Position numbers and translations under genes: made by a program
Shown: piece after piece, positions 1-48,385 of the stretch
How the letters are laid out: every line of letters starts with the position of its first letter
Position numbering within the stretch: position 1 is the stretch's first letter
Source: Syntrophaceae bacterium
GTDB lineage: Bacteria; Desulfobacterota; BSN033; UBA1163
Direction: 5' to 3'
DNA length: 48,385 nt
Assembly (NCBI GenBank): GCA_013388645.1
Contig: JACAEV010000077.1
Span: 1-48,385, forward strand
The notes under the pieces: generated by a model
What the model saw: the letters and a program-made list of their open reading frames with translations, nothing else
What the model was told of the DNA's origin: nothing
Databases searched by the model: none

Positions 1-371
<371 letters not shown>

Positions 372-421
372 ATAATTGCAATTATTCTGTGCCGGAATCC
401 CTTCATCCATATCATTTTTTT

Positions 422-516
422 ATGGAATGGTGGAATGATGGAATACTGGAATATTGGGTAATGAAAAATTTTTCTTTTCCCATTATTCCAACATTCCAAT
501 GTTCCAATATTCCGGA
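422..516. repeat. GGAAT-type degenerate inverted repeat in the 23S-5S spacer
   Basis: The left arm (about 422-462) is a run of units TGGAATGG, TGGAATGA, TGGAATAC, TGGAATAT. The right arm (about 479-516) carries the complement (ATTCCAAC, ATTCCAAT, TTCCAATATTCC). A short A/T-rich loop separates them. Related elements occur at 20625-20730 and 45301-45433. The spacer holds no tRNA that I can see. The element would fold into a long imperfect hairpin in the rRNA precursor. Confidence 0.7.
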
Positions 517-524
517 GTTGGAGT

Positions 525-642
<118 letters not shown>

Positions 643-672
643 TTAAAAATTCTCCCTGCGAATGTGGGGAAC

Positions 673-709
673 AAAAAAGCCCATCAACGATGATGGGCTT
701 TTTTGTTAA
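673..709 (+). terminator. Rho-independent terminator of the rRNA operon
   Basis: A perfect 14-bp stem, AAAAAAGCCCATCA (673-686) with TGATGGGCTTTTTT (691-704), closes a 4-nt ACGA loop and ends in a T-run. It sits 30 bases after 5S. Being A-run/T-run symmetric, it could also stop minus-strand transcripts coming from 731-1052. Confidence 0.92.
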
Positions 710-730
710 CGGTTCAGATAAATTCTAAAT

Positions 731-913
731 TCACACTTCTATTTGAATAAAATAAAAATTACTTAAATCAACTTCTTTTCCAATAATCAACTTCCCCCAA
801 TTCAAAATTGACTCCCGTGTTATTCGAATGGGGTCTTTTCTCCTTTCCGGAAGAATACCGAGTAAATGGAATTCATCCTTTTCATCAGCGGTGTAGAATT
901 CATATGCAATCAT
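731..913 (-). CDS. small conserved-looking protein of unknown function (about 60 aa)
   Basis: I do not recognise a named family. From the ATG at 913 the product starts MIAYEFY and contains GILPERRKDPIRITRESI and a C-terminal YFIQIEV. This mixed charged/aromatic sequence looks like a folded small domain rather than a chance frame, and I have an impression of similar small hypotheticals in deltaproteobacterial genomes, which I cannot verify here. A TTG 24 bases upstream (937) would overlap the preceding frame. I prefer the ATG, with GGGAGGG about 15 nt upstream, because it starts just after the stop of the upstream small gene, as expected for a two-gene unit. No signal peptide or membrane segment. 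Confidence 0.5.
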   Translation of the reverse strand: MIAYEFYTADEKDEFHLLGILPERRKDPIRITRESILNWGKLIIGKEVDLSNFYFIQIEV

Positions 914-917
914 TATT

Positions 918-1052
918 TTAAACCTGTTCCCTCCCAAAAATTAGGATTACTTTTTCAAGCGTGTTCGCCACTTTGAAGGCAACCTTCCTTCCAATCCTCC
1001 TCCTCAGCCAGTAATAGAGGGATAGATTTTTATTTATGAGTAAACTTCTCAT
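918..1052 (-). CDS. very small basic protein (44 aa), function unknown
   Basis: Starts at the ATG at 1052, which has AAAAGGAAA about 7 nt upstream. The product is lysine/arginine-rich with a central segment YYWLRRRIGRKVAFKVANTL. An in-frame ATG further upstream (1109) exists but has poorer context. It ends only 4 bases before the start of the next small gene, suggesting co-transcription. It matches no family that I know and could be spurious. The support is the ribosome binding site and the tight spacing. Confidence 0.35.
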   Translation of the reverse strand: MRSLLINKNLSLYYWLRRRIGRKVAFKVANTLEKVILIFGREQV

Positions 1053-1256
1053 TTCAATTTCCTTTTTATTAATCCGTAGAGATTTTATTAGCATTTTTAA
1101 TGCCATCACTCTCGATTATTGTAAGTTATGATATTAACAAAGATTTCTTTTTTCCCCTCCTATTTAATTTTAAATGAAAGTGGAAAGAATTTCCACAAAA
1201 GTCCTAAAGGGTTTCCCTTAAAATGGAAACTTTATTCTTCACGTCCAATTGAATTT

Positions 1257-2567
1257 TTAAAGGGTGAATTTTGTTTCGGGAAGGAGGGCATCTCTTAAGA
1301 TCTGAATGGGATGGGACACTTTCAAGCCTGTGAGATGGCGGATTTGCATACGGCAACCTTCACAGTCAGAGAGGATGATTTCAGGTTTTAATCGATCGAT
1401 CACCTCTGCTAAATCTCTCCCTATTTCTTCGGATATTTCATATTTTTCTTTCTTAAAACCGAAGGTACCTCCCATTCCGCAACAATCTGCCTCGATATTG
1501 TCAAGGGTCAGCCCTGGAATAAGTCGGAGGATCTCAAGGGCGGGAAGGCCAATACCTAAGGCTCTTAAATGGCATGGAGCAAAATAGGCTGCTTTTAATG
1601 GGAGCTCTTTGAAATGGGTATCGAGACCATTTAATTCTTTTAGATTTCTCAGAAACTCAAAGATGTCGAAAAGATGCAGAGCGACCTCATCCGCTCTTGG
1701 AATAGATAACAAATGGCTATATTCATGTTTAATCATATGACCGCAACTCGTGGAAGAAAAGATGATATCAGAGCCCGAAACAATTGTCTTTAGAAGAGAG
1801 GGGACATTATAGCAGGCCATTTTTCTTGCCCCTTTGAAATTTCCATTGCCAAGCATCGGAATACCGCAACATTTTTGAAGAGGCAAAATGACTTCAAAGC
1901 CGTTTACCTCGAGGACTTGAACGGTAGCCCTTCCTACGTCGACCTCATTGGTGTTCATATAGCAACCATAGAAATAACCAACCTTTTTTCTTTCCATGAA
2001 ATGATGCTCAAATCCCTCTTTTCCCTTTTTTTTAAATGGGGGATGATCTCCTTCTTTTATTTGGTGAACCTGTGACCGATGTTTTTTAAACCATTGTCTG
2101 AAAGTGGAAGGTTCGTAATCTGGGAGTTTTCTCCTTCTATCTATCTTTAAAATTGCCTCTCCTACCCATCGGATCATGGAATTTCTGAAAAGAAAATTGA
2201 CAAAAGGAGAGAGGAACGAACCAACCCAGCCATATAGATAAGAGTGAGTGAGAAGCCAATCCCGGAAGGGCCTTCCTTTTTCATCGAGGTATTTTGCCTT
2301 GGCGAGGAGGTTGAGTTCCGAGATGTTTACTCCTGAGGAGCAAACCATATCACAAAGGTGACATCCAATACAGAGGTCAATCCAATCATCCACCGAGGGT
2401 TCACCCATCCTTCGGAAACGTTCAGCCCCAGGGCCTGCCTGTTTGGGTCCAGGGAATTTTGAAGTTACACGAGAGACAGGGCAGACGGCCATGCAAGTTG
2501 CACAGCGGATACACACATCAACATTTTTTTTAGGCCAGCTCTGTTTTTTCATCGGACCATCTTTCAT
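1257..2567 (-). CDS. glpC: anaerobic glycerol-3-phosphate dehydrogenase subunit C, Fe-S/CCG protein
   Basis: Membrane-associated electron-transfer subunit passing electrons from GlpAB towards quinone. From the ATG at 2567 the N-terminus has two 4Fe-4S motifs: CIRCATCMAVCP, starting at residue 19, and CIGCHLCDMVC. These are followed by two cysteine-rich CCG domains (CCGIPMLGNG with SCGHMIK; APCHLRALG with CCGMGGTFG) that ligate the second type of cluster in this family. A TTG at 2591 would extend the frame into an intergenic repeat, so I reject it. An ATG at 2552 is another option and would start nearer the usual GlpC N-terminus. It is last in the glpA-glpB-glpC unit. The frame is intact and of normal length. 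Confidence 0.9.
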   Translation of the reverse strand: MKDGPMKKQSWPKKNVDVCIRCATCMAVCPVSRVTSKFPGPKQAGPGAERFRRMGEPSVDDWIDLCIGCHLCDMVCSSGVNISELNLLAKAKYLDEKGRPFRDWLLTHSYLYGWVGSFLSPFVNFLFRNSMIRWVGEAILKIDRRRKLPDYEPSTFRQWFKKHRSQVHQIKEGDHPPFKKKGKEGFEHHFMERKKVGYFYGCYMNTNEVDVGRATVQVLEVNGFEVILPLQKCCGIPMLGNGNFKGARKMACYNVPSLLKTIVSGSDIIFSSTSCGHMIKHEYSHLLSIPRADEVALHLFDIFEFLRNLKELNGLDTHFKELPLKAAYFAPCHLRALGIGLPALEILRLIPGLTLDNIEADCCGMGGTFGFKKEKYEISEEIGRDLAEVIDRLKPEIILSDCEGCRMQIRHLTGLKVSHPIQILRDALLPETKFTL

Positions 2568-2586
2568 CACAGTAACCAAAAACGTT

Positions 2587-2739
2587 CTCAAAAATCCGAA
2601 ATTCGAATATCGAAATCCGAAATAATTTTTAATCCGAATGACAAAATGTTTAAAACGGGTTCCTGTTAATGTTTAGAATTTTGACCATTCGATTTTTTTC
2701 GAATTTCGAGTTTCGTTCGTGCTTCGGATTTAGAATATC
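2587..2739. repeat. TTCGAA/CCGAAAT-type degenerate inverted repeat
   Basis: Fills the glpB-glpC spacer. The left arm (about 2590-2625) reads as units ATCCGAA, ATTCGAA, TATCGAA, ATCCGAA. The right arm (about 2687-2739) reads as ATTCGAT, TTCGAAT, TTCGAGT, TTCGTTC, TTCGGAT, which is the complementary pattern. Unit length is near 7-8 nt with frequent drift. It is a different sequence family from the GGAAT repeats but has the same architecture. Confidence 0.6.
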
Positions 2740-2755
2740 TCCTTCATGTAAACAC

Positions 2756-3982
2756 TCATGTTGAGATGCCCGATGCTTGTTTGGCTGCCATATATCCCGT
2801 GGCAATCTCAATTCCTTCTCTTGATTTTTCGTCAATACAGTGATGATTCGCTAATATTGTTCCCGATATCCACACATTTTCTAAAATCTGATCCCCTCTT
2901 TCATTAACCGGACGAAGGGACAAATCGGTTAAAATACCAGCCTGATGGATGGGTTGAGAATGACCAGCAAAAAAATTTTTTTCAAACCAATCTTCTCTGG
3001 ATCTTGGTTGATGAACAGGAAGATGGCAGATCGGTTCGAAAACCTTCTCTCTGTCCGCTCTTAACCCTCCTCCGATAAAACGTCCTGTGGCAAGGATAAA
3101 TCGATCAGCAAAGAAGGAGGTCGTCACAGGCGGATGAAACACTTCAATCCCTTCGCATCGCTTCCCTTTTGTGATCACTTTTGAGACGGAAGAACCCAGG
3201 GAAAAAGTCACTCCTTTCTGAATCAGCCATTCTTTAAAACGGTTGAAGATCCTCTTCCCAGGAATCGAAGGAGGAAGTATGGGGATTTCAAAAACCTGAG
3301 CACCCATCATTTCCTCTAAGTTTTCCTTAACCTGAATGGGGTGGTTCAAACCTAAAAAGGCAGGGAAACCCACTTGAGTTTCATGGCGGAGGTGTTTTTT
3401 GATCTCCTGGCCGATGTTTTCGCGAAAAGATTTAATCTCCATTAATCGCGACAGAGCTATTGCTGTCATTTCATAAGAAGTATTGGGAAGGGGGAGGGTT
3501 ACCCCTCGGCACTTCAGTTGGTCCGCAACATATTGGGCATAGAAATCTTTGAAACCTTTAAATCCGACAAAGAGTGTTTGACCTTCTTTGATCAAGGATC
3601 CTCCAACCATGGTGATTGGGATAAGGTAAGTAGGCCTGAAGGTTCCTGCCCCTGTTGGAAGCAGGCAGTTCCTATGATCAATCGTTTGGAAAGGATAAGG
3701 GGGTGGAAATAGTGAAAGGAAGGAGGAGAGAGCGTTCTCAATTTTTTCCACGCCCACTTTAGCATAAGGGTGGCCAGGGTAGTCTTTGATCCAATGGGAA
3801 AGGCCATCCTTCATCTTGATTCCGTTTGGAAGTTGTCCTAAGACATCGATCGTATTTGAAAAAAGGCATAGGGACCCCATTCCCTTTCCAATGATCAGCG
3901 TTTTCTGACCAATCTCGGTCGCCGTTTTGGCTGCCATAAGGCCTGATAGCCCCATTCCAATAACGATAAGATCGAAGTGCAT
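2756..3982 (-). CDS. glpB: anaerobic glycerol-3-phosphate dehydrogenase subunit B
   Basis: FAD/NAD-binding flavoprotein subunit that works with GlpA and GlpC to oxidise glycerol-3-phosphate to dihydroxyacetone phosphate. The start chosen (ATG at 3982) gives MHFDLIVIGMGLSGLMAA, where the nucleotide-binding fold begins at once with a GxGxxG-type turn (GMGLSG). An ATG at 4018 would add 12 residues that overlap an intergenic repeat, so it is less likely. Further GlpB-like features are a long FAD-binding middle region and a C-terminal ILATGRFIGGGL segment typical of these flavoproteins. Length, about 408 aa, is normal. It sits between glpA and glpC on the same strand. Confidence 0.88.
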   Translation of the reverse strand: MHFDLIVIGMGLSGLMAAKTATEIGQKTLIIGKGMGSLCLFSNTIDVLGQLPNGIKMKDGLSHWIKDYPGHPYAKVGVEKIENALSSFLSLFPPPYPFQTIDHRNCLLPTGAGTFRPTYLIPITMVGGSLIKEGQTLFVGFKGFKDFYAQYVADQLKCRGVTLPLPNTSYEMTAIALSRLMEIKSFRENIGQEIKKHLRHETQVGFPAFLGLNHPIQVKENLEEMMGAQVFEIPILPPSIPGKRIFNRFKEWLIQKGVTFSLGSSVSKVITKGKRCEGIEVFHPPVTTSFFADRFILATGRFIGGGLRADREKVFEPICHLPVHQPRSREDWFEKNFFAGHSQPIHQAGILTDLSLRPVNERGDQILENVWISGTILANHHCIDEKSREGIEIATGYMAAKQASGIST

Positions 3983-3989
3983 ACGTTCT

Positions 3990-4064
3990 TTTAAGGGTTC
4001 AAGGATGCAAGGGTTCATGGGTTCATGTGTTTTAGGCTAAAATCCTTGATCCCTGGACCCCTTA
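3990..4064. repeat. GGGTTCAAGG-type degenerate inverted repeat in the glpA-glpB spacer
   Basis: Plus-strand left arm (about 3993-4025) reads as GGGTTCAAGGATGCAAGGG then TTCATGGGTTCATG. The right arm (about 4040-4064) reads as CCTTGATCCCTGGACCCC, its imperfect complement. Units are 7-8 nt. A similar unit set occurs upstream of cooC (44427-44497). Confidence 0.55.
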
Positions 4065-4068
4065 AACC

Positions 4069-5583
4069 CTAAAGGTTAAAAATTCCTTTATAGATTCCTT
4101 CCATCAATTCCTCTTCTTTGACAGCTGGTCCCCAGAGAATTGGCCGGATCCCTTTCCATCTTTCTTCGAGAAATTTTTTGAGGAATTCATTGGAATTTCC
4201 ATTGATCCTTCTTAAATCGTGCAATACTCCAAGCAGGCGATAAACACAAAAACCCCCTTGACAAGAACCCTTGGCTAGACGAGTCCGATGAAGGATGTCT
4301 TGTAAATCTTTCAATTTATCCGTCTTTAAAAATTCCTCGACTTCTTTCCTTGAGGTGAGTTCGCAATCACAGAGGGTTTCTACTCGTTCGAATGAGAATT
4401 GTTTGAGTTTTTCTGTCAGGCCGGTAGGCCTATTTGCCTTTGGGAGTGCCTTTAAATGAGTCGAACAGGGCGTGTGCATTCCCATCTTTTTACAAAGGAG
4501 ATCAGAGGTCTTTTCTGCCATTAAACGATACGTCACCAATTTCCCACCCGTGATGGTGATCAAATTTTTTATCCCATCCCTTTCCCCATGGTCGATAAGC
4601 ACAAATCCACGACTGATTGCTCGATCATCTTCTTTCGTTTCAGATTGGAATAAAGGGCGGATGCCTGCATAAGCCCGGATCAATCTGGCTTCTTGAATAG
4701 CAGGGACCAACTTCGATGTCTCTTGAATTAAGAGGGAAACTTCATGCGGCGTCACCTCAAAATTTTCAACTTCTTCCAATCGAACGGAGGTCGTACCCAG
4801 AATGGAAACCGTATGATTTGGGACAACGATGTCGCCATCTGAAGGAGGTCTACATCGATTGATGACATGATGGGTAAGCCTCTGGTTTGTGATCAGCATC
4901 GATCCCTTGGAAAGGGCCATACCGATCTGGAGGCCAGCAAGTTTTAGGAATTGGTTTGCCCAAGCTCCTGTAGCATTGACAATATAGGAGGCCTTTATAG
5001 TGTATTCCTCGCCCCCACCGAGATCTTTGGCCCCCACCTCTTTTATTTTATCCCCATCCAGAATCAGAGAGGTCATTTCTGTATGAAGAAGGATTTTTGC
5101 CCCGTGTTCCTCTGCGTCTCTGGCATTTTCTAAAATCAAGACAAATGGATCAATTGACCCATCCGGAACCTTCACCGCGCTGAGGAGGTTAGGATCGAGT
5201 TCGGGCTCTAATTCAAGGGTTTCGTCACGGGAGAGAAGGGCAGTTTGAATTCCCACTTCATCGCAGGCCCGAAGAAATCTTTCCCGGTAGTCGAATCCAT
5301 CTTCGGGAAGAGAGACGAAAAGACCATCGGTTTCTTCAATACAGTGAGGTGCGATCTTTCTGAGAATTCTATTTTCAGCCATGCACTCCCGGGCTGCTCC
5401 GGGGTCCGTGACCGCATATCTCCCTCCGCTGTGCAAGAGGCCGTGGTTCCGCCCAGAGGCACCAGAGGCGAAATCCCCTTTTTCAATTAAAATAGAAGGA
5501 ATCCCTCGCCAGGACAAATCTCTTGCAATCCCGACCCCTGTTGCCCCTCCTCCAATGATCAACACCTCTGTTATCATCTTCAT
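4069..5583 (-). CDS. glpA: anaerobic glycerol-3-phosphate dehydrogenase subunit A (FAD)
   Basis: Catalytic FAD subunit oxidising sn-glycerol-3-phosphate. The N-terminus EVLIIGGGATGVGIARDL is the Rossmann FAD-binding turn, followed by the DAO-family motif SGRNHGLLHSGGRYAV and a second FAD segment ASYIVNATGAWAN. The C-terminus carries a BFD-like 2Fe-2S domain with cysteines at about 405, 407, 441 and 446 (CDC and CQGGFC). That domain is typical of anaerobic GlpA and absent from aerobic GlpD. Length 504 aa; the start is ATG AAG ATG. First gene of glpABC. The DUF47 gene lies 101 nt upstream in the same orientation. Confidence 0.93.
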   Translation of the reverse strand: MKMITEVLIIGGGATGVGIARDLSWRGIPSILIEKGDFASGASGRNHGLLHSGGRYAVTDPGAARECMAENRILRKIAPHCIEETDGLFVSLPEDGFDYRERFLRACDEVGIQTALLSRDETLELEPELDPNLLSAVKVPDGSIDPFVLILENARDAEEHGAKILLHTEMTSLILDGDKIKEVGAKDLGGGEEYTIKASYIVNATGAWANQFLKLAGLQIGMALSKGSMLITNQRLTHHVINRCRPPSDGDIVVPNHTVSILGTTSVRLEEVENFEVTPHEVSLLIQETSKLVPAIQEARLIRAYAGIRPLFQSETKEDDRAISRGFVLIDHGERDGIKNLITITGGKLVTYRLMAEKTSDLLCKKMGMHTPCSTHLKALPKANRPTGLTEKLKQFSFERVETLCDCELTSRKEVEEFLKTDKLKDLQDILHRTRLAKGSCQGGFCVYRLLGVLHDLRRINGNSNEFLKKFLEERWKGIRPILWGPAVKEEELMEGIYKGIFNL

Positions 5584-5684
5584 TTAGGATATCGATTCAC
5601 TCACAAATTTCCACACCCCTTCAGAAAAAAAGGTGAGCGATGAGACATTCTCATTTCGGTGGATGAAAGTTAAGCCATAGAAGA

Positions 5685-6299
5685 TCAGGTTGTCTTCATC
5701 ACGATGCTGCAGAGTATGTTCGCTGCTTCGTCACTTCGATCGGCCGCATTGCTGAGATGCCGATAGATCTCCCTCATCTTTAGCATATAGACCGTATCTG
5801 TTTTTTTGAAAAGATCGGCAAGGGCTGAATGATAGGCCTTCTCCATCATATTCTCATAAGATTTGGCCTTAACGGCGTGTTCCAAGGCGATGTTCGGATA
5901 GGTTTCTAAAATTTTGACGGCATCATTAATTTCACGGGTTGCCTTTTTCAAAATCTCTACCATTTCTTTCAGATGATCATCAGAAGACACTTCATAAATC
6001 TCCATCTCGTCGACGGTCGAATTGGCATAATCGACGATATCATCGATGGCCCTCGAGAGGGCATAGATATCCTCCCGATCCATGGGGGTGACAAAGGTCT
6101 GATGGAGTTCTTCAACGAGAATTCTCCGAAGTTCATCGGCCTCTCTCTCGATGGTTTTCACTTTATTCGCATTTTCTTGATTTTGGTTTCCGACAAAGGT
6201 CTCCAATGCTTCAATGCCTTCCAGCGTTTTAGAGGACTGGTCCATCAACATCTTATGAAAATTGCTCTCTTTTGGAAAGATCCGGTCCTTTAATCCCAA
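5685..6299 (-). CDS. DUF47 / TIGR00153 PhoU-like protein
   Basis: All-helical 204-aa protein of the PhoU-related DUF47 family. Members usually sit beside Pit-type phosphate transporters and are thought to modulate them. Visible support includes the charged heptad-like helices (LEALETFVGN, EREADELRRILVEEL), the motif TPMDREDIYALSRAIDDIVDYAN typical of the family, and the C-terminal YRHLSNAADRSDEAANIL. No phosphate permease is adjacent. Its place upstream of glpABC could link phosphate handling to glycerol-3-phosphate use, which is inference. It starts at ATG 6299. Confidence 0.88.
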   Translation of the reverse strand: MGLKDRIFPKESNFHKMLMDQSSKTLEGIEALETFVGNQNQENANKVKTIEREADELRRILVEELHQTFVTPMDREDIYALSRAIDDIVDYANSTVDEMEIYEVSSDDHLKEMVEILKKATREINDAVKILETYPNIALEHAVKAKSYENMMEKAYHSALADLFKKTDTVYMLKMREIYRHLSNAADRSDEAANILCSIVMKTT

Positions 6300-6357
6300 T
6301 CTCTTCTTCCTTTCAATTTTCCTCTTCTCGTCACCGATAACTTAGGGAATTTCTCAT

Positions 6358-6386
6358 TTTCTAACGAGATTACAAGCATTTGTCAA
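6358..6386 (-). promoter_or_regulatory. candidate sigma-70 promoter for DUF47-glpABC
   Basis: On the minus strand, TTGACA (6386-6381), a 17-nt spacer, then TAGAAA (6363-6358). It lies about 60 nt upstream of the DUF47 start. The -35 is perfect and the -10 weak. Confidence 0.4.
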
Positions 6387-6450
6387 GGGTGATAATGATT
6401 CCTCCCAGTGGTTGATAACGTATTAGATCTATCATGGAAGAATACAAAAC

Positions 6451-6478
6451 TTGACTTTTAAACCCAATGCAATACAAT
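6451..6478 (+). promoter_or_regulatory. candidate sigma-70 promoter for the PAS histidine kinase
   Basis: TTGACT (6451-6456), 16-nt spacer, TACAAT (6473-6478), placing transcription start about 80 nt before the kinase ATG. It is divergent from the DUF47 promoter. Confidence 0.5.
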
Positions 6479-6567
6479 GGGATCACTTTGAGAACCTGAT
6501 GTCAAATGGTTCAGGCAGGAGGTAAGAGATCTGGTCTCTAGCCCAAAAATTTTTTATCAGATAATTT

Positions 6568-7713
6568 ATGAACATGGAAGAGGAGGAAACGATGGTTGAG
6601 ATTCTAAAAAGCAGATATCATTTCCTCGATTTGGTACAAGTCGCCTTTATCCTTACCGATTCGCACTCAAAAATTCTTTACACCAACCGCCACGCAGAAC
6701 GTCTCTTTGGTTATCCAAGAGAAGAGATGGAAGGGGAGAGGATCAGAATGCTTTTCTTGGATGAGGATTTAAACTATTTTCTTCCCAATATCATCTATCT
6801 CTCCCTTTATAAAAATGGCTTTGAGGGAGAGGCGCTTTTAAGACAGAAGAATGGGATGAAGATATTCGTTCATCTCTATACCACTATGTTTAAGGAGGAA
6901 GGAGAAATTTTTATTTCTTTCTCTTTCCAAGAGATACAACGATTGAAGAAATTGGAGAGGGAAAGATTGGAGATGGAGCGATGGGCCAATCTCGGTATGA
7001 TGGTGGAGGAGATTGCCCATCAAGTTCGGAATCCAATCGTGGCCATCGGAGGGTACACACAGCGCCTTTTGAAGACATTCTCCTATTCAACGAAAAATCA
7101 ATATTATCTCCAACAAGTCCTTAGGGAAACACAGAAACTGGAAACGATGATTCAACGAATTGAGGAGTATGTCTTGATCCCAAGACCTATTTTTCAAAAG
7201 GAAAAGATGGAGGAACTGTTGGAAACTATTCTACAGACATTTTCCAAAGAGATAGCGGAGAAAGGGATATCCCTCAATCTGGAGACGAAGGATTTAAAAG
7301 GGGGAGGAGATTTATTCATTGATCAAAACCTTTTCACTAAGGCAATGATATATATATTAGAAAACAGCATAGAGGCCATTGGCCAAGCTCCGAAAGGAAA
7401 AAAGAAGGAAGTGATCAAGGTCACCCTTTTTGGAGATGAAGAAACGATCGGGGTCTCGATCTCTGATCAAGGGGAGGGAATTCCCAAAAAGAACTTAGTT
7501 CGGATTTTTGATCCTTTTTATTCCACCCGGCCTGATCGGGTGGGATTGGGGTTAACCTTTGTCAAGAAGGTCATAGAAGAACAAGGGGGAAATATTCAAG
7601 TGGAGAGCCGCTTAAAAAGAGGGACGACCATCACCATGACTTTTCCAAAGGACAGGCGTCGAAAATTACGCCGAGAACGAGTTTCTTCCGAATCCATTGA
7701 GAGAAATCATTAA
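6568..7713 (+). CDS. soluble PAS-domain sensor histidine kinase
   Basis: 381-aa cytoplasmic two-component kinase with no membrane segment. An N-terminal PAS domain (about residues 10-125; VAFILTDSHSKILYTNRHAERLFGYP split over its core) is followed by a HisKA dimerisation helix with phospho-acceptor His151 in EEIAHQVRNPIVAIGG. The catalytic ATPase domain shows an N-box ILENSIEAI, G1 SDQGEGIP, F-box FDPFYSTR and G2 GLGLTFVKKVIEEQGG. No response regulator gene is adjacent, so this is an orphan kinase whose partner is unknown. The start at 6568 gives MNMEEEE; a second ATG at 6592 is possible. Confidence 0.92.
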   Translation: MNMEEEETMVEILKSRYHFLDLVQVAFILTDSHSKILYTNRHAERLFGYPREEMEGERIRMLFLDEDLNYFLPNIIYLSLYKNGFEGEALLRQKNGMKIFVHLYTTMFKEEGEIFISFSFQEIQRLKKLERERLEMERWANLGMMVEEIAHQVRNPIVAIGGYTQRLLKTFSYSTKNQYYLQQVLRETQKLETMIQRIEEYVLIPRPIFQKEKMEELLETILQTFSKEIAEKGISLNLETKDLKGGGDLFIDQNLFTKAMIYILENSIEAIGQAPKGKKKEVIKVTLFGDEETIGVSISDQGEGIPKKNLVRIFDPFYSTRPDRVGLGLTFVKKVIEEQGGNIQVESRLKRGTTITMTFPKDRRRKLRRERVSSESIERNH

Positions 7714-7808
7714 AATTTTAATCTTCTATCTCCTCTCCATCAGATTCTATAATCCACCTAAAAGAAAGAGAGTTTCGAAAAGCAGCGCCGAAGCATGTCG
7801 ATGAGGCT

Positions 7809-7989
7809 GATTTCAAAAATCATTAAAGGATTTATGATGGTCTCGTAAAAAGTTTCCTAACCCGTCACTCCTGCGAAAGCAGGAGTCCAGAAGTATTTAA
7901 ATTCACTGGATTCCCGTTTTCACGGGAATGACAATAATGGGTGAATCGGACTTTTTGCGATTTCATCATTGATGGATTTTTAAAAATCT
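7809..7989. repeat. palindromic intergenic element (GTCATTCCCG-type, nested hairpins)
   Basis: Two inner hairpins, GTCACTCCTGCGAAAGCAGG (about 7864-7883) continuing into AGTCCAG, and CTGGATTCCCG...CGGGAATGAC (about 7907-7932), are also imperfect complements of each other. Outer arms extend this: ATGATGGTCTCGTAAAAAGT (7834-7853) against ACTTTTTGCGATTTCATCAT on the right, and beyond that GATTTCAAAAATC against GATTTTTAAAAATC. The whole is therefore an inverted repeat of about 180 bp. I recognise the hairpin core as a widespread repeat in deltaproteobacterial genomes. It has no coding content and looks like a non-autonomous MITE-like element. Confidence 0.75.
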
Positions 7990-8001
7990 CTGGGAGTGGG
8001 G

Positions 8002-8029
8002 TTGACATCCAGACTTCACAGGTTAAAAT
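8002..8029 (+). promoter_or_regulatory. candidate sigma-70 promoter for the BFN-domain gene
   Basis: TTGACA (8002-8007), 16-nt spacer, TAAAAT (8024-8029), about 85 nt before the start at 8116. Confidence 0.45.
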
Positions 8030-8115
8030 AAGTTTGAATTTCAAAACCCAATAAAAAAGAGTAAATTGGAATCATTTCAGATCGAGAGGTCATTCGATTT
8101 AAGTTTTCTAAAGGG

Positions 8116-8622
8116 ATGAATATGGAAAGAGGGCTGATGGAAGTGAAAGTCATGGGTATTGTCGTAGACCCCAAGGCGTCCAACCCTGTGGTCGTTTTGG
8201 TAGACCTCTCTGGTCAGAAAGCTTTGCCAATCTGGATCGGGGTTTTTGAGGCGGAGGCCATCTCAAGAGGGATTGAAGAGGTGGTTACGCTTCGGCCCAT
8301 GACACACGATCTCATGAAACAGATTTTAGATACTTTTCAGGTCACCCTTACCCGAGTGGTCATTCATGATTTAAGGGATAATACTTTTTACGCTCACCTT
8401 TATCTTGACGTAGATGGCGAAGAATTAATTGTGGATAGTCGCCCCAGTGATGCAATCGCCCTTGCGGTCAGAGTCAAGGCTCCCATTTTTGTTACCGAAT
8501 CAGTGATTGAAGCCACCAAACAGATGGGAATACTTGCCAGTAATTTTTTGGAAGAAAGGGATGAGCTGAAAACCATTATTGAAAATATGAAACCAGAAGA
8601 CTTTGGAAAATATAAAATGTAA
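8116..8622 (+). CDS. bifunctional nuclease (BFN/DUF151) domain protein
   Basis: 168-aa protein of the DUF151 family. The signature is clear: MEVKVMGIVVDPKASNPVVVL near the N-terminus (split here over strands one and two), LPIWIGVFEAEAI, RPMTHDLMKQIL, and VDSRPSDAIALAVRVKAPIF. Members are reported as nucleases or are linked to stress and redox responses. The role in bacteria is not well settled. A C-terminal acidic helix (ERDELKTIIENMKPEDFGK) matches the usual family tail. An internal ATG (MEVKVMG, seven codons in) is the position where most homologues begin and may be the true start. It stands alone with its own promoter candidate. Confidence 0.9.
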   Translation: MNMERGLMEVKVMGIVVDPKASNPVVVLVDLSGQKALPIWIGVFEAEAISRGIEEVVTLRPMTHDLMKQILDTFQVTLTRVVIHDLRDNTFYAHLYLDVDGEELIVDSRPSDAIALAVRVKAPIFVTESVIEATKQMGILASNFLEERDELKTIIENMKPEDFGKYKM

Positions 8623-8754
8623 CATCATGTCTTATTACACCCTTCTATAGATAGAAAAGTCCTACCTTCTATCTCTATTCACCAAATGCATTTAACCTAA
8701 CTGAATTCGAATACTTTCTTCCCGTTGACATTAATTTTCTCTTTTTGACAATTT

Positions 8755-8767
8755 GTCATTTCGATGA
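8755..8767. promoter_or_regulatory. short dyad TGACAA-T-TTGTCA upstream of the HTH/hybrid-kinase operon
   Basis: Inverted repeat with 6-nt arms and a single central base, about 90 nt upstream of the sigma-54 match. This is where an enhancer-binding or repressor site could lie. No protein can be assigned. Confidence 0.25.
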
Positions 8768-8855
8768 AGTTAAAGGTGAAGCAAACACCTCTTTCGAAAA
8801 TGAAGCTTATGTTTAAAATTAAGTAGTTAAGAGGTTAGAAGCCTATCAGTTTTAT

Positions 8856-8871
8856 CGGCATATATTTTGCT
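8856..8871 (+). promoter_or_regulatory. candidate sigma-54 (RpoN) -24/-12 promoter
   Basis: CGGCATATATTTTGCT has GG at 8857-8858 and GC at 8869-8870, separated by exactly 10 nt, with the TTGC of the -12 box intact. Expected transcription start is near 8882, so the in-frame ATG at 8880 would lie at or before the mRNA start. This supports the downstream start at 8910 for the HTH gene. Confidence 0.6.
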
Positions 8872-8909
8872 TAAAATACATGAAAATCAAAGCAAATGGA
8901 GGTAATTCA

Positions 8910-9092
8910 ATGTTCTTAATGGAAAAGGATGTGGTGTTAACGACGGATGAGGCAATTGAATATTTAAAGATCTCCAAGCCCACATTTTTGAAATACATTC
9001 GCCACGGAAAGATCAAGGCGATTAAAGCTGGAAAAGGGTGGAGGATTCTTCAATCTGAATTAAACCGGTTCTTACTGGGAGAAGTGAACTGA
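8910..9092 (+). CDS. excisionase-family HTH DNA-binding protein
   Basis: 60-aa MerR/excisionase-like helix-turn-helix protein. TTDEAIEYLKISKPTFLKYI is the typical first helix and recognition helix, followed by RHGKIKAIKAGKGWRI, the family's wing. The start at 8910 is set by GGAGGT at 8898-8903 (6-nt spacing); the ATG at 8880 has no site and precedes the predicted mRNA start. Its stop (TGA 9090-9092) overlaps the ATG of the giant hybrid kinase at 9092, so the two are translationally coupled. It may be a DNA-binding output or autoregulator of that kinase operon (inference). Confidence 0.82.
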   Translation: MFLMEKDVVLTTDEAIEYLKISKPTFLKYIRHGKIKAIKAGKGWRILQSELNRFLLGEVN

Positions 9093-12000
9093 TGATCAAA
9101 GGAATAAGAAATAGCCTCACATTGAAATGGATGATTTTTTCTGTACTCTTAGCCATCCTCCCTCTTTTCATTGCAGGTCTTAGTATCATTCAAATCTACC
9201 AAGAAAATTTGAAAGAATCGATCATTGGAATTGAGGAAATGAAGGCAACCATGGTGGTTGAGAGGACAGAAGCTTTTTTTGAAAAGATCACCCTCAGTCT
9301 TCTCACCATGGCTAATGATAAAGATTTTAAAACCGGACGTTTTACTCCTCATGTTCAACATCATTTAGAGAATCTCCTTTGTCAAAATGATTCTATTTGG
9401 GAAGTGACCCTTTTAGACCATCAAGGGAGGGAGAGGGCGAAGGTTTCGAAATACAGAGTGATCGCTCCTGATGATTTAAAAAGTGAAGCGAAGAGCGAGA
9501 TGTTCGGAATGGCTTCTAAGGGTAAAACGTATTATGGAGATTTTTATCTCACACGAGATATCGTCCCCACTATGGGAGTCGCCGTTCCTGTGGAAGAATA
9601 TAGAGGGAAGCCCGTTGGGGTTTTGAGCGCCAAGGTTCACCTTCGATATCTGTGGAACCTTATTCCTCAAATTCAAATCGGTAAAGAGGGATTCACTTAT
9701 GTCGTGGATCGGGAAGGAAATCTCATCGCTCATCCGGATACACGAAGAGTTTTGTTAGGTTTAAATTTGAGATCGCTCCCCGTCGTGGACCAGGTTGCAT
9801 CTGGAAGAGAGGGCCATTTGGAATTTGATCATCCAGAGGGAGAGAGAGTTTTATGTGTCTATAAATTGATGAAAAAATTAGGCTGGGGCGTGATTGTTCA
9901 AGTCCCCGTAAAAGAAGCTTATCAGCCCACCCGGCAGGTGGCTCATACCGCCTTCCAATGGATGTTAATTGGGTTAGGCATTGCGGTGATCCTGAGTCTG
10001 CTCTTAACAAGGAAGTTCACTCTCCCGATTAAACGTCTATCCAATGGAATGGGAGAGGTCGCCAAGGGGAATTTAGATACCTATCTTCAATCTACTACAA
10101 AGGATGAGGTGGGGCTTCTTACAGAATCTTATAATCAGATGATTTGGAATTTAAAACAGTCTCGAGAAGCCCTGAGAGAGGCCGAGGAAAGATATCGAAG
10201 GATTTTCGAAAATTCTAAAGATATGATTTATATCACCTCGCTTGATGGGAACTTTATCGATGTCAATCAGGCTGGGGTGGAGATGCTTGGTTATCAAAAT
10301 AAAGATCAATTGGTGAGGATTTCCACAAAAGATATTTTTTGTTCCCAAGGAGACCGAGAAAAATTCATGTATGAAATAACCAATCGAGGATTTGTCAAGG
10401 ATTTTGAGACCAAATTGAAGAGAGCGGATGGAACAATCATCGACACCCTCATGACCATAACCCTCAGAAAGGACGAGGAGGGCCATATTCTTGGCCATGA
10501 GGGCATCATCAAAGATATTTCCTTCCGAAAAAGGATGGAGAATGAATTGGTCCAAAGAAAAGAGGAGGCTCAAGCCCTTTATGATATGAGTGTCCTCATC
10601 AATCAGACCTTGGATCTGAATAAGGTTTTACCCGATGCTTTAGATCGGGCTTCCTGTCTCACGGGGTTTGAAATGGGAGGAATTTATTTATTTAATCAAG
10701 ATGAAAATTTACTCGAATTAAGATTTAATAAGGGATATACATCCACATTTGTTGAACGTGTCAAGGTGATCCCATTTGGAGAGGGCATTGCCGGAAAGGC
10801 CCTCCTAATGAAGGAGCCAATTATCTCCTCCATCGATGAATATCCAACTCCTCAACTCCTTCCCTTTTTAAGGGAGGAGGGGATACAATCATTGGTGGGT
10901 ATTCCACTAATGAGCAAAGGAAAAGCCATCGGTGCGATTACCCTTGCGAGCCGTAACCTCCATGCCCTGGTTTCCAGGGAGGTCAAGTTGTTAGAAAGTA
11001 TTGGAAATCAGGTTGGTCTTGCCCTTGAAAACGCTCAGCTCTTTTCAAATGTCACCCAAGCCAAATCGGAATGGGAAACCACCTTTAATGCCGTCACGGA
11101 CCTCATCACCATCAGAGATAAAGATTATCAAATCATTCGTGCCAATCAGGCAGCGTTTGAACGTTATGGGTTAAGGCCAGAGCAGATGATAGGAAAGAAG
11201 TGTTTTGAAATTTTTCACCAAAGTGACCAACCGTGTGATGGATGTTATGTGGCTAAGACTTTAGAAACAAAGAGACCTGCGGCCGGGGAAAGAGAGAGTA
11301 AATATTTAAAAGGTATTTTTCAATATTATACTTTTCCTGTCTTTGATGGAGAAGGGGAAGTCGTGGGAGTGGTCGATTTAGCCAGAGAGATAACTGAAGA
11401 GAAACGACTGGAAATTGAAAAGGAGGTGGTCAATCAGATTAACCAAATCCTTGCCTCCAGCCTCGATGTGAGACAGGTCATCAACGCGGTCCACTCGGAA
11501 ATCAAAAAGGTATTCAATTCGGATAGGATGACGATCACCCTTTTGGATGAAGGAGGCAGGGGGTTCCGATATTTTGCTTTGGAAAAGGATTATGATGCTA
11601 AAGAATTGGTGGGTGGTGTCATTTATCCAAAAGAAGGAACGCCCATTTCAAAAGCATTGGAAATAGGCCTGCCTGTGATCGTGCCGGATACCGAGAAAAG
11701 CAATTCTTGGATTGATCAGAAAGTACTGAAAGAGGGGATCCGTTCTACATTGGTATTTCCATTAGAATGTAGAGGGAAAATTATTGGAACGGTGAACTTT
11801 GGAAGCAAAGAGATCCAACACTTTTCAGATCATCATGTTAATTTCCTCCGTTCCATCGCATCAGGGCTGGCGATTTCCATTCAAAACGCTCTCCTCTTCG
11901 AAGAGACAAAAAAAAGAGTGGATGAATTAACTCTCCTTTATGAGATCATGAAAATTTCTGCCTCCTCTTTGAATTTAGACCAAATGCTGAGAGAGGTGAC

Positions 12001-13894
12001 TCACTGTCTGAATGACTTTTTCAAGTTTGAAGCCTTTGGCATGGCCTTGCTTGATGAGAAAACGAAGAAATTGATCATTCATCCCTCCTTCCTGGGCCAT
12101 CCAGTTAAAGAGATAGAAAGTATGGACCTCGGGTTAGGAAGGGGAATTACCGGATGGGTGGCTGAAAGAGGTGAACCCCTATTAGTGAACGATGTCCGAA
12201 AGGATTCCAGGTATCTTCTCTATGACGAGACGATCCACTCCGAATTGTGTATTCCTTTGAAGGTAGGCCCCAAAGTGATTGGGGTACTGGATGCCCAGAG
12301 TAGAGCTTTGAATGCCTTTTCTGAAGATCACCTCCGTTTACTTAGCATCATCGGAGGACAGTTGGCCATTCTCATTGAAAACCTTCGGCTTTACGAAGGG
12401 ATTAAACAGTCGGAGGAAAAATATCGAACCGTCATCGAAGGGGCCCATGAAGGGATCTGTGTGATTGGAATGGATAATCGTTTTAAATATGTCAACAGAA
12501 GAGAGGCGGAATTGCAAGGTCTCCCTCAAGAAAAATTGGTGGGGATGGATTTTCGTGATTTTCTGGATGAAAAGAGCAAACAATTCATGGATGAACGATT
12601 CACTCGGCGGGGGAACAAAGAGAAATTACCCCCTCGTTTTGAATTAAATATACTCCGAAAGGATGGAGAGATTCGAAATGTTGAAGTCCATGCGAGAGTG
12701 ATCAAAGATTCAACGGGGGAGACCGATTATGTCGTTTTCTCCAAAGATATCACTGAAAAGAAAAAAATGGAGGAACAGTTGCTTCAGGCTGAAAAACTCC
12801 GGGCCCTTGCGGAGATGGCCAGCGGGGTTGCCCATGATTTCAATAACGCCCTGGCCGCCATCCTTGGCAACACCCAACTCCTGCTTTTCTCCATTCAAGA
12901 TGAGGAGTTAAAAGAAACCTTGAAAACAATCGAAAAAGTGGCCAAGGACAGTGCTCAGACCGTGCGACGGCTTCAAGATTTTACACGGAAAAAGGTTCAT
13001 GAAGAACTTTTTCAGGTCGATATCAATTCGGTGATTAGAGATACCATTGAGATGACCAAACCAAAATGGAAGGATGAAGTCCAGAAAAGAGGAAGTCATA
13101 TTGAAATCGTGTTAAGGGTTGAAGAAGTTCCTCCTGTATTAGGCACATCATCTGAATTGAGAGAAGTCATGACCAATATGATTCTCAATGCCATTGAGGC
13201 GATGCCTGAGGGTGGAAGAATAGAGATTCGGACATTTCAGAGGAGGGAAAAAGTCTTGATCCAAATTTCCGATTCTGGAATGGGAATTGTGGAAGATATC
13301 CGGAAAAAGATTTTTGAGCCCTTTTTCACAACGAAACCATTTACCAATACCGGACTCGGATTAAGTATGTCTTATGGAATTATAAGAAGGTTTGGAGGAG
13401 AGATCGAGGTTCAAAGCGAGGTTGGGAAAGGAACGACCTTTACCATCGTCTTACCCATTGAAAAAGGTTTGAAGGAAGAAACCTCCCCTCCCTGTTCGCC
13501 TAAAAAGGGGAAGGAAGCTCGTATTCTGGTGATCGACGATGAGGAGTTTGTCCGGAATGTACTTTCCCGGACACTCGCTCAATTTCACCATCAGGTCACT
13601 TTGGCGGAGGATGGGGAAAAGGGCATTCAACTCTTCAGGGAAAAGAAATTTGATATGGTTTTGACTGATTTGGGAATGCCTGGGATGTCGGGATGGGAGG
13701 TTTGCCGAGTCATAAAAAGCTTGAGCCCAGAGACCCCAGTCGGAATGATAACAGGATGGGGGACAGAAATAAGTCGGAGTAAAATGGAAGAGTACGGTCT
13801 TGACTTCTTGATCTCCAAACCCTTTGATTTCAACCAGGTTTTAAATGTGGTGGCTGAAACGATGGCCTCCAATGAAGAACGATATTTATCTTGA
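9092..13894 (+). CDS. giant multi-sensor hybrid histidine kinase (Cache-HAMP-PAS-GAF-PAS-GAF-GAF-PAS-HisKA-HATPase-REC)
   Basis: 1600-aa membrane sensor. TM1 about 13-35, an extracytoplasmic dCache-type domain about 40-280 (GFTYVVDREGNLIAHP), TM2 about 287-308, HAMP about 309-360. Cytoplasmic modules follow: PAS about 363-485, GAF about 495-650, PAS about 658-775 with cysteines in DQPCDGCYVAKTL, GAF about 780-935, GAF about 945-1100, PAS about 1107-1230. HisKA carries phospho-acceptor His1248 (GVAHDFNN). The ATPase has NMILNAIEAMPEGG, DSGMGI and TGLGLSMSYGI. A C-terminal receiver has Asp1526 (LTDLGMPGMSG) and a lysine in ISKPF. All catalytic residues are present. The HTH gene upstream overlaps by one base. 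The ligand is unknown; proximity to livJ suggests an organic solute but is weak evidence. Confidence 0.93.
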   Translation: MIKGIRNSLTLKWMIFSVLLAILPLFIAGLSIIQIYQENLKESIIGIEEMKATMVVERTEAFFEKITLSLLTMANDKDFKTGRFTPHVQHHLENLLCQNDSIWEVTLLDHQGRERAKVSKYRVIAPDDLKSEAKSEMFGMASKGKTYYGDFYLTRDIVPTMGVAVPVEEYRGKPVGVLSAKVHLRYLWNLIPQIQIGKEGFTYVVDREGNLIAHPDTRRVLLGLNLRSLPVVDQVASGREGHLEFDHPEGERVLCVYKLMKKLGWGVIVQVPVKEAYQPTRQVAHTAFQWMLIGLGIAVILSLLLTRKFTLPIKRLSNGMGEVAKGNLDTYLQSTTKDEVGLLTESYNQMIWNLKQSREALREAEERYRRIFENSKDMIYITSLDGNFIDVNQAGVEMLGYQNKDQLVRISTKDIFCSQGDREKFMYEITNRGFVKDFETKLKRADGTIIDTLMTITLRKDEEGHILGHEGIIKDISFRKRMENELVQRKEEAQALYDMSVLINQTLDLNKVLPDALDRASCLTGFEMGGIYLFNQDENLLELRFNKGYTSTFVERVKVIPFGEGIAGKALLMKEPIISSIDEYPTPQLLPFLREEGIQSLVGIPLMSKGKAIGAITLASRNLHALVSREVKLLESIGNQVGLALENAQLFSNVTQAKSEWETTFNAVTDLITIRDKDYQIIRANQAAFERYGLRPEQMIGKKCFEIFHQSDQPCDGCYVAKTLETKRPAAGERESKYLKGIFQYYTFPVFDGEGEVVGVVDLAREITEEKRLEIEKEVVNQINQILASSLDVRQVINAVHSEIKKVFNSDRMTITLLDEGGRGFRYFALEKDYDAKELVGGVIYPKEGTPISKALEIGLPVIVPDTEKSNSWIDQKVLKEGIRSTLVFPLECRGKIIGTVNFGSKEIQHFSDHHVNFLRSIASGLAISIQNALLFEETKKRVDELTLLYEIMKISASSLNLDQMLREVTHCLNDFFKFEAFGMALLDEKTKKLIIHPSFLGHPVKEIESMDLGLGRGITGWVAERGEPLLVNDVRKDSRYLLYDETIHSELCIPLKVGPKVIGVLDAQSRALNAFSEDHLRLLSIIGGQLAILIENLRLYEGIKQSEEKYRTVIEGAHEGICVIGMDNRFKYVNRREAELQGLPQEKLVGMDFRDFLDEKSKQFMDERFTRRGNKEKLPPRFELNILRKDGEIRNVEVHARVIKDSTGETDYVVFSKDITEKKKMEEQLLQAEKLRALAEMASGVAHDFNNALAAILGNTQLLLFSIQDEELKETLKTIEKVAKDSAQTVRRLQDFTRKKVHEELFQVDINSVIRDTIEMTKPKWKDEVQKRGSHIEIVLRVEEVPPVLGTSSELREVMTNMILNAIEAMPEGGRIEIRTFQRREKVLIQISDSGMGIVEDIRKKIFEPFFTTKPFTNTGLGLSMSYGIIRRFGGEIEVQSEVGKGTTFTIVLPIEKGLKEETSPPCSPKKGKEARILVIDDEEFVRNVLSRTLAQFHHQVTLAEDGEKGIQLFREKKFDMVLTDLGMPGMSGWEVCRVIKSLSPETPVGMITGWGTEISRSKMEEYGLDFLISKPFDFNQVLNVVAETMASNEERYLS

Positions 13895-13975
13895 CCTGTT
13901 TCCTTCCCATACTCTTCCTCTTCCCCAAGGCTTTACCCTAAGTACTTCTTCAGTTATGGGGTAATATTTGACCTG

Positions 13976-14142
13976 AAAGGGTCGGGAAATTCTCCCTCCA
14001 AAACCTCGTAAAGCGGTCTTTAAGATCATACCGATCGGTTATTCTACTATTGGCATCGTGATTTTGGGAATTCAACCCTATAGAGGTGATGAGTTAGAGG
14101 TTTCGCTTCAAGGTTTTTACGGAAGAACCTCCCGACCCTTTT
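13976..14142. repeat. long imperfect inverted repeat (about 167 bp) upstream of livJ
   Basis: The left arm begins AAAGGGTCGGGA at 13976 and runs about 45 nt. The right arm ends TCCCGACCCTTT near 14140, and its complement tracks the left arm through AGGTTCTTCC, AAAACCT and AAGCG. Between the arms is a unique A/T-rich segment. There is no open frame. It lies in the 358-bp gap between the hybrid kinase and livJ, which otherwise holds only a smaller TACCC/GGGTA dyad around 13935-13963. It resembles a MITE-like element. Confidence 0.55.
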
Positions 14143-14252
14143 CTGCTTCAATAACCAGGGATTACTCCCCCTTTAATTTTCCGGTTGATTTTTCCTCCTT
14201 TTTGTAATAAATAAAAGGGCATCTTTTTTAAAAAGAAAGGAGGAGTCTCATT

Positions 14253-15422
14253 ATGAAAAGAGGGATTTTCCATTTTTGTGCCTATGTTTTTGCGGTCCTT
14301 TTTCTTGCCTTTTCTGTTCACGCTCAAGATATCCCCATCGGATTTTTTGCGCCCATCACAGGGCCTGCGGCCGCCGACGGTGCGAGTGCAAAACATGCAG
14401 TCGAACTGGGATTGAAAGAGGTGAATGATGCAGGTGGAATTAAAGGGAGAAAAGTAAATCTCATTATTTATGATGATCGGTTGAATCCCCAAGAAGCGGT
14501 TGCCATCGCCAATAAATTAATCGAAAAAGATAGGGTAGTAGGTGTGGTCAGCGGTTCTTATAGTGGTCCGACTCGAGTCACTGCCCCTATTTTCCAAAAA
14601 GCAGGAATTCCTATGGTGGCAGGCTATGCAGTACACCCGGATGTGACCTGGGATCCCAAGGAAAAGAAAGTCAATGATTTTTGCTTCCGAAATGGGTTTC
14701 TCGGCGAAATCGAAGGAGCAGCGGCTGCTGAATTTGCTGTGAAGAATTTAAAAGCTAAGAAGATTTCCATCATCTCGATGGATAACGATTTTGGCCGGGC
14801 CATCTCTGCTGGGTTCGCCGAGCGATCAGAGAAATTGGGAGCGTCGATTTTAACCAAGCAAATGTATAAGTTTCCTGGTGAAAAGGACTTTCGTCCCTAT
14901 TTGACAAGAATCAAAGAAGGCAATCCAGATTTGATTTTTGCAGCAGGATATTATAATGAAGCCGCTTCCATCGTCCGGCAGGCGAAGGAGTTGGGAATCA
15001 CCAGCCAGATCATGGGTGAGGAAGGGTTTGATTCACCGAAATTTATAGAGATAGCAGGGCCAACCGCTGAAGGTGTCATCATTGCGACCAATCTCGATCG
15101 AGATGACCCAAGGCCACTGGTCCAGAATTTTCTGAGGAATTACAAAAAAGCTTATAATGAAGAGGCCGATATGGTCGGAGCTTCCAGTTATGACGCTTTT
15201 ATGATTCTTGTTAACGCCATCTCTAAAGCGGGGACAGATCCCAAAGCCATTCAGAAGGCCCTCCTTGAGACCAAAGATTATAATGGTTTGACGGGAAAAA
15301 TCACCCGTTTTGTTCAGGGCGAAGTGGTCAAACCCGTTCAGATTCAAGTGGTCAAAGACGGGAAGTTCCGTCGTCTCGGGGTGGTTGATAATCCAGAAGT
15401 CATCACACCGCCCATCAAATAA
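14253..15422 (+). CDS. livJ: ABC transporter substrate-binding protein, branched-chain amino acid (LivJ/K) family
   Basis: 389-aa periplasmic type I binding protein. Signal peptide MKRGIFHFCAYVFAVLFLAF then SVHA, with cleavage probably before QDIPIG. The mature part has the family opening IPIGFFAPITGPAAADG, the central GVVSGSYSGPTRVTAPIF ligand-site region, and DNDFGRAISAGFAERSEKLG. A strong AAAGGAGGAG site lies just upstream. First gene of livJHMGF, which runs into hutU-hutH, so histidine or a related amino acid is a plausible ligand. That is inferred from context; binding-protein sequence alone does not fix the ligand. Confidence 0.92.
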   Translation: MKRGIFHFCAYVFAVLFLAFSVHAQDIPIGFFAPITGPAAADGASAKHAVELGLKEVNDAGGIKGRKVNLIIYDDRLNPQEAVAIANKLIEKDRVVGVVSGSYSGPTRVTAPIFQKAGIPMVAGYAVHPDVTWDPKEKKVNDFCFRNGFLGEIEGAAAAEFAVKNLKAKKISIISMDNDFGRAISAGFAERSEKLGASILTKQMYKFPGEKDFRPYLTRIKEGNPDLIFAAGYYNEAASIVRQAKELGITSQIMGEEGFDSPKFIEIAGPTAEGVIIATNLDRDDPRPLVQNFLRNYKKAYNEEADMVGASSYDAFMILVNAISKAGTDPKAIQKALLETKDYNGLTGKITRFVQGEVVKPVQIQVVKDGKFRRLGVVDNPEVITPPIK

Positions 15423-15424
15423 AA

Positions 15425-15552
15425 GAATAGTAATCAGTGGCCAGTTATCAGTTTCTATATATGGTTCCCTTCTCTTCTAAAGATGAGGAAGAGGAGGGAA
15501 CCATATTGTGGTTTAATGACTGTTCACTGCTCACCGCCTACTGGTTACTGGA
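15425..15552. repeat. CAGTGGTCAG-type repeat flanking a 19-bp hairpin between livJ and livH
   Basis: A strong stem, left arm 15459-15477 (begins ATATGGTTCCC) with right arm 15488-15506 (ends GGGAACCATAT), is 19 bp long with one G-U pair and a 10-nt loop. It is flanked by degenerate units AATCAGTGGCCAGTTATCAG (left) and ACTGTTCACTG, TACTGGTTACTGG (right), which are roughly complementary. No T-run follows, so it is probably not a simple terminator. It could protect livJ mRNA or reduce read-through, a common design where the binding protein is needed in excess. Confidence 0.65.
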
Positions 15553-15558
15553 TTTAAT

Positions 15559-16416
15559 ATGCTCTGGCAACAACTCGCTAATGGAATTGCCATTGGAAGC
15601 GTCTACGCCCTGATCTCACTTGGGCTGACGATGGTTTATGGAATCCTACGTATCTTGCATGTGGCTCATGCCGGCATTTACGCTTTGGGGGCTTATGTTG
15701 GTCTGTTTTCTTTCAAGCTCGTCGGCAATTTCTGGATTTCTTTGATGGTCGGAATGGCTGGAGCAGCCATTGCCGGATATCTTGTGGAAAGGTTTTTGTA
15801 CACGCCCCTTCTTCATTTGCCGAGGATCGCTCCCCTTATCGTTTCTATTGGCCTTTTCACCGCCTTGGAGGAAGCTTTTCGTATCGTTGCTGGACCTCAT
15901 ACGCTGACTTACAACGCCCGTATTGGTCTGGGTGATCTATCCATCGGGAGCTTCCGTCTTACCGAGACACAGATTCTCATCCTCTTCATCACCATTATCA
16001 TCTTAATTTTTCTCTGGGCCTTCCTGACAAAAACCCGTACCGGGTTAGCGATGAGGGCATGTGCTCAGGACCCAGAGACCACCTCCTCTTTCGGGGTGAA
16101 TGTCAGCGCAATCATTGCAATCAATTTTATTATTGGATCAGCCATGGCTGGTGCGGCAGGGGTTTTGATCGGGGTCTATGATAACCAAGTTTGGCCGACG
16201 ATGGGCAGTATCCCGGCCTATAAAGCTTTAGCTATTGTTGTTCTCGGAGGATTGGGAAATATTCCAGGGACGGTGCTTGCATCAATCGTCGTAGGGCTGG
16301 CAGAGACGTTTTTCATTGGTGTTCTCGCTATTCCTTTTCCGAGAGATGCCGTGGCTTTCGTGGCCATGATTTTAGTTTTAATGTTCAAACCCTATGGGCT
16401 ATTAGGAAAAGCATAA
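15559..16416 (+). CDS. livH: branched-chain amino acid ABC transporter permease, LivH family
   Basis: 285-aa integral membrane permease with about eight hydrophobic segments. Family motifs visible: NGIAIGSVYALISLGLTMVY at the N-terminus, the cytoplasmic coupling region RTGLAMRACAQDPETTSSFG, and AIVVLGGLGNIPGTVLAS near the C-terminus. It begins at ATG 15559 with no strong Shine-Dalgarno. Partner of LivM and of the LivG/LivF ATPases just downstream. Intact and of normal length. Confidence 0.93.
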   Translation: MLWQQLANGIAIGSVYALISLGLTMVYGILRILHVAHAGIYALGAYVGLFSFKLVGNFWISLMVGMAGAAIAGYLVERFLYTPLLHLPRIAPLIVSIGLFTALEEAFRIVAGPHTLTYNARIGLGDLSIGSFRLTETQILILFITIIILIFLWAFLTKTRTGLAMRACAQDPETTSSFGVNVSAIIAINFIIGSAMAGAAGVLIGVYDNQVWPTMGSIPAYKALAIVVLGGLGNIPGTVLASIVVGLAETFFIGVLAIPFPRDAVAFVAMILVLMFKPYGLLGKA

Positions 16417-16472
16417 CCATTTCGTGAGTCGGGAGGCTTAAACTTCACCCCTTACGCCTTACGGTATTAAAG

Positions 16473-17339
16473 ATGATCAGCGGATACCTCATCACAATCC
16501 TGATCACTATCCTCATTTATGCTATGCTGGCGCATAGCCTCAACCTCATCACAGGGCATGCGGGCCAGATCTCACTGGGGCATGCGGCCTTCTTCGGGAT
16601 CGGTGCCTATAGCTCGGCGATGCTCTATACGGAGGCTGGGTTTCCCTTCTGGATTTCTGTTCCTCTGGCCGCTGTGGTCGCAGGAATCATCGGAGCCCTG
16701 CTTGGAATCCCTTGCTTGCGAGTACGTGATGATTTTCTGGCCATCACTACGATGGGAATCAATTTTGTGGTAGAGGCCATTTTCCTCTATATTCCCTTTT
16801 TTGGTGGAGCCATGGGAATCGGGGGAATCAACCTTCCTAAATGGTTTGGACGCGACATGACCAAGCCTGAATATTTCTTTATTATTCTTATCACCTTCGG
16901 CTTACTCCTCCTTGTGGATCGTCAACTGGGTCGCTCATGGATCGGTTTGGCATGGGCTTCGATTCGGGAGGATGAACAGGCGGCAGGGGCCATGGGGGTG
17001 GATGTGGTTCGTTTTAAAGTTTTGGCATTTATCTTAGGGAGCGCTATCGCTGGATTAGCGGGGGGATTCTACGCTCATTTCTTAACCTTTATCATGCCGC
17101 AGAATTTTGGTTTTGGACAATCCATTGTCATCCTTTGCATGGTCGTCTTCGGCGGCATTGGGACCCGTTGGGGCCCAATCATTGGGGCCGTGATTCTGGG
17201 AATTTTGCCGGAAATCTCCAGGCCTATCATGGAATACCGCATTTTGATCTATGGGGTTCTCCTTTTGGCCATGATGCGATTTCAACCAGGTGGTCTATTA
17301 GGGGCGGAGTCGATTCTTTCAAGAACTTTTCGGCGATAG
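16473..17339 (+). CDS. livM: branched-chain amino acid ABC transporter permease, LivM family
   Basis: 288-aa permease, second membrane subunit of the importer. Conserved LivM features: HSLNLITGHAGQISLGHAAF, IPCLRVRDDFLAITTMGI, and the coupling helix WASIREDEQAAGAMGVD, followed by VVFGGIGTRWGPIIGAVIL. It starts at ATG 16473. The 56-nt spacer before it contains short direct units CCTTACGCCTTACGG, another degenerate repeat type. Normal length and intact. Confidence 0.93.
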   Translation: MISGYLITILITILIYAMLAHSLNLITGHAGQISLGHAAFFGIGAYSSAMLYTEAGFPFWISVPLAAVVAGIIGALLGIPCLRVRDDFLAITTMGINFVVEAIFLYIPFFGGAMGIGGINLPKWFGRDMTKPEYFFIILITFGLLLLVDRQLGRSWIGLAWASIREDEQAAGAMGVDVVRFKVLAFILGSAIAGLAGGFYAHFLTFIMPQNFGFGQSIVILCMVVFGGIGTRWGPIIGAVILGILPEISRPIMEYRILIYGVLLLAMMRFQPGGLLGAESILSRTFRR

Positions 17340-17369
17340 GTTATTGCTTTTGGCGTCAGGGGTGAGTGG

Positions 17370-18116
17370 ATGACTCTTTTAGAGGTGAAGGCTCTTAGCA
17401 AAGAATTCGATGGCCTTCGAGCTTTAGATGGGGTGAGTTTTGCCGCTCGGGGGGGCGAGATCCTGGGAATCATTGGTCCGAATGGAGCAGGTAAAACCAC
17501 CCTCTTCAACATTATCTCAGGGATTTATCCTCCCTCGGGGGGAGAAATCAATTTTGAGGGGAAGTCCATTCTTCGTTTGAAGCCACATCAAGTCAGTCGT
17601 TTGGGCATTGGCAGGACTTTTCAAATTGTCCGCCCCTTCCAAAATTTGGATGTGGAGGCCAATGTTATGGTTGCTTTTGGACATCGGGTCTATCCATCTC
17701 TGTGGAAGTCCGCTGGCTCGGTTTGGCAGCCGGAAATTCAGAAGGAGGTTCAAGATCTCATTGATCGAGTTGGCCTTCGGCCTCATTTAAAACAAATAGC
17801 CAAAACCCTTCCTCTCGGCTTTAAAAAACGTCTTGAAATCGCACGTGCCTTAGCACTCCAACCCCGTCTTCTTCTCCTCGATGAGCCCTCCGCAGGCTTG
17901 CGGTTTGAAGAATCCCTCCAGCTCATGGGACTCATCCGTCAGGTATGCGATCAAGGGATTGGTATTCTTCTCATCGAGCACAACATGCATGTTGTCATGG
18001 ACCTTTGCAAGCGAATTGTCGTTCTGGATCACGGCTCAAAGATTGCTGAAGGTTCTCCTGAGGAGATACGCTCAAACCCTTTGGTCATCCAGGCTTATTT
18101 GGGGAAGGAGGCGTAA
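17370..18116 (+). CDS. livG: branched-chain amino acid ABC transporter ATPase, LivG family
   Basis: 248-aa ATPase. Walker A GPNGAGKTT at about residues 36-44; GRTFQIVRPFQNLDVEANVM is the typical LivG Q-loop region; Walker B is RLLLLDEPSAGL; the switch histidine is in LLIEHNMHVVMDL. Odd point: the ABC signature, usually LSYGQQR-like in LivG, reads LPLGFKKRLEIARAL, so the canonical Ser/Gly-Gln core is altered. The C-terminal IRSNPLVIQAYLGKEA is standard. It ends immediately before livF (adjacent codons). Confidence 0.92.
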   Translation: MTLLEVKALSKEFDGLRALDGVSFAARGGEILGIIGPNGAGKTTLFNIISGIYPPSGGEINFEGKSILRLKPHQVSRLGIGRTFQIVRPFQNLDVEANVMVAFGHRVYPSLWKSAGSVWQPEIQKEVQDLIDRVGLRPHLKQIAKTLPLGFKKRLEIARALALQPRLLLLDEPSAGLRFEESLQLMGLIRQVCDQGIGILLIEHNMHVVMDLCKRIVVLDHGSKIAEGSPEEIRSNPLVIQAYLGKEA

Positions 18117-18824
18117 ATGTTAAAGGTGCAAGATATTGAAGTTTCTTATGGCGAGTTTCTAGCCCTCAGGGGGATCAATTTCACAGTGGAGGAGGGAGAG
18201 TTAGTTACAATCATTGGAGCAAATGGGGCGGGCAAAAGTACGATTCTTCGGGCCGTCATGGGTTTGGTGAGATGCCGTAAGGGGAATGTCTTTTTTCAGG
18301 GAGGGGATATCACATTCAGTCCGTCTTACCAAAGAGCCCGTTTGGGCATTAGCCTTGTCCCAGAAGGGCGTAAGATCTTCCCTGACCTGACCGTGGCTGA
18401 AAATCTATTGATGGGCGCCTATACCCAAAGGGACAAAAAAGCGCTTCCCTCCTACATGGAAGAGGCCTTTACTCTTTTTCCAGTGTTAAAAGAAAGACGA
18501 AATCAAGTGGGAAAAACCCTCAGCGGAGGGGAGCAGCAGATGCTCGCCATTGCTCGGTCGCTCATGTCCCAACCACGAATGATCTTGATGGATGAGGTTT
18601 CCTTAGGTTTGATGCCGATCTATGTCGAAGAGACATTTAAAGTCATCGAGAATCTCCACCGACGGGGAGTGACCATTCTCTTGGTTGAACAGAACGCCCG
18701 CAAAGCCCTTGGAGCCGCAAACCGGGGCTATGTGCTTGAGACAGGAGAAATTGTTTTAAGCGATTCGAGCCAAAGGCTGGCCTTAAATCCTCAGGTCCAG
18801 AAAGCCTACTTGGGTGGTACCTAA
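18117..18824 (+). CDS. livF: branched-chain amino acid ABC transporter ATPase, LivF family
   Basis: 235-aa ATPase. Walker A GANGAGKST, LivF-type LVPEGRKIFPDLTVAENLLM, intact signature TLSGGEQQMLAIARSLM, Walker B RMILMDEVSLGLMP (Val in place of the usual Pro after Glu), and VEQNARKAL containing the switch region. It starts at ATG 18117, directly after the livG stop, with AAGGAGG overlapping the livG end. Last transporter gene before hutU, 77 nt away. Confidence 0.93.
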   Translation: MLKVQDIEVSYGEFLALRGINFTVEEGELVTIIGANGAGKSTILRAVMGLVRCRKGNVFFQGGDITFSPSYQRARLGISLVPEGRKIFPDLTVAENLLMGAYTQRDKKALPSYMEEAFTLFPVLKERRNQVGKTLSGGEQQMLAIARSLMSQPRMILMDEVSLGLMPIYVEETFKVIENLHRRGVTILLVEQNARKALGAANRGYVLETGEIVLSDSSQRLALNPQVQKAYLGGT

Positions 18825-18901
18825 TAGAAATTAAAAATTCAGGGTTCTAAATTGTGACGGATATTTAAAACCAGGGTTTCGTAATCATTGAGGGAAGAGC
18901 T

Positions 18902-20623
18902 ATGGAAAAGAGAAAAGTGAAGCTTAAAGAAAGGGTAGAGACCTTAACCGGGGTTCAAGTGGGAATTAAGGCCCCTCGAGGGTCAAAAGTCTCCTGTAAA
19001 AGCTGGCAAACGGAGGCGGCACTGAGGATGTTGATGAATAATCTCGATCCTGAGGTGGCTGAAAAACCCGCCGAGCTGATTGTTTATGGAGGTACTGGAA
19101 AAGCGGCCAGGAGTTGGGAGGCTTATCATTTATTGGTTAAGTGTTTGAGAGATTTAGAAGAGGATGAGACATTACTCGTCCAATCAGGGAAACCTGTCGG
19201 GATCTTTAAAACTCACAACGATGCCCCTCGCGTCTTAATTTCCAATTCCATGTTGGTTCCCCAATGGGCCAACTGGGAGAAGTTTAGGGAATTGGAGGAA
19301 CTCGGACTTACGATGTATGGCCAGATGACCGCAGGAAGCTGGATCTATATTGGCACGCAGGGAATTCTTCAGGGGACTTATGAGACATTTGCCTCCGCTG
19401 CCAAGAAACATTTTGGAGGATCCTTGAAAGGGAGGCTCCTTCTTTCAGCAGGCCTTGGAGGAATGGGAGGAGCTCAGCCTTTGGCGGCGACCATGAATGA
19501 AGGGGTTTTTTTAGGAGTGGAGGTTGATCCAGAAAGGATCAAACGGCGTCTTGAGACCGGATACTTGGATGTAATGGCGGATCGCTTGGAAGATGCCCTC
19601 ATCATGGCCTTAAGTGCGAAAGAGAAAGGAATTCCAAAATCCATTGGCCTGGTAGGAAATGCGGCAGAGATTCATCCAGAGATTGTGAAGAGAGGGATTG
19701 TTCCGGATCTGGTGACAGACCAGACTTCAGCTCACGATTCATTAAATGGTTATGTCCCTGCTGGATTGACGCTTGATGAGGCTCTTGAACTCCGGAGAAA
19801 AGATCCACAAACTTATATTCGTCGGGCCATGGAGTCTATGGCCCTTCATGTTCAGGCGATGCTGGAATTACAGAAGAAGGGTTCGATTGTCTTCGACTAT
19901 GGAAATAATATTCGAGCCCAAGCATTCCAGGCGGGAGTGAAGGAGGCCTTCAGCTATCCCGGATTTGTTCCTGCCTTTATCCGCCCTCTCTTTTGTGAAG
20001 GGAAAGGACCATTCCGATGGGCAGCTCTATCAGGAGATCCTGAAGATATCTATAAAACTGATGATGCCATTCTCAGGGAATTTCCAGACGATGTGTCTTT
20101 AGCAAGATGGATTCGATTGGCGAAGGAGAAAGTAAAATTTCAGGGATTGCCAGCTCGGATCTGTTGGCTTGGCTATGGGCAGAGGGCTCGGATTGGAAAA
20201 GTCTTTAACGAGATGGTTGCCAAGAAAAAATTGAAGGCTCCCATTGTGATCGGAAGAGACCACCTAGATAGTGGTTCGGTGGCTTCTCCCTACCGCGAGA
20301 CAGAAGGGATGAAAGATGGGAGTGATGCCATTGCTGACTGGCCTATCTTGAATGCTCTTCTCAATGTAGCTGCAGGTGCGACCTGGGTTTCAGTCCATCA
20401 CGGGGGAGGAGTGGGGATTGGCTATTCAATTCATGCGGGGATGGTGGTGGTCGCAGACGGAACCAAAGAGGCGGAAAAGAGATTATTCAGGGTGTTGACC
20501 ACCGATCCCGGAACCGGTGTGATGCGCCATTCTGATGCTGGATACGAAGAGGCGATTGATACGGCAAGACAAAAAGGAATTAAAATTCCAGGGGTGACGA
20601 TTTACCAGCGAGAAGATTCGTAA
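18902..20623 (+). CDS. hutU: urocanate hydratase
   Basis: Converts urocanate to 4-imidazolone-5-propionate with tightly bound NAD+, second step of histidine degradation. Family motifs are clear through the 573 aa: [69 protein letters not shown], and the region [14 protein letters not shown] with its cysteine. [20 protein letters not shown] and [12 protein letters not shown] follow. It starts at ATG 18902 after GAGGGAAGAG. Situated downstream of the liv importer and upstream of hutH. Soluble cytoplasmic enzyme, apparently complete. Confidence 0.96.
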
Positions 20624-20624
20624 A

Positions 20625-20730
20625 TGAGGAACACTGGAAGGCTGGAATATTGGAATAATGGCAAATAAAAATAAATAAAAAAACCATTTATTTTTTCATT
20701 TTTTCATTCCGAAACCCATTATTCCATATG
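20625..20730. repeat. GGAAT-type degenerate inverted repeat between hutU and hutH
   Basis: The left arm (about 20625-20662) contains GAACACTGGAAGGCTGGAAT then ATTGGAATAATGG. The right arm (about 20700-20729) has TTCATTCCGAAACCCATTAT then TCC. The middle is A/T-rich. Same family as 422-516 and 45301-45433. It lies within a presumed operon. Confidence 0.6.
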
Positions 20731-20738
20731 GGGAGAGT

Positions 20739-22268
20739 ATGAGATTTGTCATCATTGACGGGAGAAATCTTACCTTGGAGCAGGTATTAGAAGTGGCGGA
20801 GAGGAGGGCACAAGTGAAACTTTCTCCCTCTGTTGAGAAGAAAGTGAGACGTTCGAGAGATTTTATTGAAAAGGCTCTTGATAGGGGTGAAAAGATCTAT
20901 GGGGTCACCACAGGATTTGGGTTGCTCTCCGATCAATTGATTGACCATTCCGAAATTGAAGATCTCCAAAAAAATTTGATCAGAAGCCATAGCGTAGGAG
21001 TTGGGCCCTACTTCGATGAAGTGACCACCCGTGCCATCATGTTATTACGTGCTAATGTGATTGCCATGGGATATTCAGGCGTTCGGATAGAAGTTTTAAA
21101 ACGTCTCGTCGATATGATCAATAAAGGAGTTCATCCCCTTGTCCCGGAACAGGGATCCGTGGGGGCAAGCGGAGATTTAGCCCCATTAGCCCACCTGACC
21201 TCTGTATTAATGGGAGAAGGGGAGGCCGTATTTAAAGGAAAGGTGATGTCTGGGGAGAGGGCGATGGAAATGGCTGGCATTCCCATTCTCACTCTTAAAG
21301 CAAAAGAGGGTCTTGCCTTGGTGAACGGCACCCAAGTCATGGCTGCCGTAGGTCTTTTAGCTCTACTCCGTGCGGAGAGACTCTCTAAATTAGCAGACAT
21401 TATTGGAGCTTGCACCTTGGATGCCTTAAAAGGGACCCTGAGTGCCTTCGATTTGGATATTCAGAGAGTCCGCCCTTTTCCAGGTTCCCTGGCTGTCTCA
21501 AAAAATTTTAAGAAGTTGGGAAGATTTAGCGAGATCGCCAAATCGCATCAATTCTGTTCAAAGATTCAGGATGCCTATTCTCTTCGTTGCATTCCACAAG
21601 TTCATGGGGCGGTCAGAGATGCCCTCGCCTATGTTCGGAAGATTCTGGAAATTGAAGTCAACTCTGCCACGGACAATCCTCTGGTCTTTGCAGAGCAGAA
21701 GAAAATCCTTAACTGTGGAAATTTCCATGGTGAACCGGTTGCTTTTGCCTTGGATCTTTTGGGGATTGCGGTCTCTGAGTTGGGAAGTATCTCTGAGCGG
21801 AGAATTGAAAAGCTCATCAACCCTGCTTTGTCAGGATTGCCCGCCTTTCTCACCACAGAGGGAGGGCTTCACTCCGGGCTGATGATGGTTCAAGTAAGCG
21901 CTGCCGCGCTGGCCTCTGAGAATAAAATCCTTGCTCACCCTGCCAGTGTTGATTCCATTCCGACGTCTGCAGATAAAGAGGATCATGTTTCGATGGGGAC
22001 GATCGCCGCCAGAAAGGGAAGAGACATTACAAGAAATGTGGAGCATATTTTAGCGATGGAATTGCTTTGTGCCACCCAAGGTTTAGAATTTCTGCTTCCC
22101 CTCCAACCTGGAATCGGGATCAAAGAAGCTTGGCGAGTCGTTCGAGAAAAGATTCCACCGATCAAAGGGGATCGAAGATTTAGTGAGGACATCAAAGAAA
22201 TTCAGCGGTTAATCGAATCCGGGGAACTTCTTCGCCGCGTCCAAAAAGTGGTGGGAAAACTCGAATAG
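20739..22268 (+). CDS. hutH: histidine ammonia-lyase
   Basis: Deaminates histidine to urocanate, first step of the pathway. The MIO electrophile forms from Ala143-Ser144-Gly145 in [15 protein letters not shown], essentially the same numbering as characterised HutH. Other family segments: [72 protein letters not shown], and the C-terminal [20 protein letters not shown]. 509 aa, complete. ATG at 20739 after GGGGAGAG. An ergothionase-like relative cannot be excluded from sequence alone, but the hut context favours histidine. Confidence 0.95.
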
Positions 22269-22305
22269 AAATTTCTCACTGGTTTCTTCTTCCGCTTTTA
22301 AATTC

Positions 22306-23595
22306 TTATACGCCAATCTTGAATATCTTAGGGACAATCATCGAAATGCTTGGAAAGTATGCGAAGATCAGAAGAACACCGATCAGGAGGATGACGAAAG
22401 GCCAGATCGTCTTAGACAACCGCTCGATGGAAATTTTGGCAATCGAGCAACCCACGAAAAGGCAGATGCCCACAGGGGGGGTGATCATACCCACAACCAG
22501 ATTAAAGACGAAGATAAATCCGACATGAAGAGGATGGAAGCCGACATTGATCAGGATCGGAGCTAATATGGGAGCAAAGAGAATGATAGCTGCTCCTGTT
22601 TCCATAAAACACCCAGTGATGAGGAGAAGAATATTGATAATGAACATTAAAAGATAAGGGTTGTTTGTTATGGAAAGGAAGAAAGAGGCGACCTTTTCTG
22701 GCACCTGTTGTGTGGCTAAGAACCATAGAGTAATATTGGCCGTTCCGATAATAAACATGATGACCGAACTGGTGATGGCGCAGTTAACTAAGATGCGCGG
22801 GATGTCCTTCACCTTTAATGTTTTAAAGACGAAGAAACCAAAGATGAAGGCGAAAAAAACAGCGATGGCAGCGGCTTCGGTAGCCGTGAACACTCCTGAC
22901 ATGATCCCACCAAGAATAATGACAGGGAGGACAAGGGCGGCCACCGCTTCCCGACTGCCTTTGACGACCTGACGAAGAGTAGGTCTCCTCTCGTTTTTGG
23001 GGTAGTTTTTCTTCCGGGCATAGTAATAGATGAGAGCCATCATGGACAATCCCATGATGACGCCAGGGATCAGACCAGCAAGAAAGAGCCCTCCGATGGA
23101 GACATTCATGGTGACCCCATAGACAACCATAGTAATACTTGGTGGAATGATCGGTCCTAAGGTGGCTGCCGAGGCAACGACAGCCGTAGAAAAATCGAGA
23201 TCATATCCCTCCTTGGTCATGGAGGGAATCAGGACTGTGCCCAGAGCAGAGGCATCTGCAACCGCTGAACCGGTTATGCCAGAAAGTAACATCTCTGCTA
23301 CCACAAGGGTGTGTCCCAGACCTCCCCGAATATGCCCAACCAGGATATTGGAAAATTTAATGAGCCGGTCTGTCACACCACCTAAATTCATCAGGTCACC
23401 GGATAAGATAAATAAAGGGATGGCCATCAGAGAAAACATATCCATTCCATTGAATATCTTTTGGGCAACGAGGACAATGGAGTATTCCCCCTTAATGAGA
23501 ACGACGGCAAGAGAGCACAAGCCGAGGCAAAAAGCGATCGGAATTCCAATAATCAAACTGATGACAAAAACAGTTCCTAAGAGGAGGAGGACCAT
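22306..23595 (-). CDS. dctM: TRAP transporter large permease, DctM family
   Basis: 429-aa 12-TM secondary permease of a tripartite ATP-independent importer. Typical segments: MAIPLFILSGDLMNLGGVTDRLI, MLLSGITGSAVADASALGTVLIP, and AATLGPIIPPSITMVVYG (each split by hydrophobic stretches), with a C-terminal LVVGMITPPVGICLFVG. Its start overlaps the dctQ 3' end by 19 nt. It is convergent with hutH, which ends 37 nt away. No terminator hairpin is visible between them. Confidence 0.94.
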   Translation of the reverse strand: MVLLLLGTVFVISLIIGIPIAFCLGLCSLAVVLIKGEYSIVLVAQKIFNGMDMFSLMAIPLFILSGDLMNLGGVTDRLIKFSNILVGHIRGGLGHTLVVAEMLLSGITGSAVADASALGTVLIPSMTKEGYDLDFSTAVVASAATLGPIIPPSITMVVYGVTMNVSIGGLFLAGLIPGVIMGLSMMALIYYYARKKNYPKNERRPTLRQVVKGSREAVAALVLPVIILGGIMSGVFTATEAAAIAVFFAFIFGFFVFKTLKVKDIPRILVNCAITSSVIMFIIGTANITLWFLATQQVPEKVASFFLSITNNPYLLMFIINILLLITGCFMETGAAIILFAPILAPILINVGFHPLHVGFIFVFNLVVGMITPPVGICLFVGCSIAKISIERLSKTIWPFVILLIGVLLIFAYFPSISMIVPKIFKIGV

Positions 23596-24089
23596 CGTTT
23601 TTTCCTTGCTTTTACCCAGTTTTCAAATAACAAGCTTAATAATTGGATAATCATGAAAAGTCCGCCCACAGGGGCGGCTAAGTAGGCATAAGCCATCGAG
23701 AAAAGTAAAGCAGGCGAGTCTTGATCTCGGACAGCCCAGGACACCCGAAAGCCTCCGATGGTGAAATAAATGAGGAAAATAAGGATTCCCATTTTGGCAA
23801 TCAGATTAACCCATTCTCTCATTTGTTTCGGAATTCGATTGATTATAAATTCGACACCGATATGAAACCCATATTTTAAAGCGAGACTTGCCCCAAGAAA
23901 GGAGACCCAAATCATCAAGTATCTGGCCACCTCCTCAGACCAGGAAAGGGAATAGAGAAACAGGTATCGCAGGAAGACCTGGATGATGATGATGACCGTC
24001 ATCACGCCGACCATCCCCACGAGAGTATATTGGACGATCTTTTCAGAGGTTTGGCTCACTTTTGTTAAGATCTGTTCCATTGGTCCCAT
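23577..24089 (-). CDS. dctQ: TRAP transporter small permease, DctQ family
   Basis: 170-aa four-helix membrane subunit. Helix pattern matches DctQ: TLVGMVGVMTVIIIIQVFLR, YSLSWSEEVARYLMIWVSFLG (the family hallmark, split across helix two), GFHIGVEFIINRIP, and two C-terminal helices. Sits between a dctP and dctM on the same strand. Overlaps dctM by 19 nt, implying coupled synthesis. Intact. Confidence 0.92.
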   Translation of the reverse strand: MGPMEQILTKVSQTSEKIVQYTLVGMVGVMTVIIIIQVFLRYLFLYSLSWSEEVARYLMIWVSFLGASLALKYGFHIGVEFIINRIPKQMREWVNLIAKMGILIFLIYFTIGGFRVSWAVRDQDSPALLFSMAYAYLAAPVGGLFMIIQLLSLLFENWVKARKKRWSSSS

Positions 24090-24103
24090 TTAATGCTCTT
24101 TCC

Positions 24104-24171
24104 AAAAAAATCCCCCCTCCCCCCCTGCCTACCGGCAGGCAGGCTTTTCTCAAGGAGGGATAAGGGGGGAT
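24104..24171. repeat. nested palindromic repeat in the dctP-dctQ spacer
   Basis: Outer arms AAAAATCCCCCCTCCCCCC (from about 24106) and GGAGGGATAAGGGGGGAT (24154-24171) enclose a perfect inner hairpin CCTGCC-TACC-GGCAGG (24124-24139). The C-rich/G-rich arms followed by A/T on either side are typical of dispersed intergenic palindromes. It may act as a partial terminator or processing site that raises dctP over the permease genes. Confidence 0.6.
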
Positions 24172-24181
24172 CATCAAATCC

Positions 24182-25231
24182 TCATTCCTTTTCAGAGTCT
24201 TTTGCTGATTTCAAAGCCATGTCAATCCATTTTTTATCAATCTTCTTTTCAGCAAATGTCTTTTCCACGAATTCGATTACTGGCTTTTGGGATTTTTGTC
24301 TAAACACTTCGAGTTCTTTCTCTGTGGGGGTATAGATTTCCATTCCCTTGTCCTGTAAACTCTTCACCCCATTGTAGACATTGCGCACATTTTGCCCTCT
24401 TTGAACAGATAGGGTGACCTTGGTCGCATCTATCAGAAGCCTCTGGAGATCAGGAGGCAAAGAAAGGAAAAATTTATCATTGATGAGGATCGGGAGGAAA
24501 CTGTAAATATGACCATCGAGGATGATGTGTTTCGTGACCTCGTTGAATTTCATAGATTCGATGAGAGAAATAGGAGCTTCCCAGCCATCCACCACTCCCT
24601 GCTGAAGCGCCATATAGACTTCACCCCAGGCGATCGGAGTGGGGCTTGCCCCCAGCGATTTGACCAGAGCCATGTATCCAGGATGTTCCATGACCCTGAT
24701 TTTTAATCCTTTCATGTCCTCCACACTTTTAATCGGCTTGTTTCGGGTAGAGAAGTGTCTAAAACCATTTTCTCCAATGCCGAGGGATCGGACACCCGTT
24801 TTCTTTCTCATCTCTTCCATCAATGCTTTCCCAAATGACCCATCGAGTGATCGGAAGGCAACGGCCTCGTTGGAATATAAGTAAGGGATTCCCAGGACCA
24901 TGATCTCGGTGAAGAATCCCGCCATTGGGCCTTCCGCAATCCAGCACATTTCGATGGTTCCTAATTTTGTTCCCTCAAATTGTTCCCTTTCTTTTCCAAG
25001 CTGATTGGAAGGGTAGATGTCCACCTTCAGCCTCCCTGGGGCCTTCTGTTCTACAAATTTTTTGAAGACGACTGCACCTCGATGGAGCGCTTCTTCCTCA
25101 TCCGGTGGCATGCCCGTGGCGAATTTGATGGTGATCGGAGCCGCCCATAATTGAGCCGTGGCGAATACGATGCAGGTGAAGGTGACGACCGAAAAAAAAC
25201 CCATTCTTATGATCCACTTCCCTTTTGACAT
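24182..25231 (-). CDS. dctP: TRAP transporter solute-binding protein, DctP family (copy 1)
   Basis: 349-aa periplasmic binding protein. The N-terminal signal peptide has a hydrophobic core MGFFSVVTFTCIVFATAQL with likely cleavage after LWA. The mature part has ITIKFATGMPPDEEEALHRG, YPSNQLGKEREQFEG, and the ligand arginine region MKGLKIRVMEHP with TPIAWGEVYMALQQGVVDG. Very similar and equal in length to the paralogue at 25539-26588, with which it also shares a promoter block. Nearer to dctQM, so probably the binding protein transcribed with them. Ligand unknown; organic acids or amino acids are typical. Confidence 0.93.
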   Translation of the reverse strand: MSKGKWIIRMGFFSVVTFTCIVFATAQLWAAPITIKFATGMPPDEEEALHRGAVVFKKFVEQKAPGRLKVDIYPSNQLGKEREQFEGTKLGTIEMCWIAEGPMAGFFTEIMVLGIPYLYSNEAVAFRSLDGSFGKALMEEMRKKTGVRSLGIGENGFRHFSTRNKPIKSVEDMKGLKIRVMEHPGYMALVKSLGASPTPIAWGEVYMALQQGVVDGWEAPISLIESMKFNEVTKHIILDGHIYSFLPILINDKFFLSLPPDLQRLLIDATKVTLSVQRGQNVRNVYNGVKSLQDKGMEIYTPTEKELEVFRQKSQKPVIEFVEKTFAEKKIDKKWIDMALKSAKDSEKE

Positions 25232-25319
25232 CTTATCTTCCTCCTTTTTCGTGTGATTTTATTTTTGCTCCTTTATCTGGGGAGAGAGATTCATTTCCTC
25301 TTTCCATCAGGGGGAGAAT

Positions 25320-25355
25320 CCAATATCATTTATTATTTTCCTTTCCATTTGTCAA
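25320..25355 (-). promoter_or_regulatory. conserved promoter block of dctP copy 1
   Basis: On the minus strand it starts with TTGACAAATGGA and continues through ATAATAAA and GAT to TGG. Identical at 31 of 36 positions to 26677-26712 and placed at exactly the same distance (about 89 nt) from the dctP start. TTGACA is a perfect -35, and an A/T-rich TAAATG or ATAATA lies about where a -10 is expected. Confidence 0.6.
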
Positions 25356-25442
25356 ATTTTTTATGAGCTCTTTTGAACCTGCCTGCACAACCAGGCGTCC
25401 GAAGCCTTTCTCAGTTCAGAGGGAAATTTCAGTGTCAATCAA

Positions 25443-25475
25443 AAGGGGGAATGGATTTCAAAACCATTCCCCCTT
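25443..25475 (-). terminator. Rho-independent terminator after dctP copy 2
   Basis: Stem AAGGGGGAATGG (25443-25454) with CCATTCCCCCTT (25464-25475), 12 bp perfect, 9-nt loop, followed on the minus strand by TTTTGATT. It separates the two dctP transcripts. A second GC-rich hairpin lies at 25504-25519 (CCGCCC/GGGCGG) just upstream in the transcript. Confidence 0.7.
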
Positions 25476-25538
25476 CCCTTGACCGGAACGTGCCCTGCAA
25501 GCCCCGCCCTTGTGGGCGGAGAGTTTCACGCAGCAAGG

Positions 25539-26588
25539 TTAATCCTTCTCTGATGCCTTAGCGGATTTGAGTGCCATGTCAATCCATTTTTTATCAATCT
25601 TCTTTTCTGTAAATGTTTTATCCAGAAATTCGAGGACGGGTTTTTGGGACCTCTCTCTGAACATCTGCAGCTCCTTTTCGTTTGGGGAATAGATCTCCAT
25701 GCCTTTGTCTTGGAGGCTTTTTACCCCATCATAAACCTTCTTCACATTTTGTCCTCTTTGCACTGTTGTTGCTGTTATTGCGACATCCACGATCACCTTT
25801 CGAATATCCGGCGTCAGGGACATAAAGAATTTGTCATTGATCAGGATGGGGAGAATGCTATAGACATGGCCATCCAGAGTTAGATATTTCTGGACCTCAT
25901 TAAATTTGGCAACTTCAATGACCGAGACAGGATTTTCCTGACCGTCCACCACTCCCTGCTGCAGTGCCATGTAAACTTCTCCCCAGGCGATGGGGGTAGG
26001 GCTTGCCCCTAACGCCCTCACCATGGCCATATGGGCAGGATTTTCCATGGTTCTGATCTTCAAGCCTTTCATATCCTCCGGGGATTTAATCGGTCTGACA
26101 CGATTGGTGAAATTTCTAAATCCGTTTTCTCCAATACCCAGAGCCCTTACCCCTGTTTTCTTCCTCATCTCCTCAAAAAGGGCTTTTCCGAAGGCACCGT
26201 CAAGGGACTTCCAAGCCGTCACTTCATTGGCATAGAGATAAGGAATTCCAATCACCATGATTTCAGGGAAGAAGCCAGCCATCGGCCCTTCGGCGATCAT
26301 ACACATCTCAATCGTTCCCAATTTGACCCCTTCAAACTGCTCTCTCTCTTTTCCCAACTGATTGGCGGGATAGATATCCACCTTGACCATTCCCGCGGTC
26401 TTCTGCTCCACCATCTTTTTAAATACCACGACTCCTCGATGAAGGGCCTCTTCCTCATCGGGCGGCATTCCATGGGCGAATTTGATGGTGATGGGTGCCG
26501 CCCACCCCAAGGACCCATGAAATGCGATGAAAATGAATGCGACCAATAAAGAAACACCAATTTTCACTATAAACTTCCCATTTGACAT
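25539..26588 (-). CDS. dctP: TRAP transporter solute-binding protein, DctP family (copy 2)
   Basis: 349-aa paralogue of the neighbouring DctP. Signal peptide around VSLLVAFIFIAFHGSLGWA, cleaved probably before APITIKF. The body follows copy 1 nearly residue for residue (KFAHGMPPDEEEALHRGVVV, YPANQLGKEREQFEG, MKGLKIRTMENPAHM, ALQQGVVDGQENPVSVIE). Substitutions are concentrated in ligand-facing loops (WEAPIS against QENPVS), which suggests different ligand preference. It has its own promoter block and terminator, so it may be expressed separately while sharing the DctQM permease. Divergent from the corrinoid protein gene. Confidence 0.93.
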   Translation of the reverse strand: MSNGKFIVKIGVSLLVAFIFIAFHGSLGWAAPITIKFAHGMPPDEEEALHRGVVVFKKMVEQKTAGMVKVDIYPANQLGKEREQFEGVKLGTIEMCMIAEGPMAGFFPEIMVIGIPYLYANEVTAWKSLDGAFGKALFEEMRKKTGVRALGIGENGFRNFTNRVRPIKSPEDMKGLKIRTMENPAHMAMVRALGASPTPIAWGEVYMALQQGVVDGQENPVSVIEVAKFNEVQKYLTLDGHVYSILPILINDKFFMSLTPDIRKVIVDVAITATTVQRGQNVKKVYDGVKSLQDKGMEIYSPNEKELQMFRERSQKPVLEFLDKTFTEKKIDKKWIDMALKSAKASEKD

Positions 26589-26676
26589 CTTCGTTCCTCC
26601 TTTTCAAAAGTGGTTTTTTATGATTGGGCCATTCTCTTTTTTGAAGCCACATCCCCCCTTTCCTTTTCCCATGCCC

Positions 26677-26712
26677 CCATTATCGTTTATTATGTTCCCA
26701 TCCATTTGTCAA
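26677..26712 (-). promoter_or_regulatory. conserved promoter block of dctP copy 2
   Basis: Minus-strand TTGACAAATGGA followed by GGGAACATAATAAACGAT and ending TGG. It matches 25320-25355 at 31 of 36 positions and lies the same distance from its start codon. The conservation beyond -35/-10 suggests a shared regulator site or a recent duplication that included the promoter. Confidence 0.6.
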
Positions 26713-26880
26713 TCTTTTTTAAGAGAGGCTAAAAAGCCTTCCTCTCCTGATTGCACAGATTTTTAAAAAAGATGACGCAGATTTCCAGAGAAGAGATTAG
26801 GAAATCGCTTGAAATTTTCCCATTTTCCATTTAGATTGACAAAAAAACTCGATAGCACCCAATGAAAGAAGGATGATTCC

Positions 26881-27540
26881 ATGGATCTATTTAATGAAAT
26901 GGCGAAAGCGGTGATTGAAGGGGATGAGGAAAAGACGGTATCTTTAGCACAAGAGGCATTAGCCAAGGGGGTGGACCCCATGGAAGCCATTGAAAAGGGT
27001 TTCGCGGAGGGGATGAAGGAGATCGGGAGGCTTTTTGAAGCCTTAGAGATCTATTTGCCCCAAGTGATCATCTCTGCGGAGGCGATGACGGCAGGGGTGG
27101 ATCTATTTCGTCAGCACCTTCTTAGCAAAGGGGGAGAGACTTCTCAGAAAACCGTATTACTGGGAACCATCCAAGGGGATGTTCACGATATTGGAAAGAA
27201 TATTGTTAAGATCATGCTGGAAAGTAATGGGTTTAAGGTATATGACCTCGGGAGAGATGTGCCCGTGTTCGATTTTATCGAAAAGGTAAAGGAGCTCCGT
27301 CCTGACATTGTTGGAGTTTCTGCATTGATGACGACGACCATGGTCCACATGCCAAAATTAATTGAAGCCCTTCAGGAAAGTGGATTACGGGATCAGGTCA
27401 AAGTGATGTTGGGAGGAGCACCTGTTCTTCCAGAATGGGCGAAAAAGGTTGGAGCGGATGGTTATGGTGAGTCGGCCATGGAAGCTGTGCGAGTGGCTAA
27501 AAAATTAGTGGGCCTTTCAAGTGAGGGAGAGAGAGCATGA
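26881..27540 (+). CDS. corrinoid (cobalamin-binding) methyl-carrier protein, MtmC/MttC type
   Basis: 219-aa shuttle that accepts a methyl group on cobalt from the partner methyltransferase. The N-terminal helical cap (about residues 1-85) is the B12-binding-2 type. The cobalamin domain has the DxHxxG motif as GDVHDIGKN with axial His102, and later VGVSALMTTTM and VMLGGAPVLPEWAKKVGADGY, the standard nucleotide-tail pocket. AAGGATG lies 6-10 nt before the ATG. The stop overlaps the next gene as ATGA, so carrier and methyltransferase are probably made together. No B12 riboswitch is evident upstream. The reductive-activation protein (RamA-like) and the methyl acceptor transferase are not in this window. 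Confidence 0.94.
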   Translation: MDLFNEMAKAVIEGDEEKTVSLAQEALAKGVDPMEAIEKGFAEGMKEIGRLFEALEIYLPQVIISAEAMTAGVDLFRQHLLSKGGETSQKTVLLGTIQGDVHDIGKNIVKIMLESNGFKVYDLGRDVPVFDFIEKVKELRPDIVGVSALMTTTMVHMPKLIEALQESGLRDQVKVMLGGAPVLPEWAKKVGADGYGESAMEAVRVAKKLVGLSSEGERA

Positions 27541-28928
27541 GAGACTCAAAAAGATTTTTTGATTTCATCGAAGTAATCAAACGAGCTGAATCCGGAGAAG
27601 CGATGAAGGAGTCAGACTACGATAAACGCTTAGGGAGGAAAGCGCTCTCCCTGATGAAACAGTATGAAATCCATTATGATCCTCAATGCATTATTCCGAG
27701 CGATGACGGTTTGGCCGATCGTATCTTCCAGGCAGCGGTGAATCTCTTTCTGGATATGGGAGTCTATTGTACAGATACACAGAGGGTGATTTCCTTCGCG
27801 CCAGAAGAATTGCAATGGGCATTGGAGAACGTCCCCCAAGAGGTCAACTATGGAAGAGATAAAGAAACAATTACGGTTTACCCAAGAAAGGTGGAAGACC
27901 GAAGAGATCCTGTTTGCTTTTTCTCAGCGGTGGGAACACCTGTGACAGAAGAAATGTTTCTACCCGTCGCTCAAAGTTACGCGCAGGAACCTTTGGCGGA
28001 CACTTTTTCCGGCCCTCTGATCACCAGTTATAAAGGAATTTCAGTCACTTCAGGGTCTCCGATTGAAGTAGAAGCTGCCATCTGGAATACACAAATGTTG
28101 CGAGAAGCCGCGAGGAGGGCAGGTCGACCCTATATCGGAATCCATAATTTTCAATCCACAGGCGAAAAAACGGATGCAACCATTGCCTCTGCTCAAGAGA
28201 AGTTCGGGGCTTTTCCAGGAGATGGATTGTTGGTTGCTGCGATTGCGGAGATGAAGGTAGATTTTGAACGACTGAAGAAGGTGGCATTCCTCCGCCAATC
28301 TCCCTATGTGCTGGGTGCCCTATATGGACCTCTGATGGGAGGCTATGCAGGAGGACCCGAAGGGACGGCTATTGCTTTGGTTGCCCATCATTTCTTAGGC
28401 CTTCTGGTCTTTTCTGGCGAGCGGCACAATTCCTTTCCCATTCACATCCACCATGTTTGCAACACCACGAGGGAGATGCTATGGCTGATCTCGGTGACAG
28501 GTCAGGCATTGGCGAGAAATACTCCATTGATCATCGCTTCGAATGCTTTTATGGCCTCTGGGCCATGCACGGAGATGGTGATTGATGAACTGTGTGCACA
28601 ATCCATCACCTCCACCGTATCGGGTTGGCATCTCAATCCTTGTGCCGTGGCAAAGAATCGTTACCCAATGAGGTGTAGCGGCATGGAACCTCGAATTCAT
28701 GCAGAAGTAGGACATCGCGTGGCACAAATCGGACTAACCCGAAAGGAAGCCAATCGGATTGTCTTGAGGTTGGTCAAAGGGTATGAAAAAGCAATACCAG
28801 AGGCGCCCATCGGAAAAATGTTTCACGAGTGCTACTCCGTGGATAAAATTCGCCCCACCGATGAATATGACAGTTTATTTGCAAAGAAAAAAAAGGAGTG
28901 GGGAGGATTAGGATTCGAGGTGATTTGA
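27537..28928 (+). CDS. MtmB-family (monomethylamine:corrinoid) methyltransferase lacking pyrrolysine
   Basis: 463 aa against about 458 for archaeal MtmB. As I recall the MtmB sequence, shared landmarks run end to end: FFDFIEVIKRAESGE, MGVYCTDTQRV, GGYAGGPEGTAI, SGPCTEMVIDELCAQSI, CSGMEPRIHAEVG and MFHECYSVDKI...PTDEY. In archaeal MtmB the sequence AGRPGMGV is followed by pyrrolysine 202. Here AGRPYIGI is followed by His203 (codon CAT, 28143-28145). There is no in-frame TAG, so no amber read-through is needed. The barrel fold should be kept, but the pyrrolysine amine-activation chemistry cannot be. Substrate therefore unknown. Overlaps the corrinoid gene by 4 nt and abuts the HisC-like gene. 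I rate the family assignment high and the substrate as open. Confidence 0.85.
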   Translation: MRDSKRFFDFIEVIKRAESGEAMKESDYDKRLGRKALSLMKQYEIHYDPQCIIPSDDGLADRIFQAAVNLFLDMGVYCTDTQRVISFAPEELQWALENVPQEVNYGRDKETITVYPRKVEDRRDPVCFFSAVGTPVTEEMFLPVAQSYAQEPLADTFSGPLITSYKGISVTSGSPIEVEAAIWNTQMLREAARRAGRPYIGIHNFQSTGEKTDATIASAQEKFGAFPGDGLLVAAIAEMKVDFERLKKVAFLRQSPYVLGALYGPLMGGYAGGPEGTAIALVAHHFLGLLVFSGERHNSFPIHIHHVCNTTREMLWLISVTGQALARNTPLIIASNAFMASGPCTEMVIDELCAQSITSTVSGWHLNPCAVAKNRYPMRCSGMEPRIHAEVGHRVAQIGLTRKEANRIVLRLVKGYEKAIPEAPIGKMFHECYSVDKIRPTDEYDSLFAKKKKEWGGLGFEVI

Positions 28929-30026
28929 ATGAAAATGGAAACATTGGCAAGAAAAGGGATTCTCCGGATTACCTCCTATGTGCCTGGAAGATCGATTGAG
29001 GAAGTTCAAAAGGAATTTGGAGCGAAAAGATGGGTAAAACTTGCCTCCAATGAGAATCTCCTCGGTCCCTCACCGAAGGCAGTGGCAGCCATCCAGAAGG
29101 AACTCCTCCATATTCATCTTTACCCGGAAGGACCGTGCACCATTTTAAGAAAGGCCATCGCCGAAAAGTTGGCGGTCCCAGAGGGGAGGATTGTCATTTC
29201 GAATGGGGCTGATAATTTAATCCTCATGATTGCCAGTGCATTTGTAAATGGCGGGGAGGAAGTCGTGATGGCGGATCCCACTTTCCCGGTCTATACCAAT
29301 GTCACTCAGATCATGGGGGGAAAGCCGATTAAAGTTAAATTGAGAGATTTTACCCACGATCTAGAGGCCATGTTCAAGAAAGTTAACCGAAAGACAAAGC
29401 TGGTCTTCATCTGCAATCCCAATAACCCAACGGGTACGACCATTTCGATCAAAGCGTTGAATGATTTTCTCTCAAAGCTACCAAGGCATGTCATCGTCGT
29501 TCTGGATGAGGCGTATGGAGATTTTGTAGAAGAGGTGTTCTGTCCAGATGGATTGGATTATATTAAAGCAAGGAAGCAGATGATTGTTCTCCGGACCTTC
29601 TCAAAGGTTTATGGACTGGCAGGGCTGAGAATTGGTTATGCCTTGGGAAGAGAGGATCTCATCCATTGCCTTTACCAAGTCAGGGACCCTTTTCCCGTCC
29701 ACCGGATTGCCCAGGTCGCTGCCGTGGCTGCATTGAATGACAAGGATCATGTCCTCCGGTCCATTCAATGCGTTCACGAAGGGAGGAGGTATCTTTACAA
29801 AGAATTAGATAAGATGGGAATCCCTTATGTTCCCAGTCAAGCGAACTTCATTTTTATCGATTTTGAGAAAAACTCGGAAGAACTGTTCTTGAACTTTTTA
29901 AAAGAGGGGATCATTATCCGTCCAGGAAAGGTTTGGGGATATCCTACGTTTGCCAGAGTGACCATTGGAAGGATGGAGGACAACCAGAGATTTATCAGGG
30001 CATTGAAGAAAATATATGGACGATGA
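28929..30026 (+). CDS. hisC: HisC-like PLP-dependent aminotransferase
   Basis: 365-aa fold-type I aminotransferase closest in appearance to histidinol-phosphate aminotransferase. WVKLASNENLLGPSPKAVAA, VISNGADNLI, VFICNPNNPTGTT, VVLDEAYGDF, and the Schiff-base lysine Lys226 in TFSKVYGLAGLRIGYALG are all present, with the C-terminal substrate Arg in RVTIGRMEDN. It begins at the base after the methyltransferase stop, so it is tightly co-transcribed. Either this is biosynthetic HisC, or an aminotransferase acting on an imidazole amino acid in the local pathway. The CobD branch (threonine-phosphate decarboxylase) is a less likely relative. The symbol denotes family, not proven function. Confidence 0.85.
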   Translation: MKMETLARKGILRITSYVPGRSIEEVQKEFGAKRWVKLASNENLLGPSPKAVAAIQKELLHIHLYPEGPCTILRKAIAEKLAVPEGRIVISNGADNLILMIASAFVNGGEEVVMADPTFPVYTNVTQIMGGKPIKVKLRDFTHDLEAMFKKVNRKTKLVFICNPNNPTGTTISIKALNDFLSKLPRHVIVVLDEAYGDFVEEVFCPDGLDYIKARKQMIVLRTFSKVYGLAGLRIGYALGREDLIHCLYQVRDPFPVHRIAQVAAVAALNDKDHVLRSIQCVHEGRRYLYKELDKMGIPYVPSQANFIFIDFEKNSEELFLNFLKEGIIIRPGKVWGYPTFARVTIGRMEDNQRFIRALKKIYGR

Positions 30027-30086
30027 ACGAAAGTCGACGGATGATAAACCATGAGCAGTAAACGATGGGCTGGGAACGAATAGCGA
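30027..30086. repeat. short degenerate repeat spacer before hutI
   Basis: Sixty bases of drifting units such as TGAACGAAAG, GATGATAAACC, TAAACGATGGG and GGGAACGAATAGCGA. No Shine-Dalgarno is evident before the hutI ATG, so hutI translation start rests on similarity of the product. Same general style as the other intergenic repeats. Confidence 0.35.
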
Positions 30087-31337
30087 ATGATTGAAATCGA
30101 TCTTCTCATTAAAAGCGCAGAAGAACTTCTTACCCTTTCTTCTTCTTTTAAAGATGAATCAGGATTAGGGATCGTACGAAATGGTGCGGTTGCCATTAAA
30201 GAGGGCAAAATCCTCGGGGTCGGAGGTACCGATCAATTATTGGGAGATTTTGTTTTAGGGGCCCAAGGGCAGGAGGTCAATGCAACAGGAAAAGTGGTGA
30301 TGCCTGGGTTGATTGATTCGCATACCCATCTTATCTTCGCTGGGTCAAGGGAAAGTGAGTTTGAGCAACGGATTCAGGGTCTCTCTTACCTTGATGTTGC
30401 CGAGAGAGGAGGGGGGATCCTTTCAACGGTCGAGGCAACACGAAAAGCCTCCTTCGATGAGCTTTTTTCCCTCGGTAAAAAGAGATTGGACCGAATGCTC
30501 TCCAAGGGAGTAACCACCATCGAAGCCAAAAGTGGATATGGGCTTTCTCTACAAGATGAACTTAAGATTCTCAACGTCATGAAGGCATTGAATGAAATAC
30601 ATCCGATCGATATCGTCTCTACTTTTTTAGGAGCTCATACGATCCCTAAAGAATTTAGAGATGATCGGGCAAAATATATGGATTTACTAACCGAAGAAAT
30701 GATGCCCAGGGTTGCCCGTGGAAAAGCAGCTGAATTTTGCGATGTCTTCTGTGAGGAGAAGGCCTTCACTCTTGGGGAGTCGAAAAAGATTCTCGAGACA
30801 GGAAAACGCTATGGTCTTAAACCAAAGATCCATGCGGACCAATTAAGTCACGGTGGCGGAGCAGAACTGGCGGCTGAGGTGGGGGCGTTTTCAGCAGATC
30901 ACCTCGAATACGTGAGCCGAGAAGGGATCAGAAAATTGGCGGAGAAGAGAGTCATTGCCGTTTTGTTGCCTGGAGCGAGTTTCTTCCTCTCTATGAAAAA
31001 GTATCCACCAGCAAGGGAAATGATCCAGGAGGGCGTATGCGTCTCTTTGGCAACGGATTTAAATCCTGGTTCCTCCATGACCGAGTCCCTTCCTCTCATC
31101 ATGACCATGGGGTGTACCCTGTTCAAGATGACGCCGAGAGAGGTGATCCAAGCTACCACCCTGCACGCAGCAAAATCCATCGATCGAGAAAGTGAGATAG
31201 GCAGTCTGGAAGTGGGAAAACAAGCGGACATTTTGGTGCTCGATATTCCTAACTATCGTTACCTCCCGTACCATTTTGGTGTAGACCATACCGAATGGGT
31301 CATTAAGAAGGGGAGGGTAGTTTACAAAAATCAATGA
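30087..31337 (+). CDS. hutI: imidazolonepropionase
   Basis: Hydrolyses imidazolone-5-propionate to N-formimino-L-glutamate, third step of histidine degradation. 416-aa amidohydrolase with the metal-binding GLIDSHTHLIFAGSRESEF, substrate segment TTIEAKSGYGLS, FLGAHTIPKEF, second metal region KIHADQLSHGGGAELAAEVG, SADHLEYVS, and catalytic ATDLNPGSSMTESLP. Standard C-terminal strand IGSLEVGKQADILVLD. Complete. Separated from hutUH by the TRAP block but on the same strand as them. Confidence 0.95.
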   Translation: MIEIDLLIKSAEELLTLSSSFKDESGLGIVRNGAVAIKEGKILGVGGTDQLLGDFVLGAQGQEVNATGKVVMPGLIDSHTHLIFAGSRESEFEQRIQGLSYLDVAERGGGILSTVEATRKASFDELFSLGKKRLDRMLSKGVTTIEAKSGYGLSLQDELKILNVMKALNEIHPIDIVSTFLGAHTIPKEFRDDRAKYMDLLTEEMMPRVARGKAAEFCDVFCEEKAFTLGESKKILETGKRYGLKPKIHADQLSHGGGAELAAEVGAFSADHLEYVSREGIRKLAEKRVIAVLLPGASFFLSMKKYPPAREMIQEGVCVSLATDLNPGSSMTESLPLIMTMGCTLFKMTPREVIQATTLHAAKSIDRESEIGSLEVGKQADILVLDIPNYRYLPYHFGVDHTEWVIKKGRVVYKNQ

Positions 31338-31412
31338 TCAACGGACAATTATCAATGACGACTAACAACTAACTGCTGACAAGTGCACATTGACCATTGA
31401 ATATTGACCACC
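31338..31412. repeat. degenerate AACTGACC/CATTGACC-type spacer repeat
   Basis: The hutI-ftcD spacer holds ATCAATGACG, ACTAACAACTAACTGCTGAC on one side and ACATTGACCATTGAATATTG, GACC on the other. This is a drift-rich pattern of 7-10 nt units. No gene or terminator seen. Confidence 0.35.
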
Positions 31413-31422
31413 GGGAGTGACC

Positions 31423-32319
31423 ATGCGCCTTTTAGAATGTGTTCCAAATATCAGTGAAGGCAGAGATCAAGGGAAGATTGCCTTGATGGTTGAAGATGTG
31501 AAAAAACATAGAGGGGTTAGACTTTTTGACTTTTCTTCAGATGAAGACCATCACCGGAGCGTCTTCACTTTAATCGGCGAACCCGAAGCGATCAAAGATG
31601 CCGTCTTCTCCCTGACGATGAAGGCCATTGACCTGATTGACATGAGGGAACATCGAGGAGGTCATCCGCGGTTGGGGGCAATCGATGTCGTCCCTTTTGT
31701 CCCCATCCAAGGGGTAGAGATGGAGGAGGCTGTCCGAATTGCCCATGAATTTGGAAAAGGGTTGGGAAAGAGAGGTATCCCTGTCTTTTTTTATGAGGAG
31801 GCGGCGGTCCAACCGGAGAGGAAAGATTTGCCAACCATCCGAAAGGGAGAATACGAGGGATTGGAAGAAAAACTGAAAGACCCGAAATGGAAGCCTGATG
31901 AGGGGCCTAATTCTTTTAACCCAAAATGGGGGGCGACCGTTGTTGGGGCTCGTTTTCCTTTGGTGGCCTATAATGTGAATCTCAAAACGAAAGACCTCTC
32001 CTTCGCCAAGGAGATTGCTAAAAAGGTTCGCTTCAAAGATGGGGGGTTTCCCCATGTCAGGGCAATGGGCATCGATCTCAAGGAAAAAGGAATGGTTCAG
32101 GTGTCGATGAACCTGACCAATTATCGAGTGACCAATATCCCGACTGTCTATGAGTTCATCAAGGAAGAGGCATTGAAAAGGGGGATCGAGATAGAAGGGT
32201 CCGAGATTGTGGGGTTGGTTCCTATGGAAGTTTTAGAAGGGGTCACCCAAGCGTATTTACGATATCCAAAATTTTCGATTCGGCAGGTTATTGAGCAGCG
32301 AATTTTAGAGTTTGTATGA
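31423..32319 (+). CDS. ftcD: glutamate formimidoyltransferase (FTCD N-domain type)
   Basis: Transfers the formimino group from formiminoglutamate to tetrahydrofolate, yielding glutamate. The N-terminus MRLLECVPNISEGRD is diagnostic. Other family segments: SSDEDHHRSVFTLIGEP, EHRGGHPRLGAIDVVPFVP, YEEAAVQPERKDLPTIRKG, GATVVGARFPLVAYNVNL, and the C-terminal MNLTNYRVTNIPTVYEFI. The ATG at 31423 is preferred over a GTG six bases earlier because GGGAG lies about 5 nt upstream and homologues begin MxxLxECVPN. 298 aa, the single-domain bacterial form. The cyclodeaminase is a separate downstream gene. Confidence 0.94.
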   Translation: MRLLECVPNISEGRDQGKIALMVEDVKKHRGVRLFDFSSDEDHHRSVFTLIGEPEAIKDAVFSLTMKAIDLIDMREHRGGHPRLGAIDVVPFVPIQGVEMEEAVRIAHEFGKGLGKRGIPVFFYEEAAVQPERKDLPTIRKGEYEGLEEKLKDPKWKPDEGPNSFNPKWGATVVGARFPLVAYNVNLKTKDLSFAKEIAKKVRFKDGGFPHVRAMGIDLKEKGMVQVSMNLTNYRVTNIPTVYEFIKEEALKRGIEIEGSEIVGLVPMEVLEGVTQAYLRYPKFSIRQVIEQRILEFV

Positions 32320-32331
32320 AGGGAAAGGATT

Positions 32332-32958
32332 ATGGAACTCAGACGATTCTTAGAAAAGGTGGCAGCAGATACCCCAACGCCAGGAGGGGGAAGCGCGTCG
32401 GCCTTAGCAGGGGCTCTCTCTGCCTCACTTGTGGCAATGGTGGCTGGACTTTCTTTCAAGAAAGGTCAGTTAAAAAAGGGGAGGATTGAGCAGATCAGAG
32501 AAAAAGCGTTGCTCATTCGGGACAGGCTCATCCAAGCCATCATTGAAGATTCAAAATCTTTTGATGCCGTCATGAAAGCCATTCGACTCCCCAAAAACTC
32601 AGAAAAAGAACGTCTGTATCGAAGCAGGAGGATTCAAAAGGCTTATCAAAATGCCACCCTCTCACCTCGGTTGGTCTGTCGGCTATCAATTCAACTGTTG
32701 GAATATTCCAAACTGTTCATTTTAAAAGGGAATCCAAACACCCTGAGCGATGCCGGGGTGGCTGCCTTTCTTGCGGATGCGGCACTGGCGGGTGGACTCC
32801 TCAATATTGGAATCAATTTGGCTGCTTTGACAGATAAAAAGTTCATCGGAGAGATGAATCGATTCATACGGAGATGGACAAGAGAGAGAAACCGTCTCAT
32901 GAAGGAGATTCGGATAAAACTTTACCCATTCGGTATAGGGAGATCCTTCGCATTCTAA
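32332..32958 (+). CDS. formimidoyltetrahydrofolate cyclodeaminase
   Basis: Converts 5-formimino-THF to 5,10-methenyl-THF plus ammonia. 208-aa helical protein with the family signature TPTPGGGSASALAGALSASL near the N-terminus, VAMVAGLSFKKG, and a C-terminal SDAGVAAFLADAALAGGLLN that forms the second conserved patch. Lies 12 nt after the formimidoyltransferase, so the two halves of the bifunctional animal FTCD are encoded side by side. The carbon exits as methenyl-THF. FolD-type enzymes are not in the window. Confidence 0.92.
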   Translation: MELRRFLEKVAADTPTPGGGSASALAGALSASLVAMVAGLSFKKGQLKKGRIEQIREKALLIRDRLIQAIIEDSKSFDAVMKAIRLPKNSEKERLYRSRRIQKAYQNATLSPRLVCRLSIQLLEYSKLFILKGNPNTLSDAGVAAFLADAALAGGLLNIGINLAALTDKKFIGEMNRFIRRWTRERNRLMKEIRIKLYPFGIGRSFAF

Positions 32959-33017
32959 CGTTTAATTTGATGTGGAAAGGAAGATATCAAAAAATATCAT
33001 GGATGGAGGAGATCATC

Positions 33018-33287
33018 ATGGAAGAAGAAAAAATAGGAGTAAAATTTATTGCCACCGTTACCTCCTTGAAAGGGGATTGCCATGCCAACCATAAAATGGG
33101 GCAGAAATTTGAGTTAAATTGCTACGATTCGGGTGGGCTCTGCGGCTTTTTTTACCATGATCTCTTTCCTTATCTGAATGCCATGCAGTTTGGTGGGAAA
33201 TACCCATGGTGGGATAAAGATTTGATCGAAGTAGAATGCCCCGATCGGTATAACACCGTTTCCCTGAAAATCGAGAGAAAAAAGTAG
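33018..33287 (+). CDS. TIGR04076-family small protein
   Basis: 89-aa protein resembling the TIGR04076 family of small cysteine-containing proteins of unknown function. GVKFIATVTSLKGDCHANHK, MGQKFELNCYDSGGLCGFFYHD, and FPYLNAMQFGGKYPWWDKD are characteristic. Cysteines at CHAN, LNCYDSGGLC and VECPD could bind metal (inference). The start at 33018 is set by GGAGGAGA ending 5 nt upstream. A longer in-frame ATG at 32874 would overlap the cyclodeaminase gene by 85 nt. Last gene of the hutI-ftcD run. Confidence 0.78.
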   Translation: MEEEKIGVKFIATVTSLKGDCHANHKMGQKFELNCYDSGGLCGFFYHDLFPYLNAMQFGGKYPWWDKDLIEVECPDRYNTVSLKIERKK

Positions 33288-33305
33288 AGAATTCCACTGA
33301 ATTGG

Positions 33306-33337
33306 GACAGCGGGGAGACACCTTCTTCCCCGCTGTC
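33306..33337. terminator. GC-rich hairpin between TIGR04076 gene and HU gene (possible bidirectional terminator)
   Basis: Perfect 11-bp stem GACAGCGGGGA (33306-33316) with TCCCCGCTGTC (33327-33337). No T-run follows on either strand, so intrinsic termination is uncertain. Its position between convergent genes supports a 3'-end role. Confidence 0.45.
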
Positions 33338-33437
33338 GATTGCTTATAAGAAAATCAATTTCCTTGGCGTGTAGATAGACCCATCCCTTTTTACGAAAGG
33401 ATTCTTATTAAAACTCGCCCGCTTCAAATGGAAGTGT

Positions 33438-33740
33438 TTACTTCTTGGGTGGAACGATTGCGTCCTTGCAAGCCTTGGCAATGCGCATTTTCACCACGGT
33501 TTTGGCTGGGATGCTGATCGGTTCGCCCGTAGCCGGGTTTCTCCCCATGCGCGCTTTTCGTTTGACAAGGACGAGTTTGCCGATTCCAGGGAAGGTAAAG
33601 GCTCCCGCCTTTTTGGTTTCGGCGATGGCTAAAGTTGCCATCTCATCGATGACAGAAGAAGCCACTTTCTTGGAAAGTTCAAACTTTTTTGCAAAATAGG
33701 ATACGATCTGGGCCTTAGTCAGGGGTTTCTTTCCTGCCAT
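33438..33740 (-). CDS. HU-family histone-like DNA-binding protein
   Basis: 100-aa nucleoid protein. LTKAQIVSYFAKKFELSKKVA gives the N-terminal helices. FTFPGIGKLVLVKRKARMGR and NPATGEPISIPAKTVVKMRI form the DNA-binding arm with the conserved GRNPxTGExI motif, and AKACKDAIVPPKK is the basic tail. RBS GAGGAGG precedes the ATG at 33740. Monocistronic with its own promoter. The alanine/lysine-rich sequence resembles the HU variants common in deltaproteobacteria rather than E. coli HupA/B (impression). Confidence 0.93.
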   Translation of the reverse strand: MAGKKPLTKAQIVSYFAKKFELSKKVASSVIDEMATLAIAETKKAGAFTFPGIGKLVLVKRKARMGRNPATGEPISIPAKTVVKMRIAKACKDAIVPPKK

Positions 33741-33774
33741 ACTCTTTCCTCCTCTTTAATTAATTTAAAGTTAA

Positions 33775-33802
33775 AGTATACAAAAAAGTTTTCAAAAAGC
33801 AA
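33775..33802 (-). promoter_or_regulatory. promoter of the HU gene
   Basis: Minus strand TTGCTT (33802-33797), 16-nt spacer, TATACT (33780-33775), giving a short A/T-rich leader before the GAGGAGG site and ATG at 33740. The remaining upstream gap to 33956 is A/T-rich with no other feature seen. Confidence 0.5.
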
Positions 33803-33956
33803 GCATAAAATTTGTTGGGAATTGATATCAAAGCGAGCAAAAGGGAATAAAGCCATAGCCCTTGCCCTGAGAAGCTGACGAATCCATTTTTAACAATACT
33901 CATTGAGGGATGTCAAGTTTATTTTTTAAAAATAAAGAAGGGTCCGATTCTCCATA

Positions 33957-34928
33957 TCAGGAAGTTTCAAAATGGCAGGCAACAAAATGACCCTCTTTGA
34001 TCTCCTTCAATGGTGGGATAGTGGTTTGGCACACCTCCTTTTTACGTGGACAACGGGTATGAAAATGACAACCGGCGGGAGGACGCATAGGGCTTGGAAC
34101 ATCTCCCTCTAAAATCATCCTCTTTTTTGTGATCTTGGGATCGGGCACGGGGATCGCGGACAGGAGAGCCATGGTATAAGGATGGGTGGGGGAAGTATAG
34201 AGTTCTTTGTCCTTTGCTAACTCCACAATTCTTCCTAAGTACATGACTGCAATCCGATCGCAAACATGTTCTACCACGGCCAAATCATGGGCGATGATGA
34301 TATAAGAGAGGTTGAATTCCTTCTGTAGATCCTCTAAGAGATTAATCACCTGTGCTTGAATCGAGACATCGAGAGCAGAGACGGGTTCATCACCGATAAT
34401 CAGTTTTGGGTTCAGGGCGAGGGCTCTGGCAATTCCGATTCTCTGTCTCTGTCCCCCGCTAAACTCATGAGGATAACGCCTGGCATGGTCAGGATTGAGC
34501 CCTACTTTTTGGAGAAGATAGGCAATTCGTTCTTTTCGCTCCTTTTTTGTCCCTATGCGAAAAACATTCAGGGGTTCTCCAATAATCTGTTCGACCGTCC
34601 TCCGTGGATCGAGAGAGGCATAGGGATCCTGAAAAACAATCTGCATATCTCTTCGGATCGCACGCATCCCTCGGTGATCCAGGCGACAGACATTCTTTTC
34701 CTCGAAGAGGATCTCACCCTCGGTCGGTTCGATCAACCTTAAAATGGCACGGGCGGTGGTCGACTTGCCGCATCCGCTTTCTCCCACCAACCCGAGACTC
34801 TCCCCCTTATTTAAATAGAAGCTCACCCCGTCTACCGCATAAACATAGCCGATGGGTTTGGAGAAGATCCCTCCCTTGATCGGAAAATATTTCTTAAGAT
34901 TTTTTACTTCGAGTAAAGGCTTGTTCAT
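33957..34928 (-). CDS. dppF: oligo/dipeptide ABC transporter ATPase, DppF/OppF type
   Basis: 323-aa ATPase. Walker [38 protein letters not shown] (Q-loop), signature [20 protein letters not shown], Walker [21 protein letters not shown], switch [13 protein letters not shown]. The C-terminal peptide-transporter extension has the cysteine motif [14 protein letters not shown]. That extension often binds an Fe-S cluster in DppD/F proteins. Lies 9 nt after dppD. No permease or binding protein gene is adjacent, so this is an orphan ATPase pair. Confidence 0.92.
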
Positions 34929-34937
34929 CGTCCATCG

Positions 34938-35942
34938 TTAAGTTTTCAGTTCCGTTAGCCAGCAAGAACTAAAATGGCCTTTTCCAATCTCTTTGAGCTC
35001 AGGTTCTTTTTCTTTACAGAGGTCCATCACCGACGGGCATCGTGTTGAAAATTTACAACCCGGAGGAAGTTCATAAAGACTCGGAACCACCCCTGGGATC
35101 TCATTTAAGCGAACCTTCCCACGACGAATTTTATCTCCTAAAATGGGAATGGATTTAAGAAGCCCAATGGTATAGGGATGCTGGGGATTTTCAAAGAGGG
35201 TTTTTGTTTCCGCTTCCTCCACAATCTTGCCTGCGTACATGACGATGACCCGCTTGGCCGTTTCCGCCACCACCCCTAAGTTGTGCGTGATCAGGATGAT
35301 CGCCATTCCCAATTCCTCTTTCAATTTGTTCATCAAATCAAGAATCTGAGCCTGAATGGTGACATCCAAAGCAGTCGTCGGTTCATCAGCAATCAATATC
35401 TCAGGATTACAAGCAAGGGCCATCGCAATCATCACTCTCTGTCTCATCCCGCCACTTAACTCATGAGGGTACCGCTCCACCGCTCTTTCAGGAGAGGGGA
35501 TATTCACCAATCTGAGCATCTCGATGCTTTTTTCAAGGGCTTCTTTTTTGGATAAACCCTGGTGCAATTGGAACGTCTCTTGGATCTGATTTCCCACAGT
35601 GAACACCGGATTAAGGGAAGTCATCGGTTCTTGGAAGATCATTGAAATCCGATTTCCCCGAATTTTCCTCATCTCATCTTCTTTCAATTCCAAGAGACTT
35701 CTCCCTTTGAACAGAATTTCCCCTCCCACAATTTTTCCAGGAGGGACTGGAATGAGGCGGAGAATGGAAAGAGCCGTGACGCTCTTTCCGCAACCGGACT
35801 CCCCCACGACGCCCAAGGGTTCCCCTTTGGCTAAATTGTAACTGACGCCATCGACCGCCTTGGCCACTCCTTCGTAGGTGTAGAAATAGGTTTTTAGATT
35901 TCGAATCTCTAAGATGGTCTCGTCTTTCACGAAAAACCTCAT
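34938..35942 (-). CDS. dppD: oligo/dipeptide ABC transporter ATPase, DppD/OppD type
   Basis: 334-aa ATPase. Walker [39 protein letters not shown], signature [20 protein letters not shown], Walker [21 protein letters not shown], switch [13 protein letters not shown]. The C-terminal domain carries [18 protein letters not shown]. It starts at ATG 35942 (MRFFVKDE). Transcribed with dppF away from the ornithine-cyclodeaminase-like gene. Transport partners must be encoded elsewhere. Confidence 0.92.
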
Positions 35943-36094
35943 TCTTCTTCTAAAGAATTGTCTTAAATATAGCCCAACTCCTATTTTTTTTCAAAGAATA
36001 AAGTGAGGGGTTTGCTTTCCTTGCTAAAGGCTGATTGAATCATTTATAAATAACTTGTGTAGAAAACCAGAGGATCAGACGGAGGCCTTAAGAA

Positions 36095-37192
36095 ATGAGC
36101 AAGAAATGGGAATTTTTATACCTGAGCCAGGAAGATTGCATTGCAGCGGGTGGAACAGATATGGGTGGAGCTATGCAGGCAGTTGAACGTTCCTTCTTTT
36201 TACACGGAAAGGGTGATTTTATCCAGCCCGGCAAGCCCGTTATCCGTTGGGGTGGTCCCGAGACAGAAGAGACAACAGGTCGTATTATGTCGATGCCATC
36301 CTGGTTAGGAGGGAGTTCTTACAAAGAGGAGTTAGAAAAAAGAAATCTGATTGGGCCTGTGGATACTGCTGGAATTAAGTTTATTCCAGCGCGTCCATGG
36401 AATCCAGAAAAATATGGCTTGCCGAGAGCCAGTGCCCTCATCATTATTGTTGACCCTGAAACACTCATCCCGGCCTGTGTAATGGATGGTGCGATTGTCA
36501 GTGCCATGCGAACGGGGGCCGCCGCTGGGGTCGCAGCCAAATATCTGGCCAATCCCGATGCGAAGGTTTTTGGATTGGTGGGGGCCAGTGTTCAGGGAAG
36601 GACACAGTTGATGGGGATGAAAAAGGGTGTCCCCTCTTTGGAGATATGCCGAGTCTATGATATTAACAATAAGACCGCTAACCAGTTCGCCAAAGAAATG
36701 TCAGCGTGTTCACAGATGAAAATCGAGGTAGTCGATCGATCAGAGAGAGCGATTCGTGAGGCGGATGTTGTCAGTACGGCGACGATTGCCAGCGCACCCT
36801 ATGTCCAGGCCGATTGGTATAAAGAAGGAGTCTTTCATGCTGAGAGCTCTTTTTGGGATACCCACCCCGAAGCCCTTCAAGTCATGGATTTAATTTTTGT
36901 TGATGACTGGTATCAAGTTAAACATCATGGAGTCGATGTGAGCTGGCGTGCGGTCCGTGATGGAGTCATTGAAGAAAGTCGAATCATTGGAAATCTTGGG
37001 GAGGTAGTGGCTGGGAAGAAGAGAGGGAGGACAGAACGGAAACAGAGAATCCTGTTCAACCCCATCGGCCTTGCCATCCATGACCTCTCGGAAGCTCATC
37101 GCGTATATCAAAATGCTTTACAGATGGGAATCGGGCGAAAAATAAGACTTTTTAAAAACCCGGAGGCGTGGCTGAAGAAAATTCATCTGTAA
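36095..37192 (+). CDS. ornithine cyclodeaminase/mu-crystallin family protein
   Basis: 365-aa NAD(P)-dependent enzyme of the OCD family. The substrate lobe includes FLYLSQEDCIAAGGTDMGGAM and MPSWLGGSSYKEE. The central hinge AMRTGAAAGVAAKYLANPDA leads into the Rossmann turn VFGLVGASVQGRTQL, where the usual GxGxQA is GASVQG. RAIREADVVSTATIAS is typical. The pattern resembles the subgroup often labelled tyramine oxidase subunit B rather than true ornithine cyclodeaminase, so I assign only the family. Candidate activities are imino acid reduction or amino acid cyclisation/dehydrogenation. RBS CGGAGG upstream. 60 nt before the DUF4392 gene. Confidence 0.85.
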   Translation: MSKKWEFLYLSQEDCIAAGGTDMGGAMQAVERSFFLHGKGDFIQPGKPVIRWGGPETEETTGRIMSMPSWLGGSSYKEELEKRNLIGPVDTAGIKFIPARPWNPEKYGLPRASALIIIVDPETLIPACVMDGAIVSAMRTGAAAGVAAKYLANPDAKVFGLVGASVQGRTQLMGMKKGVPSLEICRVYDINNKTANQFAKEMSACSQMKIEVVDRSERAIREADVVSTATIASAPYVQADWYKEGVFHAESSFWDTHPEALQVMDLIFVDDWYQVKHHGVDVSWRAVRDGVIEESRIIGNLGEVVAGKKRGRTERKQRILFNPIGLAIHDLSEAHRVYQNALQMGIGRKIRLFKNPEAWLKKIHL

Positions 37193-37252
37193 ATCTCTTT
37201 TATTTCTGCCGCAAGCAGCGAAATTTCTAACCGGGTAGACGAGTCTGATTCA

Positions 37253-38341
37253 ATGGTTCTCCCACCAGATGTTCGTGAAAAGATTCTTCTCATCGAAGAG
37301 GTGATCAACTTTCCCACTTCTCTTCTCTCCCATAAAAATTATCATTGGGAAAACCTCCCCCTCGTCCCCTATTCAAACTTGACAGGAGCTGTCTCTTCTC
37401 TCGTCGAAAAGGGAAAGAAAGTGGTCATCATAACCGGATTTTATGTGCCGGCGGGAGATCCCCCCGCTACTGAGACAGATGGCCCTCCTGGCGCCCTCAC
37501 CTTGGCAGAAGGGTTGAGATATCTGGGGATGGAAGTTTCCCTGCTTTCGGATGAGTATACCCATTCTGCTCTTAAAGCAGGCTTAAAGGCTCTAAACCTC
37601 TCAGAGAAAGAGATTCCGGTCATCTGCTTTCCTTTAGAACATTCAGACCAGGGTCACATCAGTCGAATGAAGAATGAAGAGAACGAAAGCTCCATTTCAA
37701 TTCGATTTGCTCAAGACTTTTTTGATAGTTTGGTGGGCCGCAGTCTCACCCATCTTATTTATATTGAAAGAGTAGGGCCCAACCATACCCTTCCTTCCTT
37801 TATGACTCAAGAGCGGGAAGGGAGGTGCCCCTTAGAACAATTTGAAATGATTCTTCCTCCCCGGATCAGAAATCGCTGTTTCAGTTCTCGTCTTGAGGAT
37901 ATCACACGATTTACAGCTAAAACACACTTTCTTCTTGAAATTGCTGAGAAACAGGGGCTCCCGATTGAAAGTATCGGAATTGGAGACCGTGGAAATGAGA
38001 TCGGAGCGGGGAGGGTTCCGTGGGAAATATTTGCACAACATTCTACCACCCATCGAGAGGCCGTTTTTTGTTGCCGAGTGAAGACGGACTATCTCATCTC
38101 CTGCGGGATTTCAAATTGGGGAGGATACGCCTTATTGGCGGGAGTGGCCTTGGTCATGGGAAGATTGGATATATTAAAAAAGGTGACCCCAGAGCAAGAA
38201 AGATCCGTTCTTGAATATCTCGTCCATCACGGTCCAGCCATTGATGGAATGACCTGTAAACAGGATCACTCCGTGGATGGGGTGGAATTTAACGATTACA
38301 TGAGAGTGATTGAACGGATCAAAGAGATTGCCTTGGAATAG
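37253..38341 (+). CDS. DUF4392 / glutamate cyclase-like protein
   Basis: 362-aa protein of the DUF4392 family, whose mammalian member converts D-glutamate to 5-oxo-D-proline. Seen: VVIITGFYVPAGDPPATETDG, GALTLAEGLRYLGMEVSLL, YIERVGPNHTLPSFM (split), and the family motif IGIGDRGNEIGAGRVPW, followed by LISCGISNWGGYAL and a C-terminal DGMTCKQDHSVDGVEF. These are likely substrate-pocket segments. It lies between an OCD-family gene and a TAXI-TRAP importer, fitting an amino-acid (glutamate or proline-like) role; that is inference. It ends 15 nt before the convergent TRAP gene. Confidence 0.85.
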   Translation: MVLPPDVREKILLIEEVINFPTSLLSHKNYHWENLPLVPYSNLTGAVSSLVEKGKKVVIITGFYVPAGDPPATETDGPPGALTLAEGLRYLGMEVSLLSDEYTHSALKAGLKALNLSEKEIPVICFPLEHSDQGHISRMKNEENESSISIRFAQDFFDSLVGRSLTHLIYIERVGPNHTLPSFMTQEREGRCPLEQFEMILPPRIRNRCFSSRLEDITRFTAKTHFLLEIAEKQGLPIESIGIGDRGNEIGAGRVPWEIFAQHSTTHREAVFCCRVKTDYLISCGISNWGGYALLAGVALVMGRLDILKKVTPEQERSVLEYLVHHGPAIDGMTCKQDHSVDGVEFNDYMRVIERIKEIALE

Positions 38342-38355
38342 AGGGCATCCCTTGA

Positions 38356-40374
38356 CTAAATGACTCCTCCTTTTCCCTCCCTTCTCTGAAGGAAATAAAT
38401 GACCATAAAGCCGAAAAGACCTAATGCATCCGTAATTAGTCCCGGTTTAACTAAGGCAACTGCTGATGCAAACAGGACCATCCTCTCATACCATTTCAAG
38501 TCGGTCAGAAGGAATCCTTGCATGGAGGCAGCTAAGGCATACATCCCAATAGAGGCTGAAATGAAAATCCAAGAAGCCTCTATAAAATTAGTGTTGATCA
38601 ACAGCATCTGAGGAGCCGTGATAAACATGAAGGGAAGAAGGAAAGTCCTCATATCCAGTTTAAAGGCATTGATTCCCGTCTTGAGGGGGTCAGACCCTGC
38701 GACACCTGCGGCAGCATAGGCTGCAACGCATACTGGGGGTGTGCCATCGGCAAGAATCCCGAAATAAAAAACAAAGAGATGAATCGCAATAACAGGGACA
38801 TCCGGATTCATTGCCCTCAGTGCAGGGGCCATGATGGAAGCCATGATGACATAATTGGCAGTCGTGGGAACTCCCATTCCGAGAATGAGGCAGGTCACCA
38901 TCGTTAGGAACAGCCCGAGATAGAGGTTACCTCCGGAAAGCCCTATGATGATGTTTGTCATATTTAGCCCAGCACCGGTGAGCGTGATCACTCCAACGAC
39001 AATCCCCGCACAGGCACAGGTGGCTCCAATGCCTGCCATCATCCTGGCTGCCTTATACATGGCATCCGCCATCTTTATGAAAAAAGATAAGGTCGGTTTC
39101 CACGAAATTCCTTTTTCAGCCCCTCGCTCCCCTTTGGTTTCTTTGATCCACCCGAGGCTAAACATTAAAGACTGAATAAAGAATATCAAAATCGTTGTCG
39201 CAATACCCATGGCCGCTGAAGTAAGGGGAGTGGCCCGTATCACGATCAAATAATAAAAGAGTACGCCGATAGGAATGAGAAAATGAAGCCCCTTGATAAA
39301 GATAGGAAAAAATTTTGGAAGCTCTTTTCTGGGTATTCCCTTTAAGCCAAATTTAACCGAAAGGAGGTGAACCGCACCAAGGAGCGCTAATTGGTCAATC
39401 ACAGCGGGAAGGGCGGCGGCAACTACCACCTGAAGATAAGGAATTCCTAAAAATTCGGCCATAATGAATGCCGCTGCTCCCATGACTGGCGGCATCAACT
39501 GTCCGTTTCCGCTCGCTGCCGTTTCAATGGCTCCGGCAATTTCGGGCTTGAACCCAAGTCGCTTCATTAAAGGGATCGTCACTGAGCCGGTCGTCACCAC
39601 ATTGGCCACACCACTACCGGAAATGGTTCCCATAAAGGCACTCGAGACGACGGCCACCTTCGCTGGACCGCCTCGGGTGTTTCCGACGAGTGAGAAGGCT
39701 AACTTCATGAAGTAGTCCATTGCCCCCGTTTTCTCGATGATGGCCCCGAAAAGCACAAACGCATAGACAAAGGTTGAAGAGACCCATAGAGGAACTCCAA
39801 AAATTCCTTCCATGGTTAAATAGAGGTGATCGATCACTCTTCTAAAATTATAACCCCGGTGAGCGATGAGATCGGGCAGGTAGGGTCCGATAAAGGCGTA
39901 TAGGATAAATAAAGCCGAAATCAAGGGAAGAGGAAATCCGACAGCCCTTCGAGCTGCCTCAAGGACGAAAATGATGGTCAACACACCCATGATCATATCC
40001 ATCGTTGATGGATTACCAATCCTCTGAACTAAATCTGCATAAAATATGGCGACATAAAGAGCTGAGCATCCCCCCAAGGCTGTAAAGATCATGTCATAAA
40101 TGGGGATGGTCCGTGTCTTGGATTTCTTGGTCATCGGATAGAAGAGAAAACAGAGCATGATGGCGAAACATAAATGTACGGAACGTTGAAGCGTTGCGGT
40201 CAACGTCCCGAACATAGCGGTATAGAGTTGAAAGCAGGACATGGCAAAGGCTAATGTTGCAGAGACATAAAAAATGAAACCCGAGAGACGCCTGGCACCG
40301 TAATCCGCCCCTTCTGCCATCTCTTTTGATTTTTCTATGGAATCCTGCCCCGTGATCATTTTATTTTCTTCCAT
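38356..40374 (-). CDS. TRAP transporter fused permease (4TM/12TM, TAXI type)
   Basis: 672-aa membrane protein combining the small and large TRAP permeases. N-terminal four-helix part (about 35-160; IYDMIFTALGGCSALYVAIF, LEAARRAVGFPLPLISALFI). Then the DctM-like part with SAFMGTISGSGVANVVTTG, IETAASGNGQLMPPVMGAAA, LILGMGVPTTANYVIMASIM and FGILADGTPPVCVAAYAAAG. These motifs identify the TAXI-associated fused permease. Start overlaps the DUF1850 gene by 14 nt. Works with the TAXI binding protein upstream. Confidence 0.94.
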   Translation of the reverse strand: MEENKMITGQDSIEKSKEMAEGADYGARRLSGFIFYVSATLAFAMSCFQLYTAMFGTLTATLQRSVHLCFAIMLCFLFYPMTKKSKTRTIPIYDMIFTALGGCSALYVAIFYADLVQRIGNPSTMDMIMGVLTIIFVLEAARRAVGFPLPLISALFILYAFIGPYLPDLIAHRGYNFRRVIDHLYLTMEGIFGVPLWVSSTFVYAFVLFGAIIEKTGAMDYFMKLAFSLVGNTRGGPAKVAVVSSAFMGTISGSGVANVVTTGSVTIPLMKRLGFKPEIAGAIETAASGNGQLMPPVMGAAAFIMAEFLGIPYLQVVVAAALPAVIDQLALLGAVHLLSVKFGLKGIPRKELPKFFPIFIKGLHFLIPIGVLFYYLIVIRATPLTSAAMGIATTILIFFIQSLMFSLGWIKETKGERGAEKGISWKPTLSFFIKMADAMYKAARMMAGIGATCACAGIVVGVITLTGAGLNMTNIIIGLSGGNLYLGLFLTMVTCLILGMGVPTTANYVIMASIMAPALRAMNPDVPVIAIHLFVFYFGILADGTPPVCVAAYAAAGVAGSDPLKTGINAFKLDMRTFLLPFMFITAPQMLLINTNFIEASWIFISASIGMYALAASMQGFLLTDLKWYERMVLFASAVALVKPGLITDALGLFGFMVIYFLQRREGKGGVI

Positions 40375-40846
40375 ATCTTAACATCCTTTTTCCCCATGAA
40401 TATCTTTTTACGGTCACCTTGACGACTTCTCCTTCCCTCAACGAAGAGAAATCAAGTCTTTCATTTTTAATCGTGACGGATTGATTCGTCGCAGGAGAAA
40501 TGAAAAAAGAAAAACAATCCATATCTTCACTCTCTGGTTTTGCTATCATTTTTTCCCCTTCCCTGTACACGTGACCCGCTGTGCAAGGGAGCCCCGGTCC
40601 GTATGAAGAGAAATGTGTTTCAATCGGTTTGATCGTCCCATTGGATGTGATGAGAAAGAACCCCACCACAGGGGTTCGATCGACAGAGTGAATATACCGG
40701 AACTCGAATTGATCGCCTGGAGAAACCTTTTTGAGCAAGAGGGTTTGACGGTTCTTCTTCGTCTCCACCTCGATAAAAGAGAAGGGATAAAGGAGAATGG
40801 TTAATGTGATTATGAGGAGGAGGTATCCCCATCTCTTTTTATTCAT
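40361..40846 (-). CDS. DUF1850 protein
   Basis: 161-aa protein with an N-terminal hydrophobic segment (WGYLLLIITLTILLYPFSF), probably a membrane anchor or signal. The DUF1850 domain follows: FEFRYIHSVDRTPVVGFFLI, ETHFSSYGPGLPCTAGHVY, and FFISPATNQSVTI. DUF1850 genes are regularly found between TAXI-TRAP binding proteins and fused permeases, as here. Role unknown; likely an accessory to that importer. Overlaps the permease start by 14 nt and follows the binding protein by 27 nt. Confidence 0.9.
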   Translation of the reverse strand: MNKKRWGYLLLIITLTILLYPFSFIEVETKKNRQTLLLKKVSPGDQFEFRYIHSVDRTPVVGFFLITSNGTIKPIETHFSSYGPGLPCTAGHVYREGEKMIAKPESEDMDCFSFFISPATNQSVTIKNERLDFSSLREGEVVKVTVKRYSWGKRMLRYGRK

Positions 40847-40873
40847 AAGATACCCCCTCGCTCATCCTCTTCT

Positions 40874-41845
40874 TTATTTCTTGATTCCTTTTTCTTTGAA
40901 AAATTTCTCAGCCCCTGGATGTATGGGAATGGGCATGCCTTCGAGAGCCTTTTCCAATTTCACTTCTTTTCCCTTGGCATGAGCCGTTTCAATGCTCTTG
41001 ATGTTTTCATACATCGCTTTGGTGATCTTATAAACCACCTCTTCTTCCAGTTCGGCTTTAGCGACCAAAATGGCTAAAACAGCCACCGTGGGAACATCTT
41101 TATCAACGCCCTTATAGATCCCTCCGGGCACCTTATCCTTTGCATAGAAAGGGTATTTCTTGACTAAGGCATCTGCCTGGGAACCATCAATCGGCACGAT
41201 GACTGTTTCAATCATGAGGGCGGGATCGACAATCGCAGAAGCGCCTACTCCCACTGTATAGAAAGCCGCATCGATCCGGTTATCCTTTAAAAAATCTGCC
41301 GACTCGGTAGCGGTCAGTCGCTCCACTTTCCCCAAATCCTCAAATTTCAATCCATAAACCTCTAAGATCTGTATCGCATTTTGCTCTGTTCCGCTACCCA
41401 GTGGGCCCACGGAAACTCTCTTGCCTTTAAGATCTTTCACCGAAACAATCTTTGAATCCTTCCTTGCATGGATCTGACAATGTTCAGGATATAATGATGC
41501 CACTCCACGAATATTGGTCACCGCCTTATCGAACATGGGCTTCACGCCTTTATAGGCGTAAAAGGCGATATCATTCTGCAGAATTGCAAAATCTGCATCT
41601 CCCAATGCGATTAGTTTCGCATTGGCAACGGACGCTCCGGATGACTCTACGGTAACCTTGAGATCTGGAACCTTTTCATAAACGATCCTTGAAATGGCAC
41701 CTGCCAATGGGAAATAGACTCCTGTGACCCACCCTGAGGCGATCGTAACGAACTTTTTCGCACAATGGGCCACATCAGGATGAGAAGAAGTAAAAAAGAT
41801 CATTAAACAGACGATCAAAATCCCCACAAACAATCTCTTTTTCAT
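40874..41845 (-). CDS. TAXI-family TRAP transporter solute-binding protein
   Basis: 323-aa periplasmic protein of the TAXI family. Signal peptide KKRLFVGILIVCLMIFFTSS with cleavage near AHC-AKKF. Family features: VTIASGWVTGVYFPLAGAIS, VESSGASVANAKLIALGDAD, FAILQNDIAFYAYKG, GPLGSGTEQNAIQILEVYGL, and a C-terminal YENIKSIETAHAKGKEV followed by IHPGAEKFFKEKG. TAXI proteins with known ligands bind glutamate or related acids in some cases. First gene of the TAXI-DUF1850-permease operon. Confidence 0.94.
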   Translation of the reverse strand: MKKRLFVGILIVCLMIFFTSSHPDVAHCAKKFVTIASGWVTGVYFPLAGAISRIVYEKVPDLKVTVESSGASVANAKLIALGDADFAILQNDIAFYAYKGVKPMFDKAVTNIRGVASLYPEHCQIHARKDSKIVSVKDLKGKRVSVGPLGSGTEQNAIQILEVYGLKFEDLGKVERLTATESADFLKDNRIDAAFYTVGVGASAIVDPALMIETVIVPIDGSQADALVKKYPFYAKDKVPGGIYKGVDKDVPTVAVLAILVAKAELEEEVVYKITKAMYENIKSIETAHAKGKEVKLEKALEGMPIPIHPGAEKFFKEKGIKK

Positions 41846-41883
41846 TATGTTACCCTCCTTTCATTTATATAGCGGACCATTAT

Positions 41884-41898
41884 ATCATGGACCATGAT
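41884..41898. promoter_or_regulatory. perfect palindrome in the TAXI operon leader (candidate operator)
   Basis: ATCATGG-A-CCATGAT, 7-nt arms around one base, with a second GGACCAT copy 15 nt away (41874-41880). Lies between the predicted promoter and the start codon. No regulator gene of a matching family is adjacent. Confidence 0.3.
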
Positions 41899-41947
41899 AC
41901 GCCCCTTGACGCTTCATTCCACCTCCTTTCTCCAAGAATATTTCTTT

Positions 41948-41974
41948 ATTATAAAAATTTAATCAACTTGTCAA
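41948..41974 (-). promoter_or_regulatory. candidate promoter of the TAXI-TRAP operon
   Basis: Minus strand TTGACA-like TTGACAAG (from 41974) and TATAAT (41953-41948) with about 15-nt spacing; TAATAA two bases on gives 17. It leaves a leader of about 100 nt before the start codon at 41845. The rest of the gap to 42141 holds no gene that I support. Confidence 0.45.
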
Positions 41975-42141
41975 AGACTTTTTGAACCCCTTCAAGAGGG
42001 TAAGAAAATTGATGGAGAAAAAAAGCCCAAAACGATCCTTCGACATGCAGGCACGGCCTTTGGTCTTAGATGAATGTGTAAAGTGTTGCAGAATCGGTTG
42101 GTGGAAAGCATGTTTTTTTATAACTATTTGGATCGTTAAGA

Positions 42142-43101
42142 TCAATGTTTTTGGGTTTTATACCATTCCACAAATCGCCGAATGCCTTCTTCCATCTTTA
42201 CCCTTGGCTGGTATCCCAGGACTCTCTTCGCTTTGTTGATGTCGGCATAAGTCATTGAGACATCGCCAGGCTGTGAATCGAGCATTTCGATCGTTGCTTT
42301 TTTCCCGAACGCCCCCTCGATGAGTTTAACCAATTCGATTAATGAAGTGGTCTGAGATTCCCCGAGATTATAGACTTCATAACCTCGATGATGCTGTAAG
42401 ACACCGAGAATCCCATCGATTAGGTCATCGATAAAGGTATAATCCCTTCTGGAAGAGCCATCTCCGTAAATGGGGATCTTTTCCCCTTGATCGATTAAAC
42501 GAGTGAATTTGTGGATGGCCATCTCAGGTCTCTGTCTGGGGCCATAGGCCGTAAAGATCCGAAGACAGGCAATATTCATTCCATAAAGGTGATGATAGGA
42601 ATAGCAGAGAAGTTCACCGGCTCGTTTCGTCGCTCCATAGGGAGAGATGGGTTGGATATCGAGGTCCTTTTCTGAGAAAGGGACTTTTTGATTTTCCCCA
42701 TAGACCGAAGAGGAAGAAGCGAACACAAAGTGTTTCATTCCATATGCCTTACAGGCTTCCAAAAGCACGATCGTTCCGCGGATATTTACATCCTGATAGA
42801 ACAGAGGTTCGGCAATAGAGGGCCTTACACCTGCCCTGGCAGCTAAGTGGACAACATAGTCAATCGGATTTTTTTGGAAGATCTGCTTGATGTGATCAGG
42901 GTTTCGAATATCCCCTGTGACGAGTTCAAACTGATTCGAAAATTTTCGATGGATCTCCTCAACATTTTTGATTTTTATATTGGGGTCATAAAAGCTATCA
43001 AAATTATCGAGACAGATGACGGAAGCCCCCTCCCTTAAAAGTCGTTCACAGAGGTGTGAACCAATAAATCCAGCTCCACCCGTCACGAGAATACGGCTCA
43101 T
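42142..43101 (-). CDS. NAD-dependent nucleotide-sugar epimerase/dehydratase (UDP-glucuronate 4-epimerase-like)
   Basis: 319-aa extended short-chain dehydrogenase. RILVTGGAGFIGSHLCERLL at the N-terminus binds NAD. VVHLAARAGVRPSI, FASSSSVYGE, and the catalytic Tyr-Lys in ISPYGATKRAGE are standard, and RIFTAYGPRQRPEMAI and YGDGSSRRDYTFIDDLIDG fit UDP-glucuronate/UDP-glucose epimerases. The start is ATG 43101, which overlaps the stop of the MFS gene (ATGA, 43098-43101). An upstream frame to 43206 is antisense to nothing new and only extends into the MFS gene. Probably acts in cell-envelope polysaccharide synthesis. Confidence 0.88.
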   Translation of the reverse strand: MSRILVTGGAGFIGSHLCERLLREGASVICLDNFDSFYDPNIKIKNVEEIHRKFSNQFELVTGDIRNPDHIKQIFQKNPIDYVVHLAARAGVRPSIAEPLFYQDVNIRGTIVLLEACKAYGMKHFVFASSSSVYGENQKVPFSEKDLDIQPISPYGATKRAGELLCYSYHHLYGMNIACLRIFTAYGPRQRPEMAIHKFTRLIDQGEKIPIYGDGSSRRDYTFIDDLIDGILGVLQHHRGYEVYNLGESQTTSLIELVKLIEGAFGKKATIEMLDSQPGDVSMTYADINKAKRVLGYQPRVKMEEGIRRFVEWYKTQKH

Positions 43102-44294
43102 TGCTCGTCCCTCTTTTTTTGAGGCGGATATTTTATCAATAAACTGAGACCAAATGCAATCAACGGCAATGCAAAGATTGCTTGAATCGCTGTCGGTACT
43201 CCCCACGTATCGGCAATGGTCCCGAGCAGAGTCACTCCAATTCCTCCTGCGCTAATAGTGAACCCAACCATCATTCCAGAAGCTATGCCCAGATGTTGTG
43301 GAAGGAGAGCCTGCCCCATCACGGTGGTGAGCGCAAAGGTGGAGATCAGCACCATACCTGCCACCGCCGCAAAGACAAAAGCCATTGGACCGCTGCTGTA
43401 ATAGAAAAGGAGCAAGCAGGGAAACGATAGCAATAAGGTGGTGATTAAGAATTTCTTATGTCCCCACCGATCCGCTAAGGGGGCGCCCACGAGTGTCCCT
43501 ACCACACCTGCCATGAGAAAGGTTGAGACAAGTTTTCCTGCATAAAGAGGGTTTCCCTTTATATAATTGATGTAATAGAAAGGAATATAGGCGACCAGTC
43601 CGAATTGAATCCAGGCTCGCAGGGTTGCAATACTGACGAGAAGGGAGAACGATATTTTTTGATTTCTGGAAAGAGGTGCTTTGACCTGTTTCTTCGCCTC
43701 CCTGTGAGCAAATTCAACAGGACTGGTAAACATCGACATGTTCAGGATCAAAACGATACCCATTAGAATGCCAAGAAGAATGAGGCTCACGGTTCCCCTC
43801 AGGCCGAAGGAGGCAACAAGGGTAAGGGCCAAGAGGGGACCGACAGCAATTCCCAGATTTCCGCCTACCGCAAAAATGGACATGCCCGTTGCCCTTTTAT
43901 CGCCAGTAAAATAGTAGGCCGTCTTGAACCCCTCCGGATGAAAGCTTGCGATCCCAATGCCGCTGATGATGACACACACCAGGAGGAGAGAATAATTGGG
44001 AAGAAGGCCGGTGAGGGACAGTCCGAGACAGGCTAAAAAGGGGGAAAGAGGAAGAAACCATCCGATGGGTCGTCGGTCAGAGAGGTGTCCGAAGGCAGGC
44101 TGGATAATCGAGGAAGTTAGATTAGCACACAGAAGAATGAGGCCTGACATCGTATAAGAAAGATGGAATGTCTCCTTATAAAAAGGAAGAAGAGCCGGCA
44201 GGATTCCCTGATTGATGTCTGTCACAAAATGGGCCGCGCTGAGAATCATCAGCGCCTTTTTATTTAGCCTCATGTTCATTTTACAGATTTTCAT
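43098..44294 (-). CDS. MFS transporter, Fsr (fosmidomycin-resistance) family
   Basis: About 398-aa, 12-TM major facilitator. The opening ALMILSAAHFVTDINQGILP and the Fsr-type PAFGHLSDRRPIG, CVIISGIGIASFHPEGFKTA, and FAVGGNLGIAVGPLLAL identify the group. The C-terminal half has GTLVGAPLADRWGHKKFL, an MFS loop motif repeat. Start uncertain: ATG at 44294, 44279 or 44273. I list 44294. 4-nt overlap with the downstream epimerase suggests coupled translation of an odd pair. Substrate unknown; the family exports small toxic compounds. Confidence 0.87.
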   Translation of the reverse strand: MKICKMNMRLNKKALMILSAAHFVTDINQGILPALLPFYKETFHLSYTMSGLILLCANLTSSIIQPAFGHLSDRRPIGWFLPLSPFLACLGLSLTGLLPNYSLLLVCVIISGIGIASFHPEGFKTAYYFTGDKRATGMSIFAVGGNLGIAVGPLLALTLVASFGLRGTVSLILLGILMGIVLILNMSMFTSPVEFAHREAKKQVKAPLSRNQKISFSLLVSIATLRAWIQFGLVAYIPFYYINYIKGNPLYAGKLVSTFLMAGVVGTLVGAPLADRWGHKKFLITTLLLSFPCLLLFYYSSGPMAFVFAAVAGMVLISTFALTTVMGQALLPQHLGIASGMMVGFTISAGGIGVTLLGTIADTWGVPTAIQAIFALPLIAFGLSLLIKYPPQKKRDEQ

Positions 44295-44426
44295 TATTGA
44301 TGATCCCACTTTCTTTGTCAAATTGTATTTACGAAATTTTTGAATCAGTGAGAGAACTATGACCAAACGTTTTTTAGAGTCCTCACGATAGACATTTCAT
44401 CATTTTTTGATTATGATTATTAAAAT

Positions 44427-44497
44427 AAAGGGATGAAGGGATCGAAAGGTCAGACAAAACATTTCATCATCGCTGACCCCCTTATCCCCTTGAACTT
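44427..44497. repeat. GGGATGAAGG-type degenerate inverted repeat upstream of cooC
   Basis: Left arm AGGGATGAAGGGATCGAAAG and GTCAG (44428-44453); right arm CTGACCCCCTTATCCCCTTG then AACTT (44473-44497), the imperfect complement. Related in unit style to 3990-4064. The 230-bp gap between the MFS gene and cooC is otherwise A/T-rich, with no clear promoter that I can place. Confidence 0.55.
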
Positions 44498-44524
44498 GGG
44501 TGAAACAATTAATAGGGGGAAGTC

Positions 44525-45298
44525 ATGAAGATCGCTATTTCTGGAAAGGGAGGGGTCGGGAAGACAACCCTTGCAGGGGTCATGGCCAGAATTTTAGCAA
44601 GTCGGGGGCGAAAAGTCCTCGCCATTGATGCGGATCCCGATTCCAATTTAGCCTCTGCCATTGGTCTTTCCAAGGAGAGTCAAGCCAAACTCTACCCGAT
44701 CGCCTCCATGACTTCCATGATCGAAGAAAGGACGGGGGCCAAGAAGGGATCATTTGGTTCCATGTTCAAACTCAATCCAAAAGTGGACGACCTCCCTGAC
44801 GAAATGGGGGTTACCTACCAAGGAGTGAAACTTCTCCTTTTAGGATGTATCCCCCAGGGAGGAGGAGGATGCTTCTGTCCGGAGAACGTGCTTCTAAAGA
44901 ATCTGGTTCGCCATGTTCTCGTTCAACGAGAGGAGGCACTGATCATCGATATGGAAGCGGGTCTGGAACATTTGGGGAGAGGGAGCACAGGATATGTCGA
45001 TGTCCTCATTGTGGTCGTGGAACCGGGTCAGAGAGCGATGAATACAGCGAGGCAGATCAAGAAGTTGGGGGAGGATTTAAACATTAAAAAAATAATGATC
45101 GTTGGGAATAAGGTGACTTCAGAAGATGACCGGAAGATCATTGAGGATAGTTTGTCCGATTTTCCTGTTTTGGGTCATATGAGTTTTAACCCCAAAGTGC
45201 TTCAGGCCGACCGGGAGGGGGTATCCCCTTATGACATTGACCATAAAATCAAAGAAGAAGTGGAAGCGATCCTTACAGAACTGGAGAAGAGAATCTAA
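44525..45298 (+). CDS. cooC: CooC-type carbon monoxide dehydrogenase maturation ATPase
   Basis: 257-aa MinD/NifH-like P-loop ATPase for nickel insertion into the CODH C-cluster. The deviant Walker A is GKGGVGKTTLAG at the N-terminus. AIDADPDSNLASAIG is the switch I region. The CooC-specific Cys-X-Cys is Cys116-Phe-Cys118 in GGCFCPENVLL, which bridges nickel or a cluster at the dimer interface in characterised CooC. EALIIDMEAGLEHLGRGS is also CooC-like. No CODH/ACS gene is in the window, so the client lies elsewhere. ATG 44525 with GGGGGAAG upstream. Confidence 0.92.
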   Translation: MKIAISGKGGVGKTTLAGVMARILASRGRKVLAIDADPDSNLASAIGLSKESQAKLYPIASMTSMIEERTGAKKGSFGSMFKLNPKVDDLPDEMGVTYQGVKLLLLGCIPQGGGGCFCPENVLLKNLVRHVLVQREEALIIDMEAGLEHLGRGSTGYVDVLIVVVEPGQRAMNTARQIKKLGEDLNIKKIMIVGNKVTSEDDRKIIEDSLSDFPVLGHMSFNPKVLQADREGVSPYDIDHKIKEEVEAILTELEKRI

Positions 45299-45300
45299 AA

Positions 45301-45433
45301 GCCGGAAGGATGGATAAATGGAATGAAGGAATCGTGGAAGAGATAATTTGGAACACTGGAATGATGGAATGTTGAAAAACTTCTTTTGTTCTTAAACCCA
45401 ATCTTCCAAAATTCCATTATTCCAAAGTTTAGG
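45301..45433. repeat. GGAAT-type degenerate inverted repeat between cooC and plsC
   Basis: The left part (45301-45378) has units GGAAGGATGGATAAATGGAA, TGAAGGAATCGTGGAAGAGA and ACTGGAATGATGGAATGTTG. The right part (about 45394-45430) has CCCAATCTTCCAAAATTCCA then TTATTCC. Third copy of the family at 422-516 and 20625-20730, with a longer left arm. Confidence 0.65.
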
Positions 45434-45435
45434 TT

Positions 45436-46167
45436 ATGATTCGTACTATTTTTGTTTGGTCTTGCATCGTCGTCGCCACATTGATCCTGGGTCTTTTTGC
45501 CTTCACCACTTATCCTTTTGACCGGAAAGGGAGAGTGGTTCATCATTATGCAAGACTTTGGGGAAAGGTCGCCCTGTTAGCCAATCGGGTAAAGGTTAAG
45601 ATAAAAGGGATGGATCGTCTCAATGGGAAAGGGCCTTACATTTTTATGTCGAATCATCAAGGAAGTTATGATATCTTTGCATTGCTGGGACATCTTCCCT
45701 ATCAGTTTAAATGGTTGGCCAAGAAAGAACTTTTTTCGATCCCCTTTTTGGGTTGGACGATGGCTGCTGCTGGCTACATTCGCATCGATCGGGAAGGGAC
45801 CCGTGAAACGGTGGAGGCCATGAACGATGCAGCGCAAAAGATCCGGGAGGGAATGTCGGTGGTCATCTTTCCTGAGGGATCGAGAAGTAAGGATGGTTCC
45901 ATTCAACCCTTTAAAAAAGGAGGGTTTACCCTGGCGATTAAAGCAAAAGTTCCGATCGTCCCCATCTCGATCAGCGGAAGTCGAGACATCATGCCCAAGG
46001 ATAAACTCACGGCCGCTCCTGGAGAAATTCGGATGCTCATCGATCATCCGATTGAAACCCAGCATTATTCTTCTAAGGACCGAGAGCCTTTGATGAAGAA
46101 GGTGAGAGAGACGATCTCAAAAAACTTTGAATTGATCTCTCAAGAACGAAGCGAGGAGAAACGGTGA
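45436..46167 (+). CDS. plsC: 1-acyl-sn-glycerol-3-phosphate acyltransferase (PlsC type)
   Basis: 243-aa membrane-bound acyltransferase of phospholipid synthesis. One N-terminal TM helix (about 5-27; FVWSCIVVATLILGLFAFTT). Catalytic HX4D motif NHQGSYDIFALL, acceptor site GYIRIDREGTRE, motif III VVIFPEGSRSKDG, and motif IV VPIVPISISGS are all present and in order. Stop overlaps the GTG start of ftsK by 3 nt (46165-46167). It begins at ATG 45436 with weak Shine-Dalgarno, following a repeat. Confidence 0.93.
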   Translation: MIRTIFVWSCIVVATLILGLFAFTTYPFDRKGRVVHHYARLWGKVALLANRVKVKIKGMDRLNGKGPYIFMSNHQGSYDIFALLGHLPYQFKWLAKKELFSIPFLGWTMAAAGYIRIDREGTRETVEAMNDAAQKIREGMSVVIFPEGSRSKDGSIQPFKKGGFTLAIKAKVPIVPISISGSRDIMPKDKLTAAPGEIRMLIDHPIETQHYSSKDREPLMKKVRETISKNFELISQERSEEKR

Positions 46168-48385
46168 TCGAAGATTCCATCAGGGAGAAATTGAAACATG
46201 AGATCATCGGAATTCTTTTGATCGCGGTGGGCGTTTTTCTTTTTTTGAGTTTGGTCTCCTATCATCCCATGGATCCCTCTTTCTTCTCCTACACCTCCTC
46301 AAAGGTAAAAGAGATTCATAATTGGATGGGGATTGTAGGGTCTTATCTCTCGAGTCTCCTATTTCAGGGATTTGGGTTCCCTTCTTTTTTGATTTCTTTT
46401 GTTTTGGTGATCTTTGCCTTCAGTTTTATTTTCCGGTGGGATTGGAAATACTTTTCTTTAAAATTGGCCGGTTGGGCGGTGATTCTGATCACCACTTCTT
46501 CCTTTTTCGCTTTATGGTTGAGCCCTATTCGAATCGGTCATCAGGATCTATTAATGGGTGGCTTTATTGGTGAAATTTTTTCAAGAAATCTTGTTCGCTA
46601 TTTTAATCGTCCAGGCGCCACCGTTCTTTTATTAGCCATTTTCGTTCTCTCTTTTATTTTGGGGACGGGCATCTCCTTTTTCGCTGCGGTGAAGCATATG
46701 GGAAGGGCCATTCATCAATTGATCGAGAAGATGAGGACCTTGATCATGGTGAGAAAAGAACAGGCGGAGAGAGAGAAGAAATTGGCAAAGAAAAAACAGG
46801 AGATAAAAGAAGAGAAAGAAGTTCCCCCGACGGTGGTGATAGAAAAACCAGCCCCTCCTTCCAAAAAAGAGGGTGTCCCCAAACAGGAAACCTTTGAATT
46901 TGTTGAAACCTCTAAAGCTTTCCAACTCCCTCCCATTTCTCTGCTTGAGGCAGAGGTGGATAAGAGACAGAAGATTGACCGCGACAGCTTAATTATGAAC
47001 TCCCGTATTTTGGAGAAAAAGCTCTTAGATTATGGGGTGGAAGGCAAAGTGGTCGAGGTGAGGCCCGGACCTGTCATTACGGTTTATGAATTTGAGCCAG
47101 CTCCCGGAGTCAAGGTCAGCCGGATCGTCAATTTGGCCGATGACCTGGCACTTGCTTTGAGCGCACTCTCCATTCGTATCGTTGCCCCGATCCCCGGTAA
47201 GGCTGTGGTGGGCATTGAGGTGCCCAACACCAACAGGGAAACGGTCTATCTTAAAGAGATCATCGATTCGGACCCGTTCCGAACATTCAAATCAAAACTT
47301 TCTTTCGGGCTCGGGAAAGATATCTCCGGCGAACCCTTTGTTGTGGATCTTGCAAGAATGCCCCATCTTCTGGTCGCCGGTTCCACAGGGTCGGGTAAGA
47401 GTGTTTCGATCAATGCCATGGTCTGCAGTATTCTTTTCAAAGCCACTCCGGAAGAAGTTCGGTTCCTCATGATCGATCCGAAAATGTTAGAGCTCTCCGA
47501 TTATGAAGGGATCCCCCATTTGCTTCTCCCTGTTGTGACCAATCCCAAAAAGGCAGCGGTGGCCCTCAAATGGTTAGTCGAGGAGATGGAGCGGAGGTAT
47601 ACCGTTTTAGCGGAGAAGGGGGTGAGAAATATTGAGCATTACCATCAGAAGATGGAGAAGGAGTGGAAGGAGAAAGGGAAGGTTTATAAACGGAAGGGAG
47701 ATGTTTTAGAAGGTGGCGAGGAAAAACCCGCCGAACCCATGGAGAGGCTCCCATATATTGTGGTGGTGATTGATGAATTGGCCGATCTGATGATGATCTC
47801 TTCGAGAGAAGTGGAAGAGGCGATCACACGGCTTGCACAGATGGCACGGGCCGTAGGCATTCATCTCATCCTGGCTACCCAACGGCCCTCGGTGGATGTA
47901 TTAACTGGGATCATCAAGGCAAACTTCCCTGCCAGAATTTCTTTCCAGGTGACATCAAAAGTAGATTCACGAACCATCCTGGATACCATTGGGGCAGAAC
48001 ATCTTTTGGGATATGGAGATATGCTGTTTCTCCCCCCTGGCAGTTCGAAACTAACACGCCTTCATGGTGCCTTTGTCTCAAGCTCAGAAATCAAACGGGT
48101 CGTTGAATTTTGGAAAAAACAAGGGAAGCCTTCCTATTTGGATCCTTCAATTCTCGTCGAGGTCAAAAAGGAGAAAGAAGCAGCAGGGGAAGCAGAAGAG
48201 GAATACGACGAAAAATACGATGAGGCAGTAGCCTTTGTTGCAGAGACCGGACAGGCGTCCATCTCTCTCATCCAAAGGCGATTCCGAATTGGTTATAACC
48301 GAGCGGCTCGGATCGTTGAAAAAATGGAAGAGGAAGGGGTGGTCGGACCCTCTGATGGAATTAAACCCAGAGAGGTGTTGGTTAA
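46164..48385 (+). CDS. ftsK: DNA translocase FtsK/SpoIIIE (3' end truncated by window)
   Basis: At least 740 codons from the GTG at 46164. The N-terminal part has about four hydrophobic helices (up to about residue 175), then a charged linker rich in Lys/Glu (about 190-250). The alpha/beta motor has Walker A AGSTGSGKSVSINAM (about 406-413 core) and Walker B YIVVVIDELADLMM (about 532-540), plus ATQRPSVDVLTGIIKANFPA. A C-terminal winged-helix gamma domain starts near DEKYDEAVAFVAETGQASIS and RFRIGYNRAARIVE. Only the last few residues are missing. It moves chromosomes at the division septum. Coupled to plsC by a 3-nt overlap. Confidence 0.95.
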   Translation, partial: MIEDSIREKLKHEIIGILLIAVGVFLFLSLVSYHPMDPSFFSYTSSKVKEIHNWMGIVGSYLSSLLFQGFGFPSFLISFVLVIFAFSFIFRWDWKYFSLKLAGWAVILITTSSFFALWLSPIRIGHQDLLMGGFIGEIFSRNLVRYFNRPGATVLLLAIFVLSFILGTGISFFAAVKHMGRAIHQLIEKMRTLIMVRKEQAEREKKLAKKKQEIKEEKEVPPTVVIEKPAPPSKKEGVPKQETFEFVETSKAFQLPPISLLEAEVDKRQKIDRDSLIMNSRILEKKLLDYGVEGKVVEVRPGPVITVYEFEPAPGVKVSRIVNLADDLALALSALSIRIVAPIPGKAVVGIEVPNTNRETVYLKEIIDSDPFRTFKSKLSFGLGKDISGEPFVVDLARMPHLLVAGSTGSGKSVSINAMVCSILFKATPEEVRFLMIDPKMLELSDYEGIPHLLLPVVTNPKKAAVALKWLVEEMERRYTVLAEKGVRNIEHYHQKMEKEWKEKGKVYKRKGDVLEGGEEKPAEPMERLPYIVVVIDELADLMMISSREVEEAITRLAQMARAVGIHLILATQRPSVDVLTGIIKANFPARISFQVTSKVDSRTILDTIGAEHLLGYGDMLFLPPGSSKLTRLHGAFVSSSEIKRVVEFWKKQGKPSYLDPSILVEVKKEKEAAGEAEEEYDEKYDEAVAFVAETGQASISLIQRRFRIGYNRAARIVEKMEEEGVVGPSDGIKPREVLV

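Follow-up and report, generated by a model that had tools for sequence, protein, structure and literature searches.

A BldC/Xis-like mini-protein gene behind a conserved sigma-54-type promoter precedes sensory operons in a Syntrophaceae lineage

Excisionase-type HTH proteins are by routine taken for marks of mobile elements. Among the described proteins that resemble by fold the one analyzed here, BldC of Streptomyces, a stand-alone MerR-like winged HTH, binds direct repeats head to tail (PMC5859096), and the excisionase RdfS represses its own promoter (PMC11963761). In the window, meaning the whole analyzed stretch of 48,385 nucleotides from the 3.95-Mb draft genome of a Syntrophaceae bacterium (nearest named relatives: the MAGs Syntrophaceae bacterium UBA2188, UBA2208, and UBA1163, the first of which is placed by NCBI in Thermodesulfobacteriota, Syntrophia), a gene for such a mini-protein stands between a sigma-54-type promoter and the gene of a giant hybrid sensor kinase. 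Because the same tiny HTH and the same promoter type precede many signalling operons in relatives, these operons point to an undescribed regulatory circuit and not to a mobile-element leftover. We give roughly an even chance to the reading in which the HTH mini-protein is a small accessory or feedback regulator, with predicted DNA binding, in a sigma-54 sensory and c-di-GMP regulon.

At full length, the open reading frame of the HTH gene extends over 8880–9092 of the forward strand (70 aa). The GC element of its promoter lies at 8869–8870, which would set transcription from ~8882, past the ATG at 8880, and therefore favors the ATG at 8910; the product is thus probably 60 aa long (8910–9092, forward strand), with a Shine–Dalgarno sequence, GGAGG, at 8898–8902 on the same strand. 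The excisionase-type assignment given to this product in a preliminary description of the locus was borne out by matches to HTH_17 (Pfam, E = 5.3e-14) and to the ‘excisionase family’ TIGR01764 (NCBIfam, E = 1.5e-12). The AlphaFold2 model exhibits a winged HTH (pLDDT 87.8), for which the top Foldseek matches were BldC–DNA complexes (6ama/6amk, TM 0.69–0.71) and the RdfS excisionase, with Pukovnik Xis also among the similar structures; at E values of 0.01–0.05, the relation of the HTH to BldC and RdfS is to be read as a likeness of fold, kinship being unproven. A profile search with the HTH against PDB chain sequences returned a single weak match, Pukovnik Xis (E = 0.03), and BldC was absent at E ≤ 1. 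Across an alignment of 23 HTH sequences, 12 positions were invariant and 12 more nearly invariant, and in loci with both genes the HTH preserved 70–90% identity to the window as against 41–58% for the kinase sensor.

The stop codon of the HTH gene overlaps the ATG of the membrane hybrid sensor kinase gene (9092–13894, forward strand) in the TGATG at 9090–9094, as previously described. The reported kinase length of 1600 aa also held, whereas the reported count of ten modules did not, since Pfam delineated 11, in the order dCache_1, HAMP, PAS, GAF, PAS, GAF, GAF, PAS, HisKA, HATPase_c, and Response_reg. Inspection of motifs and hydropathy accompanied these domain calls; the H-box, N-box, and G-boxes are present, and the receiver, rightly regarded as intact, bears the acidic, phospho-Asp, Thr, and Lys segments.

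The −24/−12 promoter preceding the HTH gene (8856–8871, forward strand; GG at 8857–8858, GC at 8869–8870) is not above chance by score alone, given that 13 sites scored at least 18.5 on the two strands of the window, while five resampled windows contained 6, 7, 9, 11, and 13. It is nonetheless credible because of its conservation: 60 of the 62 HTH homologues, drawn from 23 related genomes and forming related, non-independent rows, had a GG-N10-GC element scoring 17 or more at a similar distance. Over 200 rounds of resampling (first-order Markov sequences, not exact dinucleotide shuffles), the number of rows with such an element averaged 1.4 and never exceeded 6, and among 202 other genes preceded by gaps, 11 had one. 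All 14 HTH–kinase pairs exhibited promoter scores of at least 18, and the sigma-54 promoter proposed earlier is upheld by this conservation. The 62 rows correspond to 66 minus four with phmmer E ≥ 1e-12 (L008, L009, L117, and L118); the scan took in 45–130 nt upstream of the LTT codon in HTH genes and 10–130 nt upstream of the start in control genes. Weights and threshold (17) were our own choices, modelled on the general sigma-54 consensus, and the threshold was fixed once the first scores had been listed. The genome encodes one RpoN (a single Sigma54_DBD match), has 31 matches to PF00158 of enhancer-binding proteins (25 below 1e-50), and contains 50 sites of the −24/−12 pattern versus 6 of the reversed pattern. 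Before livK, the best scores (13–16 in seven loci) fell under the threshold of 17.

A dyad, TGACAATTTGTCA (8746–8758), lies 111 nt before the GG and is, judging by its conservation, a likely enhancer (UAS). In most kinase-type loci, the dyad TGACANNNTGTCA occupies the same place, at 111–115 nt before the GG, and it is absent from two of the 13 kinase-type promoters with enough sequence (L075 and L077). Over all homologous upstream regions (59 of 60 rows, L063 being omitted as too short upstream), the dyad was exact in 5 and within one mismatch in 13, the resampled means being 0 and 0.26. Only three TTGACANNNTGTCA sites were found in this genome, namely that of the window, one ahead of a PilZ-like gene, where a sigma-54-like site follows at almost equal spacing, and a third without such a site. 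The PilZ-like gene (near 14443 of G000:C111; L251) is preceded by the dyad, an AGTTAYGA element, and the sigma-54-like site, spaced as in the window. The same three elements recur before a PilZ-like gene of a same-genus genome (G002, L262). As a general enrichment in family genomes, the dyad was rejected, with 13 exact TTGACANNNTGTCA sites versus 7 sites of the reversed pattern in 17 genomes; the dyad alone is not enriched there, and its notable feature is the fixed spacing to the sigma-54-like site.

An IHF-like site, AATTAAGTAGTTA (8817–8829, forward strand), has one mismatch to the sequence that we take to be the IHF consensus, WATCAANNNNTTR. Sites within one mismatch were present in 34 of 60 homologues (resampled mean 9.2, maximum 15), in many of them about 40 or 30 nt upstream of the GG; elsewhere in the genome, 12 of 30 sigma-54-like sites had one as well. 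Of 21 HTH promoters of the kinase and Hpt types, 14 contained the AGTTAYGA element within one mismatch, versus 1 of 30 other sigma-54-like promoters, and both PilZ promoters carry it in about the same place as the HTH promoters do. The element might be a site for IHF, for the HTH mini-protein, or for another protein. Direct repeats of the BldC kind were sought around the conserved AGTTA element of the promoters, where no periodicity at 6–15 nt emerged (maximum +1.8 s.d.).

A conserved pairing of the HTH with hybrid kinases, which the preliminary description had proposed to look for in relatives, was found in 14 of the 17 family genomes on the same strand, directly in 11 and in three with a gene for an ABC_sub_bind-type binding protein in between (assigned by Pfam for one locus and by phmmer for the other two). 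At the level of sequence, neither outcome that the preliminary description named as refuting, a pair unconserved in relatives or no RpoN dependence, came about. As for the remaining genomes, the same-genus G001 keeps the HTH and its promoter, with the dyad absent, hutU next, and no kinase; the kinase of G006 is at a contig edge; and no pair was found in G016. In two further genomes of the genus (G003 and G004; L059 and L061), the kinase is in place and its sensor region is unmatched to the window Cache domain along its length, as if it had been swapped. The window pair is flanked upstream by genes for a PAS histidine kinase (6568–7713) and a bifunctional-nuclease-domain (BFN) protein (8116–8622), and downstream by Liv-type ABC transporter genes (14253–18824) and by hutU (urocanase) with the gene of a hutH-like aromatic amino acid lyase (18902–22268), all on the forward strand and assigned by Pfam and synteny; among the Liv genes, the Pfam match (Peripla_BP_6) concerns the first, and the second to fifth carry putative names, given by recognition. 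The pair often precedes liv–hut (histidine use) genes, and the order PAS-kinase/BFN/HTH/kinase/liv/hutU was observed in several relatives, not all. For the upstream PAS kinase, the best NCBIfam match was AtoS, below the cut-off, and no response-regulator gene stands directly beside it. Neither integrase nor transposase was detected by Pfam among the 11 window proteins scanned, in agreement with the earlier remark that no mobile element is nearby.

The HTH subfamily heads a broad collection of operons, comprising HEAT with HD-GYP (13 loci), Hpt with kinase, REC-HD, REC-GGDEF, PilZ, CutA1, GmrSD/HNH, and aconitase operons, among others. In 48 of the 62 HTH loci versus 22 of 194 control genes, a signalling gene followed on the same strand at a distance of up to 1.5 kb, or the HTH itself was fused to PilZ; HEAT was counted as signalling because an HD-GYP gene comes next in most such loci. 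In three loci, the HTH gene is followed by a PilZ gene, and three HTH_17–PilZ fusions are encoded (L094, 2514–3053; L101, 1961–2500; L102, 8557–9096; Pfam analysis for L101 only), each behind a sigma-54-like element. All three fusions conserve RxxxR and NxSxxG, which we take to be the c-di-GMP motifs of PilZ. The two promoter-less homologues among the 62 (L115 and L116, f3 homologues from two class-level relatives) are located directly behind c-di-GMP-I class riboswitches instead (1762–1840 and 1752–1830, respectively; 67 bits for RF03167 and 57.7 bits for RF01051).

Other HTH loci were observed in the same genome and beyond. At L006 (G000:C133, 4670–9236), a close paralogue of the HTH gene lies behind a sigma-54-like element and is followed, in a defence-like setting, by genes for a GmrSD/HNH protein and a helicase-like protein of 916 aa. 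A more distant HTH_17 mini-gene (L008; G000:C141, 140–2314) stands directly before REC-kinase, receiver, and pilin/secretion-like genes, and an HTH_17–receiver fusion of 190 aa is encoded at L009 (G000:C29, 1155–1727); in other family genomes, HTH matches were found in open frames of about the length of the latter. In Desulfobacterales MAGs, more distant homologues are extended at the N-terminus, stand among different genes, and for the most part show no clear sigma-54 element.

The ties to c-di-GMP suggest, as a tentative possibility, that the HTH mini-protein provides a c-di-GMP circuit with its contact to DNA, which it would bind according to the c-di-GMP level as an in-trans partner of the co-regulated PilZ protein. 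Such a partnership would be seen in cis in the three motif-bearing fusions, and is consistent with the PilZ genes following HTH genes in three loci, the riboswitches before two homologues, the HD-GYP, GGDEF, and EAL partners of the subfamily, and the promoter type common to the window operon and the PilZ-like gene. The window operon itself, however, has no c-di-GMP domain according to Pfam, an Rfam scan of 5500–15500 gave no match and thus no riboswitch in that region, and the fusions and riboswitches come from sister families, none from this genus.

It is unlikely that the HTH mini-protein serves the window kinase as a dedicated DNA-binding output, the option contemplated in the preliminary description, with the receiver touching and governing it directly. 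The adjacency and overlap of the two genes are conserved, and the same genome has a more distant HTH_17 fused to a receiver; yet the window HTH is without a receiver domain, the same subfamily and promoter type head operons devoid of kinase or receiver, and G001 retains the HTH without the kinase. As the subfamily heads kinase-free operons, many of them devoted to c-di-GMP turnover or PilZ, we regard the HTH as not dedicated to the window kinase, which in turn needs no private HTH output. Slimmer is the chance that the HTH gene is a short leader, only tuning translation of its follower through coupling. It does come first in its operons and overlaps the follower at kinase-type loci, but many loci exhibit gaps in place of overlaps, its 12 invariant and 12 nearly invariant positions make it better conserved than the kinase sensor, and HTH–PilZ fusions exist. 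An excisionase or mobile-element remnant is scarcely credible, as the HTH_17/TIGR01764 match and the fold similar to those of RdfS and Pukovnik Xis are set against stable synteny in the family, a conserved sigma-54 promoter, and the lack of an integrase among the scanned neighbours.

The accessory or feedback regulator reading is supported by the conserved −24/−12 element, dyad, IHF-like site, and HTH–kinase pair, by the RpoN, the enhancer-binding proteins, and the genome-wide use of this promoter type, by the equally spaced dyad ahead of PilZ-like genes of two genomes, by the frequency of signalling genes downstream of the HTH, by the BldC/RdfS fold, and by the repression that RdfS, a relative by fold, exerts on its own promoter (PMC11963761). 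It is weakened by the lack of direct-repeat periodicity near the promoters, the several possible owners of the AGTTAYGA element, the two kinase-type promoters in which no dyad is present (L075 and L077), and the two promoter-less f3 homologues. Starting from the promoter structure, pairing, family, and fold, as established on sequence evidence, we infer a course of events in which RpoN-polymerase and an enhancer-binding protein on the dyad TGACAATTTGTCA would open the promoter, the parts of which are conserved, with IHF-like bending presumably taking place between dyad and promoter. The HTH mini-protein and the kinase would be made together, in tight coupling, and the former would bind its own and related sigma-54 promoters, setting the dose of the sensory proteins encoded behind it; autoregulation, as raised in the preliminary description, may be part of this. 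The kinase may detect a periplasmic signal, perhaps tied to amino acid (histidine) uptake via the adjoining liv–hut genes, and its phosphate would reach first the receiver of the kinase itself and then a partner whose gene lies elsewhere. More speculatively, and with the balance of probability against it, lineage-specific mini-regulators of BldC/Xis fold, each with its own enhancer–IHF–sigma-54 promoter ahead of a sensory or c-di-GMP operon, might form one network in which HTH and PilZ partners, fused in some relatives and separate in others, read c-di-GMP on DNA and tune production of giant sensor kinases. The subfamily in its entirety has the look of one domesticated to head sigma-54 sensory operons, with several independent c-di-GMP ties, and, if this is true, a very small promoter–HTH unit has been copied ahead of many sensory modules. 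The HTH–PilZ fusions permit a direct test of whether c-di-GMP controls DNA binding by a BldC-like winged HTH.

In the literature covered on excisionase, HTH_17, BldC, or PilZ proteins with sigma-54 or histidine kinases, a coverage outside which most subscription journals fall, no such operon family is described. The RdfS/Xis excisionases have their HTH_17 family and predicted fold in common with the window HTH, which, unlike them, resides in a chromosomal sensory operon where no recombinase or mobile element was seen. BldC is alike in size, with 68 aa (PMC5859096) against 60 aa here. The predicted fold is alike as well, as the Foldseek TM values indicate, whereas the direct-repeat signature was not detected near the HTH promoters and the PDB profile search gave no BldC sequence match at E ≤ 1. 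We know of no sigma-54 setting or kinase partner for BldC. Relative to the promoters served by sigma-54 and enhancer-binding proteins, the window preserves the usual order of dyad, IHF-like site, and −24/−12 element, and differs from the usual sigma-54 operons in coding for a sensor with an HTH mini-gene in front. The kinase has the HisKA–HATPase–REC core in common with CckA/AtoS-like hybrid histidine kinases, NCBIfam matches being far below the curated cut-offs, and departs from them in its long Cache/PAS/GAF array, in its companion HTH, and, in three relatives, in the periplasmic binding protein gene located between the HTH and kinase genes.

Follow-up and report, generated by a model that had tools for sequence, protein, structure and literature searches.

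The closest described systems to the locus reported here are MtmB of Methanosarcina (1L2Q, 1NTH, and 1TV2), its pyrrolysine (Pyl)-free homolog MtqB, the Pyl-free members of the MttB superfamily, and the histidine degradation (hut) pathway with FtcD/FchA. MtmB proper requires Pyl, encoded by TAG at position 202, and has E229, E259, and Q333 as active-site residues of the monomethylamine type. Pyl-free MttB proteins (PF06253/COG5598) carry out corrinoid-dependent N-demethylation of quaternary amines only and in bacteria pass the methyl group to tetrahydrofolate (THF); MtgB uses glycine betaine, MtcB carnitine, and MtyB gamma-butyrobetaine. MtqB, found with MtqC in Methanococcoides methylutens Q3c, is the sole characterized Pyl-free MtmB and is promiscuous, demethylating tetramethylammonium (QMA), choline, and, to a small extent, MMA (PMC13044021). 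The same study placed 1,061 Pyl and non-Pyl MtmB sequences in one tree and left the functions of the other Pyl-free ones unassigned (PMC13044021).

The window analyzed here, the whole 48,385-nucleotide stretch of DNA from a Syntrophaceae bacterium, encodes a protein that matches MtmB of Methanosarcina in full-length PF05369 similarity, in fold, and in having an adjacent corrinoid gene, but it differs in carrying His203 in place of Pyl, in the loss of E229/E259/Q333, in its bacterial host, and in lying among hut genes, next to a TRAP importer. Like MtqB/MtqC, which shows that enzymes of PF05369 can function without Pyl, it is a Pyl-free homolog with its own corrinoid protein, whereas MtqB, compared by its description, is archaeal, delivers methyl groups to coenzyme M, and takes a quaternary amine. 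With the Pyl-free MttB proteins, which belong to another family, the reaction proposed here would share its logic of N-demethylation through a corrinoid without Pyl and of methyl delivery to THF. As in the hut pathway with FtcD/FchA, hutH, hutU, hutI, ftcD, and the cyclodeaminase gene are all in one locus, but unlike in the usual pathway, the stretch from hutH to hisC/hutI is interrupted by genes for a dedicated TRAP importer, a corrinoid protein, and its methyltransferase.

Gene content of the locus

Three consecutive plus-strand genes encode a cognate MtmC/MtbC-like corrinoid (B12-binding) protein (26881 to 27540; 219 aa; PF02310 and PF02607), the Pyl-free MtmB-family methyltransferase (27537 to 28928; 463 aa), and a HisC-like aminotransferase (28929 to 30026; 365 aa). 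The first two overlap by ATGA at 27537 to 27540, and the next two abut with zero gap at 28928/28929. They are followed on the same strand by hutI for imidazolonepropionase (30087 to 31337; TIGR01224, 473 bits), ftcD for glutamate formimidoyltransferase (31417 to 32319; TIGR02024, 412 bits), and fchA for a cyclodeaminase-type FTCD_C protein (32332 to 32958; PF04961, 175 bits; NF045657, 157 bits, under the cut-off of 275). Upstream, also on the plus strand, are hutU for urocanate hydratase (18902 to 20623; TIGR01228, 967 bits, cut-off 375) and hutH for histidine ammonia-lyase (20739 to 22268; TIGR01225, 681 bits, cut-off 539), and all four of HutH, HutU, HutI, and FtcD exceed their equivalog cut-offs. 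The original prediction had described this layout, from the open reading frames and both junctions to the hutI, ftcD, and fchA genes next in line, and it holds throughout. The only Rfam match, in a search that yielded no riboswitch, was rRNA.

Two importers belong to the locus. A Liv-type (HAAT) ABC importer, LivJHMGF, precedes hutU on the plus strand (14253 to 18824) and is assigned from synteny in relatives and from the resemblance of LivJ to branched-chain/HAAT binding proteins in the PDB. On the minus strand, a TRAP system comprises a large membrane subunit (22306 to 23595, named from sequence and position), a small membrane subunit (23577 to 24089, from position and synteny), and two solute-binding proteins, one of DctP type (25539 to 26588; PF03480, 303 bits) and a second (24182 to 25231) with homologs in relatives G258 and G398 and none in G299. 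Ligands of DctP TRAP binding proteins are usually carboxylates, and the relatives of the TRAP and Liv binding proteins included no informative solved ligand that would hint at a substrate.

The corrinoid protein scores 241.3 bits against TIGR02370, the MtxC model (cut-off 215.3), has PDB relatives 7xcn, 1y80, and 3ezx, and carries His102 within GDVHDIGKN, which fits the ligand motif DxHxxG. Elsewhere in the genome are two RACo activases (contigs C212 and C141), an MtrH-family protein (317 bits over a cut-off of 287), and AcsE-like methyltransferases, so that genes for both the activase and the methylcorrinoid:THF methyltransferase of a putative methyl-transfer chain to THF are present. We infer the direction of methyl flow and the identity of the partner proteins that would serve it.

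Pyrrolysine site of the MtmB-family protein

The window protein aligns to profile positions 2 to 446 of 450 in PF05369 at 339 bits (gathering threshold 25) and matches 1L2Q/1TV2 with an E-value of 2e-73 (phmmer). Its AlphaFold model (pLDDT 89.9) superposes on 1NTH/1L2Q/1TV2 with TM scores of 0.94 to 0.95, in contrast to about 0.5 for the Pyl-free MttB superfamily. The gene contains no in-frame stop and hence lacks the TAG-encoded Pyl of MtmB proper.

His203, whose codon falls at 28143 to 28145 on the plus strand as computed from the ORF start (27537 + 3 × 202), takes the Pyl202 column of MtmB1 in the phmmer alignments to 1L2Q/1TV2, in all three MAFFT modes, and in a 102-sequence alignment. When two AlphaFold models are compared, His203 and the Pyl of a genuine TAG-containing bacterial MtmB share the same strand at its third residue, and both lie five residues past the Pro of AGRP. 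Alignment and strand register thus bear out the earlier claim that this histidine sits at the Pyl site. By MAFFT, the E/E/Q of Pyl MtmB1 at 229, 259, and 333 corresponds to L232, L262, and N336 here. Control Pyl copies with one internal TAG each (G892, G1009, and G1095) also differ from the window protein at the site. Across the family, the Pyl-site residue may be His, Tyr, Val, Leu, or Met, and His marks a clade of 12 members in the 102-sequence alignment. These alignments and models support placing the window protein in an MtmB branch that does not depend on Pyl and has histidine at the corresponding position.

Recurrence of MtmB beside hut genes

The tie between MtmB and histidine degradation is real and recurrent. 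Hut genes lie beside or near 8 of the 101 MtmB copies surveyed, five of these cases being independent, against about 0.5 expected by chance. The original prediction had called for such a survey of neighbors, and none of its three refuting outcomes was observed. Within the genome that contains the window, contig C229 (5.6 kb of a draft assembly with a contamination estimate of 4.9%) encodes a HutC-like GntR/UTRA regulator, HutU, a corrinoid protein, and a second MtmB. Three further loci in another class place MtmB near hutH and/or hutU: L176 with HutH; L190 with HutH, HutU, a UTRA regulator, and a corrinoid protein; and L193/L263 with MttB, a UTRA regulator, HutU, and HutH. A GntR/UTRA (HutC-like) regulator is thus found at three of the recurrent loci.

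Within the His clade, 5 of 12 copies have hut genes in the available flanks, including one outside window-type loci that adjoins hutH. The sister copies with Tyr in G279 belong to a genome without hutU, and among 400 Chloroflexota genomes the seven with MtmB have hut genes beside none of them. The divergent HutU of L190 and L193 was also considered as a thiourocanate or S-methyl-thiourocanate hydratase of the ergothioneine route, but it scores best as urocanate hydratase and far under the other two cut-offs; the L193 protein falls slightly under the hutU cut-off as a partial piece and reaches 421 bits in full. The long HutU of this second class is the usual hut enzyme, with FtcD and HutI alongside in many genomes.

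Importers, HisC, and the accessory cassette

The order hutU-hutH-TRAP-corrinoid-MtmB-hisC-hutI-ftcD-fchA is kept in four genomes of two genera (the window and three relatives). A search for close relatives gave three orthologs (83 to 87%) and one distant Chloroflexota locus. For MtmB, dN/dS is 0.05 to 0.08 (near 0.06), which indicates purifying selection. In six relatives with the slot covered, hut genes and HisC are present and the corrinoid/MtmB pair is absent; HisC lies between importer and hutI in every family genome with the slot covered. Because relatives keep it with or without MtmB, the HisC-like gene belongs with hut and falls outside the methyltransferase module, and the three-gene unit originally proposed gives way to one made up of the TRAP importer, the corrinoid protein, and MtmB. 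HisC as third gene of a methyltransferase operon is rejected. The protein scores 340 bits against TIGR01141 (cut-off 277), a threshold passed by two more HisC copies of this genome; that it always sits among the hut genes suggests that it serves catabolism.

Throughout the family, the Liv-type importer is a fixed component of the hut locus. The TRAP importer varies: G237 carries a related TRAP system but no corrinoid/MtmB pair, and different importers fill the same slot in other relatives. In G299, TRAP, corrinoid, and MtmB genes are near those of the other genus (dS 0.36 to 0.87), with the TRAP large membrane subunit 97% identical in amino acids to that of G258 (dS 0.36), whereas the flanking hut genes are near those of its own genus, HisC having a dS of 0.66 within the genus and 2.61 to the other. 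Judged by these divergences, the G299 cassette was exchanged between genera and the flanking hut genes were not. As read from sequence and gene order, the TRAP importer, including its DctP-type binding protein, the corrinoid protein, and MtmB are one accessory cassette.

Proposed function and alternatives

We put at about even odds that the pair uses its corrinoid to demethylate a histidine derivative that is imported in N-methylated form and then feeds the hut pathway. The compound taken up by the TRAP importer would be histidine-like and N-methylated; the likeliest candidates are histidines methylated on a ring nitrogen (tau- or pi-methylhistidine) and closely related compounds such as N-methylurocanate. 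Once bound by the MtmB-family protein, in which His203 takes the place of Pyl, this compound would give up its methyl group to Co(I) of the corrinoid protein. A RACo-type activase would hold the corrinoid protein reduced, and transfer of the methyl group to THF would fall to a protein resembling either MtrH/MtgA or AcsE. Freed histidine or urocanate would then pass through hutH, hutU, hutI, and ftcD, and its formimino group would join the same THF pool. Acting as a general acid or by stacking, His203 may allow the imidazole to depart in neutral form. Demethylation of a neutral N-methylimidazole is harder than that of a quaternary ammonium, and the other ring nitrogen must be protonated. Other points also count against this proposal: the characterized Pyl-free MtmB uses quaternary amines, hut genes are near only those five of the 12 His-clade copies, the Tyr sister copies of G279 sit in a genome without hutU, DctP-type binding proteins usually take carboxylates, and C229 is a short draft contig from an assembly with some estimated contamination. 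Of the original reading, the Pyl-independent branch with its corrinoid partner and the hut link stand, and HisC drops out of the module. More tentatively, and less likely than not, His-clade Pyl-free MtmBs may constitute a dedicated anaerobic corrinoid-dependent route from N-methylated histidine (at the imidazole ring or otherwise) to the hut pathway, with other MtmB clades independently recruited to the same task.

Stepwise N-alpha demethylation of hercynine (histidine betaine) or its partly demethylated forms, with an MttB-type enzyme removing the first methyl group and MtmB-type enzymes later ones to give histidine for the hut pathway, is an unlikely alternative. His-clade MtmB, V-clade MtmB, and Pyl-free MttB-type genes co-occur in loci or genomes of the second class (L175, L176, L173, and L193/L263), two of them near hutH/hutU, and Pyl-free MttB enzymes usually take quaternary betaines. 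However, an MttB gene is absent from the window cassette and its three orthologous loci, and we know of no Pyl-free enzyme that demethylates secondary or tertiary amines.

Marginally less likely is an MtqB-like demethylase that acts on a quaternary amine (tetramethylammonium, choline, or a different betaine) and sits among the hut genes because both routes give C1 units to THF. It would accord with the activity of MtqB on choline and QMA (PMC13044021) and with the THF-bound C1 made by FtcD/FchA. Yet the hut link recurs at separate places in the MtmB tree; on each occasion the neighbors are hutU/hutH, not general C1 genes, and on three occasions they include a GntR/UTRA regulator, a preference that a common C1 pool leaves unexplained.

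Free exchange of the hutH-hisC slot among relatives, together with the 93 of 101 MtmB copies that lack a hut neighbor, could mean that the cassette has no functional tie to the locus and only happened to insert where importer swaps are tolerated. We find this improbable, since the cassette is kept in two genera under strong selection, its corrinoid-MtmB-hisC stretch is co-directional and tightly packed, and the hut link arises independently elsewhere. That the protein is a monomethylamine methyltransferase acting like archaeal MtmB, whose family and fold it shares, is very hard to credit given the missing Pyl codon, the substitutions at E229, E259, and Q333, and the different site in true Pyl copies of related bacteria.

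Significance

The original prediction was aware of no system of this kind on record. Pyl-free MtmBs were in fact already recognized, with MtqB characterized (PMC13044021), so the MtmB family without Pyl is not new as such. The link of MtmB to hut genes is without precedent found: searches returned no paper joining MtmB to histidine degradation, none that covers monomethylamine methyltransferase together with urocanate hydratase, and none combining corrinoid, histidine ammonia-lyase, and demethylation.

For part of the large Pyl-free MtmB group, the hut tie points to a class of substrates that can be tested with inexpensive compounds (methylhistidines, hercynine, and methylurocanate), and it comes with a clade marked by its Pyl-site His. 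It also bears on the purpose of pyrrolysine, as members of the same family have His, Tyr, Val, Leu, or Met in its place. If the proposal is true, a corrinoid enzyme would act on N-methylated histidine or imidazole, for which the literature searched gave no precedent, and would provide an anaerobic sink for methylated histidine from muscle protein or methyl-coenzyme M reductase.

Results

The hut locus in the window opens with a Liv importer (14253-18824), hutU (18902-20623) and hutH (20739-22268), followed by a TRAP importer on the minus strand (22306-26588). On the plus strand come genes for a corrinoid protein (26881-27540), the MtmB-family protein with which it is paired (27537-28928; ATGA overlap) and, at zero gap, a HisC-like aminotransferase (28929-30026), with hutI, ftcD and fchA directly downstream, so that the coordinates, overlap and zero-gap junction of the original prediction are borne out. 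Elsewhere, the window begins with the 3' end of a 23S rRNA gene and a 5S rRNA (1-642, Rfam), and 36095-38341 encodes an OCD/mu-crystallin-type dehydrogenase and then a D-glutamate-cyclase-like protein; OCD homologues also adjoin MtmB genes at L090 and L091.

The MtmB-family protein has a full-length match to PF05369 (339 bits) and matches solved MtmB structures at E 2e-73; its AlphaFold model (pLDDT 89.9) aligns with 1NTH, 1L2Q and 1TV2 at TM 0.94-0.95. His203 was said to replace pyrrolysine (Pyl), and it does fall in the Pyl202 column by phmmer, in a MAFFT alignment with 27 sequences, in all three MAFFT modes with correct-strand sequences and in a 102-sequence alignment. In the models, His203 is the third residue of strand 201-204, as residue 202 is of strand 200-202 in a bacterial Pyl MtmB (L221, TAG read as Lys), each five residues past the Pro of AGRP. 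The MtmB active-site residues E229, E259 and Q333 align with L232, L262 and N336. The protein therefore belongs to the MtmB family without being a monomethylamine methyltransferase of the Pyl type.

His at the Pyl site is common to 12 copies in a larger tree of sequences other than MtqB, namely the window group (4) and 8 copies, at 49-54% identity, that come from a different class in the phylum. In a sister group of 3 copies the residue is Tyr; elsewhere in the tree it is Val, Gly, Leu, Met, Ile or another residue, or the site is a gap. Genuine in-frame-TAG MtmB genes, with multiple corrinoid genes nearby, also occur in bacteria of the phylum (L035, L219, L220, L221). One genome of the same class, G279, is a large Pyl-free MtmB expansion, with 14 PF05369 matches (L026, L028, L030, L089-L093) beside varied importers, OCD-type and MttB-type genes, and is without hutU. 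Other Pyl-free MtmB genes (L030, L031, L033, L034, L039, L041, L088, L090) have neighbours that appear by eye to encode class III aminotransferases, alanine dehydrogenase or HAD hydrolases, a hint that these clades, too, may act on N-methyl amino acids.

MtmB orthologues in three relatives are 83-87% identical, all in the same hut arrangement, and dN/dS values of 0.05-0.08 for MtmB and 0.04-0.08 for the corrinoid protein indicate strongly purifying selection. Across the family, Liv, hutU and hutH, followed by hisC, hutI, ftcD and fchA, are constant, and a variable slot lies between hutH and hisC. Four genomes have TRAP, corrinoid and MtmB genes in this slot; G237 has only a related TRAP there, 3 further genomes have an unrelated TRAP, and 2 have an NMT1-type ABC importer. 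At least three unrelated importer types therefore occupy this slot (22306-26588 in the window; L076-L081). Since hisC stays whatever the slot holds, it is part of the hut locus proper, whereas the corrinoid and MtmB genes are an accessory pair; the proposed membership of HisC in a methyltransferase module did not survive. In the relative G299, TRAP, corrinoid and MtmB resemble their counterparts in the other genus (dS 0.36-0.87 to G258), whereas HisC, HutI and HutH lie nearer to those of its own genus (HisC, for example, has dS 0.66 to G237 versus 2.61 to G258), showing that importer and methyltransferase pair were exchanged together. No other observation argues as strongly for a single substrate shared by importer and enzyme, one worth having at this position of the hut locus.

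A survey of draft and metagenome-assembled genomes detected MtmB in 13 of 395 from the phylum, 7 of 400 from Chloroflexota and 40 of 389 from a second class. Among 101 copies read with their flanks, 8 have hut genes within 10 kb, a lower bound since many contigs are short: the window group (4), one on C229 and 3 in the second class. C229, a short contig of the window's own assembly and the one source of its locus (L003, 352-4956), encodes, in this order, a GntR/UTRA regulator (HutC is its best NCBIfam match, but at 181 bits it falls short of the cut-off of 220), HutU (91% identical to the window's), a corrinoid protein, an MtmB only 32% identical to the window's and a HAAT binding protein. In the second class, HutH (703 bits) accompanies an MtmB of the His clade at L176, HutH and HutU adjoin a UTRA regulator, corrinoid and MtmB at L190, and L193/L263 combines corrinoid-MtmB, MttB, UTRA regulator, HutU and HutH. 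In G1002 and G1137, where the MtmB contigs are short, a hutU-hutH pair adjoins a RACo-type corrinoid activase. With about 1.2 hut loci per 4.5-Mb genome, roughly 0.5 copies near hut are expected by chance; we observed 5 with the window group counted once, and 4 without the window (P ~0.0016, only indicative because the simple Poisson model ignores operon clustering). The predicted association of hut genes with MtmB homologues is supported.

Further arrangements were seen. Roughly 700-aa HutU proteins of another class of the phylum (L251, L252, L253, L263, L268) occur with HutH, a ferredoxin-like protein and an FdhF-like molybdopterin protein, adjoining a RACo activase in two genomes and MttB and MtmB in G903. 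In Chloroflexota (L046), MtmB copies and two MttB-like genes lie just upstream of what by eye appears to be histidine biosynthesis (hisG/hisD/hisC).

Discussion

From the gene arrangement, the TRAP importer would take up an N-methylated compound, MtmB would pass its methyl group to the corrinoid protein, kept active by a RACo-type activase, and an MtrH- or AcsE-type methyltransferase would move it onto THF; all three of these types are encoded in the window's genome. At L101 (6515-9973), an MtrH-family methyltransferase and a corrinoid protein adjoin a 1152-aa fusion of a RACo-type activase with an FAD/NAD(P) oxidoreductase domain. The demethylated product, histidine or urocanate, would enter the hut route, and the formimino group released there feeds this THF pool as well.

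Ring-N-methylated histidine is our first choice of substrate, because the cassette has only one methyltransferase, the hut enzymes come directly after it, and an imidazole with its other nitrogen protonated, a step in which His203 could serve, can leave neutral. The main alternative is N-alpha-methylated histidines, including hercynine demethylated stepwise with MttB-type enzymes, which fits the second class well. Pyl-free MtmBs have been recognized for years. The substrate could also be a quaternary amine with no relation to histidine, given that MtqB, the sole characterized Pyl-free MtmB, acts on tetramethylammonium and choline, the others being described as of function unknown (PMC13044021).

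Our literature search found no paper in which MtmB appears alongside either histidine degradation or urocanate hydratase. What is new is an MtmB clade with His at the Pyl site, an importer-corrinoid-MtmB cassette swapping within the hut locus, and a link to hut that recurs on separate branches of the MtmB tree.
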